A stretch of DNA of 64,000 bases from Sipunculus nudus (taxonomy: Eukaryota > Annelida > Sipuncula > Golfingiida > Sipunculidae), in contig CM049319.1 in the NCBI GenBank assembly GCA_026874595.1, positions 5,546,601-5,610,600 on the forward strand. Direction: 5' to 3'. The notes under the pieces were generated by a model. It had not been told where the DNA came from, did not search any database, and saw nothing but the letters and a program-made list of their open reading frames with translations. A program made the translations under genes and the position numbers. This document shows positions 1 through 64,000 of this stretch, piece after piece. Position 1 is the first letter of the stretch, and the number at the start of each line of letters is the position of its first letter.

Positions 1-2025
1 CTTTCATTCCAATTCTTTGATCTTTCACTTATAGCTCACCTACTAAGTTGGAGAAGAATCCTATAGATTTTGATGTCACAAGGTCAAAGGTCAGGGTCAC
101 AGGATCCACTTCTTTGAAAAGGTTGTGGACACATTTCAAGCTAGACTTTTCATTCCAAACCTTTCAGCACTGATATCACTTCTCTGCCAACAGGGGAAAA
201 GACCTGTTGATTTTGAGGTCAAAGGTCAAGTTCACAGCACCCACTTCTTGCGTGGAGTCATTTTCAGGCAAACTTTTCAATCTGTACCTTCCATCTGTCA
301 TATATGGCTTACCTACCAATAAGGGAAGAAGCCTATTGATGTTGAGGTCAAAAAGTCAAAGGTCAAGGTCACAATATTTAATTGTTCTAAATGCTTGTGA
401 GCATATTTCAAGTGTAACTGTTCAACCCAAACCTTCAGTCTTTCACATATGCCACATCTATGCATCACTCAGTTTGACTCAAACTTCATATTTATGGGTC
501 TTTTTGCTTGAATAAATAACTTATTGATTTTGGGGTCAGCTGGTTAAAGGTTGCAGGTCAAAGTTATTCACCCATTGGTTGCCAAGTTATTACACCAGAT
601 TTAAGTGGTTAGTAGTTACCCATCATTTAGAAGGAATCCAGTTGATATATGGGCAAAAGGCCAAGGTCATAGGTCAGGGATGTTCACAATTACTTATTTT
701 ATAGACCATCTCTATTTTTCTTGTATATATAACCATCCAACTCCAGCTGGTACATCTCCCTGTGTGGCTGTAATTGTGAGTGACACTGGTGACATATGAC
801 TCCCTTTTGTATCAGCCTATTAAGTGATAAGGCTCAGTGATAGGTACCTCGTTACTTCATAACAAAAACACTGTTGTCAGAATGCTTCAGCCAGGCATTA
901 AGACTATGAGAGTATAGTATTAAGGTTTAGCTACTGATTTATAAGATGATGGGAACATTTTGCAGTTTATTTTATGGAATCCTAGCAATAAACTTAGTTT
1001 CCTAGATATCTGAATATTTTAATATATATCACCACATATAAAAGCAAGTGTTTGTTCTCATAATATGTAGATGTGTACCTTGATATAGGATGGCTTTTTG
1101 TTTTATTTCAAGACTCTTAGTCATGCTTTCTGCATTTCTTTTCTTTCAGGTTTGGCAGTTTACCTACCCTGCTGACCCCATTGAAAAGCAGAGTGATAAT
1201 AAAAAATATTGGACTTACACTTTTTACAATTGCATATCTATAAATCTGATATGAGGGCCTGGACATGCCTTTTGAATTATTTTGGGCATTCATTACTGGA
1301 TAATTTGCCCCAAGTTTGGTCTCTTATTGGAGAATGTGGGATATCAAATGTCATACTTGTCAGAAATCCATTATGTCTGCCAGTTAGCCACCTTAGAAAT
1401 TCTTTCTTCAGTGCAGTTTCAGTAATTTTTCTTAAATGTTTGGTCTGATTTAGAGAATGTTTGTTGTCTGATTTCAGACTTGTCAGAAGTCCAATATGGC
1501 CACCAGGCAACCATCTTTTTATTCCTTTTGATCATATTATCTCAAGAACAGTTAAAGTGAATGCAGTTGGATGTATATTTATGTAATCTTGTAAAGGATT
1601 GGGTCAAATATTTCTGAATAAATATTACCATCATTTATAAAAGTGCAGTACAGTTGGCTTGTATTGAATAAAAATTTATACAGAAGCACCTGTTTCTCAA
1701 TAATTCTTGCATGTATTTCCTTGATTTTTGCTATATATTTTGATCTTATATTTGCCCTTTGTGGTGTTCCTTTTGAGACTGACAGGTTTCAAGCAAGCTG
1801 TTGGAATAGTTCCTGATAGCTTAACAATCATGCATTTTCCTCAGACCATCAATTCACTGTGTTTTAACCAGACATAGGTGATATATATATTTCTGTTGTC
1901 ATAGAAAATTTTCAACAAATTGGCAAATTGGTTCTTCAAAATTTGACTGGAAGTTGTGAATCTCAGTCCATGATGTCACAGGTCATGCTTGGCAGCTGAG
2001 CGTCATGACCCATGGGTCACTTGTT
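1..2025 (+). mobile_element. A-type element A0, 3' part, cut by the window edge
   Basis: Nearly identical over 2 kb to A2 inside oxidase intron 11. The 5' part has recurring units around AGGTCAAAGGTCAAGGTCACA. Ends CAGCTGAGCGTCATGACC and CATGGGTCACTTGTT, the A-family terminus with palindrome TGACCCATGGGTCA. Short open frames here are shared with A2 and are not conserved-protein-like; I do not call them genes. Confidence 0.85.
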
Positions 2026-2030
2026 GATTG

Positions 2031-2380
2031 TATTTAGTATTCACATTCTTTCATACGTTTTCTATGAACATACCAAAAATTAGGTCAGTATTTGGTATTA
2101 TTTTGAAGTTATGGGCAAAACATAATGCAATTTTTTAAAAAATCAGGAAATATATTTACTCACCTAACATGAGAATTGCTGAACCTACAGACTTTTTTTC
2201 AGGAATATAACTTTATTTAATCAAGATTCAATTGTTTACCCAAAATTAGATCTGAATTTTGGAAATTTTTCAAGTTATTAGCATAAATAAAAAATCAATA
2301 CCTTAAATTTTGTCCAACTTTGGCACTGTTGATTTAATTTTCACAGCATATATACATAAGGATTTAATCTTTTAAAATAT
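2031..2380 (+). repeat. Left arm of a long inverted repeat
   Basis: This stretch reappears as its reverse complement at about 7225-7620 with moderate identity; for example GTCAGGAAATATATTTACTC and ATATAACTTCATTTAATCAA on the - strand there match GGAAATATATTTACTCACCT and AATATAACTTTATTTAATCA here. It begins a few bases after the end of A0. Confidence 0.8.
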
Positions 2381-4327
2381 GAAATTTCAAAGAAATTGAT
2401 TGGAAAGAATAGCTTTTATTCAAGTTTTCATACACCATGTCAAGTGTTGTTTACATCTAGCCCACCTAGTAGTACAGCCTTCACTTGCATAATGTAACCC
2501 ACCCCAGGCAGCTTGCCTTGGGTCAGCTTGGCCACTACCAGCAGGCTTCCCCTCTGCCCTGCACTCCCCCCCCCTCAGATGGTGCATAAACTAGATGAAT
2601 GTTATTTTTTTTCTGTATTTGATTCATTCTTATTCTATGCTATGCTACATTTGAGATTTTGTATTGTACCACCAGGGTTAAAATGATTAAAGTGTACATT
2701 TAATTGTGTCCACAAAGTGTTTTATTGCTATGAAAGTGTGGATGTTCATGAGATAAGTAATTCCTTACTTCAGAGGAGTAAAAACTTCACCAGGTGTGAA
2801 ATTGACTATTAATTCCAGTAATAAATTAAAACTGGGATAGTAATTAGCACAATGATATTGTTTGTCCCTCATTCAACCAACAGTGTGTATACTTTGTTTG
2901 TAATGTCTTATTTTATCAAATTTACTGAATCTTTTATTTTATTTAGGTGAATAAAATTAAGCATGTACTGAAAACTCCAATGTGCAAAACTTTTTAATAG
3001 TGATTCAAGGAATATTCTTGTAGATGCCATGTTGTGGCATTATTTTCTTTTAAATTCAGTTTAAACATTTATGATTTAAAATAATAAAATATATGTGTAT
3101 GCATAATATGACCCAATATGAGCTACACTCTGGATATATGATGATTGCAACTTTTGCAACAATTCTAATATTTTAACTTATAGTTTCAGTTTTTTACTCT
3201 GTATATATAATGATTGCAACTTTTGCAACAATTCTAATATTTTAACTTATATTTTCAGGTTTTTTATTAAAAATTTATAAAACCTGTAAATAAAAAAATG
3301 ATTCAGATTAAAACTTCTTAATGGAAAAAGTGGATATGCTTAAAAAAAATAGGATTATATATAAACTTAAATGCATTATTCCCTTGAAAGTGAAATAAAG
3401 GTATTAGTCCATTCTGTCAACTTGCCAGTCCATCTGTAAATTTTCATATGCATCACAGTATCTCAAAACTTTTACTGTTTTTCTTCATGACAGTCTTGTC
3501 AGAGTATTATTTTGCAATCATATATTTAGAACTTTACTATAACCAAGTAGGAGGACCCCTTTCCTCTTAGCTTTTCATATTCTTATATAAATGAAAAACA
3601 TTACAATAGAATATTTCTACATCCACCTTCGTGCTGCCCTCACTTTTCCCTTCTCCGAACCCCATCCCAAAGTCAGCCTCAGTTAGCAAGAACAAGATGA
3701 ATCAGATATATTCATACTTTAATATTTTGTATAACTATTCGTCCATAGGTACCTATGTACATGCCAGAAATTATGTCAGTATTGTGTAATATGTAGACAT
3801 AGTGGGCATCACAATAATGTACCTTGTCAAGACTAAAGAGATATTGTGTCATACAGTCACAAATTCATAAATCACTTCATCAGCATAGTTAATCATAACA
3901 TCATATCTGTCAAATTGAAAGCTTGCAGACTACCATACACTTTAGATCCTTCAACAAATAGCCTTATCATCATTCTACTACTGCTTATTACTGCTGTCAT
4001 TGCATTCATATTTGCTCAAATATATCACAATTTTCAACCCCTCCTAAATAAATAAAAAATAAACCACTATATTTGACTCTATTAATCCATCAGTCAGGTA
4101 ATTTCATTTATCATTTACTCACATATTACATTACATTCCTTTATAATAGCCCAACATGTCCATGATATTCATAAGCTTTATCGACTCGATATAGTATCGA
4201 TATAGCTTCATATAATCCCCAATAGCAAAGAACAATATAATTTAATTATTTTTTATTTAAAAAAATTGAAATGAAAAATACCATAGGTGACTGCATGGTG
4301 TTATTTGGAATACATACTCATACATCC
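2381..4327. other. No gene seen
   Basis: AT-rich sequence with a C-rich patch at 2480-2575 and the 69-bp duplication at 3142. Open frames are short and lack protein character. Confidence 0.5.
3142..3260 (+). repeat. 69-bp tandem duplication
   Basis: TGATTGCAACTTTTGCAACA starts at 3142 and again at 3211, followed each time by ATTCTAATATTTTAACTTAT. Non-coding. Confidence 0.95.
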
Positions 4328-6888
4328 CATACCTCTCAACCCTCCTGATTTTGTCGGGAGCCTCCCAATTTTAGAGGTCATCTCCCGACCTCCAGATATG
4401 GAAAGATAAACTTCGGATATGGATGAAATATTGAGCATACATTCAAATTTTGCTGATTTGATCTCGCCATGGTGTACTTGAGCCGATTAGTTGTATCTGC
4501 CGAGCGTTCCCCGCTAATAGCCTAATAGCAAGCATGTGTATCTGCGTGGGCACCAGAAAGGAGGCTTATAGCATGGTTCCCAGCCTGCCTAGCCTACACG
4601 CCATGTGTTTGATGTTAGTTTCAGTGGTGTGATATTGAAACAAAATTTGCTCTTAACATGCAATCTACACCCAATGAAACTGACATGGGCTGTAGATATA
4701 CATCAGCACATCACCACAGAATGGGCCGTTTTTACTTTAACTGGTGAAATGAAATTAATTGAGGTACCTTCTTTAAAAAAGTATGATTTATAAGACATTG
4801 GTTTAAATGTGTGTGTATTATTTTGCAGATTTTCCCCTATAAACATCTTCCTGTTAAAGATTGGATCCTTTCTAACATTTTAGTGCACATGCATCCAACT
4901 CAATATGTTGAAAAATTAATGTTTGGAGTCATAAATGGTTTAGAAATATCAAGTTAAAGGTAAAAACATAAAACCCCTGGAGTATATGAATAATATAAAG
5001 GATTTCAATCAAACTCATCAGAAATGTTAATCAATAAAATATCTTGCTTAAGTTTGATTTCCAGCAAAATCCATACATATTTAATAAGGTGAGAGGTCAC
5101 CGCACTTTGGAGGCACCGTGGTGACTTAACAAAAATCCTGTGGTTTTCATGAAGCTAATTATACATATTTACCGATAGAGTTTCTCACCTTGATTACATT
5201 CTCATGAAAATTTACAAAGATTTAAAGAGATCAGAGGTCACCAGATACACAACAGGCCTTTTATGTACGCTTGCAGTGCTCTTATTTAATATTTAAGGAA
5301 ATCAACCTGTTACGAATATCATAAAGTTTACGTACACCACCTTGTAGCTAATATCCTTGGGTTTCAGAATATGTATCAGGTAATCCCAGATTAACAGTTT
5401 AGGGAATATAAAGGATAACAGCAACAATATTAAAATAGACTCAGGAACATTTCTGAAATGGTGATTTCAAGGGAAAACAAACTTAGGTAATTTTGTCTTT
5501 TAGGCACTGATGGGGAATGAACCAGGTACTGTCATCTCGGAAATCAATTGCTGGTCCACCAGGCTGCACCCTAACCTGGTCATCCATATTATATTAAATA
5601 CTTCATAATGTTTTAGACAATGATGATCAATTAACCTTTGAACTATACAGGGATATATCGTTGGCCATTCTTCCGTCCCCAGTCAATCTGTTATCATACC
5701 TTTTGGTAACAATTGCTCATCGGATACAAAGAATATATGTAATAAATGTTATTTTGGACCAAGTGAGCTACAGTTTTGGTTAGTGTATTATGTGCATTTT
5801 TGAGGGCTAAGCATCTGTTGGAAGGTGTACATTTTTTGGAATGTGGTATGTTATATCATCTTGGTAAAAGCAAAAAAATAATAAAAATGAATGCGTAGGC
5901 TATATCATAACATATGCTCCTTTCATAATGCAGGTTTGAAGAAAACAGTCTACACACATTTTTCTCACAATTTTCACAGACATTTATTGGTGGATTTGAT
6001 TAGCCTACATTTGGAACTATTGAAATCATGCAGGTCAAACTAATAGCCTTTTCAGGCAAAAAGACCAGTCTGTAAAGTACTTGTCTGATTTGTCATATTC
6101 CAGAATATCCTATCAGAATTGAATAGAATAATTCTTGTTTCTATTAGTATAGTGTCTTCAAATATTATTATATAGGAAATATTCTCATGAGAGCTTTGGG
6201 TCCTTGGGCCCTTATTTATCTCTCATAATGTGGTAAAATGTCAATTTGCATACCTGTACATTAATGACATGTGAACACAATGTAAATATACTTAAATAAT
6301 ATGTAGATTTTAACTCACCGGCCTTAATTGACTTCCTTTGCAAATATAATTACATGAGTAAATGTGTACATGCACATGAATTGGTCTTAATAAACATCCA
6401 GATGTTCAAGTCATTGTGCACATGTCACATTCAGTGTTTGTTTGGACTTATATTGTCTTATGTTTATACAAACAAAGAAGATTTAATGTGACCGAGTTTC
6501 AAACCAAGAAAAGTGTTCTGGAAATAACTGGCCACGACCATCCAATGCAGAAATTTCCAAACAAAAACAACTATCCAATATCATTATGTTTAATCAAATT
6601 CAAACACATAGTTCAGATTTTAAGATTTCTACCTTGGTTTAAGTACCTAAATTATGAAGGAAAGGAGATATCAAACTGATTAAAGGCAAAATTGTAGGTT
6701 TATAAATAAAGTCTTTTCTAGGCTCTAGCCATGTTTAAAATGCCTTCAAATCCATATATATTTAAAAAAAATTTCCCATTGCGGTTCCCCCTCCCACTAC
6801 CCTCCCCCCAAGCGTGCGCTTGATCGCTCGTATCACTCACACTGACTCTATATCCTGATATTGAATTTTAAAAATGTCGAGAGGTATG
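4328..6888. mobile_element. Possible DNA transposon remnant with 13-bp inverted ends
   Basis: CATACCTCTCAAC at 4328 faces GTCGAGAGGTATG at 6876-6888, inverted with one mismatch. The left end reads CCTCCTGATTTTGTCGGGAG further in. No target-site duplication or transposase is clear, so this is tentative. Confidence 0.25.
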
Positions 6889-7224
6889 CCATCCATACAA
6901 GATTCATACAGCATCAATCATTGCAAGGTAATTCCCTGTTTATCATTAACTATCAGTTTCCTTTTCCATTAATTGTTCTTAAAATTGTTATTATAAATCA
7001 ATAAAAATTTATTTAATTATTGTTTATTGTTATGTTGGTTTTCAAAACAACAGTTAGATGAGTTGGGTTGGATACCTTGATCATGAGCTAGCTGGTTTCC
7101 CGGTATATGCCCCACTTCAAGTGTGCATAATTAGCCGGAAAGGTCAACAAGGGGACATATATAGAGGGGCTTCAGTATAGCCTAGGTGTGACATTGTCTC
7201 ATAAAAACTTTAATAAAAGCTACA

Positions 7225-7620
7225 TTTTTTTTAGTCAAATTTAGAAGCTAACATCCTTATGTGTGCAGGATATGAAAATTAAGGCAATAGTGCCTACAGG
7301 AAAAAAACTTGCTTTGACCAAAGTTGGGCAAAATTTAAGTTGTTTTTTTGTTAAATTTGTATTTATGGTAATAACTAATAAAATTTGAAAAAATTCAGAT
7401 TTAATTTTTGGTATACAATTGATTCTTGATTAAATGAAGTTATATCCCTGAAAAAAAGTGTCTAGCTTCAGCAGTTCTTATGTTAAGTGAGTAAATATAT
7501 TTCCTGACTTCTTACAAGGTGCATTATGTTCAGACCCATAACTTCAACAAATTAAGCAATACTGACCTAATTAATACGTAGGAAATGTATAGAAGACTAA
7601 GCATACTAAATATGATCAAA
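7225..7620 (-). repeat. Right arm of the long inverted repeat
   Basis: Reverse-complement partner of 2031-2380. The arms enclose about 4.8 kb. No transposase reading frame could be recognised between them. Confidence 0.8.
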
Positions 7621-9065
7621 AACTGATCAATGGTTTAAATATTAGGCTGTCCTGAAGTGTGACAAAAGGTTTTTATTGGAGAGTTGAGGTTTTTCCATAA
7701 TATCTCAAAGGAATGAAGACATATTGACCCATATTTGGTACGTTAGGAAATTTTGGGGACATCTAAATGTATGCCAGATTTCGATTTCGTAGGTCCAACG
7801 GTGTCAAAACGTGCTTGTCTTAAGGATGGACAGAAGAACACAATGGAATATTTGATTAGTGTGTCCCAGTGCCTGACATTTTCACTATATTGTTGTAAAT
7901 AAATGTATTTTGGTCAGTTGTAATTCTTAAAGATAAAAAAAAATGGTAATTCTATGACACTGTCCTTACCAATGAAAAACAGCAAAAGTCTTACCATCAG
8001 CAAAACATGGTAACCCTATCTACTCACAAAAGATGGTCATTCATTATAAATATATGAAAATACATCATAATTTTTGTAGTTGGTTTCCTGTTTGGTTGTT
8101 CCTTATGTTTCTTTGTGAGTTGAATGCAGACTGACCTTTTGGTAAAATTAAGGGGTGGGGCGGGTTTGGGCTGAGAGCTAAGTGTTAGGGGCGGTGGCGG
8201 GTCAGTTTATTCTTTATAGGTGCGAGGCAGTGCAGGGTGGGTTTTCACAACTGTGGGGGGGGGGGGGGGGGGTGGATTGTGGGCTGAAGGTTTGTTTAGC
8301 GGGGTGGGTGCAGGCTCTAAATTTCTGCCTGCGCAGGGCCCTATTATACACCCAGGGCCTGCTTGTGCAGTAGTCCCCAGGCCTGGTTAACACCAGAAAT
8401 AGAAATGAGAGGAAATATGTGATACAGCCCTGTTGGTTACCTGCAACAAAAAAAGTATATTTAAAAAAGAAAAACAAAATTTGCCTTGTTTAACTTAAGC
8501 TTTGAAACTCTGTTATAAGGAATATAGACAATTGCGAAAGGAATTGGTTCTAAAATCATATTCCATGATTGAAAGATAACAAACTACAGATGATTGACTA
8601 TTAATGAATGATTATTTTGTGATCAATTTATGTTACTGAGAAATTTGCTGTATAGAATTTTACCTAAATTTAGTCAAACATGTACATCATGTTGAAAGGT
8701 CAAGGTAATGACTAGGTTGTTGTCACTTATTTTTTGCACAAGGTTAAGTTTTAATGCTATTCTTTATTTTTGTTCCCCATCTTTCTTATATTCTCTGACA
8801 CAATTATAATATTTTGTCAGGATGGTTTGACTTCTTTAGATGTGCATACATCATATTTTTGTCCCCCGATCACCATTTTAGCAGTGTAATTATTAAATGA
8901 ATGGTTAGATTGAAACTGGAACCTGCTCTGGAGATGGTTTCATCAAACCAGTTTGGGTTTTACTATTTTCCTAGAACCAAACAAGTTTCATATTTTCAAT
9001 ATGTTCCCTAGCACACTACCAGCTCACTAATAAAGTACTTAAGTTATTCTTTTTTACCCTCACAG
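7621..9065. other. No gene seen upstream of visible exon 1
   Basis: AT-rich with a G-rich stretch at 8130-8400, including a run of 18 G at 8255-8272 and GGGGTGGGGCGGGTTTGGG. I looked here for the missing start exon of the oxidase and could not choose one. G-rich stretches might form quadruplex structure, which is inference. Confidence 0.5.
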
Positions 9066-9223
9066 TAAATTTGATTATTGTAGGAATGTTCCCCTGTTGA
9101 ATGCTCCTCTGGATGGAACATACCTGGCCACATGCCCGTCATGTGACCACCAGTTCAAGTTCAAGGCCACACCAACACCCAGAACTAGTGTCTCATTCAC
9201 CATCAATGGGACGCAGTATGAAG
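9066..9223 (+). CDS. Oxidase exon 1 (first visible): CPSC extension and start of 2Fe-2S domain
   Basis: Reads from [10 protein letters not shown] through CPSCDHQF to FTINGTQYE, the last being the standard first beta strand of the family. The acceptor after CCCTCACAG (9065) has the better pyrimidine tract; a second AG at 9083 would drop six residues in the same frame. There is no in-frame Met, so a start exon lies upstream. The best-fitting 3' end is 9223 with a GC donor (AAG|GCAGGT), giving Val with the next exon; a GT donor at 9228 is the alternative. Confidence 0.8.
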
Positions 9224-12200
9224 GCAGGTGACACTTTGATTTTATCTAGCAATTTTTATACACAGTATAATTTGCCATAAAATCATAATTCCCATAAATA
9301 CATCACATTTTGCAGTAATTCTATTGTTTCAAAATAAACAGAACTTGAACAGCAACTTTTCCTTAACAAGTTTCAGATACTTAAAAATGAACTGAAAATT
9401 AATATTTTTTTTTCATAAATGCAAATTGCTCATGAGTAAAAATTTTGATTTTAAGAAGCAATTTTATTTGGAGGGTGTCCATATTACTTGAATTTTCAGT
9501 GAAGAACAGCCTTGATATCAACATGAAACTGAATGAATACATCAGAGATGTAGCGGGCTTGAAAGGGACAAAGGTCATGTGTAGAGAAGGAGGCTGTGGC
9601 TGCTGTGTTGTCATGGTAACCAGACAGAACCCATTGCTGGGAAAAGAAGAAAGTGTAGCAATCAATTCAGTAAGTACCAGTTCCTTTAACCTGTTATTTC
9701 AGAAGTCTAGAAAATTTATATTATCAGTTCTGCAGACATAGTTGCAGCATTATGCAATGTCTTGTCATGACTAACTCTCCTATGAAATTTAGTTATCTGT
9801 CCATTTATCTGTTTTCAAGGTAATCATTAGTCAAAGTACAAAGCAATATATCTTTTCAATGGCAATGATGATAGTCAGTCTTCAAACTTCCCCCATTCTT
9901 GCACTTGAAATTTGAGTGGCACTTGACACACATATCAGCCAAGGTCAAGCATTATAGTCACTTGGTGTTGAAAATTGCACATGCAAGTCCTACCTCAGGC
10001 ATCACTATTTTTTTCAGTGTTAAGAAGTTAATATACCCTCTAAGTGCCTGAGATTTGAAAAAAAAAACATACAAAAAAACCCTAAAATGTCTGAAATTTC
10101 AGTGTCAGCTGTAAGGAGTGTACCTTAAGGCCATCCTTAAAAAGTTCTGTGTTGGGGCTAACCCGGCCGGTCGTGATTTTTGGCTGCGGCTGGAATTTTT
10201 TTTGACATATCTGCAAATTAATATTTTTATATGATCTGCCGCAAGCACCTGGGCCCGTAAAAATCTGCCTTCATGTGCTAGAAAAATAGTCCTTCTATTA
10301 CATTTTTAGATGCACTTTATTTCCATAATGAAAGGTATTACCCAACGTCGCCGATCGTTTGAGCCCTAACAATTAGTCAGGTTGTGCCTATATATATACA
10401 CGTGGAACGATCGCTACACTCGTGCGCGAGAGTAGAAAAACTGCCGGGAAACCGCCATCAAATTTCGTTGTTCTGGCGAAACAGGCTGAAAAAAAATATT
10501 GAGCAATTAGAAATGGTTCTTATTTGATTTCAAATAAAGCGGAAGCTTACCGCTGTCGCATTAACTGATTAAATGAAAGTTCTCTCGACATTCATACTGT
10601 CAACTGACCAATGTTGGCATTTAAACCATGTGACACGTTGATTTGCATAAACACGTGCCTGGCCCACGCAAACGTTCTTGTGATTGGCGGAGCGGTCACG
10701 CGTCATAGCCAGAGAGCCAATAAGAGGTCCGTAGTAAAAGTTCACCCCATATGACTTCATTCATCACTATTTTGGCGGGAAAATGTTCGCTGACATCGTG
10801 TCGCTTACGCTGGTTATAATTTTTCAGCAACACTCACGGTGGCACCGTGAGTAGGCCTATATCAAGCAAATGAAGCGGGCCTATTTAATTGAATCTGCAA
10901 CTGACGATGTGTAACGCACGATCTCCACAAATCAGATGTTTGGTATTACAAGAATTGCGTGATTTCGTCAGTTCTGTGGCGATCATGACAGGGTTTTGCG
11001 AGGTGTCTGACGCATCGTTTCTACCGGCCACAGCTGATCAGAACAGGCATAACATATAAGAAACTGTATTTTTTTTATGTTTCTTTTTAACTGCCTTTGT
11101 AAATTTATTTCATTTTATTAATAGCTTTTATAATAAACAGATATTTCCTGACCGTACGGCATTTCTTGTTTAGACGTAGACGAGATAGAGATCAACATTG
11201 CTCCCTCAGTCATTAATTACAGAAAAATACTAGAATATCAGCAAAAGCTGACAAAAGCCCCCAGCCAAAAGAGCAGTATTTATGGGTGGTAACAGTAACA
11301 AGTATTCATGTAATATTTGTTCTCACATGGATGTATATCTGTACATATGTCTTTTGTTCAAGTTGTGAATTGGAACTAGAGAGGTATGAACTTTGTAAGT
11401 CTGGCCCCAGTCTTTGTGAGTCATGCAGCACTTTCGAGATCATCAAGGCCAATGACCATTCCATATTCCAAAACAATCCATCCAGTGGTTCCTTAGAAAT
11501 AAGCTCCTAAGTTTTTTAGCTCAGCTGACTGAAAGTCATCTGAGCTATAGCGATCACTCTTTGTCCGTCGTCCGTCTGTCCGTCCGTCTGTCTGTCCGTC
11601 TGTCCGTCTGTCCGTCCGTTAACCAGGCACAAATCGTAACCGCTGGACCTAGAACCTTGTAACTTGGGATTCTGAGAGGTCCATAAAAAATCTCCTTGGA
11701 AACCAGAAATTAGGTCTCTGTTACCCATATCCTTCGATCTATGTGGCCCCAAAGTACCCCCCAGAAAAGTCAAAAATTTCATACAAAAACTTCAATATCT
11801 CATTAACTACTTGACTGATGGTCATGATTTTTGGCATACATATTGATCATGAGATGTTACATCACTTCCTGCAGACTGGTGGCGCCACCTGTATTTTTCG
11901 ATTTTTTAAGAATTTTTTTCTCTATTTTTGAGACCTTTAAAAATGTGAACATCTGTTAACAAGGCACAAATCATAAAGACTGGACTTAGAATCTTAATTC
12001 TTGACACACTGAGAGGTCCATGAAAAATCTCCTTGGAAACCAAAAATTAGGTCTCTGTTACCCATATCCTTCGAGCTATGGGGCCATAAAGTGCCCCCCA
12101 GAATAGTAAAAAATTTCATACAAAAACTTCAATATTTCAATAACTACATCTTTGATGGTCTTCATTTTTGGCATACATATTGATCATGAGATGTTCGATC

Positions 12201-15200
12201 AGTTCCTGCAGACTGGTGGCGTCACCTGTACTGTTTGATTTTTTACGATTTTTTCCTCTATTTTTGAGACCTTTGAGGATGCTGTCATCTGTTAGCATGG
12301 CACAAATCGTAACGACTGGACCTAGAATCTTCATTTTCGACACACTGAGGGACCTATGAAAAGTCTCCATGGAAACCAGAAATTAGGTCTCTGTTACCCA
12401 TATCCTTCGAGCTATGGGGCCCAAAATTACCCCCCAGAATAGTCAAAAATTTCATACAAAAACTTCAATATCTCATTAACTACATCACTGATGGTCATGA
12501 TTTTCGACATACATATTGATCATGAGATGTTTCATCAGTTTTTGCAGACTGGTGGCGCCACATGTATTTTTCAATGTTCACGAATTGTTTTCTCCATTTT
12601 TGAGACCTTTAAGGATGTAGTTATCTGTCAACAGGGTACAAATCGTAACGACTGGACCTAGAATCTTCGTTCTTGACACACAGGGAGACCCATGATAAGT
12701 CTCCATGGAAACCTGAAATTTGGTCTCTGTTACCCATATCCTTTGAGCTATGGCACTCCAAAGTACAGCTCAGAATAATGGAAAATTTGATACAAAAGCT
12801 TAAGTATCTGAACAACTAATGCAGAGATAACCATAATTGTTTGCATGGATATTGATCATGGAGTGTTTCATAAGTTTCTGCAGACTGGTGGCACCACCTG
12901 TATTTGTTCGGTTTTTTTTACGAAATTTTTCCTCTATTTTTGAGACCTTTAAAGATATGAACATCTGTTAACAGGGCACAAATCATAAAAACTGGACCAA
13001 GAATCTTCATTCATGACACACAGGGAGACCCATGAAAAGTCTCCATGGAAACTTGAAATTAGGTCTCTGTTACCCATATTCTTTAAGCTGTATGGGTCCA
13101 AAATACCCCCCCCCCCCAGAATAATGGAAAATTTGATACAAAAACTGCAGTATTTCAATAACTACAACACTGATGGTCATGATTTTCGGCATACATATTG
13201 ATCATGAGCTGTTCCATCAGTTTCTGCAGACTGGGTGTGCCACCTCTATTTTTTTTCAAATTTTTACGAATTTTTTTCTTTTTTTTGAGACCTTTAAAGA
13301 TGTGGTTATCTGTCAACAGGGTACAAATCGCAACAACTGGACCTAGAATCTTCATTCTTGTCATGCAAGGAGGCCCATGAAAGGTGCCTGTGGAAACTTG
13401 AAATTAGGTCTCTGTTACCCATATCCTTCAAGCTATAGGACTCCGAAGTATCCCTCAGAATAATGGACAATTTGATACAAAAACTGAAGTATCTGAACAA
13501 CTAATGCAGAGATCACCATGATTTTTTGCATGGATATTGACCATTAAGTGTTTTTATTAGTTTCTGCAGACTGGTGGAGCCACCTGTATTTTTGTATCCG
13601 CCAAAACAAAGTTTTGCGGATACTATGTTTTTGACCGAGTTCCTCCACCGCGGCGGCGTTCGTTTCCAGAGAGCTCCTCGGAGACTAATGGACCGATTTT
13701 TCCCAAACTTACACCTATTATCAGGTCACATGTGAACTGGTGCCTAACCAATTTGCGTTGCCCTCTGACCTTTCCTCTCTATCCAGTGTCCATTTGTGGG
13801 TCTGTTTCCACTCATAAACCCTCATATCTCGGGAACCGTTTGACCGATCAGGAAATAAAATTGATACAAATGTAGCCCTTGGATTGCTTTATAACATACA
13901 CAAAAAATGGTGGCGCCACCTGTAACCATGTTTGCACAGTGTCCATCTGTTCATCTGCCTTGGGTTAAAATCACTCATATCTCTGCAGTGAATTGACTAA
14001 TTCACCTGAAATTTGTCATGCGTATACATCCAGGATAGCTTTCTTGATTTTATGACAGGTGGCGCCACCTACATTCACGTTCACGCTGATGACATCCAAG
14101 CTTATATCTTGGGAACCGTTTGACTGATCAGGAAATAAAATTTATACAAATGTAGCCCTTTGATAGCTCTGTAACATACACAAAAAATGGTGGCGCCACC
14201 TGTAACAATGTTTGCACAGCGTCTGTCAGTTAGTCTGCCGTGGCCTAAAATCACTCATTTCTCTGTAGTGGTACGACATAACTGCCTAAAATTTTGCAGG
14301 TTTATACATCGTGGACAGCTTTCTTGATTTTATGACAGGTGGTGCCACCTACATTCTAGTTAACGCTGCACACATCCAAGCTCATATCTCAGGAACCATT
14401 TGACCGATTGGGCCAAAATTGTGCATGTGTTTAGATCTCACATATGTCTTTATCATACACAAAACTGGAGGGGTTACCTGCAAAGATTTTTGCACAGTGT
14501 TTGTCTGCCATGGGCAAAAATCGCTCATTTACATGTAGTGGTTTGACTTTTCTGCCTAAAATTTTGCAGGTGTATACAACTTGGACAGCTTTCTGGATTT
14601 GTGGTAGGTGGTACAACCTACATACACATTTAGGCTGCAGACATCCATGCTAATATGCAACATACCTCACTCTATTTCCCCTTGCCACTCAATCCATGCC
14701 TCACTATCCGATTTTGGCAGATACATGTAGTCACTTGTTGGTTACCCGTATTCTAGTTTTAAAAGTTTACACATTTTTCTCTATTTTTGAGATATATAAA
14801 TACAGACTAAATCTTGGCCTGTTGGTTAATCTGTTTGATGCTTCAGTTGAATGGGTATATACTACCATTCTAATGATAAAATTTCTTTTTGCGAATCTCT
14901 TCCCAGTCAGCTGAGCGTCATGACCCATGGGTCACTTGTTCTATTATAAGCTCTGTGACCTTGGGTCATCCATCTTGGAACTTGACAGAGATTTTGTTGA
15001 TATGTATCAGCACCAAAGAAATGAAATTTCTGTGTTGAATACTTTTGGAGATATCCTCCTCACATGGTAAATGTTAACACTCGCCGGTTATTTTCTATAA
15101 TTCGCTCTAAAACGTTGAGAAATAAGTCAAGGTCACCCATCTTCGAACTTGACCAAGATTTTGTTTGTATATACATCAACACCGAAGAGATAAAATTCCT

Positions 15201-18200
15201 AATCAGGGTACCGACATCCAATATATGGTTTCATCTTTCAAAAAGTACAGTTTTACATATATTTTTATAAACATTTTATATATTCTACAACCTTATTAGG
15301 CATTGACTATTACTAAAGAGTTCATTTATTACCGTCCTTCTTAATTATACCTCTTCACTGCACTCATTCCTACAATTCTGGCACTCGCATACAACACAAA
15401 ATAAAATTGTCTGCAAATTCATGTGAGATCCAGAACAAGGCTTACAGGCCTAATGCGAACCTGTGCAATGGGATATACATCAGTTATAATGCTTCCATGA
15501 TAACATGCTTGACCATTATTGGAAAAGTACTTGATTACTTTTCAAATACGTGAATGTTTGACATGTACATGTTCAAAGCATGTACTAAAACATTTTAAAC
15601 CCAAGTACAGGATTTTAAGCCTGTAATAAAACACAAAATCTGTTCAGAGATACCTTGTTGTGCATGTTTCAATGGTATCGAGGCAAGGAATGAATGGAGT
15701 ACGGGTATGTTTTTTGACATAAACCTCGCATATGCTAATATCCGGTAAAAAGAGATGTAGTAAACTCTAGAACCTCCTTTAAAAAAAATATTTTTTTCCT
15801 CCCTACCTGATGACTTTTTTTGGACCAATGTTAGCCCCAACACAGAAATTTTTAAGGATGGCCTAATCATAATATATCATGTGGCCTTGAATATTAGAAA
15901 TAACAACACATTGCAGGTCACAAAATTAACCTTTTTTATCTACCTGAAATGGGGTCCGGCACCTAAAAAAATTACCTGTTGACTGATCTATGATTACAGT
16001 GTTTGAAAAGCTGTATCTTAGCAGAAGGATCAAGAGTGACATATTTCATGATATGACTGTCATAAAAGCTCAACGGATCAATTAAATGTGAATTACTTAG
16101 CAGAGCCCTGTTAATAACAGTTAAGTGATGAGGAGAGAACTGTGTGCTGTCAATAAAAGATGCTTTGCTGTCATAAAATGATTGTTTTAAATTCCTAAAC
16201 CTCCTTTGGAAAATTATATGCACATCTTTTTGACAAGTCATATGTAATTGTATCCTCCAACACAAAGTCTTGCAGATACTATGTTTTTGACCGGGTTCAG
16301 CCACCACTGCCGCATTCGTTTCCGGAATAGAACTCCGAGACCACTAGACAGATTTTTCTGAAACTTAACATGATTATCGGGTCACATGTGAACAGGTGCC
16401 AAAATATTTTGTGTTGACCTCTGACCTTTCCTTTCTCCAGTGCATCCATCTGTGCGTCTGTTTTGACACATTAACTCACTTATCTTCAGGCTCCTTTGAC
16501 CAATCAGGAAAACAATTTTTGCACAAATGGAGCGCTTGGATAGCTTTATAAAATACATAAAAAATGGTGGCACCACCTGCAACCATTTTTGCACAGCATC
16601 CATCTGTTCATCTGCCTGGGGATAAAATCACTCATATCTCTGCAGTGAATGGATTTATCCACCTGAAATTTTGCATGTGTATTCATCCATGATAGCTTTC
16701 TTGATTTTCTGACAGGTGGCACCACCTACATTCACATTCAGGCTGCAGACATCCAGGCTTATATCTCAGGACTGGTTCGATGTATCATCCTGAAATTTTG
16801 CATGTGTATAGATCTCACATAGCTCTTTATCATAGGCAAAACGTGGTGACCTACCTGCAACAATTTTTGCACAGTGTCCGTCTATTTGTCTGCCGTGGGA
16901 TAAAATCACTCATATCTCAACAGTGGTTTGACATATCTGCCTAAAATTTTACATGTGTATACATCTTTGATAGCTTTCTCGATTTTGTGGCAGGTGGCGC
17001 CACCTACTTTCGCCTTCATGCTGCAGATATCCAGGCTTATATTTCAGGACTGGTTTGACACATCCTCCGAAAATTTTGCATGTGTATAGATCTCACATTG
17101 CTCTTTATCAAATGCAAAACTGGTGACGCCATCTGCAACCATTATTGTGCAGCCTCAGTCTGTTTGTCTGCTGTGGGATAAAATTACTCATATCTCAGCA
17201 GTGGTTTGACTTACCTGTCTAAAATTTTGCAATTGTATACAACTTGGAAACTTTCTGGATTTTGTGGCAGATGGCATCATCTACTTACACATTTCGGCTG
17301 CAGACATCCATGCTAATATGCAACACACCTCTCTCTATTTCCCGTTGCCACTCAATTCATACCTCACTTTACCCGTCCATTCTGGTTTGTATGGCTATGA
17401 TAACTAAGCAGGAATTGGATTGCTTTTCATGAAGATCACAATGCTTATGATTCATCAATAACATATCACAGCTCTGTTAGAGTATCTTCAAAATCTAGCA
17501 TATTTATTGAGGTCGGAGGTCATCCGGCATCTTTGATCTGTTGTTGCATTATATTATCAGGACTTAGTATTTCTATGAATCATGCTGTGAATGTTTGCTA
17601 CTAAAATATCTCAGTTTTAATACAAACAAAATTGTTTTTCCTCTGGTTTTTATTTATGAGGTTAATTTCTTGCGATTTTTACATTTTCCATGTTTTGTGA
17701 GGGTTCCATTTTTGCACTCATTCCATATAATATTTTAAAGGAAAATATCCATTATTATATTAATTATGTGACAATTAACAATTTGACAAGTCCCCTAGTT
17801 AACGTCAAATGAGTAAAATCATCCTTGGGGTTGCTGATAATATTACAAAACTGATATCATTTATAACATGAAGCATTTGCAGTTAGACTTATGGCGCTAT
17901 ACTGATATGGATAACCTGCATGTGATGCAAATGATGATAAAGAATATACAGTTTAAATGCTACTCCAACTTTGGAGGCGTCTGATATGTGAAGGTTTTAT
18001 TTTTGCATTACTTTACCTTTCACAAATATTGCAAATTTGAAACCCTTGCAAACAAAAAGTCAACCAAAGTTGTTAATGAATTCATAGGACTTATTACAGA
18101 CATACCCTGCACTCCTGCAATTCTTGTTTAAACTTGTGATTTTGTGTGTCCTTTCAGTGCCTGTGCCCCTTGTATAGCTGTGATGGGTGGAAGATCACAA

Positions 18201-21200
18201 CCACAGAGGGCATCGGGAACAAAACACAAGGATTCCATCCAGTCCAGGAGAAGCTGGCAGAGCATAACGGTAGCCAGTGTGGTTACTGTAGTCCTGGGAT
18301 GGTTATGAACATGTACAGGTAGGAGCCAGTGTGGTTACTGTAGTCCTGGCATGGTTATGGCATGTACAGGTAGGAGCCAGTGTGGTTACTGTAGTCCTGG
18401 GATGGTTATGAACATGTACAGGTAGGAGCCAGTGTGGTTACTGTAGTCCTGGCATGGTTATGGCATGTACAGGTAGGAGCCAGTGTGGTTACTGTAGTCC
18501 TGGCATGGTTATTACGTGTACAGGTAGGAGCCAGTAGGTTACTGTAGTCCTGGCTTGGTTATTACATATACAGGTCATGTGGTCTCAATAACATTTCTTT
18601 AGTATGAATGATATTCAGTAGAGCACTTACCTCTGCCAAGGGAAAATTATCCGTCTGAATCCTTTGCATTATTTAAGGCACTTTCATGGACCATGTGCCC
18701 ATCTCACCTCAAAATTATTAAGAAATATTTTAGTATTTCTTGCATAATTCTGCTGAAAATCAAACCAAGAAACAGTCAGGGGTAACGCATGACCTCCTCA
18801 GAGGAGATAGTAACACAAATCAAATGTCTTAAGTTCAGGCATCTTATATATGGACAATTTAATTTAAACCTAAATTCTAATAAATAACTTTTTTTTTCTG
18901 AGAGTGTCTTGTACAAATTAAGAAATGTTAATAAATGTTGGTTTTTCAAGATGGTTTGAGTGCAGTTTTTCAAAGAACCAACTGTTCACATTATAACTTG
19001 ATAATGGTTTCAGCTCAGCCCACACAAGAGGTCACACTGATGCAAGTTTGTGGCGTAGTCTTAATGATTATGTAGTTCATCAGGGGAGAGTGGGTCAGCT
19101 GTGATTTCCACAACGTTCTTATTTGGTTCCAGTTATCTCCAGGAACACCCTCACCCCACCAAGCAGGACATTGACAATGCTTTCGATGGAAACATCTGCC
19201 GATGCACCGGATACCGTGCCATCCTTGACAGCATGCAGGAGTTTGTACCAACAGCAGATATTGAGGTATCACATAGAAAATGATGTAGGTTAAGTATAGA
19301 ATAATAATTTAGAAGAAGACATAATACAACATTGGTGACAACATACACTCCTTTGTGAAAAAGTTTTTTTGGTATGATTTAAAAAAAAGATAATAATTAA
19401 ATTTGAAAATATTAATTAAAAATTTAAAGAATTTGGCAAAGTCTATTTATTTTTTCAAGGATTTGGGAAGAAAGCATTGCCATGGCAACTGTAGTGGATC
19501 GTTTTGTCAGAGAGCATGTGCAAAGCCTGATCCAGTCCACATGGTGTTCAGCACAGCACAGTGGTACAAGCCTGCAGACCTCCCAGGGCTGTACAAGGTC
19601 CTCCAACAATACCAGAATCAGAAATACAGTCTGGTGGTAGGAGGGACTGGAATAGGTAAGAAAGAAATACAGTCTGGTGGTTTGAGGGACTGCAATATGT
19701 AAGACATAAATACAGTCTGGTGGAATAGTTAAGTGAGAAATGAGTAAAAGAGAAACATAAACTGATTGTGGGATATGAAATAAGTTATAGAGTGAAATGT
19801 AGTCAGGTTGTTGGATGGACTGAAATTAGAAAGAGAGACCGGGAGGTTCTGTAATGTTAAAAAAGAAATAAAGTTTGGTATTGGGAGGCACTTGAATAGG
19901 TGAAGGTTCAATACCTTGTTGACCTGGAATAAATAGAATTTTAAATGCAAATCTGGCTGAAGGCCAAGTCAGCCATCTCTAAAAGAGAACCCTGCTTGAC
20001 AAACTAGAATTTTTAATTCTGTTCAGCAATAAAATATAAAAGAGCCTTAGTTTGTACAACTAGGAAACATTAATACATGTCAAGAAAATGCATAATTCAA
20101 AAAGATTGACCGATATATTTAGTTTACAAAAGATGGCTTGAATCATTGTAAATTTGGAGGTTGATTGAGAATGTGTATTGTTGGTTCACAGTTAGCCTAA
20201 TGCAACAGCAACACCTTTTCTGATGCTGGGATGAGGAGTTAATTGGAAATGCCTTCTTTAATATTATGCCGCTAAATCTTTTAAGTTTTTCAATATTCAT
20301 TTATCAGGTGGGGATAATGTGGCCTTGATTGACATCAAAGGTGTAGCAGAGCTCTACAAAGTTCAGGTAAGAATTAATTGTTAATAAAATTAAATGTTAT
20401 TTTAGGATTGATGAGAGCACATTTTATTAAGATAACATGGTTATCATATAATAAAAAAATAGTAAGATGTACATTAGATATGATATATATATATATTGTT
20501 CTGTATATATCAGTTCTTTTGTTCTGATAATTCCAAAGGTTTGCAGTAGATGGACGGAAAAATTAGGATTATGCAAAATTAAGACAAAATTTTTAAAATA
20601 TTTGTTAAAGGAATGTTACCATGGGTTACTTTTTCTCCTGCAGCTGCAGTCAGATCCCATCACTATTGGTGCTAATGTGACCTTGAGTGACCTTGCAGGA
20701 CTGCTGGATGAAGCGTCACTGAGATCAGGTTACAATTATTGTACAGAGCTCTCTAAACATCTGAGGAAGGTCGCAAACAGGCCAGTCAGAAATGTAATTT
20801 ATCTTTTTATATATTTATATATATTATTATTATTATATAAAGCTAAATAATATACATATATTTCAGTGTTAATGTGAAAAGTTTATTAATGTGTATATTT
20901 GTACAAATATGATACTTAATTCTGATCCAGTTAAAAGGTATAAATCAGTAAATATATGTTACTCATGTCATAATCTAATTGTGATGCATGTGTACCATCT
21001 TATTATTTATAAATTTAAGCTCATTTTCAGGGAAATAAGAACAAGGGGAGTAGGGAATGGAATATGCAGAATGTCTTGTATTCTCTCCATTTTAACCCGG
21101 GATTATGCCTCAACACCAACTGATAGATCATGTTGTCAATCATCACGTCCCAAAACATCACTTATAACTATATTGCAGGCAAACTGAATTTTATTGTAAG

Positions 21201-24200
21201 CATTTGATTTTGGGATTAATTATTTCATAAAGGTTGGCTGCTGGGCTGGTAATCTGGTGTGGAAACATGGTGACCCTGGCTTCCCCAGTGATGTGTTCAC
21301 TGTCATGGAAACTGTTGGTGCGACAGTAGCCCTTTGTAAGTAAATCTGTGTCTGTATGTGCATTGTTGGCATCCTGGCTCAGAAGACATTGAATGTAAAG
21401 CCCCAGCTCTGTATAAAAATGTAAAAATGCTAAATTTTGTTATAATGTTACTTGAAATGAATAATTCTGCTGAAATTGAAATAATTAACAGGTTTAAATA
21501 CTTTTTTCTCCACTCTTCATCTTCTAGACTGTGGTTAAGACACTTTAAAGACACAATTCGTCAGAGTTTTATGCATGTGTATGTTTAAGAGCTGAAAATT
21601 ACTAAATATTTAATTGTGACTAAATTGAAGAAAAAAGGAAACAAAAGCCCTGCCTTTTTGACAGAAAATCCTCAAATAAATTACTTCTAACTCAAATCCA
21701 CAAAAATTACATGCTTTCAATTATCATTTATCTTTATTCTTAAGTGCAGATTATGAATATGTATGAAGTGTGTACAATAGAACCTGTCCGAAAGACTTTA
21801 ATAAGACCAACTGTGTATTAAGCCAAACCTGGAGTGAATCAAAAGCTTTCCCACTGATTATAACTGACCTGTCTTATATGACCACTTTGAAATTAGACAG
21901 CTTCTGGCTAGTCTCACATGTGGTCTTATAACACAGGTATTACTGTATATCATAATTTACAGATTTCTAATAATTTTTCCCAGCATCCAGCAATAGTACT
22001 CAGCATGAGATGTCATTGGAACAGTTCTTGACCTTTGACCTTGATCAGCATGTCATTCTGAATTTAAAACTCCGCCCTCTGTCCAGCCAACACATTGTGA
22101 GGACCTACAAGGTCATGCCAAGGACACAGGTAGTTTTTTTCAGTCCGATCAGTGAGACAAATTACTAAATTAATATTACTGTACTTCAGTGTACAGTTAT
22201 ATTTGTGGCAAACTTTATCTGATTGATTTAATATTTATTAAAAGTGTAGGGACAGAGATGTGTTTTCTTTAGTCCTTTCAAGGTCAAGTAATAAATTTGA
22301 CATGAAAAGAAACCTATGATATGATTAAATATACATTTTTTGTTTAAGAAAAATAATAAGTTCTACTTTTTAATGTTCTACCTCTCAATCAATGAATACA
22401 GAGCTATGGAAATTACATTTACACCTAATCAATAAGAATGGGAAAAGTCTCCCTTCTGATATGAGTTATCAAAATTATCAGAAGAATTTCTTCTGAAATT
22501 GAAATAATTATACATAAGGAGAATTGTATGATTATTCTTTGTGTTCATACAAGTATTTTGGTTTTCAGAATGCCTTGGCCTATGTCAATGCTGGTTTCTG
22601 CATGAAGGTTGATAAGACTGCAGGGTACAAAGTTTTTGAACAGCCCTCGGTTGTGTTTGGTGGAATAAGCCCTAATTTTGTAAGATATTTTTGTTGTTAT
22701 TATTGTATAAAATTTTGATTTTATAGTGTGCTTTTATATATGGATCATAATAACAGGAATTTGTCAAAAATTTTTTTTTGTAAGACAGTATCTTTCCTTC
22801 AGCATTACCTGTTAAAAATCTTGCATGGTTTTGTTTGTCTTTTATTAAATTTGTCTGTTTTCATGAAACTGAATAGGATGTCAAGGAGAAATGATATTTC
22901 GATTGGGGTGGGAGGGAGGAGGAAAACCAAGTTGGGACAGTAACATACATTAGTAATGCTGGTGTGATTTTTGTAGTTTTTAGCCCTCAGCCCTTAGGCT
23001 GATGGGCTATTTTCGTCACCCAAGCTGTCCGTCCGTCCGTCTGTCTGTCCGTCCGTCTGTCCGGCCGGCGTCCGTTAACTTTTACCTTGTGAGCGGGATA
23101 TCTTGAAAAGGATTCGCCGTCAGAATTTCATTTCCTCGGTAAAGATGTATATCGACAAAATCTCGGTCAAGTTCGAAGATGGGTGACCTTGACCTATTTT
23201 TCTACATTTTAGAGCTGATTATAGAAAAACACTTAGATGCTTATTACTCAGGAACCATTTGGTGGATTTTCACAAAACTTACTATGATTATTGGGACTGA
23301 TAGTCTGTACCTGCTGCACAAGTTTGGTGGCGCCACCTACAATTTCTGATTTTTAATGAATTTTTATCGGATTTTTCAACTTTGGGCTTGTGATTGGGAT
23401 ATCTCTAAAAGAATTCATCGTAGGAATTTTTTTTTTTTCGGTGAAGATGGATATTGACAAAATGTCGATCAAGTTCGAAGCTGGGTGACCTTGACCTATT
23501 TTTCTATGTTTTGGAGCTAATTATAGAAAAAAATTTCGAAGCTTATTTCTCTGGAACCATTGGCTGGATTCTCACAATACTTACTATGATTGAAGGGACT
23601 GATAGTCTGTAACTACTGCACAAGTTTGGGGGCACCACCTGCAATTTCTGATTTTTAATGAATTTTTCTTGGATTTTTCAATTTTGGCCTTGTGAGCAGA
23701 ATATCTCTAAAAGTATTCACAATAGGAATTTTATTTCTTTGGTGAAGATGTATATCGACAAAATCTTGGTCAAGTTCGAAGATTGGTGACCTTGACCTAC
23801 TTTTCAAGGTCACAGAGCTTATAATAGAATAAAACTTAGAAGCTTATTTTTCAGGAAGCATTTGGTGGATTGTTATGAATCATGGTACATACCTCTCCAT
23901 TTTAAAATTATAACTCAGACATGTTCAGATATACATCCATGTGAGAACAGATATTTAGTACTTTTTACTGTTACCACCTCTAAACACTGTTCTTTTGGCT
24001 GAGGGCTTTTGTCAGCTTCTGCTGATATTCTAGTTGTATTTAATTATGTAATCCAGTGGTAAAATACAGGAATACAAACCATAAATAGAGTATAATCTGA
24101 GCATGTATAGGCTTAATTTACAACCAATAATAGTGTCTTATTTGTGTATACCTGTTTACCTGTGACTACTTTATTGCAGGTACATGCTTCCAAAACAGAG

Positions 24201-27200
24201 GGTTTCCTGATGGGTAAAAGCCTGCTGAATAATCAGGTGCTACAAGGTATTAGAAATAAGTGAAACATTTCAGACCCTCCACATAATACATTCCTGAAAT
24301 ATTCTCTACAAATTATTTTATAATTTGCCTTGTTATAATTTCCATGACCAGGTGTTACAAGGTATTAGAAATAAGTGAAACATTTCAGACCCTTCACATA
24401 ATACATTTCTGATATATTCTCTACAAATCATTTTATTATTTGCCTTGTTTAAATTTCCATGACAGAATGAATATATACATATCTCAGGCAGTACTTCCTA
24501 GCTATTAATAATGCACAAGTATAGTAACATCATATATTAATCATATGGATGATAAGTCTTAATGAAACAGTTAATGGTTTATTTTATCTTATGTCATGAC
24601 CCTAATATCTTTTAAAATAATTATCTTTAAAATAAATTCTAATATTGTGCACCAAGCCAGATAACTGTACCCTGTTCATTGTACATAACAAAATCAATAC
24701 ATTATAAACATGCACTCCTGAACATTTTTAGCTCAGCTGACTTTCAGTCATGCTGGGCTATAGCGATGGGTCTTTGTCCGTCGTCCTTCCCTCTGTCCGT
24801 CCAGCCGGCCGTCCGGCCGGCCGTCGGTCCGTTAGCAGGGCACAAATCGTAACCGTAGGGGCTAGGGCCATGAACCCTATGCAGTCTTAGAGGTTATAAA
24901 AAGATCTCCTTGCAAACCTGAAATTAGGTCACTGCGACCTATATTCTCGAAGTTATGGGGTGTGTTTGCACCCCCCAGAAATAACTCTTTGAGACAAAAT
25001 TTTCATCCCAAACCTTCCATCTTTCACATACAGCTCACCTACCAACAGGGGAAGAACCATAATTTTTTTTAGGTCAAAAGGTCAAAGGTCAAGGTCACAG
25101 GAGCCTTTTCTTTGAAAAGCCTGTGGATGCATTTTAAGCCAACCCTTTCATCCCAATTCTTTGATTTTTTCACATATAGCTCACCTACTAAGTTGGAGAA
25201 GAATCCTATAGATTTTGAGGTCACAAGGTCAAAGGTCAGGGTCACAGGATCCACTTCTTTGAAAAGGTTGTGGACACATTTCAAGCTAGACTTTTCATTC
25301 CAAACCTTCCAGCACTGATATTGCTTCTCTGCCAACAGGGGAAAAGACCTGTTGATTTTGAGGTCAAAGGTCAAGTTCACAGCACCCACTTCTTGCGTGG
25401 AGTCATTTTCAGGCAAACTTTTCAATCTGTACCTTCCATCTGTCTTATATGGCTTACCTACCAATAAGGGAAGAAGCCTATTGATGTTGAGGTCAAAAAG
25501 TCTAAGGTCAAGGTCACAATATTTAATTGTTCTAAATGCTTGTGAGCATATTTCAAGTGTAACTGTTCAACCCAAACCTTCAGTCTTTCACATATGCCAC
25601 ATCTATGCATCACTCAGTTTGACTCAAACTTCATATTTATGGGTCTTTTTGCTTGAATAAATAACTTATTGATTTTGGGGTAAGCTGGTCAGCAGGTTAA
25701 AGGTTGCAGGTCAAAGTTATTCACCCATTGGTTGCCAAGTAATTACACCAGATTTAAGTGGTTAGTAGTTACCCATCATTTAGAAAGAATCCAGTTGATA
25801 TATGGGCAAAAGGCCAAGGTCATAGGTCAGGGATGTTCACAATTACTTATTTTAAAGACCATCTCTATTTTTCTTGTATATATAACCATCCCACTCCAGC
25901 TGGTACATCTCCCTGTGTGGCTGTAATTGTGAGTGACACTGGTGACATATGACTCCCTTTTGTATCAGCCTATTAAGTGATAAGGCTCAGTGATAAGTAC
26001 CTCGTTATTTCATAACAAAAACACTGTTGTCAGAATGCTTCAGCCAGGCATTAAGACTATGAGAGTATAGTATTAAGGTTTAGCTACTGATTTTTAAGAT
26101 GATGGGAACATTTTGCAGTTTATTTTATGGAATCCTAGCAATAAACTTAGTTTCCTAGATATCTGAATATTTTAATATATATCACCACATATAAAAGCAA
26201 GTGTTTGTTCTCATAATATGTGGATGTGTACCTTGATTTAGGATGGCTTTTTGTTTTATTTCAAGACTCTTAGTCATGCTTTCTGCATTTCTTTTCTTTC
26301 AGGTTTGGCAGTTTACCTACCCTGCTGACCCCATTGAAAAGCAGACTGATAATAAAAAATATTGGACTTACACTTTTTACAATTGCATATCTATAAATCT
26401 GATATGAGGGCCTGGACATGCCTTTTGAATTATTTTGGGCATTCATTACTGGATAATTTGCCCCAAGTTTGGTCTCCTATTGGAGAATGTGGGATATCAA
26501 ATGACATACTTGTCAGAAATCCATTATGTCTGCCAGTTAGCCACCTTAGAAATTCTTTCTTCAGTGCAGTTTCAGTAATTTTTCTTTAATGTTTGGTCCG
26601 ATTTAGAGAATGTTTGTTGTCTGATTTCAGACTTGTCAGAAGTCCAATATGGCCACCAGGCAACCATCTTTTAATTCCTTTTGATCATATTATCTCAAGA
26701 ACAGTTAAAGTGAATGCAGTTGGATGTATATTTATGTAATCTTGTAAAGGATTGGGTCAAATATTTCTGAATAAATATTACCATCATTTATAAAAGTGCA
26801 TTACAGGTGGCTTGTATTGAATAAAAATTCATACAGAAGCACCTGTTTCTCAATAATTCTTGCATGTATTTCCTTGATTTTTGCTATATATTTTGATCTT
26901 ATATTTGCCCTTTGTGGTGTTCCTTTGAGAATGACAGGTTTCAAGCAAGCTGTTGGAATAGTTCCTGCTTAACAATCATGCATTTTCCTCAGACCATCAA
27001 TTCACTGTGTTTTAACCAGACATAGGTGATGTATATTTCTGTTGTCATAGAAAATTTTCAACAAATTGGCAAATTGGTTCTTCAAAATTTGACTGGAAGT
27101 TGTGAATCTCAGTCCATGATGTCACAGGTCATGCTTGGCAGCTGAGCGTCATGACCCATGGGTCACTTGTTTAGATTAATCATATCAATATTCAACATTT

Positions 27201-30200
27201 AATCTTTTAAATAACAGTATTTTTTTCAAAACTTGAGAAAGGATACATGACGTTTTACAAAATAACATCATCCACTGTTTTAAAAATTTCATATCATCCT
27301 AGTCTTTACTTAAAAGATCTGGCTACCATGTACCTTTAAATATGTCGACTCAGTTTCTGTATACATTTAAACTCTTTTCTCAGCTGTCATCATAACATTT
27401 GAAGAAATTCTAGTTATTTGAGTGGTGTGAAGTGGATCAGCCTTTCTACTTGTATTTTCCAGAGGCCTTGCATATACTGAGTGATGAGATCAAGCCATCC
27501 AGTGAGCCATCAGAGGCTAGCCCCACCTACAGGAAGAATTTGGCACTATCGCTCTTTTACAAAGTAATGAAAGAATGACATATAGATATCCATTGTATAA
27601 TGTTCTTGAACATGTGATAGGAATTTAAACTTCTGAATGAATGTTACCCCAAAAATAAAAATTAATTTCTTTTATAACTTTCAGTTACCTAGACTTTTTA
27701 AGTTACAGATTTATCCAAAATGTGATCTTTTTAAGGCAGACTGACAGACAGTAAAGAGAGATTAAAGAAAAAATGAACCTGCATCTTGAATGTTTTGATA
27801 GAGGTAGATTTCAAGAGATCCATTTTAGGAAATAACAATAGCTTCCTGGGGGGAGAATTGTTAATTTTGAATAATAGGTCAGGCTTAGTGATCAGTTAAC
27901 AATAAAATTATGACCGACTATCATCAGCATATATTAATTTAGCCACTCTGATATTTGTTAGTTATTATCTCTTCACACTCCAGATTTCTTTTTCAGTTTG
28001 TGCTGAATGTTTGTGGAGATGCTCTTCCATCTAGACTCAAAAGTGGAGGAACCATACTAGAGCACCCTCTGTCTTCAGGCACTGAAACTTATGATACAGA
28101 CCATTCAAAGTGGCCCCTGACAGAGCCTATGCCTAAACTTGCTGCTAAACTTCAGGTGGATAGCTCAACCAAATATATGTAAAAACAGTTAACTGCAGTA
28201 CTATGACCTTTTGGCTTCTGTGAATTTTACTGAATTATGAGATTATTATCATTATTATTATTATTATTATTAGTAGTAGTAGTTGTAGTATTGACATATT
28301 TCTAATTTCTTTGTATTATCTTTATCATTATTTTGATAACCTAATAATTGTATCCGCCAAAACGAAGTTTTGCGGATACTATGTTTTTGACCGGGTTCCG
28401 CCGCCGCCGCCGCCACCGCGTTCGTTTCCGGAGAACTCCTCTGAGACTACTGGACAGATTTTTCCGAAACTTACACAAATTATCGGGTCACATGTGAACT
28501 GGTGCCTAACCAAGTGACCTTGACCTCTGACCTTTCGTCTTTGCCCAGCGTCCGTTTGTGCGTCTGTTTACACACATAAACCCATATATCTCGGGAACCG
28601 TTTGACCGATCCGGAAAATTTTTTTACACAAATGTAGCCCTGGGATAGCTTTATAACATACACAACAAAAGGTGGCGCCACCTGCAACCATGTTTGCACA
28701 GTTTCCATCTGTTCATCTGCCTGGGGTTAAAATCACTCATATCTCTGCAGTGGTTTGACTAATTCACCTAAAATTTGGCATGCATATACATCCTAGATAG
28801 CTTTCTCAATTTTATGACAGGTGGCGCCACCTACATTCACGTTAACGCTCCACACATAAACCCATATATCTCGGGAACTGTTTGACCGATCCGGAAAAAA
28901 ATTTTACACAAATGTAGCCCTGGGATAGCTTTATAACATACACAACAAAAGGTGGCGCCACCTGCAACCATGTTTGCACGGTGTCCATTTGTTCATCTGC
29001 CTGGGGTTAAAATCACTCATATCTCTGCAGTGGTTTGACTAATTCACCTATAAATCGGCATGCATATACATCCTAGATAGCTTTCTTGATTTTATGACAG
29101 GTGGCGCCACCTACATTCACGTTAACGCTCCACACATAAACCCATATATCTCGGGAACCGTTTGACCGATCCGGAAAAAAATTTTACACAAATGTAGCCC
29201 TGGGATAGCTTTATAACATACACAACAAAAGATGGCGCCACCTGCAACCATGTTTGCACAGTGTCCATTTGTTCATCTGCCTGGGGTTAAAATCACTCAT
29301 ATCTCTGCAATGGTTTGACTAATTCACCTAAAATTCCGCATGCGTATACATCCTAGATAGCTTCCTTGATTTTATGACAGGTGGCGCCACCTACATTCAT
29401 GTTAACGCTGCAGACATCCAAGCTCATATCTCGGGAACCGTTTGACCGATCCGGAAAAAAATTTTACACAAATGTAGCCCTGGGATAGCTTTATAACATA
29501 CACAACAAAAGGTGGCGCCACCTGCAACCATGTTTGCACAGTGTCCATCTGTTTGTCTGCTGTGGGATAAAATCACTCATATCTCTGCAGTGGTTTGACT
29601 TTTCCACTTGAAATTTTGCATGTGTATATATCTTGGATAGTTTCTCGTTCAAATAACAGGTGGCGCCACCTACAATCATGTTTATGTGGCAGAGATCCAA
29701 TACTAATATTTTACATATGTAACTCTATATCCCCTTGCCACTCAATCCATGCCTCACTTCACCCGTCCTTCTCTGATTTTGGCGGATACACGTAGTCGCT
29801 TGTCGACTACCCGTATTCTAGTTATTTTTATTATTATCATTAGTAGTAAAATTATTAAATTCCTATTAGTGTTATGTTTATAATCATTGTTATCATCATT
29901 ATTATTACCAGTACATGTCACATTGCTGAATAAACTTCCCTTACATGATGCAACATGACACAAAGATGCTACAGACTTTCAATTTTTCTTACTAAATTAA
30001 TAAAAAAAATTGTGTTCAATAAAACCTGTTTAATTTAAATAGAAGTGATTTTTACTAATGTAGTTAATGTAATTATTTCAGGCTTCAGGTGAGGCACAAT
30101 ATGTGAATGATATCCCAGCATTCCCTGGTGAACTGTATGCAGCATTCGTTGTTACCACTGTGGGTAATGCACAGATACAGAGTATCGACCCTTCCTCAGC

Positions 30201-33200
30201 ACTGGTGAGTGATCTAACATGCACCCCTTACAGTTCCATGTTTAATTATATTCAGTTGTGTTTGATATTTTTTGTTGCATATTTTTATGCCCCCCCCCCC
30301 CCAGAGGAGACACTGTTTTCAGTGCCTCTGTTGTATGTAGGATATCTTGCCAATGCCATGACTTTTGAAGAGCTACTTATCAACTTCCATTTGAAACAAA
30401 GTTTTCCTACCAAAATCTCTGACAAGTTCGAAAAATGGTTACCTGGACCTTCATCTTCAAGGTCAAATCCGCCAAAATGAAAAATTTGTTTGGCCCCATA
30501 ACTTTTGAAGTATTTCACATTTGGTCCTAAAATTTGGTATAACTTTAGTACGCTTGTTTCAATTAGGTTCTTGGGCAAGTTAAAAAAACGGTGACCCTGA
30601 CCAGGATCTTCAAGGTCAAATTAGCCAAATTATAGTAATTGTCTTATGAACACAATAACTTATGAAGTATTGTGTATTTTCCCCTCAATAATTCACAAAA
30701 TGTGTTTCCACTGAGTTATCAGAATACTATGGGTACTGGTGACCTAGACCTTGATCGTCAATGTCAAATCTACACAATTCTAGGATTATTGTAACCCCCA
30801 TAACTTTGGAGGGCTTTATATTCTCAAGAAGTTTGAAACACAAATTGTTTCTACCAAAATCTTGGAGGAGATTGAAAACTCATGATCTTGACCTTCATCT
30901 TTGAGGTCAGATCTGCTAAAATGTAAAATTTTTGTGAACCCCATGACTTTTTAGGTATTTCACATTTTGTCTTCAGCTTTGGTATATGACTTGTTTCAAT
31001 GAAATCCTTGGATAAGTTCAAAATCCAGCAACTTTGACCGTGATCTTCAAGGTCAGATCTGTGCAATTCTAGGATTAATGTGACCACCATAACTTTGGAA
31101 GTACTGAAGATTTTTCCTTCAATTGTTCTTACTGCCAAAATCTTGGAGGAATGACCTTGATCTTCAAGGTCAGATATGCTCAATTCTAGTTTCATTGTTT
31201 TGAGATAGTGCATCTTTTCACCCCTAATGTTTCGGGATGTCCCATGTGTGGGGAGACATTTATATTTTAGGAGATAACAATATCTTTTGCTTGTAATTAT
31301 ATATTTGGTGGTTTACCCAAGGCCACTTTTGTAAATATCTGTTTTGTGTATCATTTGATGAATATATCAAACACTTTAAATAGTTATTATTTATTTTATG
31401 TTTTTAAAAGAAGATATCAGTTACTATACCTGATATCTGTACTCCAGTATCTTTCAAGCATACCTGATCTTGTTAAATTGATTTAGTATGAATACTAAAT
31501 GGTAAGAATTTGTATCCCTTTGTGCAAAATTCTATTGTCATTATGATTATTGATTTATTTGTTCTCTATCTTTTCTTGTATTTTGTTAAGAATATACCAG
31601 ATACTGTTGTGTTAATATAATTCGAATGTAACACAGTTTCAACAACCATTTGATAATGATGACGAGTGCATGATAAATAATAGTATATTTTATATCACGG
31701 TTCGCCTGGTATATGGTGTTATAAAATTGTGTCAGAATATGCCTGGGTAACGTGATGTTATATCATGTAGGGTATGCCTGGAGTAGTCAAGTTCCTGTCA
31801 GCTGCAGACATCCCTGTCGGGGGAGTGAACAACTCTCAGCCACCTCCTAATGGTCCTGAAGAGGTAACAGGGTTATGAATTATAAATTAATGAAATCTGC
31901 TAACTATGTTTGTGATATCACATATTTATAAAGTCCATAATGTGAGTAAAACTTTCAACTCAGGGATTGACATTGTTTGTAGCTGAAGGTACAGTCATTG
32001 TCAGCAGTCTCGCATGCTTGTTAATAACTAGAACTTCACAGATTTATGAACACTTGTTGTGGTCATATGACAACCCCTGAGTCATTGTCAAGAAAGCCAG
32101 AGTGCTGACGATGACAGTGTGATATGTGGAACAATGAACAATGATGAACAATATGTATGTCCCTGAGTTCAGAGTTTTACTTACATTTCAGTAAAACTTT
32201 ATTACCATTACCAGCTCTAGGACCAATATACTGTGGTTGCCTTTTTGTTCGCGAGGGTTTTAATTTTGCGATATTCGTGTATGGGAAATAATCGCGAAAA
32301 TGAAACCCTCGGGGAATAATTGGCCAATGGATTACGTCCTTCTTATTTAATGTAGCCAATATTTGTATGGGAATAGATTAGAACAATGAGAATTGTTATA
32401 ACAAGGTATGCAGGTATAGGGAAAACGTTCCCCTTAATTTGAACTTAACTACCTGTGCTTTGTGTTCGGGCCCATCGTTATATGAGAAAAATATCACAAA
32501 CTCATGACTTATTCTCATTTTATATCACACATAGGTATGGCTTTACCAAATATTTGGGTTCTGGTGAGATAGCGAAAATGAAACCCTCGCGAAACATAAG
32601 AAATTGAAAAATTGTGAAATTTCAGCCTTGCGAATATGAAGCCAACCACAGTAATTGGTTCCAGTATGTTGTACTTCCAATGAACAGCAGTCTTTTGAAA
32701 GGTAACCTCATCTTAGCTGGGTTTATGGATGAAAAAGGTTAAAGTTTTTTGAGCCCCCTATTATTTTGTCCATTATGGCTAGGAAAATAAGGAATCATTT
32801 GCTGGACACACTTGGATTTGGTGAAGCAGAATTTGTTTGTTTAGATGTTTAAATACTGTGTATTTCTTATTTCTTTAATTCACCTTATATATGTTTTATA
32901 TTTTAAAACTGAAAGCTTAGTTCTTTTGACACAGTTAAATATTTGTTCATGTGTCAGTTCCATTGAAAGGCATTAGGCCTACTACCCGTCAGCTATCAGT
33001 ATTTGGACTGGCCCATTAATAGGCCACACCTATTGTAAAGTAGGCTGGCCAACAGCCAGGAATGTTCAGGCCTGACCACTCTTCTGCGTGCACCTGAATG
33101 ATGCAGACGTGGGCCACTGGTCAGCACTAGGTTTAGTCATTTAGACGTGTGAAGGGGCTAAAGGATAATCGACATAAGACGAAGTTTATCACGTGTAACT

Positions 33201-36200
33201 ATCAGACCCGCAGTATAATATAAAGGACAGATATTTCAGCAACTTGGTAATTTTAACATAAAATTCTGTGTTGTTTTCTATTATCTGTGGTAAAAATCCT
33301 ACACCATCTCCTTATGTCAGCAGTCTTCAAAAGATGTTACTGCTTGCCACTAGGTGGAGCTAATGGTGTGAATAATTTGCCCCACTTATTACACAGATCC
33401 ACTGCCCTTAATCTGATTTCTCCTTTTCCTTCCTGTTAGATGAGGATTGCCTCACCAAACTATTATAATGGCAAGTAATAACATCCCTCGGGGTTGGGAA
33501 ATTGTAGGTTTTAAGAAATCATTTATGTAGTTCAGCTCTGCCACTCTTCTGCAACTTTTCAAAGTTCTTGAATATTATTTTCCCTGCTGTCTTCTTGGTT
33601 GTAGCTTTTCTGCAGTGGTCAAGTCTTGTACGCTGGTCAGGCTGTTGGACTGATCATTGCAGGTCTGTAACTTTCCAGTAGTTAATGACTGACCAGTTTG
33701 CAGTCTTGATTAATATTTCTTTTAATGTCAAAAGTTTTTTTTATGTTATGCTGATTGTGCCAGAGATTTGTCTCATATACTTATCTAAATATCTTCCCCC
33801 TTTAACTTTTTCTCTGTTTATATTTATATTATTTCATTGGAGAACAAATAAGGTATTTTAAAGATATAACACTTTAAAGAGATGCCCAATAATTTTAATT
33901 ATATACAAACATAGAGGAATCAAAAGTTGTCATCATGTAAGAGTTCATCAGCATGTTGCATGAAACTGCATAGTAGTAAACATGTCTGGCAAAATTGTTC
34001 TCTGTATTTGTATAACTATACAGTTCTGGTTACATACCATAGAACACTCTAGCAGTTGTTTCTTGCCGAAAAAATGATAAAATATAGAGTGAAGAAGAAA
34101 CCAAGATAATAAATTCTTAAGTCTTATTCCTTAGATAGAATGATATATATATATATGTGTATGCATGTACATATGTTGTTGATATGTGTGTGTATGCATG
34201 TATATATGTTGTTGATATGTGTGTGTATATATATGTGTTGTTACTTCCAGATAGTCAGCTCCATGCTAATACAGCAGCTCAGGCGGTTAAGGTGACCTAC
34301 ACAAATGTCCAACGACCTGTCCTTGACCTGAGGGAGGCCGTGGTGAAGAAAGCGTTCTTCCCTGGTACCTCCACAAACCTCGTTAAAGGGAACGCTGAAG
34401 GTCAGGTTTAGTCATTATACATGAAATTAAAATATTTTAAATTATACTGTTCATGTTGAGTAATTGTAGAATTTTAGGGTGACTGAAACTTTGTCAAAAC
34501 ACATCATCTTGTCAGAGTTCATAACTTCATCATATAATTATTGTTCATAGTCTTCATGGTCTTATACCAAGCTGCTTTATGTAAGAGAGGGCATGTTTAT
34601 CAGTGATAGCGGATCATTCTATTAAGATTTGAAAGCTGTCCAAGTTGTATTCATATGCAAAATTTTAGGCAGAAAAGTCAAACCACTACTTGTATATGAG
34701 TGATTTTATCCCACAGCAAACAAACAGAAGGACTTGTGCAAAAATGGTGGCAGGTGGCTCGACCAATTTTGTGTATGATTAAGAGCTATGTGAGATCTAT
34801 ACACATGCAAAATTTCAGGAGGATATGTCCTGAGTCATATAAGCCTGAATGTCTGCAGCGTTAACGTAAATGTAGGTGGCGTCACCTGTCAAAAAAATTG
34901 AGAAAGCTATCCAAGATGTATAAACACGCAAAATTTTAGGCAGATAAGTCAAACCACTACAGAGATATGAGTGATTTTAGCCCACAGCAGACAAACAGAC
35001 AGACGCTGTGCAAAAATGGTTGCAGGTGGCCCATCTGATTTTTATGCCCCGGCCACTTTGTTTTACCCATGTCCGTCCTTCCGTCATTCTGTCATTCCGA
35101 AATCAAACACATGTATGGACTTTTTTTCACAATGCCTGCAGATTTTGGCCTGATTTTTGGTGTGTGGGCAGACAATGACCAGTTACAGATCGAGTTCGCG
35201 TTTCGTCCCAGTTGACCTACTTTTGACCGTTTTACGGCTCCTAAACTTAGAAAATTTCATGAAAAATAGAAATTTTCATGACAAATACATATGTATGGAC
35301 TTTTTTTCACAAAGCCTGCAGATTTTGGCCTGATTTTTGGTGTGTGGGCAGATAATGACCAGTTACAGATCGAGTTCACGTTTCGTCCCAGTTGACCTAC
35401 TTTTGACCGTTTTACGGCTCCTTAACTTAGAAAAATCATGAAAAATAGACATTTTCATGACAAATACACATGTACAGACTTTTTTTCCCAATGCCTGCAG
35501 ATATTGGCCTGATATTGGTGTGTGGTCAGATAATGACCAGTTACAGATTGAGTTGGCGTTTTGTCATAGTTGACCTACATTTGATTGTTTTACGGCTCCT
35601 AAACAGAAAATTTCATGAAAAATATAAATTTTCATGACAAATGTACATGTACAGCCGTTTTTAGCCCTCAGCTCATAGGCTGATGGGCTATTGTAGTCAC
35701 CCAAGCTGTCCGTCCGTCTGTCTGTCCGTCTGGCGTCCGTCCGTCCGCATCTGATAACTTTTACCTTGTGAGCGGGATATCTCTAAAAGGATTCATCGTT
35801 GGAAATTTATATCATCAGTGAATATGTATTTGATAAAATCTCAGTAAGGTTTGAAGATGGGTGACCTTGACCCATTTTTCTACATTTTAGAGCTGATTAT
35901 AGAAAAACACTCGGAAGCTTATATCTCAGGAACCAATGTAAGGATTTTCACAAAACTTACTATGATCATTGGGACTGATAGTCTGTACGTGATGCACAAT
36001 TTTGGTAGCACCACCTACAATTTCTGATTTTTTAATGAATTTTTATCAGATTTTTCAATGTTGGCCTTTTGTGCAGGATATCTCCAAAGGTATTCAACAC
36101 AGGAACTTCATTTCTTCAGTGCTAATGCATGATATTTACAAAATCTTGGTCAAGTTCAAAGATGGGTGATATAAGTTTGGATGTCTGCAGCGTAACCTAG

Positions 36201-39200
36201 AATGTAGGTGCACCACCTTTCATAAAATCAAGAAAGCTATCCAGGATGTATAAACCTGCAAAATTTTAGGCAGATATGTCAAACCACTACCGAGATATGA
36301 GTGATATTTTCCCATGGCAGACAGAGAGACGGACGCTGTGCAAAAATGGTTGCTGGTGGTGCCACCAGTTTTGCTTATGATAAAGAGCTATATTAGATCT
36401 ATACACATGCAAATTTTCAGGAAGATACGTCAAACCAATCTGGAGATATCAGCATGGATTTCTGCAGCGTGAACGTGAATGTAGGTGGCGCCACCTGTCA
36501 TAAAATCAAGAAAGCTATCCAGGATGTCGCATGCCGAATTTCAGGTGAATTAGTCAAACCACTGCCGAGATATGAGTGATTTTACCCCAAGGCAAACAAA
36601 CAGATGGACACTGTGCAAAAATGGTTGCAGGTGGCACCACCATTTTTGTGTATGTTATAAAGCTATCCAAGGGCTATATTTGTACAAAAATTTTTTTGCT
36701 GATTGGTCAAAAGGTTTCGGAGATATGTGGGTTTATGTGTGGAAACAGACGCACAAATGGAGGCTGGGCAGAGAGGAAAGGTCAGAGGTCAACGCAAATT
36801 GGTAAGGCACCAGTTCACATGTGACCCTATAATTGGTGTAAGTTTTGGAAAAATCAGTCCAGTAGTCTCAGAGGAGTTCTCTGGAAACGAACGCGGCGGT
36901 GGCGGCGGTGGAACCCGGTCAAAAACATAGTATTTGCAAAACTTTGTTTTGGCGGATACAAATATACAGAATGACACAAAACATTTGGAATGACACAAAA
37001 TATTTAGAATGACAAAAAATATTAAGAATGACACTGGTGACACCTTGCAAATATTTCTCTTTGTAGTTCAGATTTCCATGGTGACATCTATTGCAATTCT
37101 TTAGCCATTAAGTACTGGTTGTTCTTTGTCAGTGGCCACATTCAAATCCTGTCACTGCGTACCTGAAAGTACCAGAGTGTACAGGGGAACACCACACTGT
37201 CACTGCGTACCTGAAAGTACCAGAGTGTACAGGGGAACACCACAATGACTTTGTTCACATTTACTCTTGCAGTTCAGAGGCGATCAAGCAGGTTATAGAT
37301 ACTGTATCCTCTTCACATACAAACACTGCAATATTGATAAACAATATTCTTTTGTTCTCCAGAGGCCATTGCTAAGTCTCCCAAGGTTGTGACAGGAGAG
37401 GTGTTAGTGGCTGACCAGTATCACTTCCAGCTGGAGACACAGGTATTTATAAAGCCATGTATTAAGTATTATATCTTCTAGTGCATGTTCATGAGATCAG
37501 TCATCTCTTGTTATGAATATTCATGATTGAGGTTAGTACAGTGATGTAAATAATCCAAATTATATCCGTTAGTCCTAGAATCTTCTAACACAACATCCGG
37601 GAAGCTTCTGTGCAAAAGTCCAGGGAAACCTGAAACTAGGTCATTGTGACCTATATTCTTTGAGAGACTGGTCAAATATATGATTATGAGCACCCAAGAA
37701 GTGAGACATTGCACACATTTTTTCTGCTGACCCAAGAATCTTCTAGCATAAAATCCTGGGAAGACTTGGGCCAATCTCCATGGAAACCTGAAATTAGGTC
37801 ATGATGACCCATATTCTGTGAGCTATGAGCAGAAAACCTATTTTTTAGCACCCAGAAAGTCAGACAGGGCACAAATCATAATTGTTGGATCTAGACTCTC
37901 CTTGGATCTAGATATCCGAAATAAGGCAACTTTTACCTGTATTCTGTGAGCAGTATGAAAGAACATGTTTTTAGCACCCTTTTGGTCAGACGGGCACAAC
38001 TCCTAGCAATTGGACCTAGAAAATTCAAATTGAATTGAGATCAATGGAGGTCCCTGTAAAATCTTGGTAAAAAAAAATAAAATAAGGTCACTGTGAACCA
38101 TATTCTGTAAACTGTGTGAAGGAACATGATATAAGTACCCTACAAGTCAGATAGAGACAAATCATACAAATAGCAGTTAGATATAGAACTTATAACTTAG
38201 CATCTTTTAAGATCCTGGTAAAATCTTCTTGGAAACCCTAATTGTCTGAGGATTTAAGGGCAAAATGGATGATTTGAGCACTCTGGAATTCATTCTACCC
38301 ATTGTTCAAGGTTCCTTAATTAACAAATACTTTGCACTGGGTCACAACATCAATAATAAAAACATGCATCACCTGTCGTGTCAAATTCAGCTGAGCATCA
38401 TGGCCTATGGGTCACTTGTGCTTCTTTTTTTCACAGAGTTGTGTTTGTGTACCCACAGAAGATGGAATGGATGTTTATCCAACCACTCAGTGGGTGGACC
38501 AAAGTCAGCAGTCTATATCCATGGTGCTGGGTGTACCCAACAACAGGTAACCCTTGTTATTATAACTAGTTGTATAATCCATGTAAAATAAATAAAGTTT
38601 ATATTATGTTATACATGTTTTGTGATGAAAAATTACTTCTCATATTTTTCATTCTTTTCTCATTTGTCAGTACATTTTTATGTTTCTTTCCCATGTTTAA
38701 TATTTCTAAAATATTAATATATTAAATAATGTTTATTTAAAAATATTTAATTAAAAATTTGATTTTTTTTATCATCACCAAAATAGTATCTTTGCAGACT
38801 CTTCACTTGTGCATATATCTAAAGAGAAAAACTCTTTGTTTTTCAGCCTGAATATACAAGTTAAACGCCTTGGAGGAGCTTATGGTTCAAAGATAACCAG
38901 GAATTTCCAGATCGGAGCAGCATGCGCTCTAGCAGCTCATGTCTTGAAGAAGTAAGTCCTCAAGGTCATTAAAATGGAGACAATGTCATGAAACATAAAA
39001 ATGTTACACTTTATACAAATTCTTACCATGTAAGGTAAAAAAAGGAGGATCTTGTCTGCATGTTTGTTTAGAGTAAAAATTAATAACAGATCTGTTGAGG
39101 CCTTGCCTTAACGACCCAGAGTTATTAAAAACATTCTGATCGAGAATGTGATGTCAGCCAGTTGATAAAATAGTTAAAAAGTGAAAATAAGGTTATTTAT

Positions 39201-42200
39201 AATGATGCCAGTGGTCCTCTAAAATGCTCAGTATTCTTTTGCATTCTCTAACATGATTCAGGATATGTAATGAAGGGAAATTTAATACCAAATTTGCCAT
39301 ATTTCTCCACAAGATAGTGAAACATTTAATATGATTATTTATATTTATTTAAAATCTTTCATTTGTCTTGACTATCCATCATCAACAATTATAATGTTTT
39401 GGTGTTCACAAGACAGATAATGACATAGTTTGTGTTCCAGGCCGGTCCGACTGATGCTGAGCTTGGCTACGAACATGCAGATGGTTGGAGGAAGGTGGCC
39501 TTACCTGGCCAAGTATCAGGTGAGAATATTGAATTACTGTTATAGAACTCAGATAATGTTACTAGGTATAACGTAGCCTTACATGTCCACTTATCAGATA
39601 TGTGCATAGGCTCTAAGGTGTTCTACAGGAACATGCACACTGGCTTAAGATTAACATTTCTGCTCATGCATTAATGGGCACTTAAGAATATTCTCAATAT
39701 TTATTAATGTGATGCTGCTTCTGTGTTTGTGTGCAAGTTCTGTTATGCAAGAGGTGTTCATACACATTAGCTCATTTGAGTAGCATCATCAGAAATGTTA
39801 TTTTATTAGCGAACCTGTGAGCTTGTGCAATGGTGTGGTGTCATCCGTAGTCTGTACTCTAACCCATACTGTCTCAAAAATGGCTGGAGCTAGCATCACC
39901 AAAATCACTATTAGATTTTGCTTATTTTTTGCTGTCTGCATTTACTTAGATTTTAGAGGGGAAAAACTACAAAACCTTTAAAAATCTTGTTCAGTATGTC
40001 ACACAAATAATTCCTGAAACAATCTCTCTCAAGTTTGTTCAAGTTAGGTTCATTTTGGCTGAGTTACAGGAAGCTGAACTTAGTTATATGGCCCAAAAAG
40101 GATACTAAAATTACAATATTAGAAACGGCTGGAGCTATCATCATCAAACTTTATTCAAATGTTTGTCACATGACTCATATATGAAATTGAGGTATTGGTG
40201 GAGCCACCTACATAAATCCTTTCTGTACAAGGGTCATCGGTCATCAGTACATAATTTCTCAGGAATAGTGGGAGCTATATAGCATCCCAAAAGTTTTCGC
40301 AAAAATCTGTCACATATCAAAATTTGTGGGATTGCGCTTTGTGTGGTGCCATCTGCATTAACTTACATTTTACAGGGAATAAGCTAAAAAACCTTTGAAA
40401 ATCTTCTTCTCTCAAATGATTCAGCCAAATTGTTCAGTATTTCACAGAAATGATCCCCAAGATGTGCTCTCTCAAGTTTGTTCAAATGGTTTGATGAATT
40501 TTGGCCAAGTTACAGGTATTTGATCTTAATCATTTGGCCAAGTAAGCATACTGACATAACAATCTCAGAAATGACAGGAGCTAGCATCACCAAGTTTTGT
40601 GAAAATTTTGGTCACATGACTCATATTTGAAATCGCAGTTTTTGTGGTGCCACCTACATCAACCTGTTTTATACTTATGAATATATCAGCCTGAAATTGG
40701 GCATATGTATACATCTCAGATAGCTTCGTCATATGCAAGACAGGTGGGGCGACCTACAATAATATTGCAGTGTATGCTCCTGCTTATTCCTAAGGAGTGG
40801 TTTGACATATCAGCCTGAAATTATACATGTTGATACATCTTGGAAAGTATTGTTTTATACAAGACTTGTGGCACCACTTATAACTGTTTCATGCATCTGT
40901 GCACATAGCTGAAGAGTGGTTTGAAGTATATGCCAAAAATATTGCATGTCCATACATCTTCAATGGCTTTCTCATACACAGGACTGATGGTGCCATCTAC
41001 AATCATTTTTGTGTTGTGTGTACCCGTGCCAGTATTTCAGCTGTGATGTTTGTATAATTGGGGCATTAACTCGTGTTCAAAATGTTAAGTGCTTGCATTG
41101 TACTTATACATGTCACACATGTTCTTGAAAATAATGGTCCAGCATGGAAGCATTATACCTGATGTATATCCCATTGCACAGGTTTCTCATTAGGCCTGTA
41201 GACCTTGTTAATGCAGTGACCAGTTATTACACTTCTGTTTACTTATATATGAAGTTATGATTTACTTAAGAAATTTAGTTTCAAATTTGAATTATTGATT
41301 ATGCCAAGAATTACAACTGATATAGCTTAAATAACAAAAACAAGGTTTCAAAATACTCCATTACACATACCAATAGTACTTAAAGCATGTAGGTGGGTTT
41401 TTATCTCCTCTGATTATGACTGAAGCAAGAATTAGATATTTGTAAAGTTAAATATATGTAAATAAGATATTTACTTGATTGTATTTTTCCTGTTCATTAA
41501 GGTTGGAGTAGGTATGGATGGGAAGCTGAATGGAGTAAAAGTGGAGTACTATGGTGACGGCGGCTGCTCCCCTAACGACGCTGCTCTGTTCGTCATGAAC
41601 GTCGGTGGGGACAATGGTGAGACTAGACAGCACTCAGAGAGCACCTACCTCCACCAAGAAAGTTTGCCTTCAAAAATATAAACACATATTCATTTCTTAC
41701 CTTATGACCCATATAGGTCATATAGGTCAAGATAGCATATTCCAAATCTCATTATCTGTATATAATATAATTCTGGAAGTCTGTGCCATTGTCCTTTATG
41801 CATGCCTTGCTGGACGCTCGGCCACGGTAATTTTTACCTTCCACATTTGCCACCTGAATTCCAGATGGTTTTAGGCTGCATCCCAGTAAGCTGTGCCCAT
41901 ATATAAAAATAAAAATAAACATATAAACTTTAAAAAAATAAGTTTGGCTACATTAAAACAAAGGCCTTTCTTTTCTGCTGCCCTATACATAGTGAATATA
42001 TCTGCAGGTGTCCCAGATGAGAGTCAGCAGTGCACTTCATGACCCTCCCCACCCGCTGTGCATTCATCAGTCAAATACACTGTCCCTGTTGTCCTGTTCA
42101 CATATCCTGTCCTATATCCTATTGGCACATTTATGAGCACTCTCAACTCAGCAGTGACATAAGCCTCAGGGGAAACACCTGCAACTTAAAATTCAAAATC

Positions 42201-45200
42201 TCATCAAAAGCTTAGTATTTCTGACATTGTCATCCCCAAATTTTCAGGGAAGAATAAAAACAACATGTATTACAACATTAAAGTAATTTTTATATTTTGC
42301 CTTGACGTCACATTTTGCACCAGCCAACCCCATCAGGGGCCAGTCTCTGTTCTTGATGCAATGCTCCCATCATATAACAAACCCAAATTATGTTTACTTA
42401 TTTAACTGTACCAAATTCCTCCAGTAAGTGTCATTTGCAGTTACAGTTTTTTAACCTGAAATTCAAATCTGGATCAAGTTCAGGCCTGTGTCAAGTTGAG
42501 TCGGCTACTCTTACCACAGTGTGCACCTTTCTGCTATTTAAATGTTGAAATCCATAAAATATTTGAGACATTTGCAGACACAGAAAAAAACAACCAACAT
42601 ACAAAGACACACAGAGGCAAACTGAAAGAAATATATACAAGGTTAAAAGTTTTCAATTTTTCTGCAAGGAAAATGATCCATGAAGTACTCCAAGGTCTAT
42701 AAGAGGAAACATGTATATTGATATATGTGAACATTCAATATTATTTTTTTTTATCACAGAATTTAACAGAAATATAAATTAATCAAAATGACAAAAAGGG
42801 AAACCTATTTGTTTTCATGATAATATAAAGGTTGATGTAGAGGGCGGATGACAAACTTTAATTTCCTAAGATTAATATATCACTGCTGAGTGCATATTGA
42901 TATATTAAGTTAACACTGTCATAGAAATTCTCACAGATCCTTCAGTAACTGTTGTGATTGCTAGACATAATGTTCTGAACAACTTGCAGAAAAAAATACA
43001 AAGATTCCTTGGAATATATGATGTCAGTAGCATTAATTTAGGATGAATCTAGTTATAAATTTGCTCAAAATGTAAAACATGAAAAACTGTGCTTGTGTTA
43101 ATGGTATTCCTCAGTTTTATGAAATGTTTTGATATGATAGATTAATATCGTATCTGTTTTAATTTATCTAATGATTTCAGCTTATTACTGTGACAACTGG
43201 CACTTCTCAGGGATAGCAGTGAAGACCAACAAACCATGTACTACCTCAGCCAGGGGACCAGGTACGGAAATTATAGCCACAACTAATGGTCTGCCATATT
43301 GTGTTTATTTTTTTAAAAATTGCAGACACTTGGAAAATAGATTAATTATAGCCATTCAACTGGTTCCTCAAACTGGCTGTAAAAGTTTTAATTTTTATCA
43401 GTGCTGCTTTCTTTGATTCAAAATTCCTTGATTTTTAATCAGTGTTTGCTGTTAATAATTTCGTTTACTCATTGGCCACAATGTTATCCACTGTACAAGA
43501 AATGTAGCTTCCTCAAAATAAATAACATTTGGATAAAATCAGTTAAATTAGCTGGGACTGTCATGGACACAATTATAATATTAAAAACTCATTAACAGAT
43601 TTTATATTTTCCCCTGTCAAATTGATAGTTAATTGGATGAAAGGATAGTTTCAGCCATCTGACCTGTGTATATAATTGCAATATTTTGTTTTTACCAGTC
43701 TCAAAGATCTCATTTGAAATTAACTTTTAGTCTCATAGGTCATGCTTAATTATCAGCTTAGCACATGTGACCTACAGATCCTTTTTAGCTCAGCTGACTG
43801 AAAGTAATCTGAGCAATAGCGATGGGTCTTTGTCTGTCGTCCTTCTGTCCAGGCATCCATCTGTTAGCAGGGCACAAATCATAACCGTTTGACCTAGAAA
43901 CTTCTAACTGTACATCCAGGGAGATCCTAGGCCAATCTCATAGTTCATGTCAACCTATATTTTGTGAACCACAGGCTGTAAACATGATTTTTAGCACTAA
44001 GTCAGTCAGATGGGGCACAAATTGTATCCACAAGGCCTAGAATCTTCTATCATATACCCATGGAGGTCCAAAAAATATCTCATTAGAAACCTCAAATCAG
44101 GTCACTGTGACTTTTATCCTCCTAGCTTTGAGCTCGAAAGTACCACCCAGAATAATTAAGATTTTGAAAGAAAAGCTCAAGTATCTGAATATCTAATTCA
44201 TTGATTGCCATGATTCCTTCCATGTATATTGATTGTGGAGTGTTTCATCAATTACTGAAGACTGGTTTCACCACCTGTGTTTTTTTTAAATTTTTACGCA
44301 GTTTTTTCTGTATGTTTGAGACCTTCAAATGAAGTGGATATCAAATTATTATGGCGGAAATCATAACCATTGGACCTAGAATCTTCTTACTTGACATCCT
44401 TGGAGGTCAATGAAAAATCTCCTTGGAAATCTGAAATAAGGTCTCTAGAGCTAGCCCTTCCCTGTATCCTCTGAGCTATTTGGCTTGTAAGTACCCCCCA
44501 GAAAATAATTAAAAATTTGATGTCGGTATAACCAATGCATTGATCACCATGATTCTTTGCATCCATAATGATCATGGACTGTTTCATAAGTTCTTGCAAT
44601 CTCGTGGTGCCACCTGTATTTTTTTGATTTTTTAAACACATTTTTTTTCTCTTTTTTAAACCTTCAAATGAAGAGGTCATCCTTTAACAGGGCACAAATT
44701 GTCACTCTCTAACCTTGAATCTCCTAATTTGACAGCCAGGGAGGTCCATGAAAAATCTCTTAGGAATCTTGAAATTATGTGTCTCTATTACCCATATCCT
44801 CCTAGCTAAGGGGCTTGTAAATACCAACCTGAATAATTAAAAATTTGATACAAAAGCTCGAGTATCTGAATACCTAATGCATTGATCACCAATTTTCTTT
44901 GCATGCATATTATTCATGGAACGTTTCATCAGTTCCTGCAGACTGAACATCCAGGGAAGTCAATAAAATATCTCCTAGGAGAACTGAATTAAAGTCTCTG
45001 TTATCCATATCCTCTGAGCTATGGGGCTTGTAAATAACCCACATAATAATCAAAAATTTGATACAAAAGCTCAAGTATCTAAATTTCTGATGCGTTGATT
45101 GCAATGATTTTTTTTTTGCATGACCTCATGTGGATAAATTAACTGGCTTTTGCACAGTGCCCTCAGGACATCTAGTACCAAACACACGAATGCATCTAGT

Positions 45201-48200
45201 ATCACACTGTAGTCAGTACCATCAGCTGAGCATCATGACCCATGGGTCATGTTGTCTTTTATCTTGCTGATGTGCCATTATTTATTTCTAGGTTTCTTGC
45301 CAGCAATATTCATCATGGAACAAATGATAGAGCAAGTTGCCAAGGAACTTGACCTTGACCCAATAGGGGTCAGGATGAGAAATTTATATCAGCAAGGACA
45401 GGTCAAGTTCATGAATTTTAATATCCCGAGATGAATAATCTTTAGAAAGCTTTTAAAGGTGTAAAGATATTTGAAAATTAAATTTTCACTTTACAAATCT
45501 GCCATTTTAAGTTAGTAAATTTGTGAAAAAAGATGTAAGAAAAATTGCGAGTACAAAAGCAGATTTATCTATATTTGTATAGCAGTCTCAACTCACTTGC
45601 TGTGGATACATCTCTTGTCAAAATTACTTTAGTATGATTTCAACGTATCACCATCTCATTATTTGCAAAAGTGTAATTAAGATCTTATTCTTCCCCATTT
45701 AATGAGCCCATGATATGAGTGGTTACCAAAATAGGCACATTTTATATTTGAAATATCCTTGTTCATAAATTTCAAATTAATTTGATTTTTGTATTGCAAG
45801 ATGTTTTTACAATTTTAGATAATTTTGATACATTTTTTTCACAAGATATTACAGTTAGTTATAACATCCAGAGTTTGTAACATTAACCATTATATTACAG
45901 TTTACACCAGACGGTCAGCGGCTGACACACTGTAACCTTCAGCTGGTCATGTCTGATCTCCTCAAGACAGCAGAAGTGTCCCAGAGACAGCAGGCTGTCA
46001 CAGAATTCAATCAGGTTTATATTTATACAGTAGAGGATTGTCTATCTGAACACTGGTTGTGTGAAAAATTGTCTATATGAAATTAACAACTGAGAAAAAA
46101 AAATTTTTATCTTGTTGCCAAAATCTGAACAATGAGCAAAAATTTGAAAAGTTTGTATAAATAATTCCAGGCAAGTTTACAGAGGTTAGCAGGGATAAGT
46201 ATTAAATGCAAAGTTACTTTCCAGGACTAATAACCAATAATTTCAATGTTTTTATCATGATACATTGATTAAATTGATGGAAAACCTCACAAAACTGTTG
46301 TTTTCAAATGTATGTTTGTTTATTGGTTTGTTCAGTATTGCTCCAATATTGGCCTGAGGGCTACCATTACAGCCACCCAATGGATAAGGAGAACACCATC
46401 AATAAGGTTCCTAATTATATATGTCTCCATTCCCTCTAGGACAGACATGTTTGTTTTAAGTGTCACTGTTTTTCGTTGTCTTCAAGGTCAAATTTGCCAA
46501 AATCTACAGTAATTGTGAACCCCATAACTTTTGCAGTACTGAAGTTTTTCCCGGCAAATATGAAACACAAGTTGTTGGTGATCTTGACCTTCATTTCCAA
46601 GGTCAAATCTGTGGATATATATGAATTAGTTTTTTTTTATAGTTTCATGTACAATATTGCAAGAAGAAATACAATTAATGTCTGCTCAGAGTACCAAACC
46701 GCCACAGGGGTTTATATGACCCTGAGTACTGTAGTTGATAATGGTAGTACAGTTATTGGAACACCATAACATTTAAAAAAATGCAATTTTATCTTTAATT
46801 TTGGGATGATGACCCGTTTGGGAGAGTACATTTATCTGTTTATTATGATATATTTGTTACTTTTCAGGCTAACAGATGGAAGAAGAAGGCTTTGTCAGTG
46901 TTACCTGTTAAGTATTGTATAGAATGGGGTTCTGCCTACTTTTTGGTGCATATGTCTGTCTACAACGGAGATGGTACAGTCAGCATTGCGCATGGAGGAA
47001 TTGAATGTGGTCAGGGCATCAATACTAAGGTATTGTTAAGGTTGTTTTGAAATTTATATGATACTTTTATCTGAAAATTAACTGAGCTATAATCTATATA
47101 GATGATGGTTAGCAAGAATAAGTCATGAATTATTGAGCTGAAGGCAAAGACACTGATGCAATGCAAATTTGTATTCATAATTTTGGCTCATCTGACTTTC
47201 AGTCATGCTGATTTATAGTGATGGGTCATTGTAGTATTTCCGGCCAGCCGTCCGTAAGCAGGGCACAAAAAGGAACCACTGGACCTAGAATCTTCTATGT
47301 TGACATGCAGGGAGGTCCATGAAAAGTCTCCTGGTAAACCTGAAATAAGGTTGCCTATATCCTCCAGGCTATGGGGCTCTGATGTACTCCTCAGAATAAT
47401 TGAAAATTTGATACAAAAGCTCCAGTATCAGAAAAACTGATGCATTGATCACCATGATTCTTTGCATGCATATTGATCATGGAGTGTTTCATTTGTTCTG
47501 TTGACTGGTGGTGCCACCAGGATTTTAAAAAAATTTTAAGCACATTTTCTTTTATTTTTGAGTTCTTTAAAGATGCGGCCATCTGTTAACAGAGCACATT
47601 TCATAACCACAGGACCTACAATCTTGTAAGTTAATATCCTGGGAGGTCTATGAAAAGTCTCCTCAGAAATCTGATATAAGGGATCTCCCCCCCCCCCCCA
47701 GAATAATTAAAAATTTGATACCAAAGCAGGTGACAAATAATAACCATTTAACCTGAATCTTCTACCTCATCATCTTGAGAGTTCCTAAAAGTTCTCTGCT
47801 GACACCTGAAATTAGGTCTCTGTTACCTATATTCTCTGCTAATAGGCTCACAAGTACCCCTCCAGAATAATTAAAAATTTGATACAAAAGCTTCAGTATC
47901 TGAACAACTAATGCATTGATCACCATGATTCTGTGCATGCATATTTATCATGGAGTGTTTCACTATTTCCTGAAGACTAGTGGTGCCACCTGGATTTTTC
48001 ATATATTTTCACATTTTTTTCTCTATTTTGAGACCTTTTAAGATGCTGTCATCCCTTTACCAGGCACTAATTGTAACCACTGGACCTGGAATTTTCAAAC
48101 TTGAAATTCAGGGAGGCACATGAAGAGTCTGCTCAGAAGCCTGAAATTAGGTCTCTGTTACCCATATCCTATGAGCTATTGGGCTCAGAAGTACCCCCCA

Positions 48201-51200
48201 GTAAACTTAAAAATTGTTATAAAAGCTACAGTATCTGAAAAACTATTGCATTGATCACCATGATTCTTTGCATGTATAATGATCACGGAGTGTTTTATCA
48301 GTTTCAGCAGACTTTCAATTTTTAAGTATTTTTTCTCTATTTTTGAGACCTAAAATATGCTGTTTTCTGTTGACAAGGCAAAAATTGTAACCACTTGACC
48401 TAGAATCTTCTGACTTGATTTTCACGGAGGTCCATGAAAATTCTCCTTGGAAACCTGAAATTAGATCTCTGTGACCCATATTATTTGGGCTATGGGGCTT
48501 AAAATACCCCCTAGAATAATTTAAAATTTAATACCATTACCAAATAGTAATCACTGGACCTAGAATGTACTTTTTTAGCTCAGTTGGAAAAAAAATCCTT
48601 GCAAACCTTCAATAAGGTCATGGTGATATATATTTGTATCCGCCAAAACAAAGTTTTTTTTATGTCTGCTGTGGGATAAAATCACTCATATACATGTAGT
48701 GGATTGACTCTTCTGCCTAAAATTTTGCATATGTATACAACTTGGACAGCTTTCTGGATTTGTGGTAGGTTGCGCAACCTACAGACACATTTTGACTGCA
48801 GACATCTATGTTAATATGCTACACACCTCACTCTATTTCGCCTTGCCACCCAAATCATGCCTCACTTCACCCGTTCCACTCTGATTTTGGTGGATACACG
48901 TAGTCGCTTGTCGACTACCCATATTCTAGTTTGCAAGCTGTGTTCTTGTAACATCAATTTCACTGTTTGAGCCAGTAGCAAATGTTCAGTCATGCCTAGT
49001 ATCACTATTTTGCCCTGAACCATCAAGTAATGTGGTTGATGTGTACAAATCTTCCTGTCCCTCCCCAAAATTTTAACAATATTTTCAGTCATTTTCTTCT
49101 AAATAAGACAACAGTTGTAAAATTAAGCCATTATCTTATGCTTGTCAGCTGAGCATCATGACCCATGGGACACTTTGTTTTTTATAGTCATCTCTAATGT
49201 TTTTAACAAATTTGTCAATTTCAGGTGATTCAGGTTTGTGCATTTGAGCTGGGTATACCTGTCTCCATGGTAACAGTGAAGTCATCAAATGCCTGGACAA
49301 ATGCCAACTCTTCCAGCACTGGGGGCAGTATAACAAGCGAGCTGTGCTGTTTAGTGAGTATCAATCTAGTCATGCTAATGATGACAATAATGTTAATAAT
49401 CAATATTAAAATTGATAGTGGTATCCCTCAATCATTATCATGCAAAAAATCTATGGCTATACCTTGACTTTGCTCTTTTTCGCTCTTGAACTGTTGGGAT
49501 TCATGTTAATTCTTTTCCCAGTGGCTATTACACTGCCATCTATCAGAAATTATGCCAGTCAACTCAAACCTTCTGTGAACTTGTTGCATGGAAAAACCAT
49601 CCATCTAAAACCTGGTCCAATCCCATGCCCCTGTCCCAATGCAACTATGGCTCACATGCTTGTAGTAATGATAATAATCATAATAACAATTGTAAGAATA
49701 ATTATGACAATTTAAACACATTACACTTCTAATTGTGCTCTTGCCTGCAGGGAGTTATTGAATGCTGTAAGACCCTGAAGGAGAGAATGGCTCCAATTAA
49801 GGCAAAGATTAAGGATCCAACATGGCTACAGCTGGTACAGAAGAGTTATCAAGAGGGGGTCAACTTGACCACAGAGTACTGGTCAGTAGCATCCTTACAA
49901 TCTCATCAGATCTGACTATGTATGGTCCATCCTGTCTGTTGAGATTGTGTAATAATAAAAGTTAGTAAAACTCTCCATTCAGGGACTAGCAATGACTCTG
50001 TGATACAGTCAAAAGCTACAGTAATAAATAATGCAAGTCCTGGATTTGTGAGTATTACCATTCTACTGAGACCTGTTTTTAATGTTGATATTAATGTTGC
50101 AGAGCTCTGTATCTTCTTTGAGTGATGTACTAAAACTGGAAATCTGCATTACAAGGAATGCAAGCTATGTTGGATGCTGTTTCTTCCCTTATTCTGCCCA
50201 TATTCCCAGGTCAATTCTTGCATAAGTGACTCTACATACATTTTGTAAATATTCCTTGAGGATGTTCCAGAATTTGGTTCATGTGCCGGATCCACACCAA
50301 AATCTAATTGTTCCTTTATGGGCCCATTCCTGAAATGTCCTGAAAATTTCATGAGATTCTTTACATGATTCTGAGAGTTGCGTCCTGAACAATCACACAC
50401 AAACACACAAACACACTCAAACAGGGATGAATACACACTATGTTGGAGGAGGCAGTGATCAGCCAGAGCTTAAAAAAATATGGATCTTAAAATGCACAGT
50501 CCATGCTTGTTGTGATATTTTTATATTTACTTTGGTTTATATTGTTAATAATAATATCCAAAGAGTTTATCCACAAAACCATTTTGAAAAAAAACACATC
50601 CTTCCAGCTTACATGGTGTATGGAACAGCCACAATATTAGTCAGTGTATCTGGCCAGCTTAAAACTCTGACTTGCATATGTAAATATGTGGAGCTTTAAC
50701 AGAAGCCATGTTCTGACCACAGGACCAATGAGAAAACACCCTCTCCAGCAGCTTACTTTGCTTATGGTGCTGCCTGCACGGAGAGTGAATTAGACGTTCT
50801 GACTGGAGAGAACCAGATCAACCGAGTGGACATCCTGTATGACTGTGGTCAAAGGTCAGATTGCATTATTTACATATTTAGAACTTTCATATATTTTAGG
50901 TTTAAATATTCTCAACTTATATTTTAAATTTTGCATATAATGGAGTACCTGAATTTGTAGTTACTTACCAGTATCTATAGTTACAATTTATTTTGTTACC
51001 CACAGTTTTTTTTTGTGTGCAAATCCTGCAGCTATGGGCACAGTATTCTTGAAGATTTACCTGGGGTGTTTATCATGTATCAGGTCACCTCAAGCTGTCA
51101 AAGGTGTGTGAGTATTTCTCAACATCAGAAAGTAGGTCACAAGGTTAATTCTTATAAATTAATACTTATGAGAAGGTATGAAGCCAGTGGTGTAGCCGAC

Positions 51201-53014
51201 TTTGATTGGTTGAGGGCCATAATACTTTGATAAATGACAAACAGAAAAAATAGATTTATGTGAAAAATTTATTCATTAAATTGCACAAATGACCATACCT
51301 AAGGCTTTTATAGATGGGCGGTTCACACAAGGATTATATAATGCAAATTAACTCAGCCACCAGCCCCTGTGGTCTAGGGGTAGCTTGAGTTCAAATCTCA
51401 GTGATCAAATGGCACGATTTTTCAGGGAAAGTCAGAATCCAGGGTGAGTATCCAGCAGGCTGTGCCCCGTAGCTGTGTATCATTCACAAATAAGTTTATC
51501 TGTATGTGGTTCCTTTGTGATTTGACAATGTAATAGGGATATTTACACACCCAGGACCAGCAGGTGTGGAAGACAACGGGCCTGGGTGACACCAGGATAT
51601 AAAATTAAAATTGACAAGAAGTGAATGCTACCATCCATTTTTGTATCTATGCAGACTCTGAATAATCTGCAGGTATACATGCATACTTTGATTAAGGACT
51701 TAATCAGTCCATATTCAGAAACTAAGGTGGTTACCACCACGTAGAAAATAACACAGCCATGTGATTGGTGTACTCTTACACTGGACAGGTCAGTTTCTGA
51801 GTCTGAAGTCTTCTTCTGTTGTAGAAAAGTATCTGGGGAACAGGAGTCAAGATATGAAACAATGTACTGCATATTACAGAAAGGCCAAAATGTATGTCAA
51901 TACAGGTTACTAAAATAAAGGATGCATGATAAATGATGAAACAGTGTCCAAATTCATGCATGCTATACATGGTAGAAAAGAAATTGGATATAGTTATGTG
52001 AAGATTATACCATGAGCTTTTTAAAGGCTGTATGTTTAGCTGGCCTTTCTTGATGCTTAGCTGCAGTAGTCTTTGTCCATTCTGTCTGGAACACTGAGTT
52101 TCACATGTCACATTACTTTGCACTAGAGTGACAAGGCCCGAGGGTCATTTCTTTTTAATCATCTTTTCATGCAGTATGAATCCAGAGATTGACATTGGAC
52201 AGATACATGGTGCTTTCATTATGGGGCTGGGATACTTCCTTACAGAGAAAATGCGTTATGATCAAGTCACCGGACAGAATGTTAGCAGTACCACCTGGGT
52301 GAGCAACCATTGTATTTGACATTATTTAAATATATAATTGTTACATGAATTTAAGTTTTACAAAGAATAAATAAAGCCTTGATGCATGGAAATTAAAAAA
52401 TTTCCTTATAGTGAAATTGCGTACTTCCCTGAAAACATTAAAGCTGATGGAAATGGTGCCTTCCCATGTTTTAGCTAGGTGATTGCTGGTTTCTAGTCTG
52501 TCACTGTTGTAGAATTATTCAAATTGTTAAAATGTTTATGTATCACCTTGTTTTAAACATGAATTAAGGGGAGCCATGACAAATAAAAATAAGGAAATGA
52601 TTAAATATATTATAATACTATTTGTCATCATATGACCCCAGCTTGTCTGGATATAATATAAAATACCTTGCCCATCTTTTGATAGAACAGCGGTCTTAAT
52701 TCTCACTGAGCTTGTATGCATGTTTGTCTCCTTACCATATAGAAACCATTTTGGTATAAATAGAGTGCTTTCACGTAAGTCAAGGATCACTTGATCCGAC
52801 AGAGAGGTCATACAAATGATTTTCCTTTGATGATCTGAGAGTCATCTTTTCCTAGGAGTTTCTCAACTGTCTATAACAGAGAGGATTAAAAAATAAAGAA
52901 GTTATCTTAAGGAAAGGTTTTCTAGCCTAAGTACTTTAATTTTTAATCCCTTTTGTTTATCATTTATAGTTTTTTATCCATCTTTCTGTAAAATGGTAAG
53001 CTAGTTCATTGACA

Positions 53015-53056
<42 letters not shown>

Positions 53057-54015
53057 CAGTTAAACAGTTTAAGGTGGAATTCTTAATATTTTAGGTGTAT
53101 AAACCCCCAATGAGTAAAGACATTCCTGTTGACTTCCGGGTACAGCTTCTGAAGAATGCTCCTAATCCTTCAGGAGTACTCAGCTCTAAAGGTAGGTCAA
53201 AGGTCAATATGGAAGTAAAAGGTCATGAGAGCCTCCTGCATTCTGACACAATTAATAGATATTATTCTTAAAGGCATATGGACCTAGATAATATGTGTCA
53301 AAATTTGGTACAGCTGAAATATCTTGTATTTGAAAATGATAATTTTTCAAATTGCAAACTTCACCCAAGCTATATATTGTATGAATTTGTTTACTGTACA
53401 GAGTTCAGTGTGTTTGGTTCATCAAAAATAGTTTGTGTGATGATTACAGAAACCGTTTTATTTTGTCAATGTAAGTTTTAGATATTAATTAAAGGAGGAA
53501 TGTTATGTTAATATTTCACACATATTTCACCATGACCAACATTTTGTTTCAGCTGTTGGTGAGCCTCCTCTCTGCCTGAGCAGTTCTGTTTTCTTTGCTG
53601 TAAAACATGCAGTCCAAGCAGCAAGGCAGGAGATAGGAAGGAAAGAGTACTTTGAAATGGGTAAGTCTTGATTAGACATTAAGGAATTTATTAATAATTA
53701 AACCAAAAAACAAATTTTTCATCTTAACCTTTTACTTTGAAAGAAACAAGAAATTTGATTTTTTATATAATAAAAAGAAAATTTAATCTTCTCTAGTGTG
53801 AAATGCTCTTTCTCAGTTTTCTTAACATCTTAGGTGTTCTGTTAACTTTTTGCATAATAATGGCCCTGATTTATGTGTGTTTGTGTGTGCATAAGTACCA
53901 GCAAAACCATAATAGATTTACAGACATATTTATTCATGTTTCAGACACACCAGCGACTGTGGAGGCTGCCCAGACAATGTGCCTTGTTGATCCATCACAG
54001 TTCGTGATTCAGTGA
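9066..54015 (+). CDS. Aldehyde oxidase/xanthine dehydrogenase-family molybdo-flavoenzyme, 33 visible exons, 5' end missing
   Basis: Oxidises aldehydes or N-heterocycles at a molybdenum cofactor and passes electrons through two 2Fe-2S clusters to FAD; family members are cytosolic homodimers. Order seen: 2Fe-2S domain with Cys80, 85, 88, 110; second 2Fe-2S domain with CGYC (150-153) and CRC (185-187); FAD domain with VVGGTGIG; flavoprotein C-terminal domain; molybdopterin domains with [23 protein letters not shown] and AVGEPP. All splice phases agree over 3,886 coding bases, giving about 1,294 residues against roughly 1,330 for complete family members, so only a short N-terminus is missing. The position of the xanthine dehydrogenase pocket Glu802 is Ile792, while Arg900 and Glu1239 are kept; this, with [10 protein letters not shown] and RGPG, points to the invertebrate aldehyde oxidase clade. 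No frameshift or stop was found. Substrate cannot be told from sequence. Confidence 0.93.
9500..9669 (+). CDS. Oxidase exon 2: first 2Fe-2S cluster
   Basis: Reads [14 protein letters not shown] then [18 protein letters not shown]. Cys80, Cys85 and Cys88 match the C-x4-C-G-x-C ligands; the extra Cys87 replaces the usual Ala. Acceptor TTTTCAG, donor TCA|GTAAGT, ends in phase 0. Confidence 0.92.
11512..14940 (+). mobile_element. A-type element A1 with 337-bp tandem units and a nested C element
   Basis: Begins TTTTTTAGCTCAGCTGACTG, followed by an imperfect hairpin and a CCGT/CTGT run (11568-11620). Tandem units of about 337 bp follow, marked by GGTGGCGCCACC or variants at 11878, 12215, 12551, 12887, 13234 and 13573. 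Interrupted by a C element at 13594-14757, then resumes and ends GTCAGCTGAGCGTCATGACC, CATGGGTCACTTGTT. Confidence 0.88.
13594..14757 (+). mobile_element. C-type element C1 nested in A1
   Basis: Starts GTATCCGCCAAAACAAAG with the hairpin partner GTTTTGCGGATAC and ends with GGCAGATAC, a GTAGTCAC hairpin region and CTAGT. A1 sequence continues on both sides, so C1 inserted into A1 in a T run. Confidence 0.85.
15420..15540 (-). repeat. Dispersed repeat copy (inverted to 41090-41220)
   Basis: GCCTAATGCGAACCTGTGCA and ATGGGATATACATCAG here match, reverse complemented, CTGATGTATATCCCATTGCA and CAGGTTTCTCATTAGGC near 41159-41200. No coding content. Confidence 0.75.
16251..17390 (+). mobile_element. 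C-type element C2, degenerate
   Basis: Starts GTATCCTCCAACACAAAG and continues with C internal units, including several GGTGGC[AG]CCACC palindromes. The 3' terminus is decayed (CCCGTCCATTCTGGTTTGTA). Lies in oxidase intron 2. Confidence 0.75.
18158..18318 (+). CDS. Oxidase exon 3: fourth ligand of cluster one and start of second 2Fe-2S domain
   Basis: Starts with CLCPLYSC, whose first Cys is the fourth ligand of cluster one, and continues through TTTEGIG and [10 protein letters not shown] to [16 protein letters not shown], carrying two ligands of cluster two. Acceptor CTTTCAG, donor ACAG|GTAGGA. The last 49 bases are copied five times in the next intron. Reading straight on from the donor meets TAG at once, so splicing is required. 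Confidence 0.94.
18270..18573 (+). repeat. Tandem copies of the end of oxidase exon 3 with its splice donor
   Basis: The last 49 bases of exon 3 are followed by five copies of 50-52 bp at 18319-18369, 18370-18421, 18422-18472, 18473-18523 and 18524-18573. Each copy begins GTAGGAGCC and ends ACAG, so each carries both a donor-like and an acceptor-like end. Copies 1 and 3 share GGCATGG/TTATGGCATG while copy 2 keeps the exon reading, suggesting a later duplication of a two-unit block. Confidence 0.95.
19133..19265 (+). CDS. Oxidase exon 4: second 2Fe-2S cluster
   Basis: Reads [20 protein letters not shown] then [17 protein letters not shown], with Cys185 and Cys187 as the last two ligands. The Ser codon is split with exon 3. 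Acceptor GGTTCCAG, donor GAG|GTATCA, ends in phase 0. Confidence 0.94.
19460..19655 (+). CDS. Oxidase exon 5: Cys-rich linker and start of FAD domain
   Basis: Starts with [20 protein letters not shown], the linker between the iron-sulphur and FAD domains, then [17 protein letters not shown] and [11 protein letters not shown], the FAD-binding strand and loop. Ends in phase 1 at GGAATAG|GTAAGA. Degenerate copies of its end follow in the intron. Confidence 0.92.
19617..19910 (+). repeat. Degenerate tandem copies of the end of oxidase exon 5
   Basis: AAATACAGTCTGGTGG occurs in the exon at 19622 and again at 19665 and 19708, an exact 43-bp period, with GGGACTGGAATAG|GTAAG and variants following. 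More decayed versions appear near 19795 and 19865. The first intronic unit starts at the splice donor. Confidence 0.85.
20308..20366 (+). CDS. Oxidase exon 6: FAD domain
   Basis: Short exon reading [19 protein letters not shown]. Acceptor TTATCAG, donor CAG|GTAAGA, phase 1 in and phase 0 out. It continues directly from VVGGTGIG of exon 5. Confidence 0.9.
20644..20793 (+). CDS. Oxidase exon 7: FAD domain
   Basis: Reads [20 protein letters not shown] and continues to [11 protein letters not shown]. This is the G-A-x-V-T-L-S-x-L segment of the FAD_binding_5 family. Acceptor CTCCTGCAG; a second AG six bases on would remove two residues. Confidence 0.9.
21233..21335 (+). CDS. Oxidase exon 8: FAD domain
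   Basis: Reads [20 protein letters not shown] and [13 protein letters not shown]. In the family this is the ASVGGNI segment that lines the flavin; here the first residues are VGCWAGN. Ends in phase 1 (CTTT|GTAAGT). Confidence 0.88.
21984..22129 (+). CDS. Oxidase exon 9: end of FAD domain
   Basis: Reads [20 protein letters not shown] to [15 protein letters not shown]. The F-x-x-F-D stretch matches the L-x-x-F-x-x-Y part of the family. Acceptor TTTTTCCCAG, donor ACAG|GTAGTT. Confidence 0.9.
22569..22679 (+). CDS. Oxidase exon 10: flavoprotein C-terminal domain
   Basis: Reads [20 protein letters not shown] then [10 protein letters not shown]. The A-Y-V-N-A-x-F segment and the V-F-G-G-I-S-P strand are standard for the family. 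Phase 0 at both ends. Acceptor GGTTTTCAG, donor TTT|GTAAGA. Confidence 0.92.
22979..24034 (+). mobile_element. B-type element B1 in oxidase intron 10
   Basis: Starts TTAGCCCTCAGCCCTTAGGC, with hairpin CTCAGCC/GGCTGA, then a CCGT/CTGT run (23023-23072). Three internal units of about 300 bp follow (ACCTTGTGAGCGGGATAT and variants). Ends GGCTGAGGGCTTTTGTCAGC, hairpin TCAGCTTCTGCTGA, ATATT, CTAGT. The ends AGCCCTCAGCC and GGCTGAGGGCT are perfect inverted copies. Confidence 0.88.
24180..24246 (+). CDS. Oxidase exon 11: flavoprotein C-terminal domain
   Basis: Reads [20 protein letters not shown] then LQ, the A-x-x-T-E-x-x-L-x-G-K-x-x segment. The donor CAAG|GTATTA is chosen because phase 1 joins exon 12 as Glu-Ala-Leu. 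A 115-bp copy of the exon end and donor follows. Confidence 0.88.
24237..24466 (+). repeat. 115-bp tandem duplication spanning the end of oxidase exon 11
   Basis: The unit GTGCTACAAGGTATTAGAAA and what follows (24237-24351) is repeated at 24352-24466 with few differences. It includes the last ten coding bases and the splice donor CAAG|GTATTA, so a second near-identical donor lies 115 bp downstream. Confidence 0.9.
24725..27171 (+). mobile_element. A-type element A2, complete, in oxidase intron 11
   Basis: Starts TTTTTAGCTCAGCTGAC with a CCGT/CCGG-rich tract (near 24775-24835) and ends with the TGACCCATGGGTCA palindrome and CTTGTT. Short inverted ends are AGCTCAGCTGAC and the related CAGCTGAGC. 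No protein signature is visible, so it is non-autonomous. Confidence 0.85.
27463..27563 (+). CDS. Oxidase exon 12: flavoprotein C-terminal domain
   Basis: Reads [20 protein letters not shown] then [13 protein letters not shown], matching the family's E-x-x-P-x3-G-x-x-x-Y-R-x-x-L-A-x-S-x-F-x-K. Acceptor TATTTTCCAG, donor AAA|GTAATG. Confidence 0.93.
27997..28155 (+). CDS. Oxidase exon 13: linker to molybdopterin domain
   Basis: Reads [20 protein letters not shown], then [20 protein letters not shown] and MPKLAAKLQ. The P-x-x-K-L-A-A-x-x-Q stretch begins the molybdenum half of the family. Acceptor TTTTTCAG, donor CAG|GTGGAT. Confidence 0.92.
28238..28290 (+). repeat. ATT/AGT trinucleotide repeat
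   Basis: (ATT)n followed by (AGT)n in oxidase intron 13, just upstream of C3. Confidence 0.9.
28350..29822 (+). mobile_element. C-type element C3, complete, in oxidase intron 13
   Basis: Starts GTATCCGCCAAAACGAAG, a hairpin with GTTTTGCGGATAC, followed by a CCG run. Internal tandem units repeat exactly every 280 bp. Ends GGCGGATACACGTAGTCGCT, hairpin GTAGTCG/CGACTAC, then CCGTATT and CTAGT. The start and GGCGGATAC end form an inverted pair. Confidence 0.92.
28671..29640 (+). repeat. 280-bp tandem array inside C3
   Basis: GGTGGCGCCACCTGCAACCA (one variant GATGGC) occurs at 28671, 28951, 29231 and 29511, exactly 280 bp apart. A second palindrome, AGGTGGCGCCACCTACATTC, sits 149 bp after each of the first three, so every unit is two diverged halves of about 149 and 131 bp. 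Confidence 0.95.
30082..30204 (+). CDS. Oxidase exon 14: molybdopterin domain
   Basis: Reads [20 protein letters not shown] then [17 protein letters not shown]-x-Y-x-x-D-I-P is a family signature. Phase 0 at both ends. Confidence 0.95.
30330..31200 (+). repeat. Degenerate tandem repeat around CTTCAAGGTCAAAT
   Basis: Units of about 140-150 bp share CCATAACTTTTGAAGTA, AATCTTGG and TCTTCAAGGTCAAAT. Related sequence is at 46470-46620. Short open frames on both strands here have no protein character. Confidence 0.6.
31771..31863 (+). CDS. Oxidase exon 15: molybdopterin domain
   Basis: Reads [20 protein letters not shown] then [17 protein letters not shown]-x-F-x-x-A-x-D-I-P is a standard family segment. 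Acceptor ATCATGTAG, donor GAG|GTAACA. Confidence 0.94.
32228..32655. mobile_element. MITE-like element
   Basis: About 430 bp with inverted ends: ATACTGTGGTTGCCTTTTTG at the left and, reverse complemented from the right, TTACTGTGGTTGGCTTCATA. The subterminal parts also pair (TTCGCGAGGGTTT and TTCGCAAGGCTGAAATTT). No coding frame. Lies in oxidase intron 15. Confidence 0.65.
33605..33662 (+). CDS. Oxidase exon 16: molybdopterin domain
   Basis: Reads [19 protein letters not shown]; the G-Q-V-x-Y-x-G-Q-x-V-G-x-I-x-A segment is diagnostic. Acceptor GGTTGTAG, donor GCAG|GTCTGT, phase 0 in and phase 1 out. Confidence 0.94.
34143..34237 (+). repeat. TATG/TGTG alternating repeat
   Basis: ATATATGTGTATGCATGTAC is repeated with changes, ending 13 bases before oxidase exon 17. 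Confidence 0.85.
34251..34400 (+). CDS. Oxidase exon 17: molybdopterin domain
   Basis: Reads [20 protein letters not shown] then [17 protein letters not shown]-x-x-A-A-x-x-V-x-V-x-Y is the family pattern. A purine-pyrimidine TATG/TGTG repeat lies just upstream (34143-34237). Donor GAAG|GTCAGG. Confidence 0.94.
35039..35656 (+). mobile_element. D-type repeat with about 179-bp tandem units
   Basis: Starts TTTTTATGCCCCGGCCAC followed by CCGT/CATT simple repeats. Units beginning ATGTATGGAC or ATGTACAG occur at 35111, 35291, 35470 and 35647, spaced 180, 179 and 177 bp. The fourth unit is cut off by a B element. It is inserted in C4. Confidence 0.8.
35658..36170 (+). mobile_element. B-type element B2, 3' truncated
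   Basis: Starts TTAGCCCTCAGCTCATAGGC, with a CCGT/CTGT run, then about one and a half B internal units. It stops abruptly where C4 sequence resumes (TATAAGTTTGGATGTCTGCA). Confidence 0.8.
37149..37244 (+). repeat. 48-bp perfect tandem duplication
   Basis: CTGTCACTGCGTACCTGAAA through CACCACA is present twice, starting at 37149 and 37197, with no differences seen. It lies 120 bp upstream of oxidase exon 18. Confidence 0.95.
37363..37442 (+). CDS. Oxidase exon 18: molybdopterin domain
   Basis: Reads [20 protein letters not shown] then HFQLETQ; Q-x-H-F-x-L-E-T is the family segment entering the molybdenum site. Acceptor TGTTCTCCAG, donor ACAG|GTATTT. Confidence 0.94.
37565..38419 (+). mobile_element. 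A-type element A3, 5' truncated, next to oxidase exon 19
   Basis: A-type units (CCTAGAATCTTCTA, GGAAACCTGAAATTAGGTCA) end with CAGCTGAGCATCATGGCC and TATGGGTCACTTGT. The end is 17 bases before exon 19. The terminal palindrome has one change. Confidence 0.75.
38437..38546 (+). CDS. Oxidase exon 19: molybdopterin domain
   Basis: Reads [20 protein letters not shown] then [17 protein letters not shown]-x-x-x-P-x-E-x-G-x-x-V-x-x-x-T-Q matches the family. Its acceptor lies 17 bases after the end of an A-type element. Confidence 0.93.
38847..38951 (+). CDS. Oxidase exon 20: glycine-rich molybdenum loop
   Basis: Reads [20 protein letters not shown] then [13 protein letters not shown]. In xanthine dehydrogenase the loop reads GGGFGGKE with catalytic-pocket Glu802; here the equivalent residue is Ile792. 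This change is typical of aldehyde oxidases. Confidence 0.95.
39441..39519 (+). CDS. Oxidase exon 21: molybdopterin domain
   Basis: Reads [20 protein letters not shown] then YLAKYQ. P-V-R-x-x-L-x-x-x-x-x-M is the family segment. The Lys codon is split with exon 20. Acceptor GTGTTCCAG, donor CAG|GTGAGA. Confidence 0.95.
39800..41045 (+). repeat. Diverged repeat with palindrome-like modules in oxidase intron 21
   Basis: Recurring phrases ATGGCTGGAGCTAGCATCAC, TCTCTCAAGTTTGTTCAA and GTGGTGCCACCTACAT show an old tandem structure related in style to the C family (GGTGGGGCGACCTAC near 40744). No recognised ends. Confidence 0.55.
41090..41220 (+). repeat. Dispersed repeat copy (inverted to 15420-15540)
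   Basis: Partner of the - strand copy at 15420-15540; both include the AATGGTCCAGCATGGAAGC / GCTTCCATGATAACATGC segment. Confidence 0.75.
41502..41616 (+). CDS. Oxidase exon 22: molybdopterin domain
   Basis: Reads [20 protein letters not shown] then [20 protein letters not shown]-x-x-x-D-G-K-L-x-G matches the family. Acceptor TCATTAAG, donor AATG|GTGAGA. Confidence 0.94.
43181..43261 (+). CDS. Oxidase exon 23: substrate-pocket Arg
   Basis: Reads [20 protein letters not shown] then TSARGP. Arg900 aligns with xanthine dehydrogenase Arg880, but the motif is A-R-G-P-G, not F-R-G-F-G, as in invertebrate aldehyde oxidases. Acceptor GATTTCAG, donor CCAG|GTACGG. Confidence 0.94.
43782..45253 (+). 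mobile_element. A-type element A4 in oxidase intron 23
   Basis: Starts TTTTTAGCTCAGCTGACTG, with A-type units (CCTAGAATCTTC, GGTGCCACCTGT), and ends CAGCTGAGCATCATGACC, CATGGGTCATGTT. Older than A1 judging by mismatches between units. Exon 24 starts 38 bases later. Confidence 0.82.
45292..45401 (+). CDS. Oxidase exon 24: molybdopterin domain
   Basis: Reads [20 protein letters not shown] then [18 protein letters not shown]-x-x-x-E-x-V-A-x-x-L-x-x-D-P-x-x-V-R-x-x-N-L is a strong family block. An A-type element ends 38 bases upstream. Confidence 0.95.
45901..46014 (+). CDS. Oxidase exon 25: molybdopterin domain
   Basis: Reads [20 protein letters not shown] then [18 protein letters not shown]. 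Helical part of the second molybdopterin domain. Phase 0 at both ends. Acceptor TATATTACAG, donor CAG|GTTTAT. Confidence 0.92.
46440..46620 (+). repeat. Second copy of the CTTCAAGGTCAAAT repeat
   Basis: Contains TTCAAGGTCAAATTTGCCAA, CCCCATAACTTTTGCAGTAC and CCAAGGTCAAATCTG, matching 30450-31130. Lies in oxidase intron 25. Confidence 0.6.
46868..47029 (+). CDS. Oxidase exon 26: molybdopterin ligand loop
   Basis: Reads [20 protein letters not shown], then [20 protein letters not shown] and [12 protein letters not shown]-x-E-x-G-Q-G contacts the cofactor in the family. The usual Met after Glu is Cys here. Acceptor CTTTTCAG, donor AAG|GTATTG. Confidence 0.95.
47181..49180 (+). mobile_element. 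A-type element A5 with nested C5, in oxidase intron 26
   Basis: Starts TTTTGGCTCATCTGACTTTC, has A units with GGTGGTGCCACC-type palindromes (47513, 47980) and a CCCCC run at about 47688, is interrupted at 48636-48930 by C5, and ends GTCAGCTGAGCATCATGACC, CATGGGACACTTTGTT. Exon 27 starts 44 bases later. Confidence 0.8.
48636..48930 (+). mobile_element. C-type element C5, internally deleted
   Basis: Has both C ends, GTATCCGCCAAAACAAAG and GGTGGATAC, hairpin GTAGTCG/CGACTAC, CTAGT, but only about 295 bp in all. The 5' hairpin is joined to a late internal unit. Confidence 0.85.
49225..49353 (+). CDS. Oxidase exon 27: molybdopterin domain
   Basis: Reads [20 protein letters not shown] then [18 protein letters not shown]. 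Matches the family segment Q-V-x-A-x-x-L-x-I-P and the S-x-x-T-x-x-S-x-x-x-E-x-x-x-x-A region. Acceptor AATTTCAG, donor TTA|GTGAGT. Confidence 0.94.
49751..49881 (+). CDS. Oxidase exon 28: molybdopterin domain
   Basis: Reads [20 protein letters not shown] then [21 protein letters not shown]-x-x-L-x-x-R-x-x-P is the family helix. Ends in phase 2; the Trp codon is completed by exon 29. Confidence 0.94.
50150..50455 (+). repeat. Dispersed repeat (GTGCCGGATCCACACCA family), copy 1
   Basis: Shares with 56030-56245 the order AATATTCCTTG, GTGCCGGATCCACACCA, ATCTGATT/ATCTAATTGTTCCTT, CCTGAAATG-CCTGAA-ATTTCATGAGATTC and an ACACACAAACACAC tail. Probably the tail of a retroposon; the family is not identified. 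Confidence 0.65.
50723..50854 (+). CDS. Oxidase exon 29: molybdopterin domain
   Basis: Reads [20 protein letters not shown] then [22 protein letters not shown]-x-x-x-G-A-x-x-x-E-x-x-x-D-x-x-T-G matches the family. Acceptor TGACCACAG, donor AAAG|GTCAGA. Confidence 0.94.
51355..51560 (+). repeat. tRNA-derived SINE-like sequence
   Basis: CCCCTGTGGTCTAGGGGTAGC resembles a polymerase III A box (TGGTCTAGGGGTAG) and GAGTTCAAATCTC a B box, but only a few bases lie between, far too few for a tRNA. A related tail (CCAGCAGGCTGTGCCCCGT) recalls CCCAGTAAGCTGTGCCC at 41883. Confidence 0.4.
52175..52298 (+). CDS. Oxidase exon 30: molybdopterin domain
   Basis: Reads [20 protein letters not shown] then [22 protein letters not shown]-x-I-D-I-G-Q-I-x-G-A-F-x-x-G-x-G is one of the strongest family blocks. 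Confidence 0.96.
53017..53053 (+). repeat. GA dinucleotide microsatellite
   Basis: About eighteen GA units, 40 bases before oxidase exon 31, inside the intron and upstream of its acceptor. Confidence 0.95.
53095..53191 (+). CDS. Oxidase exon 31: molybdopterin domain
   Basis: Reads [20 protein letters not shown] then [14 protein letters not shown]-x-P-x-x-x-D-I-P-x-x-F-x-V-x-L-L-x-x-x-P-N matches the family. Acceptor AATATTTTAG, donor AAAG|GTAGGT. A GA dinucleotide run lies upstream. Confidence 0.95.
53553..53660 (+). CDS. Oxidase exon 32: catalytic Glu
   Basis: Reads [20 protein letters not shown] then [15 protein letters not shown]. Glu1239 in GEPP aligns with the catalytic Glu1261 of xanthine dehydrogenase and is kept, which argues for an active enzyme. 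Acceptor TGTTTCAG, donor ATGG|GTAAGT. Confidence 0.96.
53945..54015 (+). CDS. Oxidase exon 33: C-terminus and stop
   Basis: Reads [20 protein letters not shown] then IQ and TGA at 54013-54015. The P-A-T-x-E segment followed by a short tail is the usual end of the family. Acceptor ATGTTTCAG. Confidence 0.95.
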
Positions 54016-54932
54016 AATTATACAAACTGATTAATGTATGGTGTGCGGTGATACAATGAAGGTGTAAATGTAATACAAATCAACCTTATATAATCATAAT
54101 CATTTTACAAACCGTTGTTATAGTTAGAAATTTTTTTTTCATTCTTAAAAACTGAATCACCATTTTCTGCATCCCAAATGTTGGCCATCTCATGAGATGA
54201 CACAGACTAACAGATAGACAAAGACAGAAACATAGACACATACAAACATACAAATAGACAAAGAAAGAGAGAATCAAACAGACAAAAATGTAATCTTGTA
54301 ACATTATTTTAATAATGGCAGAATAAAGGACTTTGGCAGAAAAATATAAACAATTTCGGTGATGGGCAGAAGTATTTTGTTGTATTTTTTATAATTATTA
54401 GGAATAGAAATACTAGTCATAATGTAAACACTTGACACTTTGTGTGTCATGTTTAATCTATGTAAAGATTTATATTTATACATGTATATATCTTGGCATT
54501 TAATTTGATACAAGTCGATCGTGAACACTTGCTTTTCAGTGGGTTGGTAATTATAATGGCATATGTATTTTGGTATATACACAGATTTTGTCTATTAATT
54601 TTGGAATTGCCCACTGTCTAAAATGTTTTTATTTGGTTTATTTTCCAGCTATGACATTGTTATTGCATTATACTACTTAAAAATACCTGCATTTGTTATC
54701 ATTTATCAGTTATGTTTGCAAAATTAAACCACCTATTTGTCTGTTTGAATATATATGAAGTTTAAAATTATCGATACCAAAGGAAATGCATATATGAATG
54801 CATGTTCACTTAAACTCTGTTATAGGCATATGAAGACATGTGAGTATATTGTGAGGAAAACATGCTCTCAAGAGCTGATAATTTCAGCCATGGCAGAATG
54901 TTATTGAAATATATTTACTGTATTCTAATAAA
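54016..54932 (+). terminator. Oxidase 3' untranslated region and probable poly(A) signal
   Basis: AT-rich sequence with no coding signal follows the stop. AATAAA at 54927-54932 is followed by GTTCTTTTGTTATTG, a suitable U/GU-rich downstream element. An earlier AATAAA at about 54312 lacks such context. Exact cleavage site is not known. Confidence 0.5.
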
Positions 54933-55205
54933 GTTCTTTTGTTATTGACTTTTATTGTTATTTGTATACAATACTGATAACCTGAATTATTTCCTACGGA
55001 TTTCACATGTGATAAACAGTCATTTCACAGACGAACACCAACACGAACACATACATTAGAGATTTAATATCAGTAATTTTTTTTTTATTTTATAAGTATT
55101 TTATTGAGATATATCAGGATACGGGTACCGGGGTAACTGCCCCCCCCCCCCCCCCCTGATCGCATCCGGTACTCACGGTCCTTTCAGAATATCACAGTGT
55201 TATAC

Positions 55206-55262
55206 TATATATATATATATAATATATATATATAAATATATATATATAAATATATATATATA

Positions 55263-55320
<58 letters not shown>

Positions 55321-55347
55321 TATATATATATATTATATATATATATG
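55206..55347. repeat. AT dinucleotide microsatellite
   Basis: Nearly uninterrupted AT/TA with spaced TAAATA and TTTATA units, itself largely self-complementary. Confidence 0.95.
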
Positions 55348-55559
55348 CATTAAATTGCCCTTTGCTGTCACTGGCGGATCAAGAGGGGGCGCTTTCGGCG
55401 CGCGGCCCCCTGTTGAGCTGCTATATCTCTCATTTTATCTAATTTCCCATTTTTCGTGATTAATTTTCATTTTTCATATTTCATTTTATTAATCTTTTAT
55501 AAGCAAATAGATTTTATTGCAGTTGTCTGCAGTTTATAACTTTCAAATTCATTAGTTGA

Positions 55560-55725
55560 GGATGAGGATATTTATGTACAGCTGCAAACAACTGCAGAGC
55601 ACCACGGCCTGGTTGGGGTCGACTGTGAACATTATCACGGCTTCTCTGGTGATACCGGTACTCGAACTCGCGATCTGTGCTCTTAGGAGTCCCGTGTGCT
55701 GTCGAGACCACGGGCTCCAGTAAAA
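55560..55725 (-). repeat. tRNA-like SINE relic
   Basis: On the - strand, GAGCCCGTGGTCTCGACAGC, GGGACTCCTAAGAGCACAGA and GCGAGTTCGAGTACCGG follow the order A box, anticodon-like region, B box. Folding is imperfect, so not a functional tRNA call. Confidence 0.35.
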
Positions 55726-56029
55726 TGCAAAGTTTAACAAAGACTTCAACATATCAGTTATTTTACTCCGAGCATTACATTTAAAAGATAAAATTTTGCA
55801 AGTTATAAACGTAAATGCGCCTTTGTTCCATTGACTTTAACATGTTGAAAACGATTGATATTTTATATCCTTATTTTGAAGAAATATAGTATAACACTAA
55901 GTGATATTCCGAAAGGACCGTGAGTACCGGATGCGATCGGGGGGGGGGGGGGGTATGGCCCCCTGCGGCCCCCCCTTGGCTACGCCCCTACAAAAACACC
56001 GTAAACACAAGTTACATTCCCTTGTTTAG

Positions 56030-56245
56030 TTAATTGTGAATATTCCTTGGTGATGGATGCTTCAGAATCCGCAAAAGGTGCCGGATCCACACCAGAATCT
56101 GATTCTTCCTTGGCCCACTCCTGAAATGCCCTGAATATTTCATGAGATTCCGTACATAATGGCGTAAGTTGTATTGTTAACACACAAACACACCATCACA
56201 CACGAACGGGAATGATCGCATACCATCCTGGCGGAGGCAATAATA
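56030..56245 (+). repeat. Dispersed repeat (GTGCCGGATCCACACCA family), copy 2
   Basis: Direct-orientation partner of 50150-50455, ending GGCGGAGGCAATAAT against GGAGGAGGCAGTGAT in copy 1. Confidence 0.65.
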
Positions 56246-56401
56246 TTGGACATAGGTGTACGCACGCGCCAAGCCATTACCGGAAGCCTGCCCCGATGCC
56301 GGCAAGTGAGCCATCACGGGGGAATCGTCTGTGGAGTGTGCGACCTCGGGAATAAGGTCAAAATAAAAAAAATAACTATCCGTTTTTGAAAAATCAGCCA
56401 T
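56177..56401 (-). other. Open frame without recognised function
   Basis: On the - strand reads MADFSKTDSYFFYFDLIPEV and on for 74 codons. It is less AT-rich than its surroundings, but its 3' part overlaps the dispersed repeat at 56030-56245 and I recognise no family. It could be a first exon or chance. Confidence 0.15.
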
Positions 56402-56829
56402 ACTGGTGAAAATGGCAAAAGAAAGAAAGAATAGTAAAAAAGGAAAATAAAATAAAACAAAAATTTGAAATCAATTGTGGTTAACTTCGGTTAAACTAAG
56501 ATAAACTCACAACATATTTACTCAAATATGGATATAGAAATAAACTCAACCCTTATAAACTTCCCATCCCGAGGGGGAGGATCGAAAAATGAAGTTTATG
56601 TTTATATGAACAAGTGTTCAATGCCCCGGGAAATATTTTTGAGCGTGTAATCCAAGAAATCAAGATGACATTGTGTAAGCCAATGATAATAAAAAATGAT
56701 AGTAGATGATGTAAATTTGATTTTGGAAACGTGCCACATTCTAAGGAAAGCTCGCTTGCTTGATATGATAAAGTGAAAACATCGCGTTCAGTCAGGTGTC
56801 ATAGTTTGAATGCGACTTTATGCACATAC

Positions 56830-56925
56830 CTGGGCGTATGGCAAGAACAAAAGGTGCTCGTCTGTGACATTTAAAATTGGTTAGGTCTAGCGTCTGCCGT
56901 TAGTTTCCCACCATATCTTGTATGC
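56830..56925 (-). pseudogene. Second M13 relic: copy of exon c with two stops
   Basis: Also 96 bp, reading AYKIWWETNGRR, stop, T, stop, PILNVTDEHLLFLPYAQ. Acceptor TGTTGTAG and donor CAG|GTATGT are kept. No partner for exons a, b or d was found between 55000 and 59000, so this copy is partial. Confidence 0.75.
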
Positions 56926-59060
56926 CTACAACATAAAAAATAACAGAACAAAATCAAAGTTTAAATATACATTGGAAGGAGCATACAAAGACGGGCACAT
57001 TATGTAACACCTGGGTTGATTCGACGTTCATTGCTTAAATAATGTGTTAATAAAAATATATAATTAAGGTGCTCAATGCAATCAAACAGATAAAGATTAT
57101 CACATTTGTTTCCCTATGATTAATGGCTTTGATTTTTGCTTTTTTTTAATTCTTCTGAAGCGGATTAAATTAAACAATACATCAAACCTTTTTAATAGAC
57201 CGCATACACCTCGCCAAAGAAGCGTGACCTAAGATGTCCCGATACGTACAAAATTCAATATTGAACAATATTGTCGTATGTTAGAAACAGAGATAGGGGC
57301 ATAACACAGTTTTGCGCTGTAACATAAATACATGGAGAAAATATATTACATATATATATTCGAAAATCTCCAAATTAATCGATCTCCATTCTTATATATC
57401 TGGGTAATATGACTTGGCCTTATGTGACTAAATCAGGCAATCCACGATCGCCTATGGGTTGAAGATAAGCACTGTAGACACGAAAAAGCAAATGCTTGAA
57501 ATATTTGAAACCATTTTATCTCTGTAGTGGCGGAACAGTGTATTGTTCTATATAGTGAGCCTTTTTCAGTTGGAATATGTGAAAGCACAAATCCAATCGA
57601 TTACATCTGATAAGTATACACTAGACAATTCAATATACAGTCTTGATAAATAAGATTTCTTTGATAATTCTGCTTAAAGACTTTTTTTGTCATGCTAAAT
57701 GACTTGTGTATGTGAGTTGTTTCAATATCAATCTGTTTCCCTTAAAAAATTTGACCCAGTGAAATACGGAACAATATCATTTCAAATGTATCACTAGAAA
57801 AAATATATATATCGCCAAAAGGAACCTTCATGATGTATGAGCTGAATGGAATAAATAAACAAGTGCTTCAATATCAACCTAGTTTCCAAATTAATCTAAA
57901 AGATTGTTTTGTCGTAAAAAGTTTAAATTTTGAAATAACACAAACACGGAGTGTTGTATTTTCAGCAATGTCTCACCTGTTCGAAAGAGCATCGGAATAA
58001 TAGTACAAAGAAATTATATTTAATATTTATATATTATTTTTAATATTTATATACCTCATGTTTTTAGGCAACATTTTCCCCGGCACTGGGGGAAATAATA
58101 TGATGAAGTCAGTCAGGATTATAAGCATAAGGTAGTTTACTCGAGTTCTTAAAGGACAATATATTTGCATTTATTATGTATTTTGACAATTTTTTTAAAG
58201 CAGGTTCAAAGGACATGGTAAAGCAATGATATCAGTATGATCTTATCAAGATGTTTTATCCCGGTTTATCATATATATGAGACAACAGAAGAGACAAAAA
58301 GAACAAACACTGGGTGTAAACCGGTCGCGGCTGGCAATGCACTTTATTATTGGGCTTAAGAAGACATGTTGGCTTATGCGCCCGAGGGGAGTCCGCGTTG
58401 GAATTCTGATAGGGGAACCCTCGAAAACAAAACATGAAATAGACCTTTTGTTAGGTTATGCAGCACCAGAGAAAGTAAAAAACACTATCCATGTCCACAG
58501 TATAAACTGACGGATTAAATGTTTGCGACAAATTACCTATGGAAAACTCCACAGGTGAAAAGGATTGAATCCTTTGTTGAGAACGTATCAGAAGGCATCT
58601 CAATAAACTGGAGGGCAGCATGGGAAAATAAATCTCACATTTATGCGGTATTGTAAATGGTATTCTGTTGATAATACAATATAGTTATCATTATCAGACT
58701 GTGTTTTTCTTATATGTCCCCGATATTTCTCTTCATATTCATATTTTAAATTATAATGTATTGTTTTTTGTATTTGTACCTGTATGGTATCCCTAAATTT
58801 TATTATTGTAAACATCAAATATTATATATTAAATCATTCATTTTAACCTCAATCATTGAAGCTTCTGATTAGCAAATGAGATATTACCGATGCAATAATT
58901 TCTAATATCCATTAAATCACTGGAAAATTGTGAAATCAACGGAAAATTTGAAAGTACCATTTTATGTTCCATCAATGAGATATCGTTCATTTCAGTGAGA
59001 AAAAAATCAATATGTCAGTTTTGAAGTTTTATTGTGAATTCATATTTTATTGACATGTAC
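56926..59060. other. No gene seen
   Basis: AT-rich sequence. A 77-codon open frame at 58277-58510 (+) has no recognisable motif. No further M13 exon was found here. Confidence 0.4.
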
Positions 59061-59201
59061 TTATGTTGCGTTCAGATCATCAGGTAACGCACCATTCCTC
59101 CATTCCCCTTTACACTGGAACACATGGGCGAAGTCCTCCGAGTTGCTGCACGGTCCCAGAATCCTTTCAGAATGTGATGTTATTTCAGTATGAGTAGATA
59201 A
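59061..59201 (-). pseudogene. M13 metallopeptidase relic, exon d (C-terminal)
   Basis: Reads THTEITSHSERILGPCSNSE then DFAHVFQCKGEWRN and a TAA at 59061-59063. H-S-x-R-x-L-G-x-x-S-N-S-x-x-F-x-x-x-F-x-C is the family's C-terminal block, but the usual end C-x-V/L-W is replaced. AATAAA follows on the - strand (59046-59051). Just upstream, FCLVPSYLLILK in another frame resembles the family's V-W-C to P-x-Y stretch, suggesting a frameshift. Confidence 0.7.
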
Positions 59202-60014
59202 CTGGGCACCAAGCAGAAGGCTTTTAAAAAATACCACTAGAAGGTTACGTCAGTAATAAAAATATCATATGTTTATGCCAACTCCTATTTGCCAATACTT
59301 TATGCGGATTAAGGAAATTGTGTATATTCTTTTGTCGGCGTTTCAGAAAAAGACTATTACGTACTACATGCGATAAATTCCTAAATGTGATTAATGGTTC
59401 ATTAGTTAGATGTCTGCTTTCTATTTAGTTTATGTTCTTATAAAATTACCATACATTAGTTGTCCATTGAATAAAACGTGGAGTTTTCTAGGGAGTACCT
59501 GCGCATATCTTGATCTTTTTGACAGAAATATAATTACTGTACGCGTGTTTACAAATTCTTTACAAATGCAGATGTCAATGATTTTTTCAAACTGTATTGG
59601 TTCAATTCTAGATTTATTTTTCAGGGGAATATTTTCCTTTGGTTCGTTTAAAAATTCACGTAGTGCACTGTGTCATCGTAAAAGCTGTGACTCTGTAAAT
59701 TAGTCGTTTGAGTTTAATATGAACTAGCGACCTAAATATCCCTGGCGTATGTGACCCGTGTAGTATCTTCTTTCACCAGCCTTCAGGTTTGTACTCAGAG
59801 CACCACACCTGTCATAAGGAAATACAATTTAAGAAAAACGCAAAGCTTTCTTGGGTGTATGAAACGGTTATTTGCATACAGGTAATCATGCCGGCAGCAA
59901 TGATAATTTGGCCATGGACCGTTTATGATACAGTTAGTTTATTTAATGCATTGGAAATGCAAACTCGGCAATCTGATTACAAACAAAACAACGTACCAAC
60001 GAGGTACTATTACG

Positions 60015-60017
<3 letters not shown>

Positions 60018-60076
<59 letters not shown>
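60018..60076. repeat. AT dinucleotide microsatellite
   Basis: Nearly pure (AT)n just downstream, on the - strand, of M13 relic exon c. Confidence 0.95.
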
Positions 60077-60077
<1 letters not shown>

Positions 60078-60099
60078 ACTTGATCAATAAGGACTATAC

Positions 60100-60195
60100 C
60101 TGAGGATATGACAGGAACAACAGCTGTTCGTCTGCGACACCAAGCGTTGGTAAGGTCTGTCCCTCGCCGTTAGTGTCTTTTCATCTTTCGTAAGC
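60100..60195 (-). pseudogene. M13 metallopeptidase relic, exon c, with in-frame TGA
   Basis: 96 bp reading AYER, stop, KDTNGEGQTLPTLGVADEQL then LFLSYPQ. E-Q-L-F-F-x-x-Y-A-Q is the family helix. The TGA replaces the Trp that the sister copy at 56830-56925 keeps. Acceptor TATATAACAG and donor CAG|GTATAG are intact. Confidence 0.8.
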
Positions 60196-60801
60196 CTGTT
60201 ATATAAAAAAAGAGAATATTTCAGAGAGGAACTGATGAAAGTCGGGAAGAGAAAATGGCAGATCAAAATTAATAAATTAATGAAAAAAAGAACATTACTA
60301 TTGACTCAGGATTCTGGTTCAACCTGCTATTGTGATTTTTGCACACCAGGTGGGACGATTAACGAATTTCAATACTTTAACCATTTGCTAATTTTTATTC
60401 TAATGAATACTGTATTGAACTTGCTATTTAACAGTCAAACCATAAGCGACAGTCTATTTCTTTAATTACACATGATTCATATAAAAATCCAGTGGCTTTA
60501 AATTAATGGTAGGTAAACTGGATTTCAGGATGCAACTGCTGTCTTTAAATAAATAGTCAGGATATAACTAATGTTCCGCATCAATCACTGATTAAATTGG
60601 GCTTATTAGCATTCCTCAGTAAAAGTTAAAAATGCAAAGAAGATCCTTGAAACATTGAATTGGATCCTTTTTTACCTACATCATATTCATTTTGCAATGT
60701 TATTTTAAAAGAAGAAAGACCGCATGCGTACTACATAATGAAATGTTAACATAAACAAATAGCATTTACTGAGCAATTACGTGAAACAAAAAAAATCAAA
60801 C

Positions 60802-60867
60802 TCGAAAAGGTGTCCTAGCTGCCGCCGCATCGGCAATGTTTTCTCCCAGATTCTGTCTTCCGTTCAC
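60802..60867 (-). pseudogene. M13 metallopeptidase relic, exon b
   Basis: On the - strand reads VNGRQNLGENIADAAAARTP then FR. V-N-G-R-x-x-L-G-E-N-I-A-D is the family signature containing the third zinc ligand Glu and the Asp that orients the zinc histidine. The following N-G-G of the family is replaced by A-A-A. Acceptor TTGCAG, donor GTTTGA, phase 0, joining exons a and c. Confidence 0.8.
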
Positions 60868-61291
60868 CTGCAATTTAGATATATATAAACTTAAAATTGA
60901 CGCTCCTTGTTTGGTCCCTCATGAGTTTTTTTTTTATTTTTGAGCATGAATATTCCTCATGCAATAACAAGCCTAGAAAACATGTTACCAAAGCTGTAGG
61001 AATAATCATCCTAAATAAAATGCTGTAACCGATCTCATGGAAACATAATATAAAAAAAGACGTGCTAGAGAGCGCGCGATTTGTATATTTCGTTTATATA
61101 CTTCTACGTGAGTTTTCAAAAATAGTTCTTTTTCTCATATCAAGGAAAATGCCTTTCCTTAAAACATTATGTCGTTCATGTTACATAGTTATGTATTTGT
61201 TGTACATGTTAGAAGGCGTCTTACAGGAAATGTTTTTCATATAAACAAATCTTAATTGAGAAACTTGCAATGCACATAAAAGTATTCGTAC

Positions 61292-61424
61292 CGTCATATT
61301 TGCAGCAGGAACAAAATAGGACGAGTACTGATTGATAAAGCACTCAGCCTTCTCCTCGATTAGTTCATGGCTTTCCTTAGGCCACCATCCTCGTTGCTTG
61401 TCGCCATACTTGTTGAACAATCGG
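61292..61424 (-). pseudogene. M13 metallopeptidase relic, exon a
   Basis: On the - strand reads LFNKYGDKQRGWWPKESHEL then EEKAECFINQYSSYFVPAAN. This matches the neprilysin/endothelin-converting-enzyme segment with W-W, E-x-A-x-C and Q-Y just after the H-x-x-H zinc site. Splice sites look intact (acceptor TTACATAAG, donor ACG|GTACGA). This exon itself has no stop; the zinc-site exon expected just upstream was not found. Confidence 0.75.
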
Positions 61425-62939
61425 CTTATGTAAAAGAAATATTTAATGTGTCAATTACAATAAAAACAAATATGATGGGGAGAATGTATTCGGATAAGGA
61501 CTAAATTGCCAACAGATCAAACACCTCTTGACCATTACGTCAAATACTGTGATAACACACCAGAAGCAGGAGACGGCCTAAAATACAATAAGGACTTCTC
61601 AATTAATCAGAGTCTCGCGGATATACAAGGGAAAATATTTAGATGTATTAATACGGTATCATTACGTAATACATTTTTTTATCAGATCAGGTCTTATGTC
61701 CTTAGGCCCTGGAAATAATGTGCCTTCCTTTAAAAAAGTTATAGTTGTAAAGACTAACCCACCATACAGACATACACCAAAAATAAATTGGTTATGTTTG
61801 ACGTTGCGGCTACGTTATTTTACTTTAGTAACAGATATTTGGAATTTCCTCAGTTTGAATTTCGAATTAAAATTTCATAGCTACCGGATATTCCCAATAT
61901 TTTAATTTAATGCCAACACCATGCTAGATGTCCCATTCTCAAAATAGTTCCGTAGCAATGTAGAACTTTGTACTTGAAAATTTGGAAAAATGCAAATACC
62001 TTTGGACAGCCTAGCATTCTTTCAAACCGTCAGATATTCGATGCATTAAGCCTGGACTTTATAAAGGGAGGGATCAGAGCATAATCTAAATTGAGAATGT
62101 GTAATCACTGGTTTATCTTAAGGATTCTTCTCTTTATATGTCATTCTATTTCTATCGACTGATAATCTCAAATTACAGTTGAAACATTTTGTATCATGAC
62201 ATTTAAGGAATGTCTTGAAATTTTATGCTACACAAATAAATCATAACCGAAGCCCATAATTCATTTGACCAGTGTAAGACATATCGCTGAAAACCCCAGG
62301 AATCTGAAGAAGACAGATATAATACTCATGATGGTAGGAAGCAGACCGTAAATATAAAATGACATGGATCCCTCAAGCCTCACCGTATCCTCATACGGCT
62401 AATAACCTTACATACACAGGTACCTGATATTTGAAGTTCCAAAGAAATATTCGATTGTTTTTTTCCCAGTAAAATCAAAGTAGTTAATTAATATCGTTTC
62501 GCTCTTTCCTCCAAATATCCACGCATCACATACACTGGGGCAAAAGAACTTCTGAAGAACCAATTTGCATATTTCACCTTTCTTCTAGATAAATGAAGAG
62601 AAATAGGCCTATGCATTAATGCCTTGAGACTACATATAAATCAAATCTTAGTGCACACAAAAGGTTCTTGAACGGACCTGTATATATGGTTAAACTGAAA
62701 AAGAAGAGAATTTATGACACAACTCGGGAGGTTAGCCTGAATCTGTTAATACTCCGTTGAGAAGCCGTTATTATAGTAATGGGTTAACCGGTATTCTGGC
62801 ACCCATAAAAATACCACCGGGGTATTTCGTGTCCTATGAAAAGGTATTTCCCCAGAAACAAGGGCGTTCCCCCTAAAAACATGTCATTTTTTCTTTGGCT
62901 ACTTGATGTGTGCACACTGAAGTATTTTTTCTAAACGAA
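61425..62939. other. No certain gene; expected position of upstream M13 exons
   Basis: I searched the - strand for the family's H-E-x-x-H and N-A-F/Y blocks and saw none that can be defended. A TTATTGTATTTTAG acceptor-like site at about 61578-61591 precedes 60 bases with no open M13 frame. Confidence 0.4.
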
Positions 62940-63579
62940 CAAATGCTGGTGGTGCCATCTGCAGCCGTTCTTGTGTGGCATTCATTCGTGCGTTGTCTTT
63001 TGGTGAAAGTTGCTCATATCTCAGGAGTGGTTAACTTATTGCTCTGAAATTCGGCAACCATCTCGGAGAGTTTTACTCGTAGACCAGTCTATCTTCCCGT
63101 TTTCGAAGAAAACGACATTTGCTGTATTAGCCTGAAATTGTGCATGTTAATAAATCCTGCATACCTCCATCATGTATGCAAGACTGGTGGCTCCAACTGC
63201 AACTGTTTTTGCGCGGTGTCCATCGCTCATATCTCAGGATTGGATGGATGTATCAGCCTGAATTTTGTATGTTTATCCGTCTTGGATAGCTTTTTTGTAG
63301 ACCATACAGGTGGCCTCACCTGCTGTTCCGGTTTTATAGAATACATGGATGAGGTTTCTAAGTAGTGGACTGGTGTCTCGTTCTGAAATTCTGCATCTTG
63401 TATCCATCTGTAGATCTGTTTTTGGTGAAAATTTCACATATATGTGGAGTTTAATTGACATCAATGATGCCACAAGTTTGGAGTCATGTCATGTCAGGAA
63501 CATTCAATTGCTTACTTTTCCCATGTCTCTGTAATTTGGCGGTTACACGCGGTCGCTTGTCAATTACCCTTATTCTAGT
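62940..63579 (+). mobile_element. C-type element C6, 3' part
   Basis: Diverged C units (GGTGGTGCCATCTGCAGC, TCATATCTCAGGA) end with GGCGGTTACACGCGGTCGC, a weak hairpin, TATT and CTAGT. The 5' end is absent. Confidence 0.75.
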
Positions 63580-63819
63580 TCATCTAATGGAATAACTGGT
63601 CCCTTTATGTTTATGTATGTGTAAAACTGCCTTGTACATAGTTTAGGCAATTAGATAAAATAAGATAACTGTCAAGTTTTATCTCCTGCATGTCAATGTA
63701 CGTATCAATAAATAAAGCCTCGTAAAATATTTGTGTATATATGTATATATGTATAGCAACGGATCATTTTATAGGAATAATATGGTCCATAATTATGAGA
63801 GGCACATGTTAAGATTCAA

Positions 63820-63875
63820 AGGATAATAATAATACTAATAATAATGATAATAATGATAATAATAAAAATAATAAA
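63820..63875 (+). repeat. AAT/GAT trinucleotide repeat
   Basis: AATAATAATACTAATAATAA and related units. Nothing coding follows before the window end. Confidence 0.9.
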
Positions 63876-64000
63876 AAGATGAAGACACCTAAGTGTAGAC
63901 TACTGTTTATTTTGTCCACGAGCTTTCGAAGCTCAGAGCTCTATCAGGTGGAAAGTGATTTTTTTATTAAATGATATTGTATTTATATGTATGGTTTAAA

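Follow-up and report, generated by a model that had tools for sequence, protein, structure and literature searches.

Tandem duplication of a segment carrying AG/GT is a described route to intron gain, exemplified by ATP2A1, while in fission yeast the introns of SPOG_01682 and SOCG_00815 consist of several tandem copies, with 24-nt repeats, and in potato a duplication in the RdRp gene spans an intron-exon boundary (PMC4974935; PMC3443670; PMC3629103). Internal gene duplication is frequent and is cited, in the relevant passages of PMC4974935 and PMC3443670, as indirect evidence for intron gain (Gao and Lynch, 2009). As that study is described in PMC4974935, the duplicated segments include entire introns, whereas the locus presented here repeats part of an exon and one splice site, many times over. 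With the intron-gain cases, in the passages that describe them, the locus shares the tandem duplication of an AG/GT segment. It differs in that the intron pre-existed and only grew, and in that units, which can number about 40, come from the donor side or, among XDH-type genes, from the acceptor side, at many unrelated loci of one genome.

Two further systems offer a comparison. Intronic minisatellites are built of head-to-tail units of tens of bases and of higher-order dimers. The array described here, located at the end of exon 3 of its host gene, is similar in unit size and dimers but has an exon edge as its founder, and its first copy still codes for protein. Recursive splicing sites consist of juxtaposed AG/GT, which is also present at each unit junction of the array. 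However, a clear pyrimidine run is lacking, the intron is short and many such sites follow one another. In titles and abstract openings, exon-edge arrays were not found as a genome-wide class, and passages of PMC1636649 are unrelated to them. The exon 3 units are probably neutral products of tandem duplication seeded on the exon end, and belong to just such a class.

The exon 3 array and its host gene

The window is a stretch of 64,000 nt of the Sipunculus nudus contig CM049319.1, and the assembly searched comprises 1.43 Gb in 153 contigs. The window contains a mollusc-like gene of the aldehyde oxidase/xanthine dehydrogenase (AOX/XDH) kind, identified by tblastn, by spliced alignment to the chiton protein P0007 and by AOX/XDH structures. 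Its features around exon 3 are as follows.

9082..54006, plus strand: AOX/XDH-like gene, about 33 coding exons
18158..18318, plus strand: exon 3, opening in phase 0 and closing in phase 2, with the CGYC codons
18274..18318, plus strand: copied end of exon 3, 45 nt
18319..19132, plus strand: intron 3 with the array, 814 nt, acceptor TTCCAG/TTATCT (spliced alignment)
18319..18369, plus strand: unit 1, 51 nt, beginning at the donor, identical in sequence to unit 3
18370..18421, plus strand: unit 2, 52 nt, core without a mismatch to the exon end (45/45)
18422..18472, plus strand: unit 3, 51 nt, identical in sequence to unit 1
18473..18523, plus strand: unit 4, 51 nt, 41/45 against the exon end
18524..18573, plus strand: unit 5, 50 nt, 38/45 against the exon end, followed by GTCATG

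Exon matches from tblastn and spliced alignment are spread along the whole length of AOX/XDH proteins, and solved AOX/XDH structures match the N-terminal part of the product; by this exon-level similarity the gene is assigned to the AOX/XDH family. The alignment to P0007 comprises 35 pieces, some of them doubtful, and leaves the start and stop of the gene unfixed. At 27564-27983 the aligner places a stop where relatives have no exon, and this piece is taken as misjoined. Among the 120 proteins listed, full-length homologs reach at most 57% identity, the best being from a chiton, abalones, a brachiopod and bivalves, and none of those listed for the full-length peptide is close. The CGYC part of exon 3 presumably belongs to the second [2Fe-2S] cluster. 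Other introns of the gene contain satellite-like arrays (11618-13593, 13821-14656, 16560-17319, 23077-23871 and 28571-29682; periods near 280, 302 and 336 bp) and a perfect 48-bp tandem duplication (37149-37244). Elsewhere in the assembly, G000:C116:54360-54518 matches exon 3 within an uninterrupted frame of 1301 codons, and represents an intronless copy or a foreign contig.

The original prediction of five tandem copies of the exon 3 end and its donor in the following intron is borne out both by the units and by Tandem Repeats Finder (TRF). The five intronic units lie head to tail at 18319-18573, and all of them measure 50-52 bp, begin with GTAGGAG and end with ACAG, as had been claimed. Spliced protein alignment places the exon 3 donor at 18318/18319, exactly where the first unit starts. 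TRF reports an array of head-to-tail units of tens of bases, as in minisatellites, at 18272-18575 (period 51, 5.9 copies, 93% matches, score 513), with a second solution of period 103 (3.0 copies, 95% matches, score 538); these scores are far above chance. Compared with the exon end (18274-18318), the cores of units 1 to 5 agree at 42, 45, 42, 41 and 38 of 45 positions. The duplicated segment is, as proposed, an exon segment carrying AG/GT. The exon part does recur, but at 45-47 nt it is slightly shorter than the 49 bases first given.

The unit types follow one another as B, A, B, C and C-prime, and the greatest divergence from the exon end is found in unit 5, the farthest from the exon. The 129 nt at 18272-18400 are repeated unchanged at a shift of 103 nt downstream, which indicates a recent dimer duplication that took in the exon end along with unit 1. 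Behind unit 5 the sequence runs ACAG/GTCATG, so the repeated donor is absent after the last unit, and either GTAGGAG or GTCATG may have served as the donor before the array arose. An assembly artefact might be suspected from a copy number taken from a single assembly and from a 103-nt dimer identical over 129 nt. However, the units differ among themselves and similar arrays occur at many unrelated loci in the assembly, which makes this explanation extremely improbable.

Age of intron 3 and mirror arrays in paralogs

The exon 3 peptide has 70 matches in its own genome. Seven of these, AOX-type paralogs on contig C2, span the whole exon with bounds identical to those of exon 3, and all seven share the position of the exon end and the donor. 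Exon-end copies are absent from the 685-709 nt fetched past each of the seven donors, where the last 45 exon nt find a best match of 19-22 of 45 positions, equivalent to no copy. Over the same stretches, TRF detects no array after the donor in six of the seven. The exception, L030, contains in the same intron a 51-nt array of 9 copies (443-899), starting 249 nt after the donor. Its relationship to the exon 3 array was considered and rejected, as it resembles the exon end of L030 and the exon 3 unit of the window (contig C14) no more than shuffles do, and by this comparison the equal period would have arisen by chance.

Due to the presence of the same exon end and donor, without copies, in all seven C2 paralogs, intron 3 must be older than its array. 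In addition, the real acceptor (19132/19133) lies about 560 nt past the array, so that the two splice sites do not both come from the duplicated segment. These two observations speak against the original suggestion that the intron was gained by duplication of an exon segment carrying AGGT. A related possibility is that the units are, or will become, separate small introns. All of them run from GT to AG, and the crude acceptor score of their ends (1.1-2.9) overlaps that of the weakest real acceptors of the gene (mean 3.6, lowest 0.5). Such multiplication is nevertheless very improbable, given that the intron predates the array, that the unit ends lack a clear pyrimidine run and that removal of a single unit would leave the remaining units and a stop in the message. 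Moreover, 50-52 nt is very short for an animal intron.

The XDH-type paralogs (C3, C8) show a different exon layout, in which the exon with the CGFC codons begins just before these codons. Nine such loci were examined (L002, L003, L024 and L032-L037), and in seven of them TRF arrays of 89-90-nt units, each composed of the acceptor and the exon start, lie upstream of the true exon. In L036 one copy is visible in the sequence and no TRF array is found within 671 nt, and in L035 no acceptor-side copy is seen. L024 (G000:C3:20703300-20707750) has about 40 units of 89-90 nt upstream of its XDH-type exon; AG precedes 36 of 40 scored units, counting the true exon as one. Most L024 copies read CGFY or CGFF where the exon has CGFC. 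One C8 gene carries a further acceptor-side array of 66-nt units that reaches the preceding exon, and its neighbour has similar units about 3 kb upstream of the corresponding exon. At least three XDH-type genes form a tandem cluster on the minus strand of G000:C8:17200001-17360000. The CGYC/CGFC codons are thus arrayed on opposite sides, the donor side in the AOX type and the acceptor side in the XDH type, and the two kinds of array are taken as independent origins.

Exon-edge arrays across the window and the genome

Exon 3 is not the only exon of the gene with a repeated donor. TRF identifies two more cases:

19620..19723, plus strand: second array across a donor, in which the donor and the final 36 nt of exon 5 (19460-19655) recur in 2.4 copies at period 43
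24234..24463, plus strand: third duplication across a donor, in which the final 13 nt of the exon at 24180-24246, its donor and 102 nt of intron recur in 2 copies at period 115

After merging, the window has 11 TRF arrays of 20-150 bp, of which three reach a donor and none an acceptor. Random placement predicts 0.6 donor-touching arrays (P=0.016), although the test is not clean, as one of the three is the original finding.

Beyond the window, the assembly was searched for CAGGTAAGT, 30-60 bases and CAGGTAAGT again, which yielded 605 matches, and for a control made of the same letters backwards, which yielded 240. The comparison draws on 100 listed places for each pattern and is restricted to the stretch that both sets reach, 256.7 Mb made up of C1, C2 and the first 47.3 Mb of C3. 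There the matches listed were read as 20 distinct paired-donor loci against 9 control loci, 7 of the latter with a TRF array. TRF arrays are present at all 20 paired-donor loci. Exons were recognized by a score trained on the host gene, whose cut-off of 5 passes 92.9% of 28 true exons and 1.7% of 115 donor-like non-exon sites. Eight loci reach it (L044, L046, L047, L049, L050, L051, L053 and L054). Another, L048, scores 4.8, yet ABCC2 and MRP1 are matched by its exon with a best E of 1.4e-6, and in L039 the exon-end array is on the opposite strand. In all, exon-end arrays are supported at 10 of the 20 loci, including ABCC-, HADH- and TOM20-like genes. Seven loci show no exon. Three fall in neither group: L041 scores 2.4, L040 scores -11.2, and in L038 the acceptor lies beyond the stretch fetched.

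A second scan of both strands, in which 19 of 22 calls on the plus strand of the window end at a true donor, flags nine of the 10 supported loci; in L053 it places the exon beside the array and not inside it. It flags neither L041 nor L040. In L038, L048 and L049 some of its calls lie within the array or on the wrong strand, indicating that the scan produces false positives within arrays. Pfam matches lie above cut-off for L051 (3HCDH_N) and L054 (MAS20) and below it for L048 (ABC_membrane), L044 (V-set) and L047 (PH), while L046, L050, L049, L053 and L039 have no match. The exon end contributes 14-58 nt to the repeat over the 10 supported loci, the weakest exon-repeat matches being those of L044 (14 nt, shift 116) and L053 (83% identity). 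By hand count over these 10 loci and L041, unit length is divisible by three in four of 11 (L047, 30; L048 and L049, 42; L053, 48), the others being 50 (L039, L054), 44 (L041), 56 (L044), 28 (L046), 58 (L050) and 53 (L051); this is as chance would give. Two of these arrays are long. In L048 (G000:C2:8512200-8514250) the end and donor of an ABCC-like transmembrane exon are repeated about 39 times at 42 nt, and at G000:C2:37218027-37223264, which starts in L051, an HADH-like exon end is repeated over about 5 kb, mostly in 53-nt units.

All 16 loci of the control list were fetched, as 17 stretches. Four of the 16 have no TRF array, and an exon call in L058 was discounted since it lies inside the array. 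One, L070, is itself an exon-end array. Its gene is TPR-like, by a Pfam match above cut-off, and 9 nt of the exon belong to the unit.

These counts bear on whether exon edges, and donors especially, are mutational hotspots for tandem duplication, for example because transcription or splicing promotes it. This idea is rather unlikely. It draws on the three of 11 window arrays at donors (with the original finding included), on the one in 16 loci chosen by a non-donor word that is also an exon-end array, and on the supported exon ends at half of the paired-donor loci, set against a rough guess that 1/6 to 1/3 of CAGGTAAGT words are real donors. However, for the 256.7 Mb span Markov models (264 kb) predict a background of about 1750-2280 for CAGGTAAGT and of 2120-2670 for the control word, and the resulting rates are alike, at about 0.3-0.5% per word, for paired-donor loci without a supported exon (7-10 loci, about 2000 words) and for control loci (7-9 loci, about 2400 words). 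If, as a guess, 1-2% of some 200,000-250,000 introns start with CAG/GTAAGT, exon ends would be hit at a rate several times that of the background; the enrichment would vanish if the span holds about 3000 real CAG/GTAAGT donors. In its fullest form, likewise rather unlikely, the idea holds that exon end and splice site are copied into the intron again and again, that decaying exon-edge arrays make up a measurable share of intron length and that the mechanism depends on transcription or splicing and not on local sequence alone.

Copied splice sites and a proposed growth of introns

The original prediction offered a ladder of competing donors as an alternative. In line with this, all five donors in the exon 3 array have one and the same sequence and, on a crude matrix, each scores 4.54 against a gene mean of 2.81, five units being too few for a test of constraint. 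Directly beyond the first donor a TAG is in frame, so the use of any later donor would introduce a premature stop. Through this arrangement the ladder might tune expression, with part of the transcripts decaying, and early in-frame stops are also found in the first unit of L041, L044, L047, L050 and L053. A premature stop is not general, however, as the frame beyond the exon stays open for 125 codons in L048 and 71 codons in L049, and none of the seven C2 paralogs has exon-end copies.

Donor conservation was assessed in 85 units from six comparable arrays elsewhere in the genome. Relative to the unit consensus, 65 of 765 positions (8.5%) are changed in the copied donors, as against 245 of 2971 (8.2%) elsewhere in the unit (P=0.83), and special conservation of the copied donors in these arrays is rejected. 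Coding use of the units is likewise rejected for the two arrays analyzed by codon position, where differences show no bias over 40 units each, with the true exon included (104/114/119 in L024; 64/75/70 in L048). By difference counts there is therefore no sign of selection on the copied donors of the six arrays or on the codons of L024 and L048. Of the predicted ladder, the equal-scoring donors stand, but a conserved one is made unlikely by the immediate TAG and by the divergence of copied donors in the six other arrays; regulation of expression by this means is unlikely too. Misuse of a later donor in L048 or L049 could possibly add 14-residue repeats to the protein.

Neutral duplication seeded on the exon end accounts for these observations as follows. 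A short segment, consisting of the exon end, the donor and a few intron bases, would have been duplicated head to tail, and the array would then have been enlarged by slippage or unequal exchange, the latest visible step being the 103-nt dimer, in which even the exon end is included. Only one exon copy is intact, and as it still ends at the first donor, the repeats would be removed together with the intron. The proposed class would include donor-side cases (three exons in the host gene, and elsewhere the 10 supported loci) and acceptor-side cases (the XDH-type paralogs), in which duplications are presumably tolerated because one intact exon edge remains. The tests of neutrality are drawn from arrays other than that of exon 3, and the five identical donors of the latter, as expected of active donors, count against it. 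Neutrality also leaves as an unpredicted coincidence the arraying of the same codons on opposite sides in AOX-type and XDH-type genes, and the donor enrichment in the window hints at something beyond random placement.

If duplications across exon edges are tolerated, introns would lengthen with exon-derived repeats. Should the sample reflect how common the arrays are, these would provide a route for introns to grow from the adjoining exons and a steady stock of copied splice sites for new donors, acceptors or protein repeats. They would equally be a trap for gene annotation. The genome would then serve as a natural experiment on how splicing selects the right site among many identical ones.
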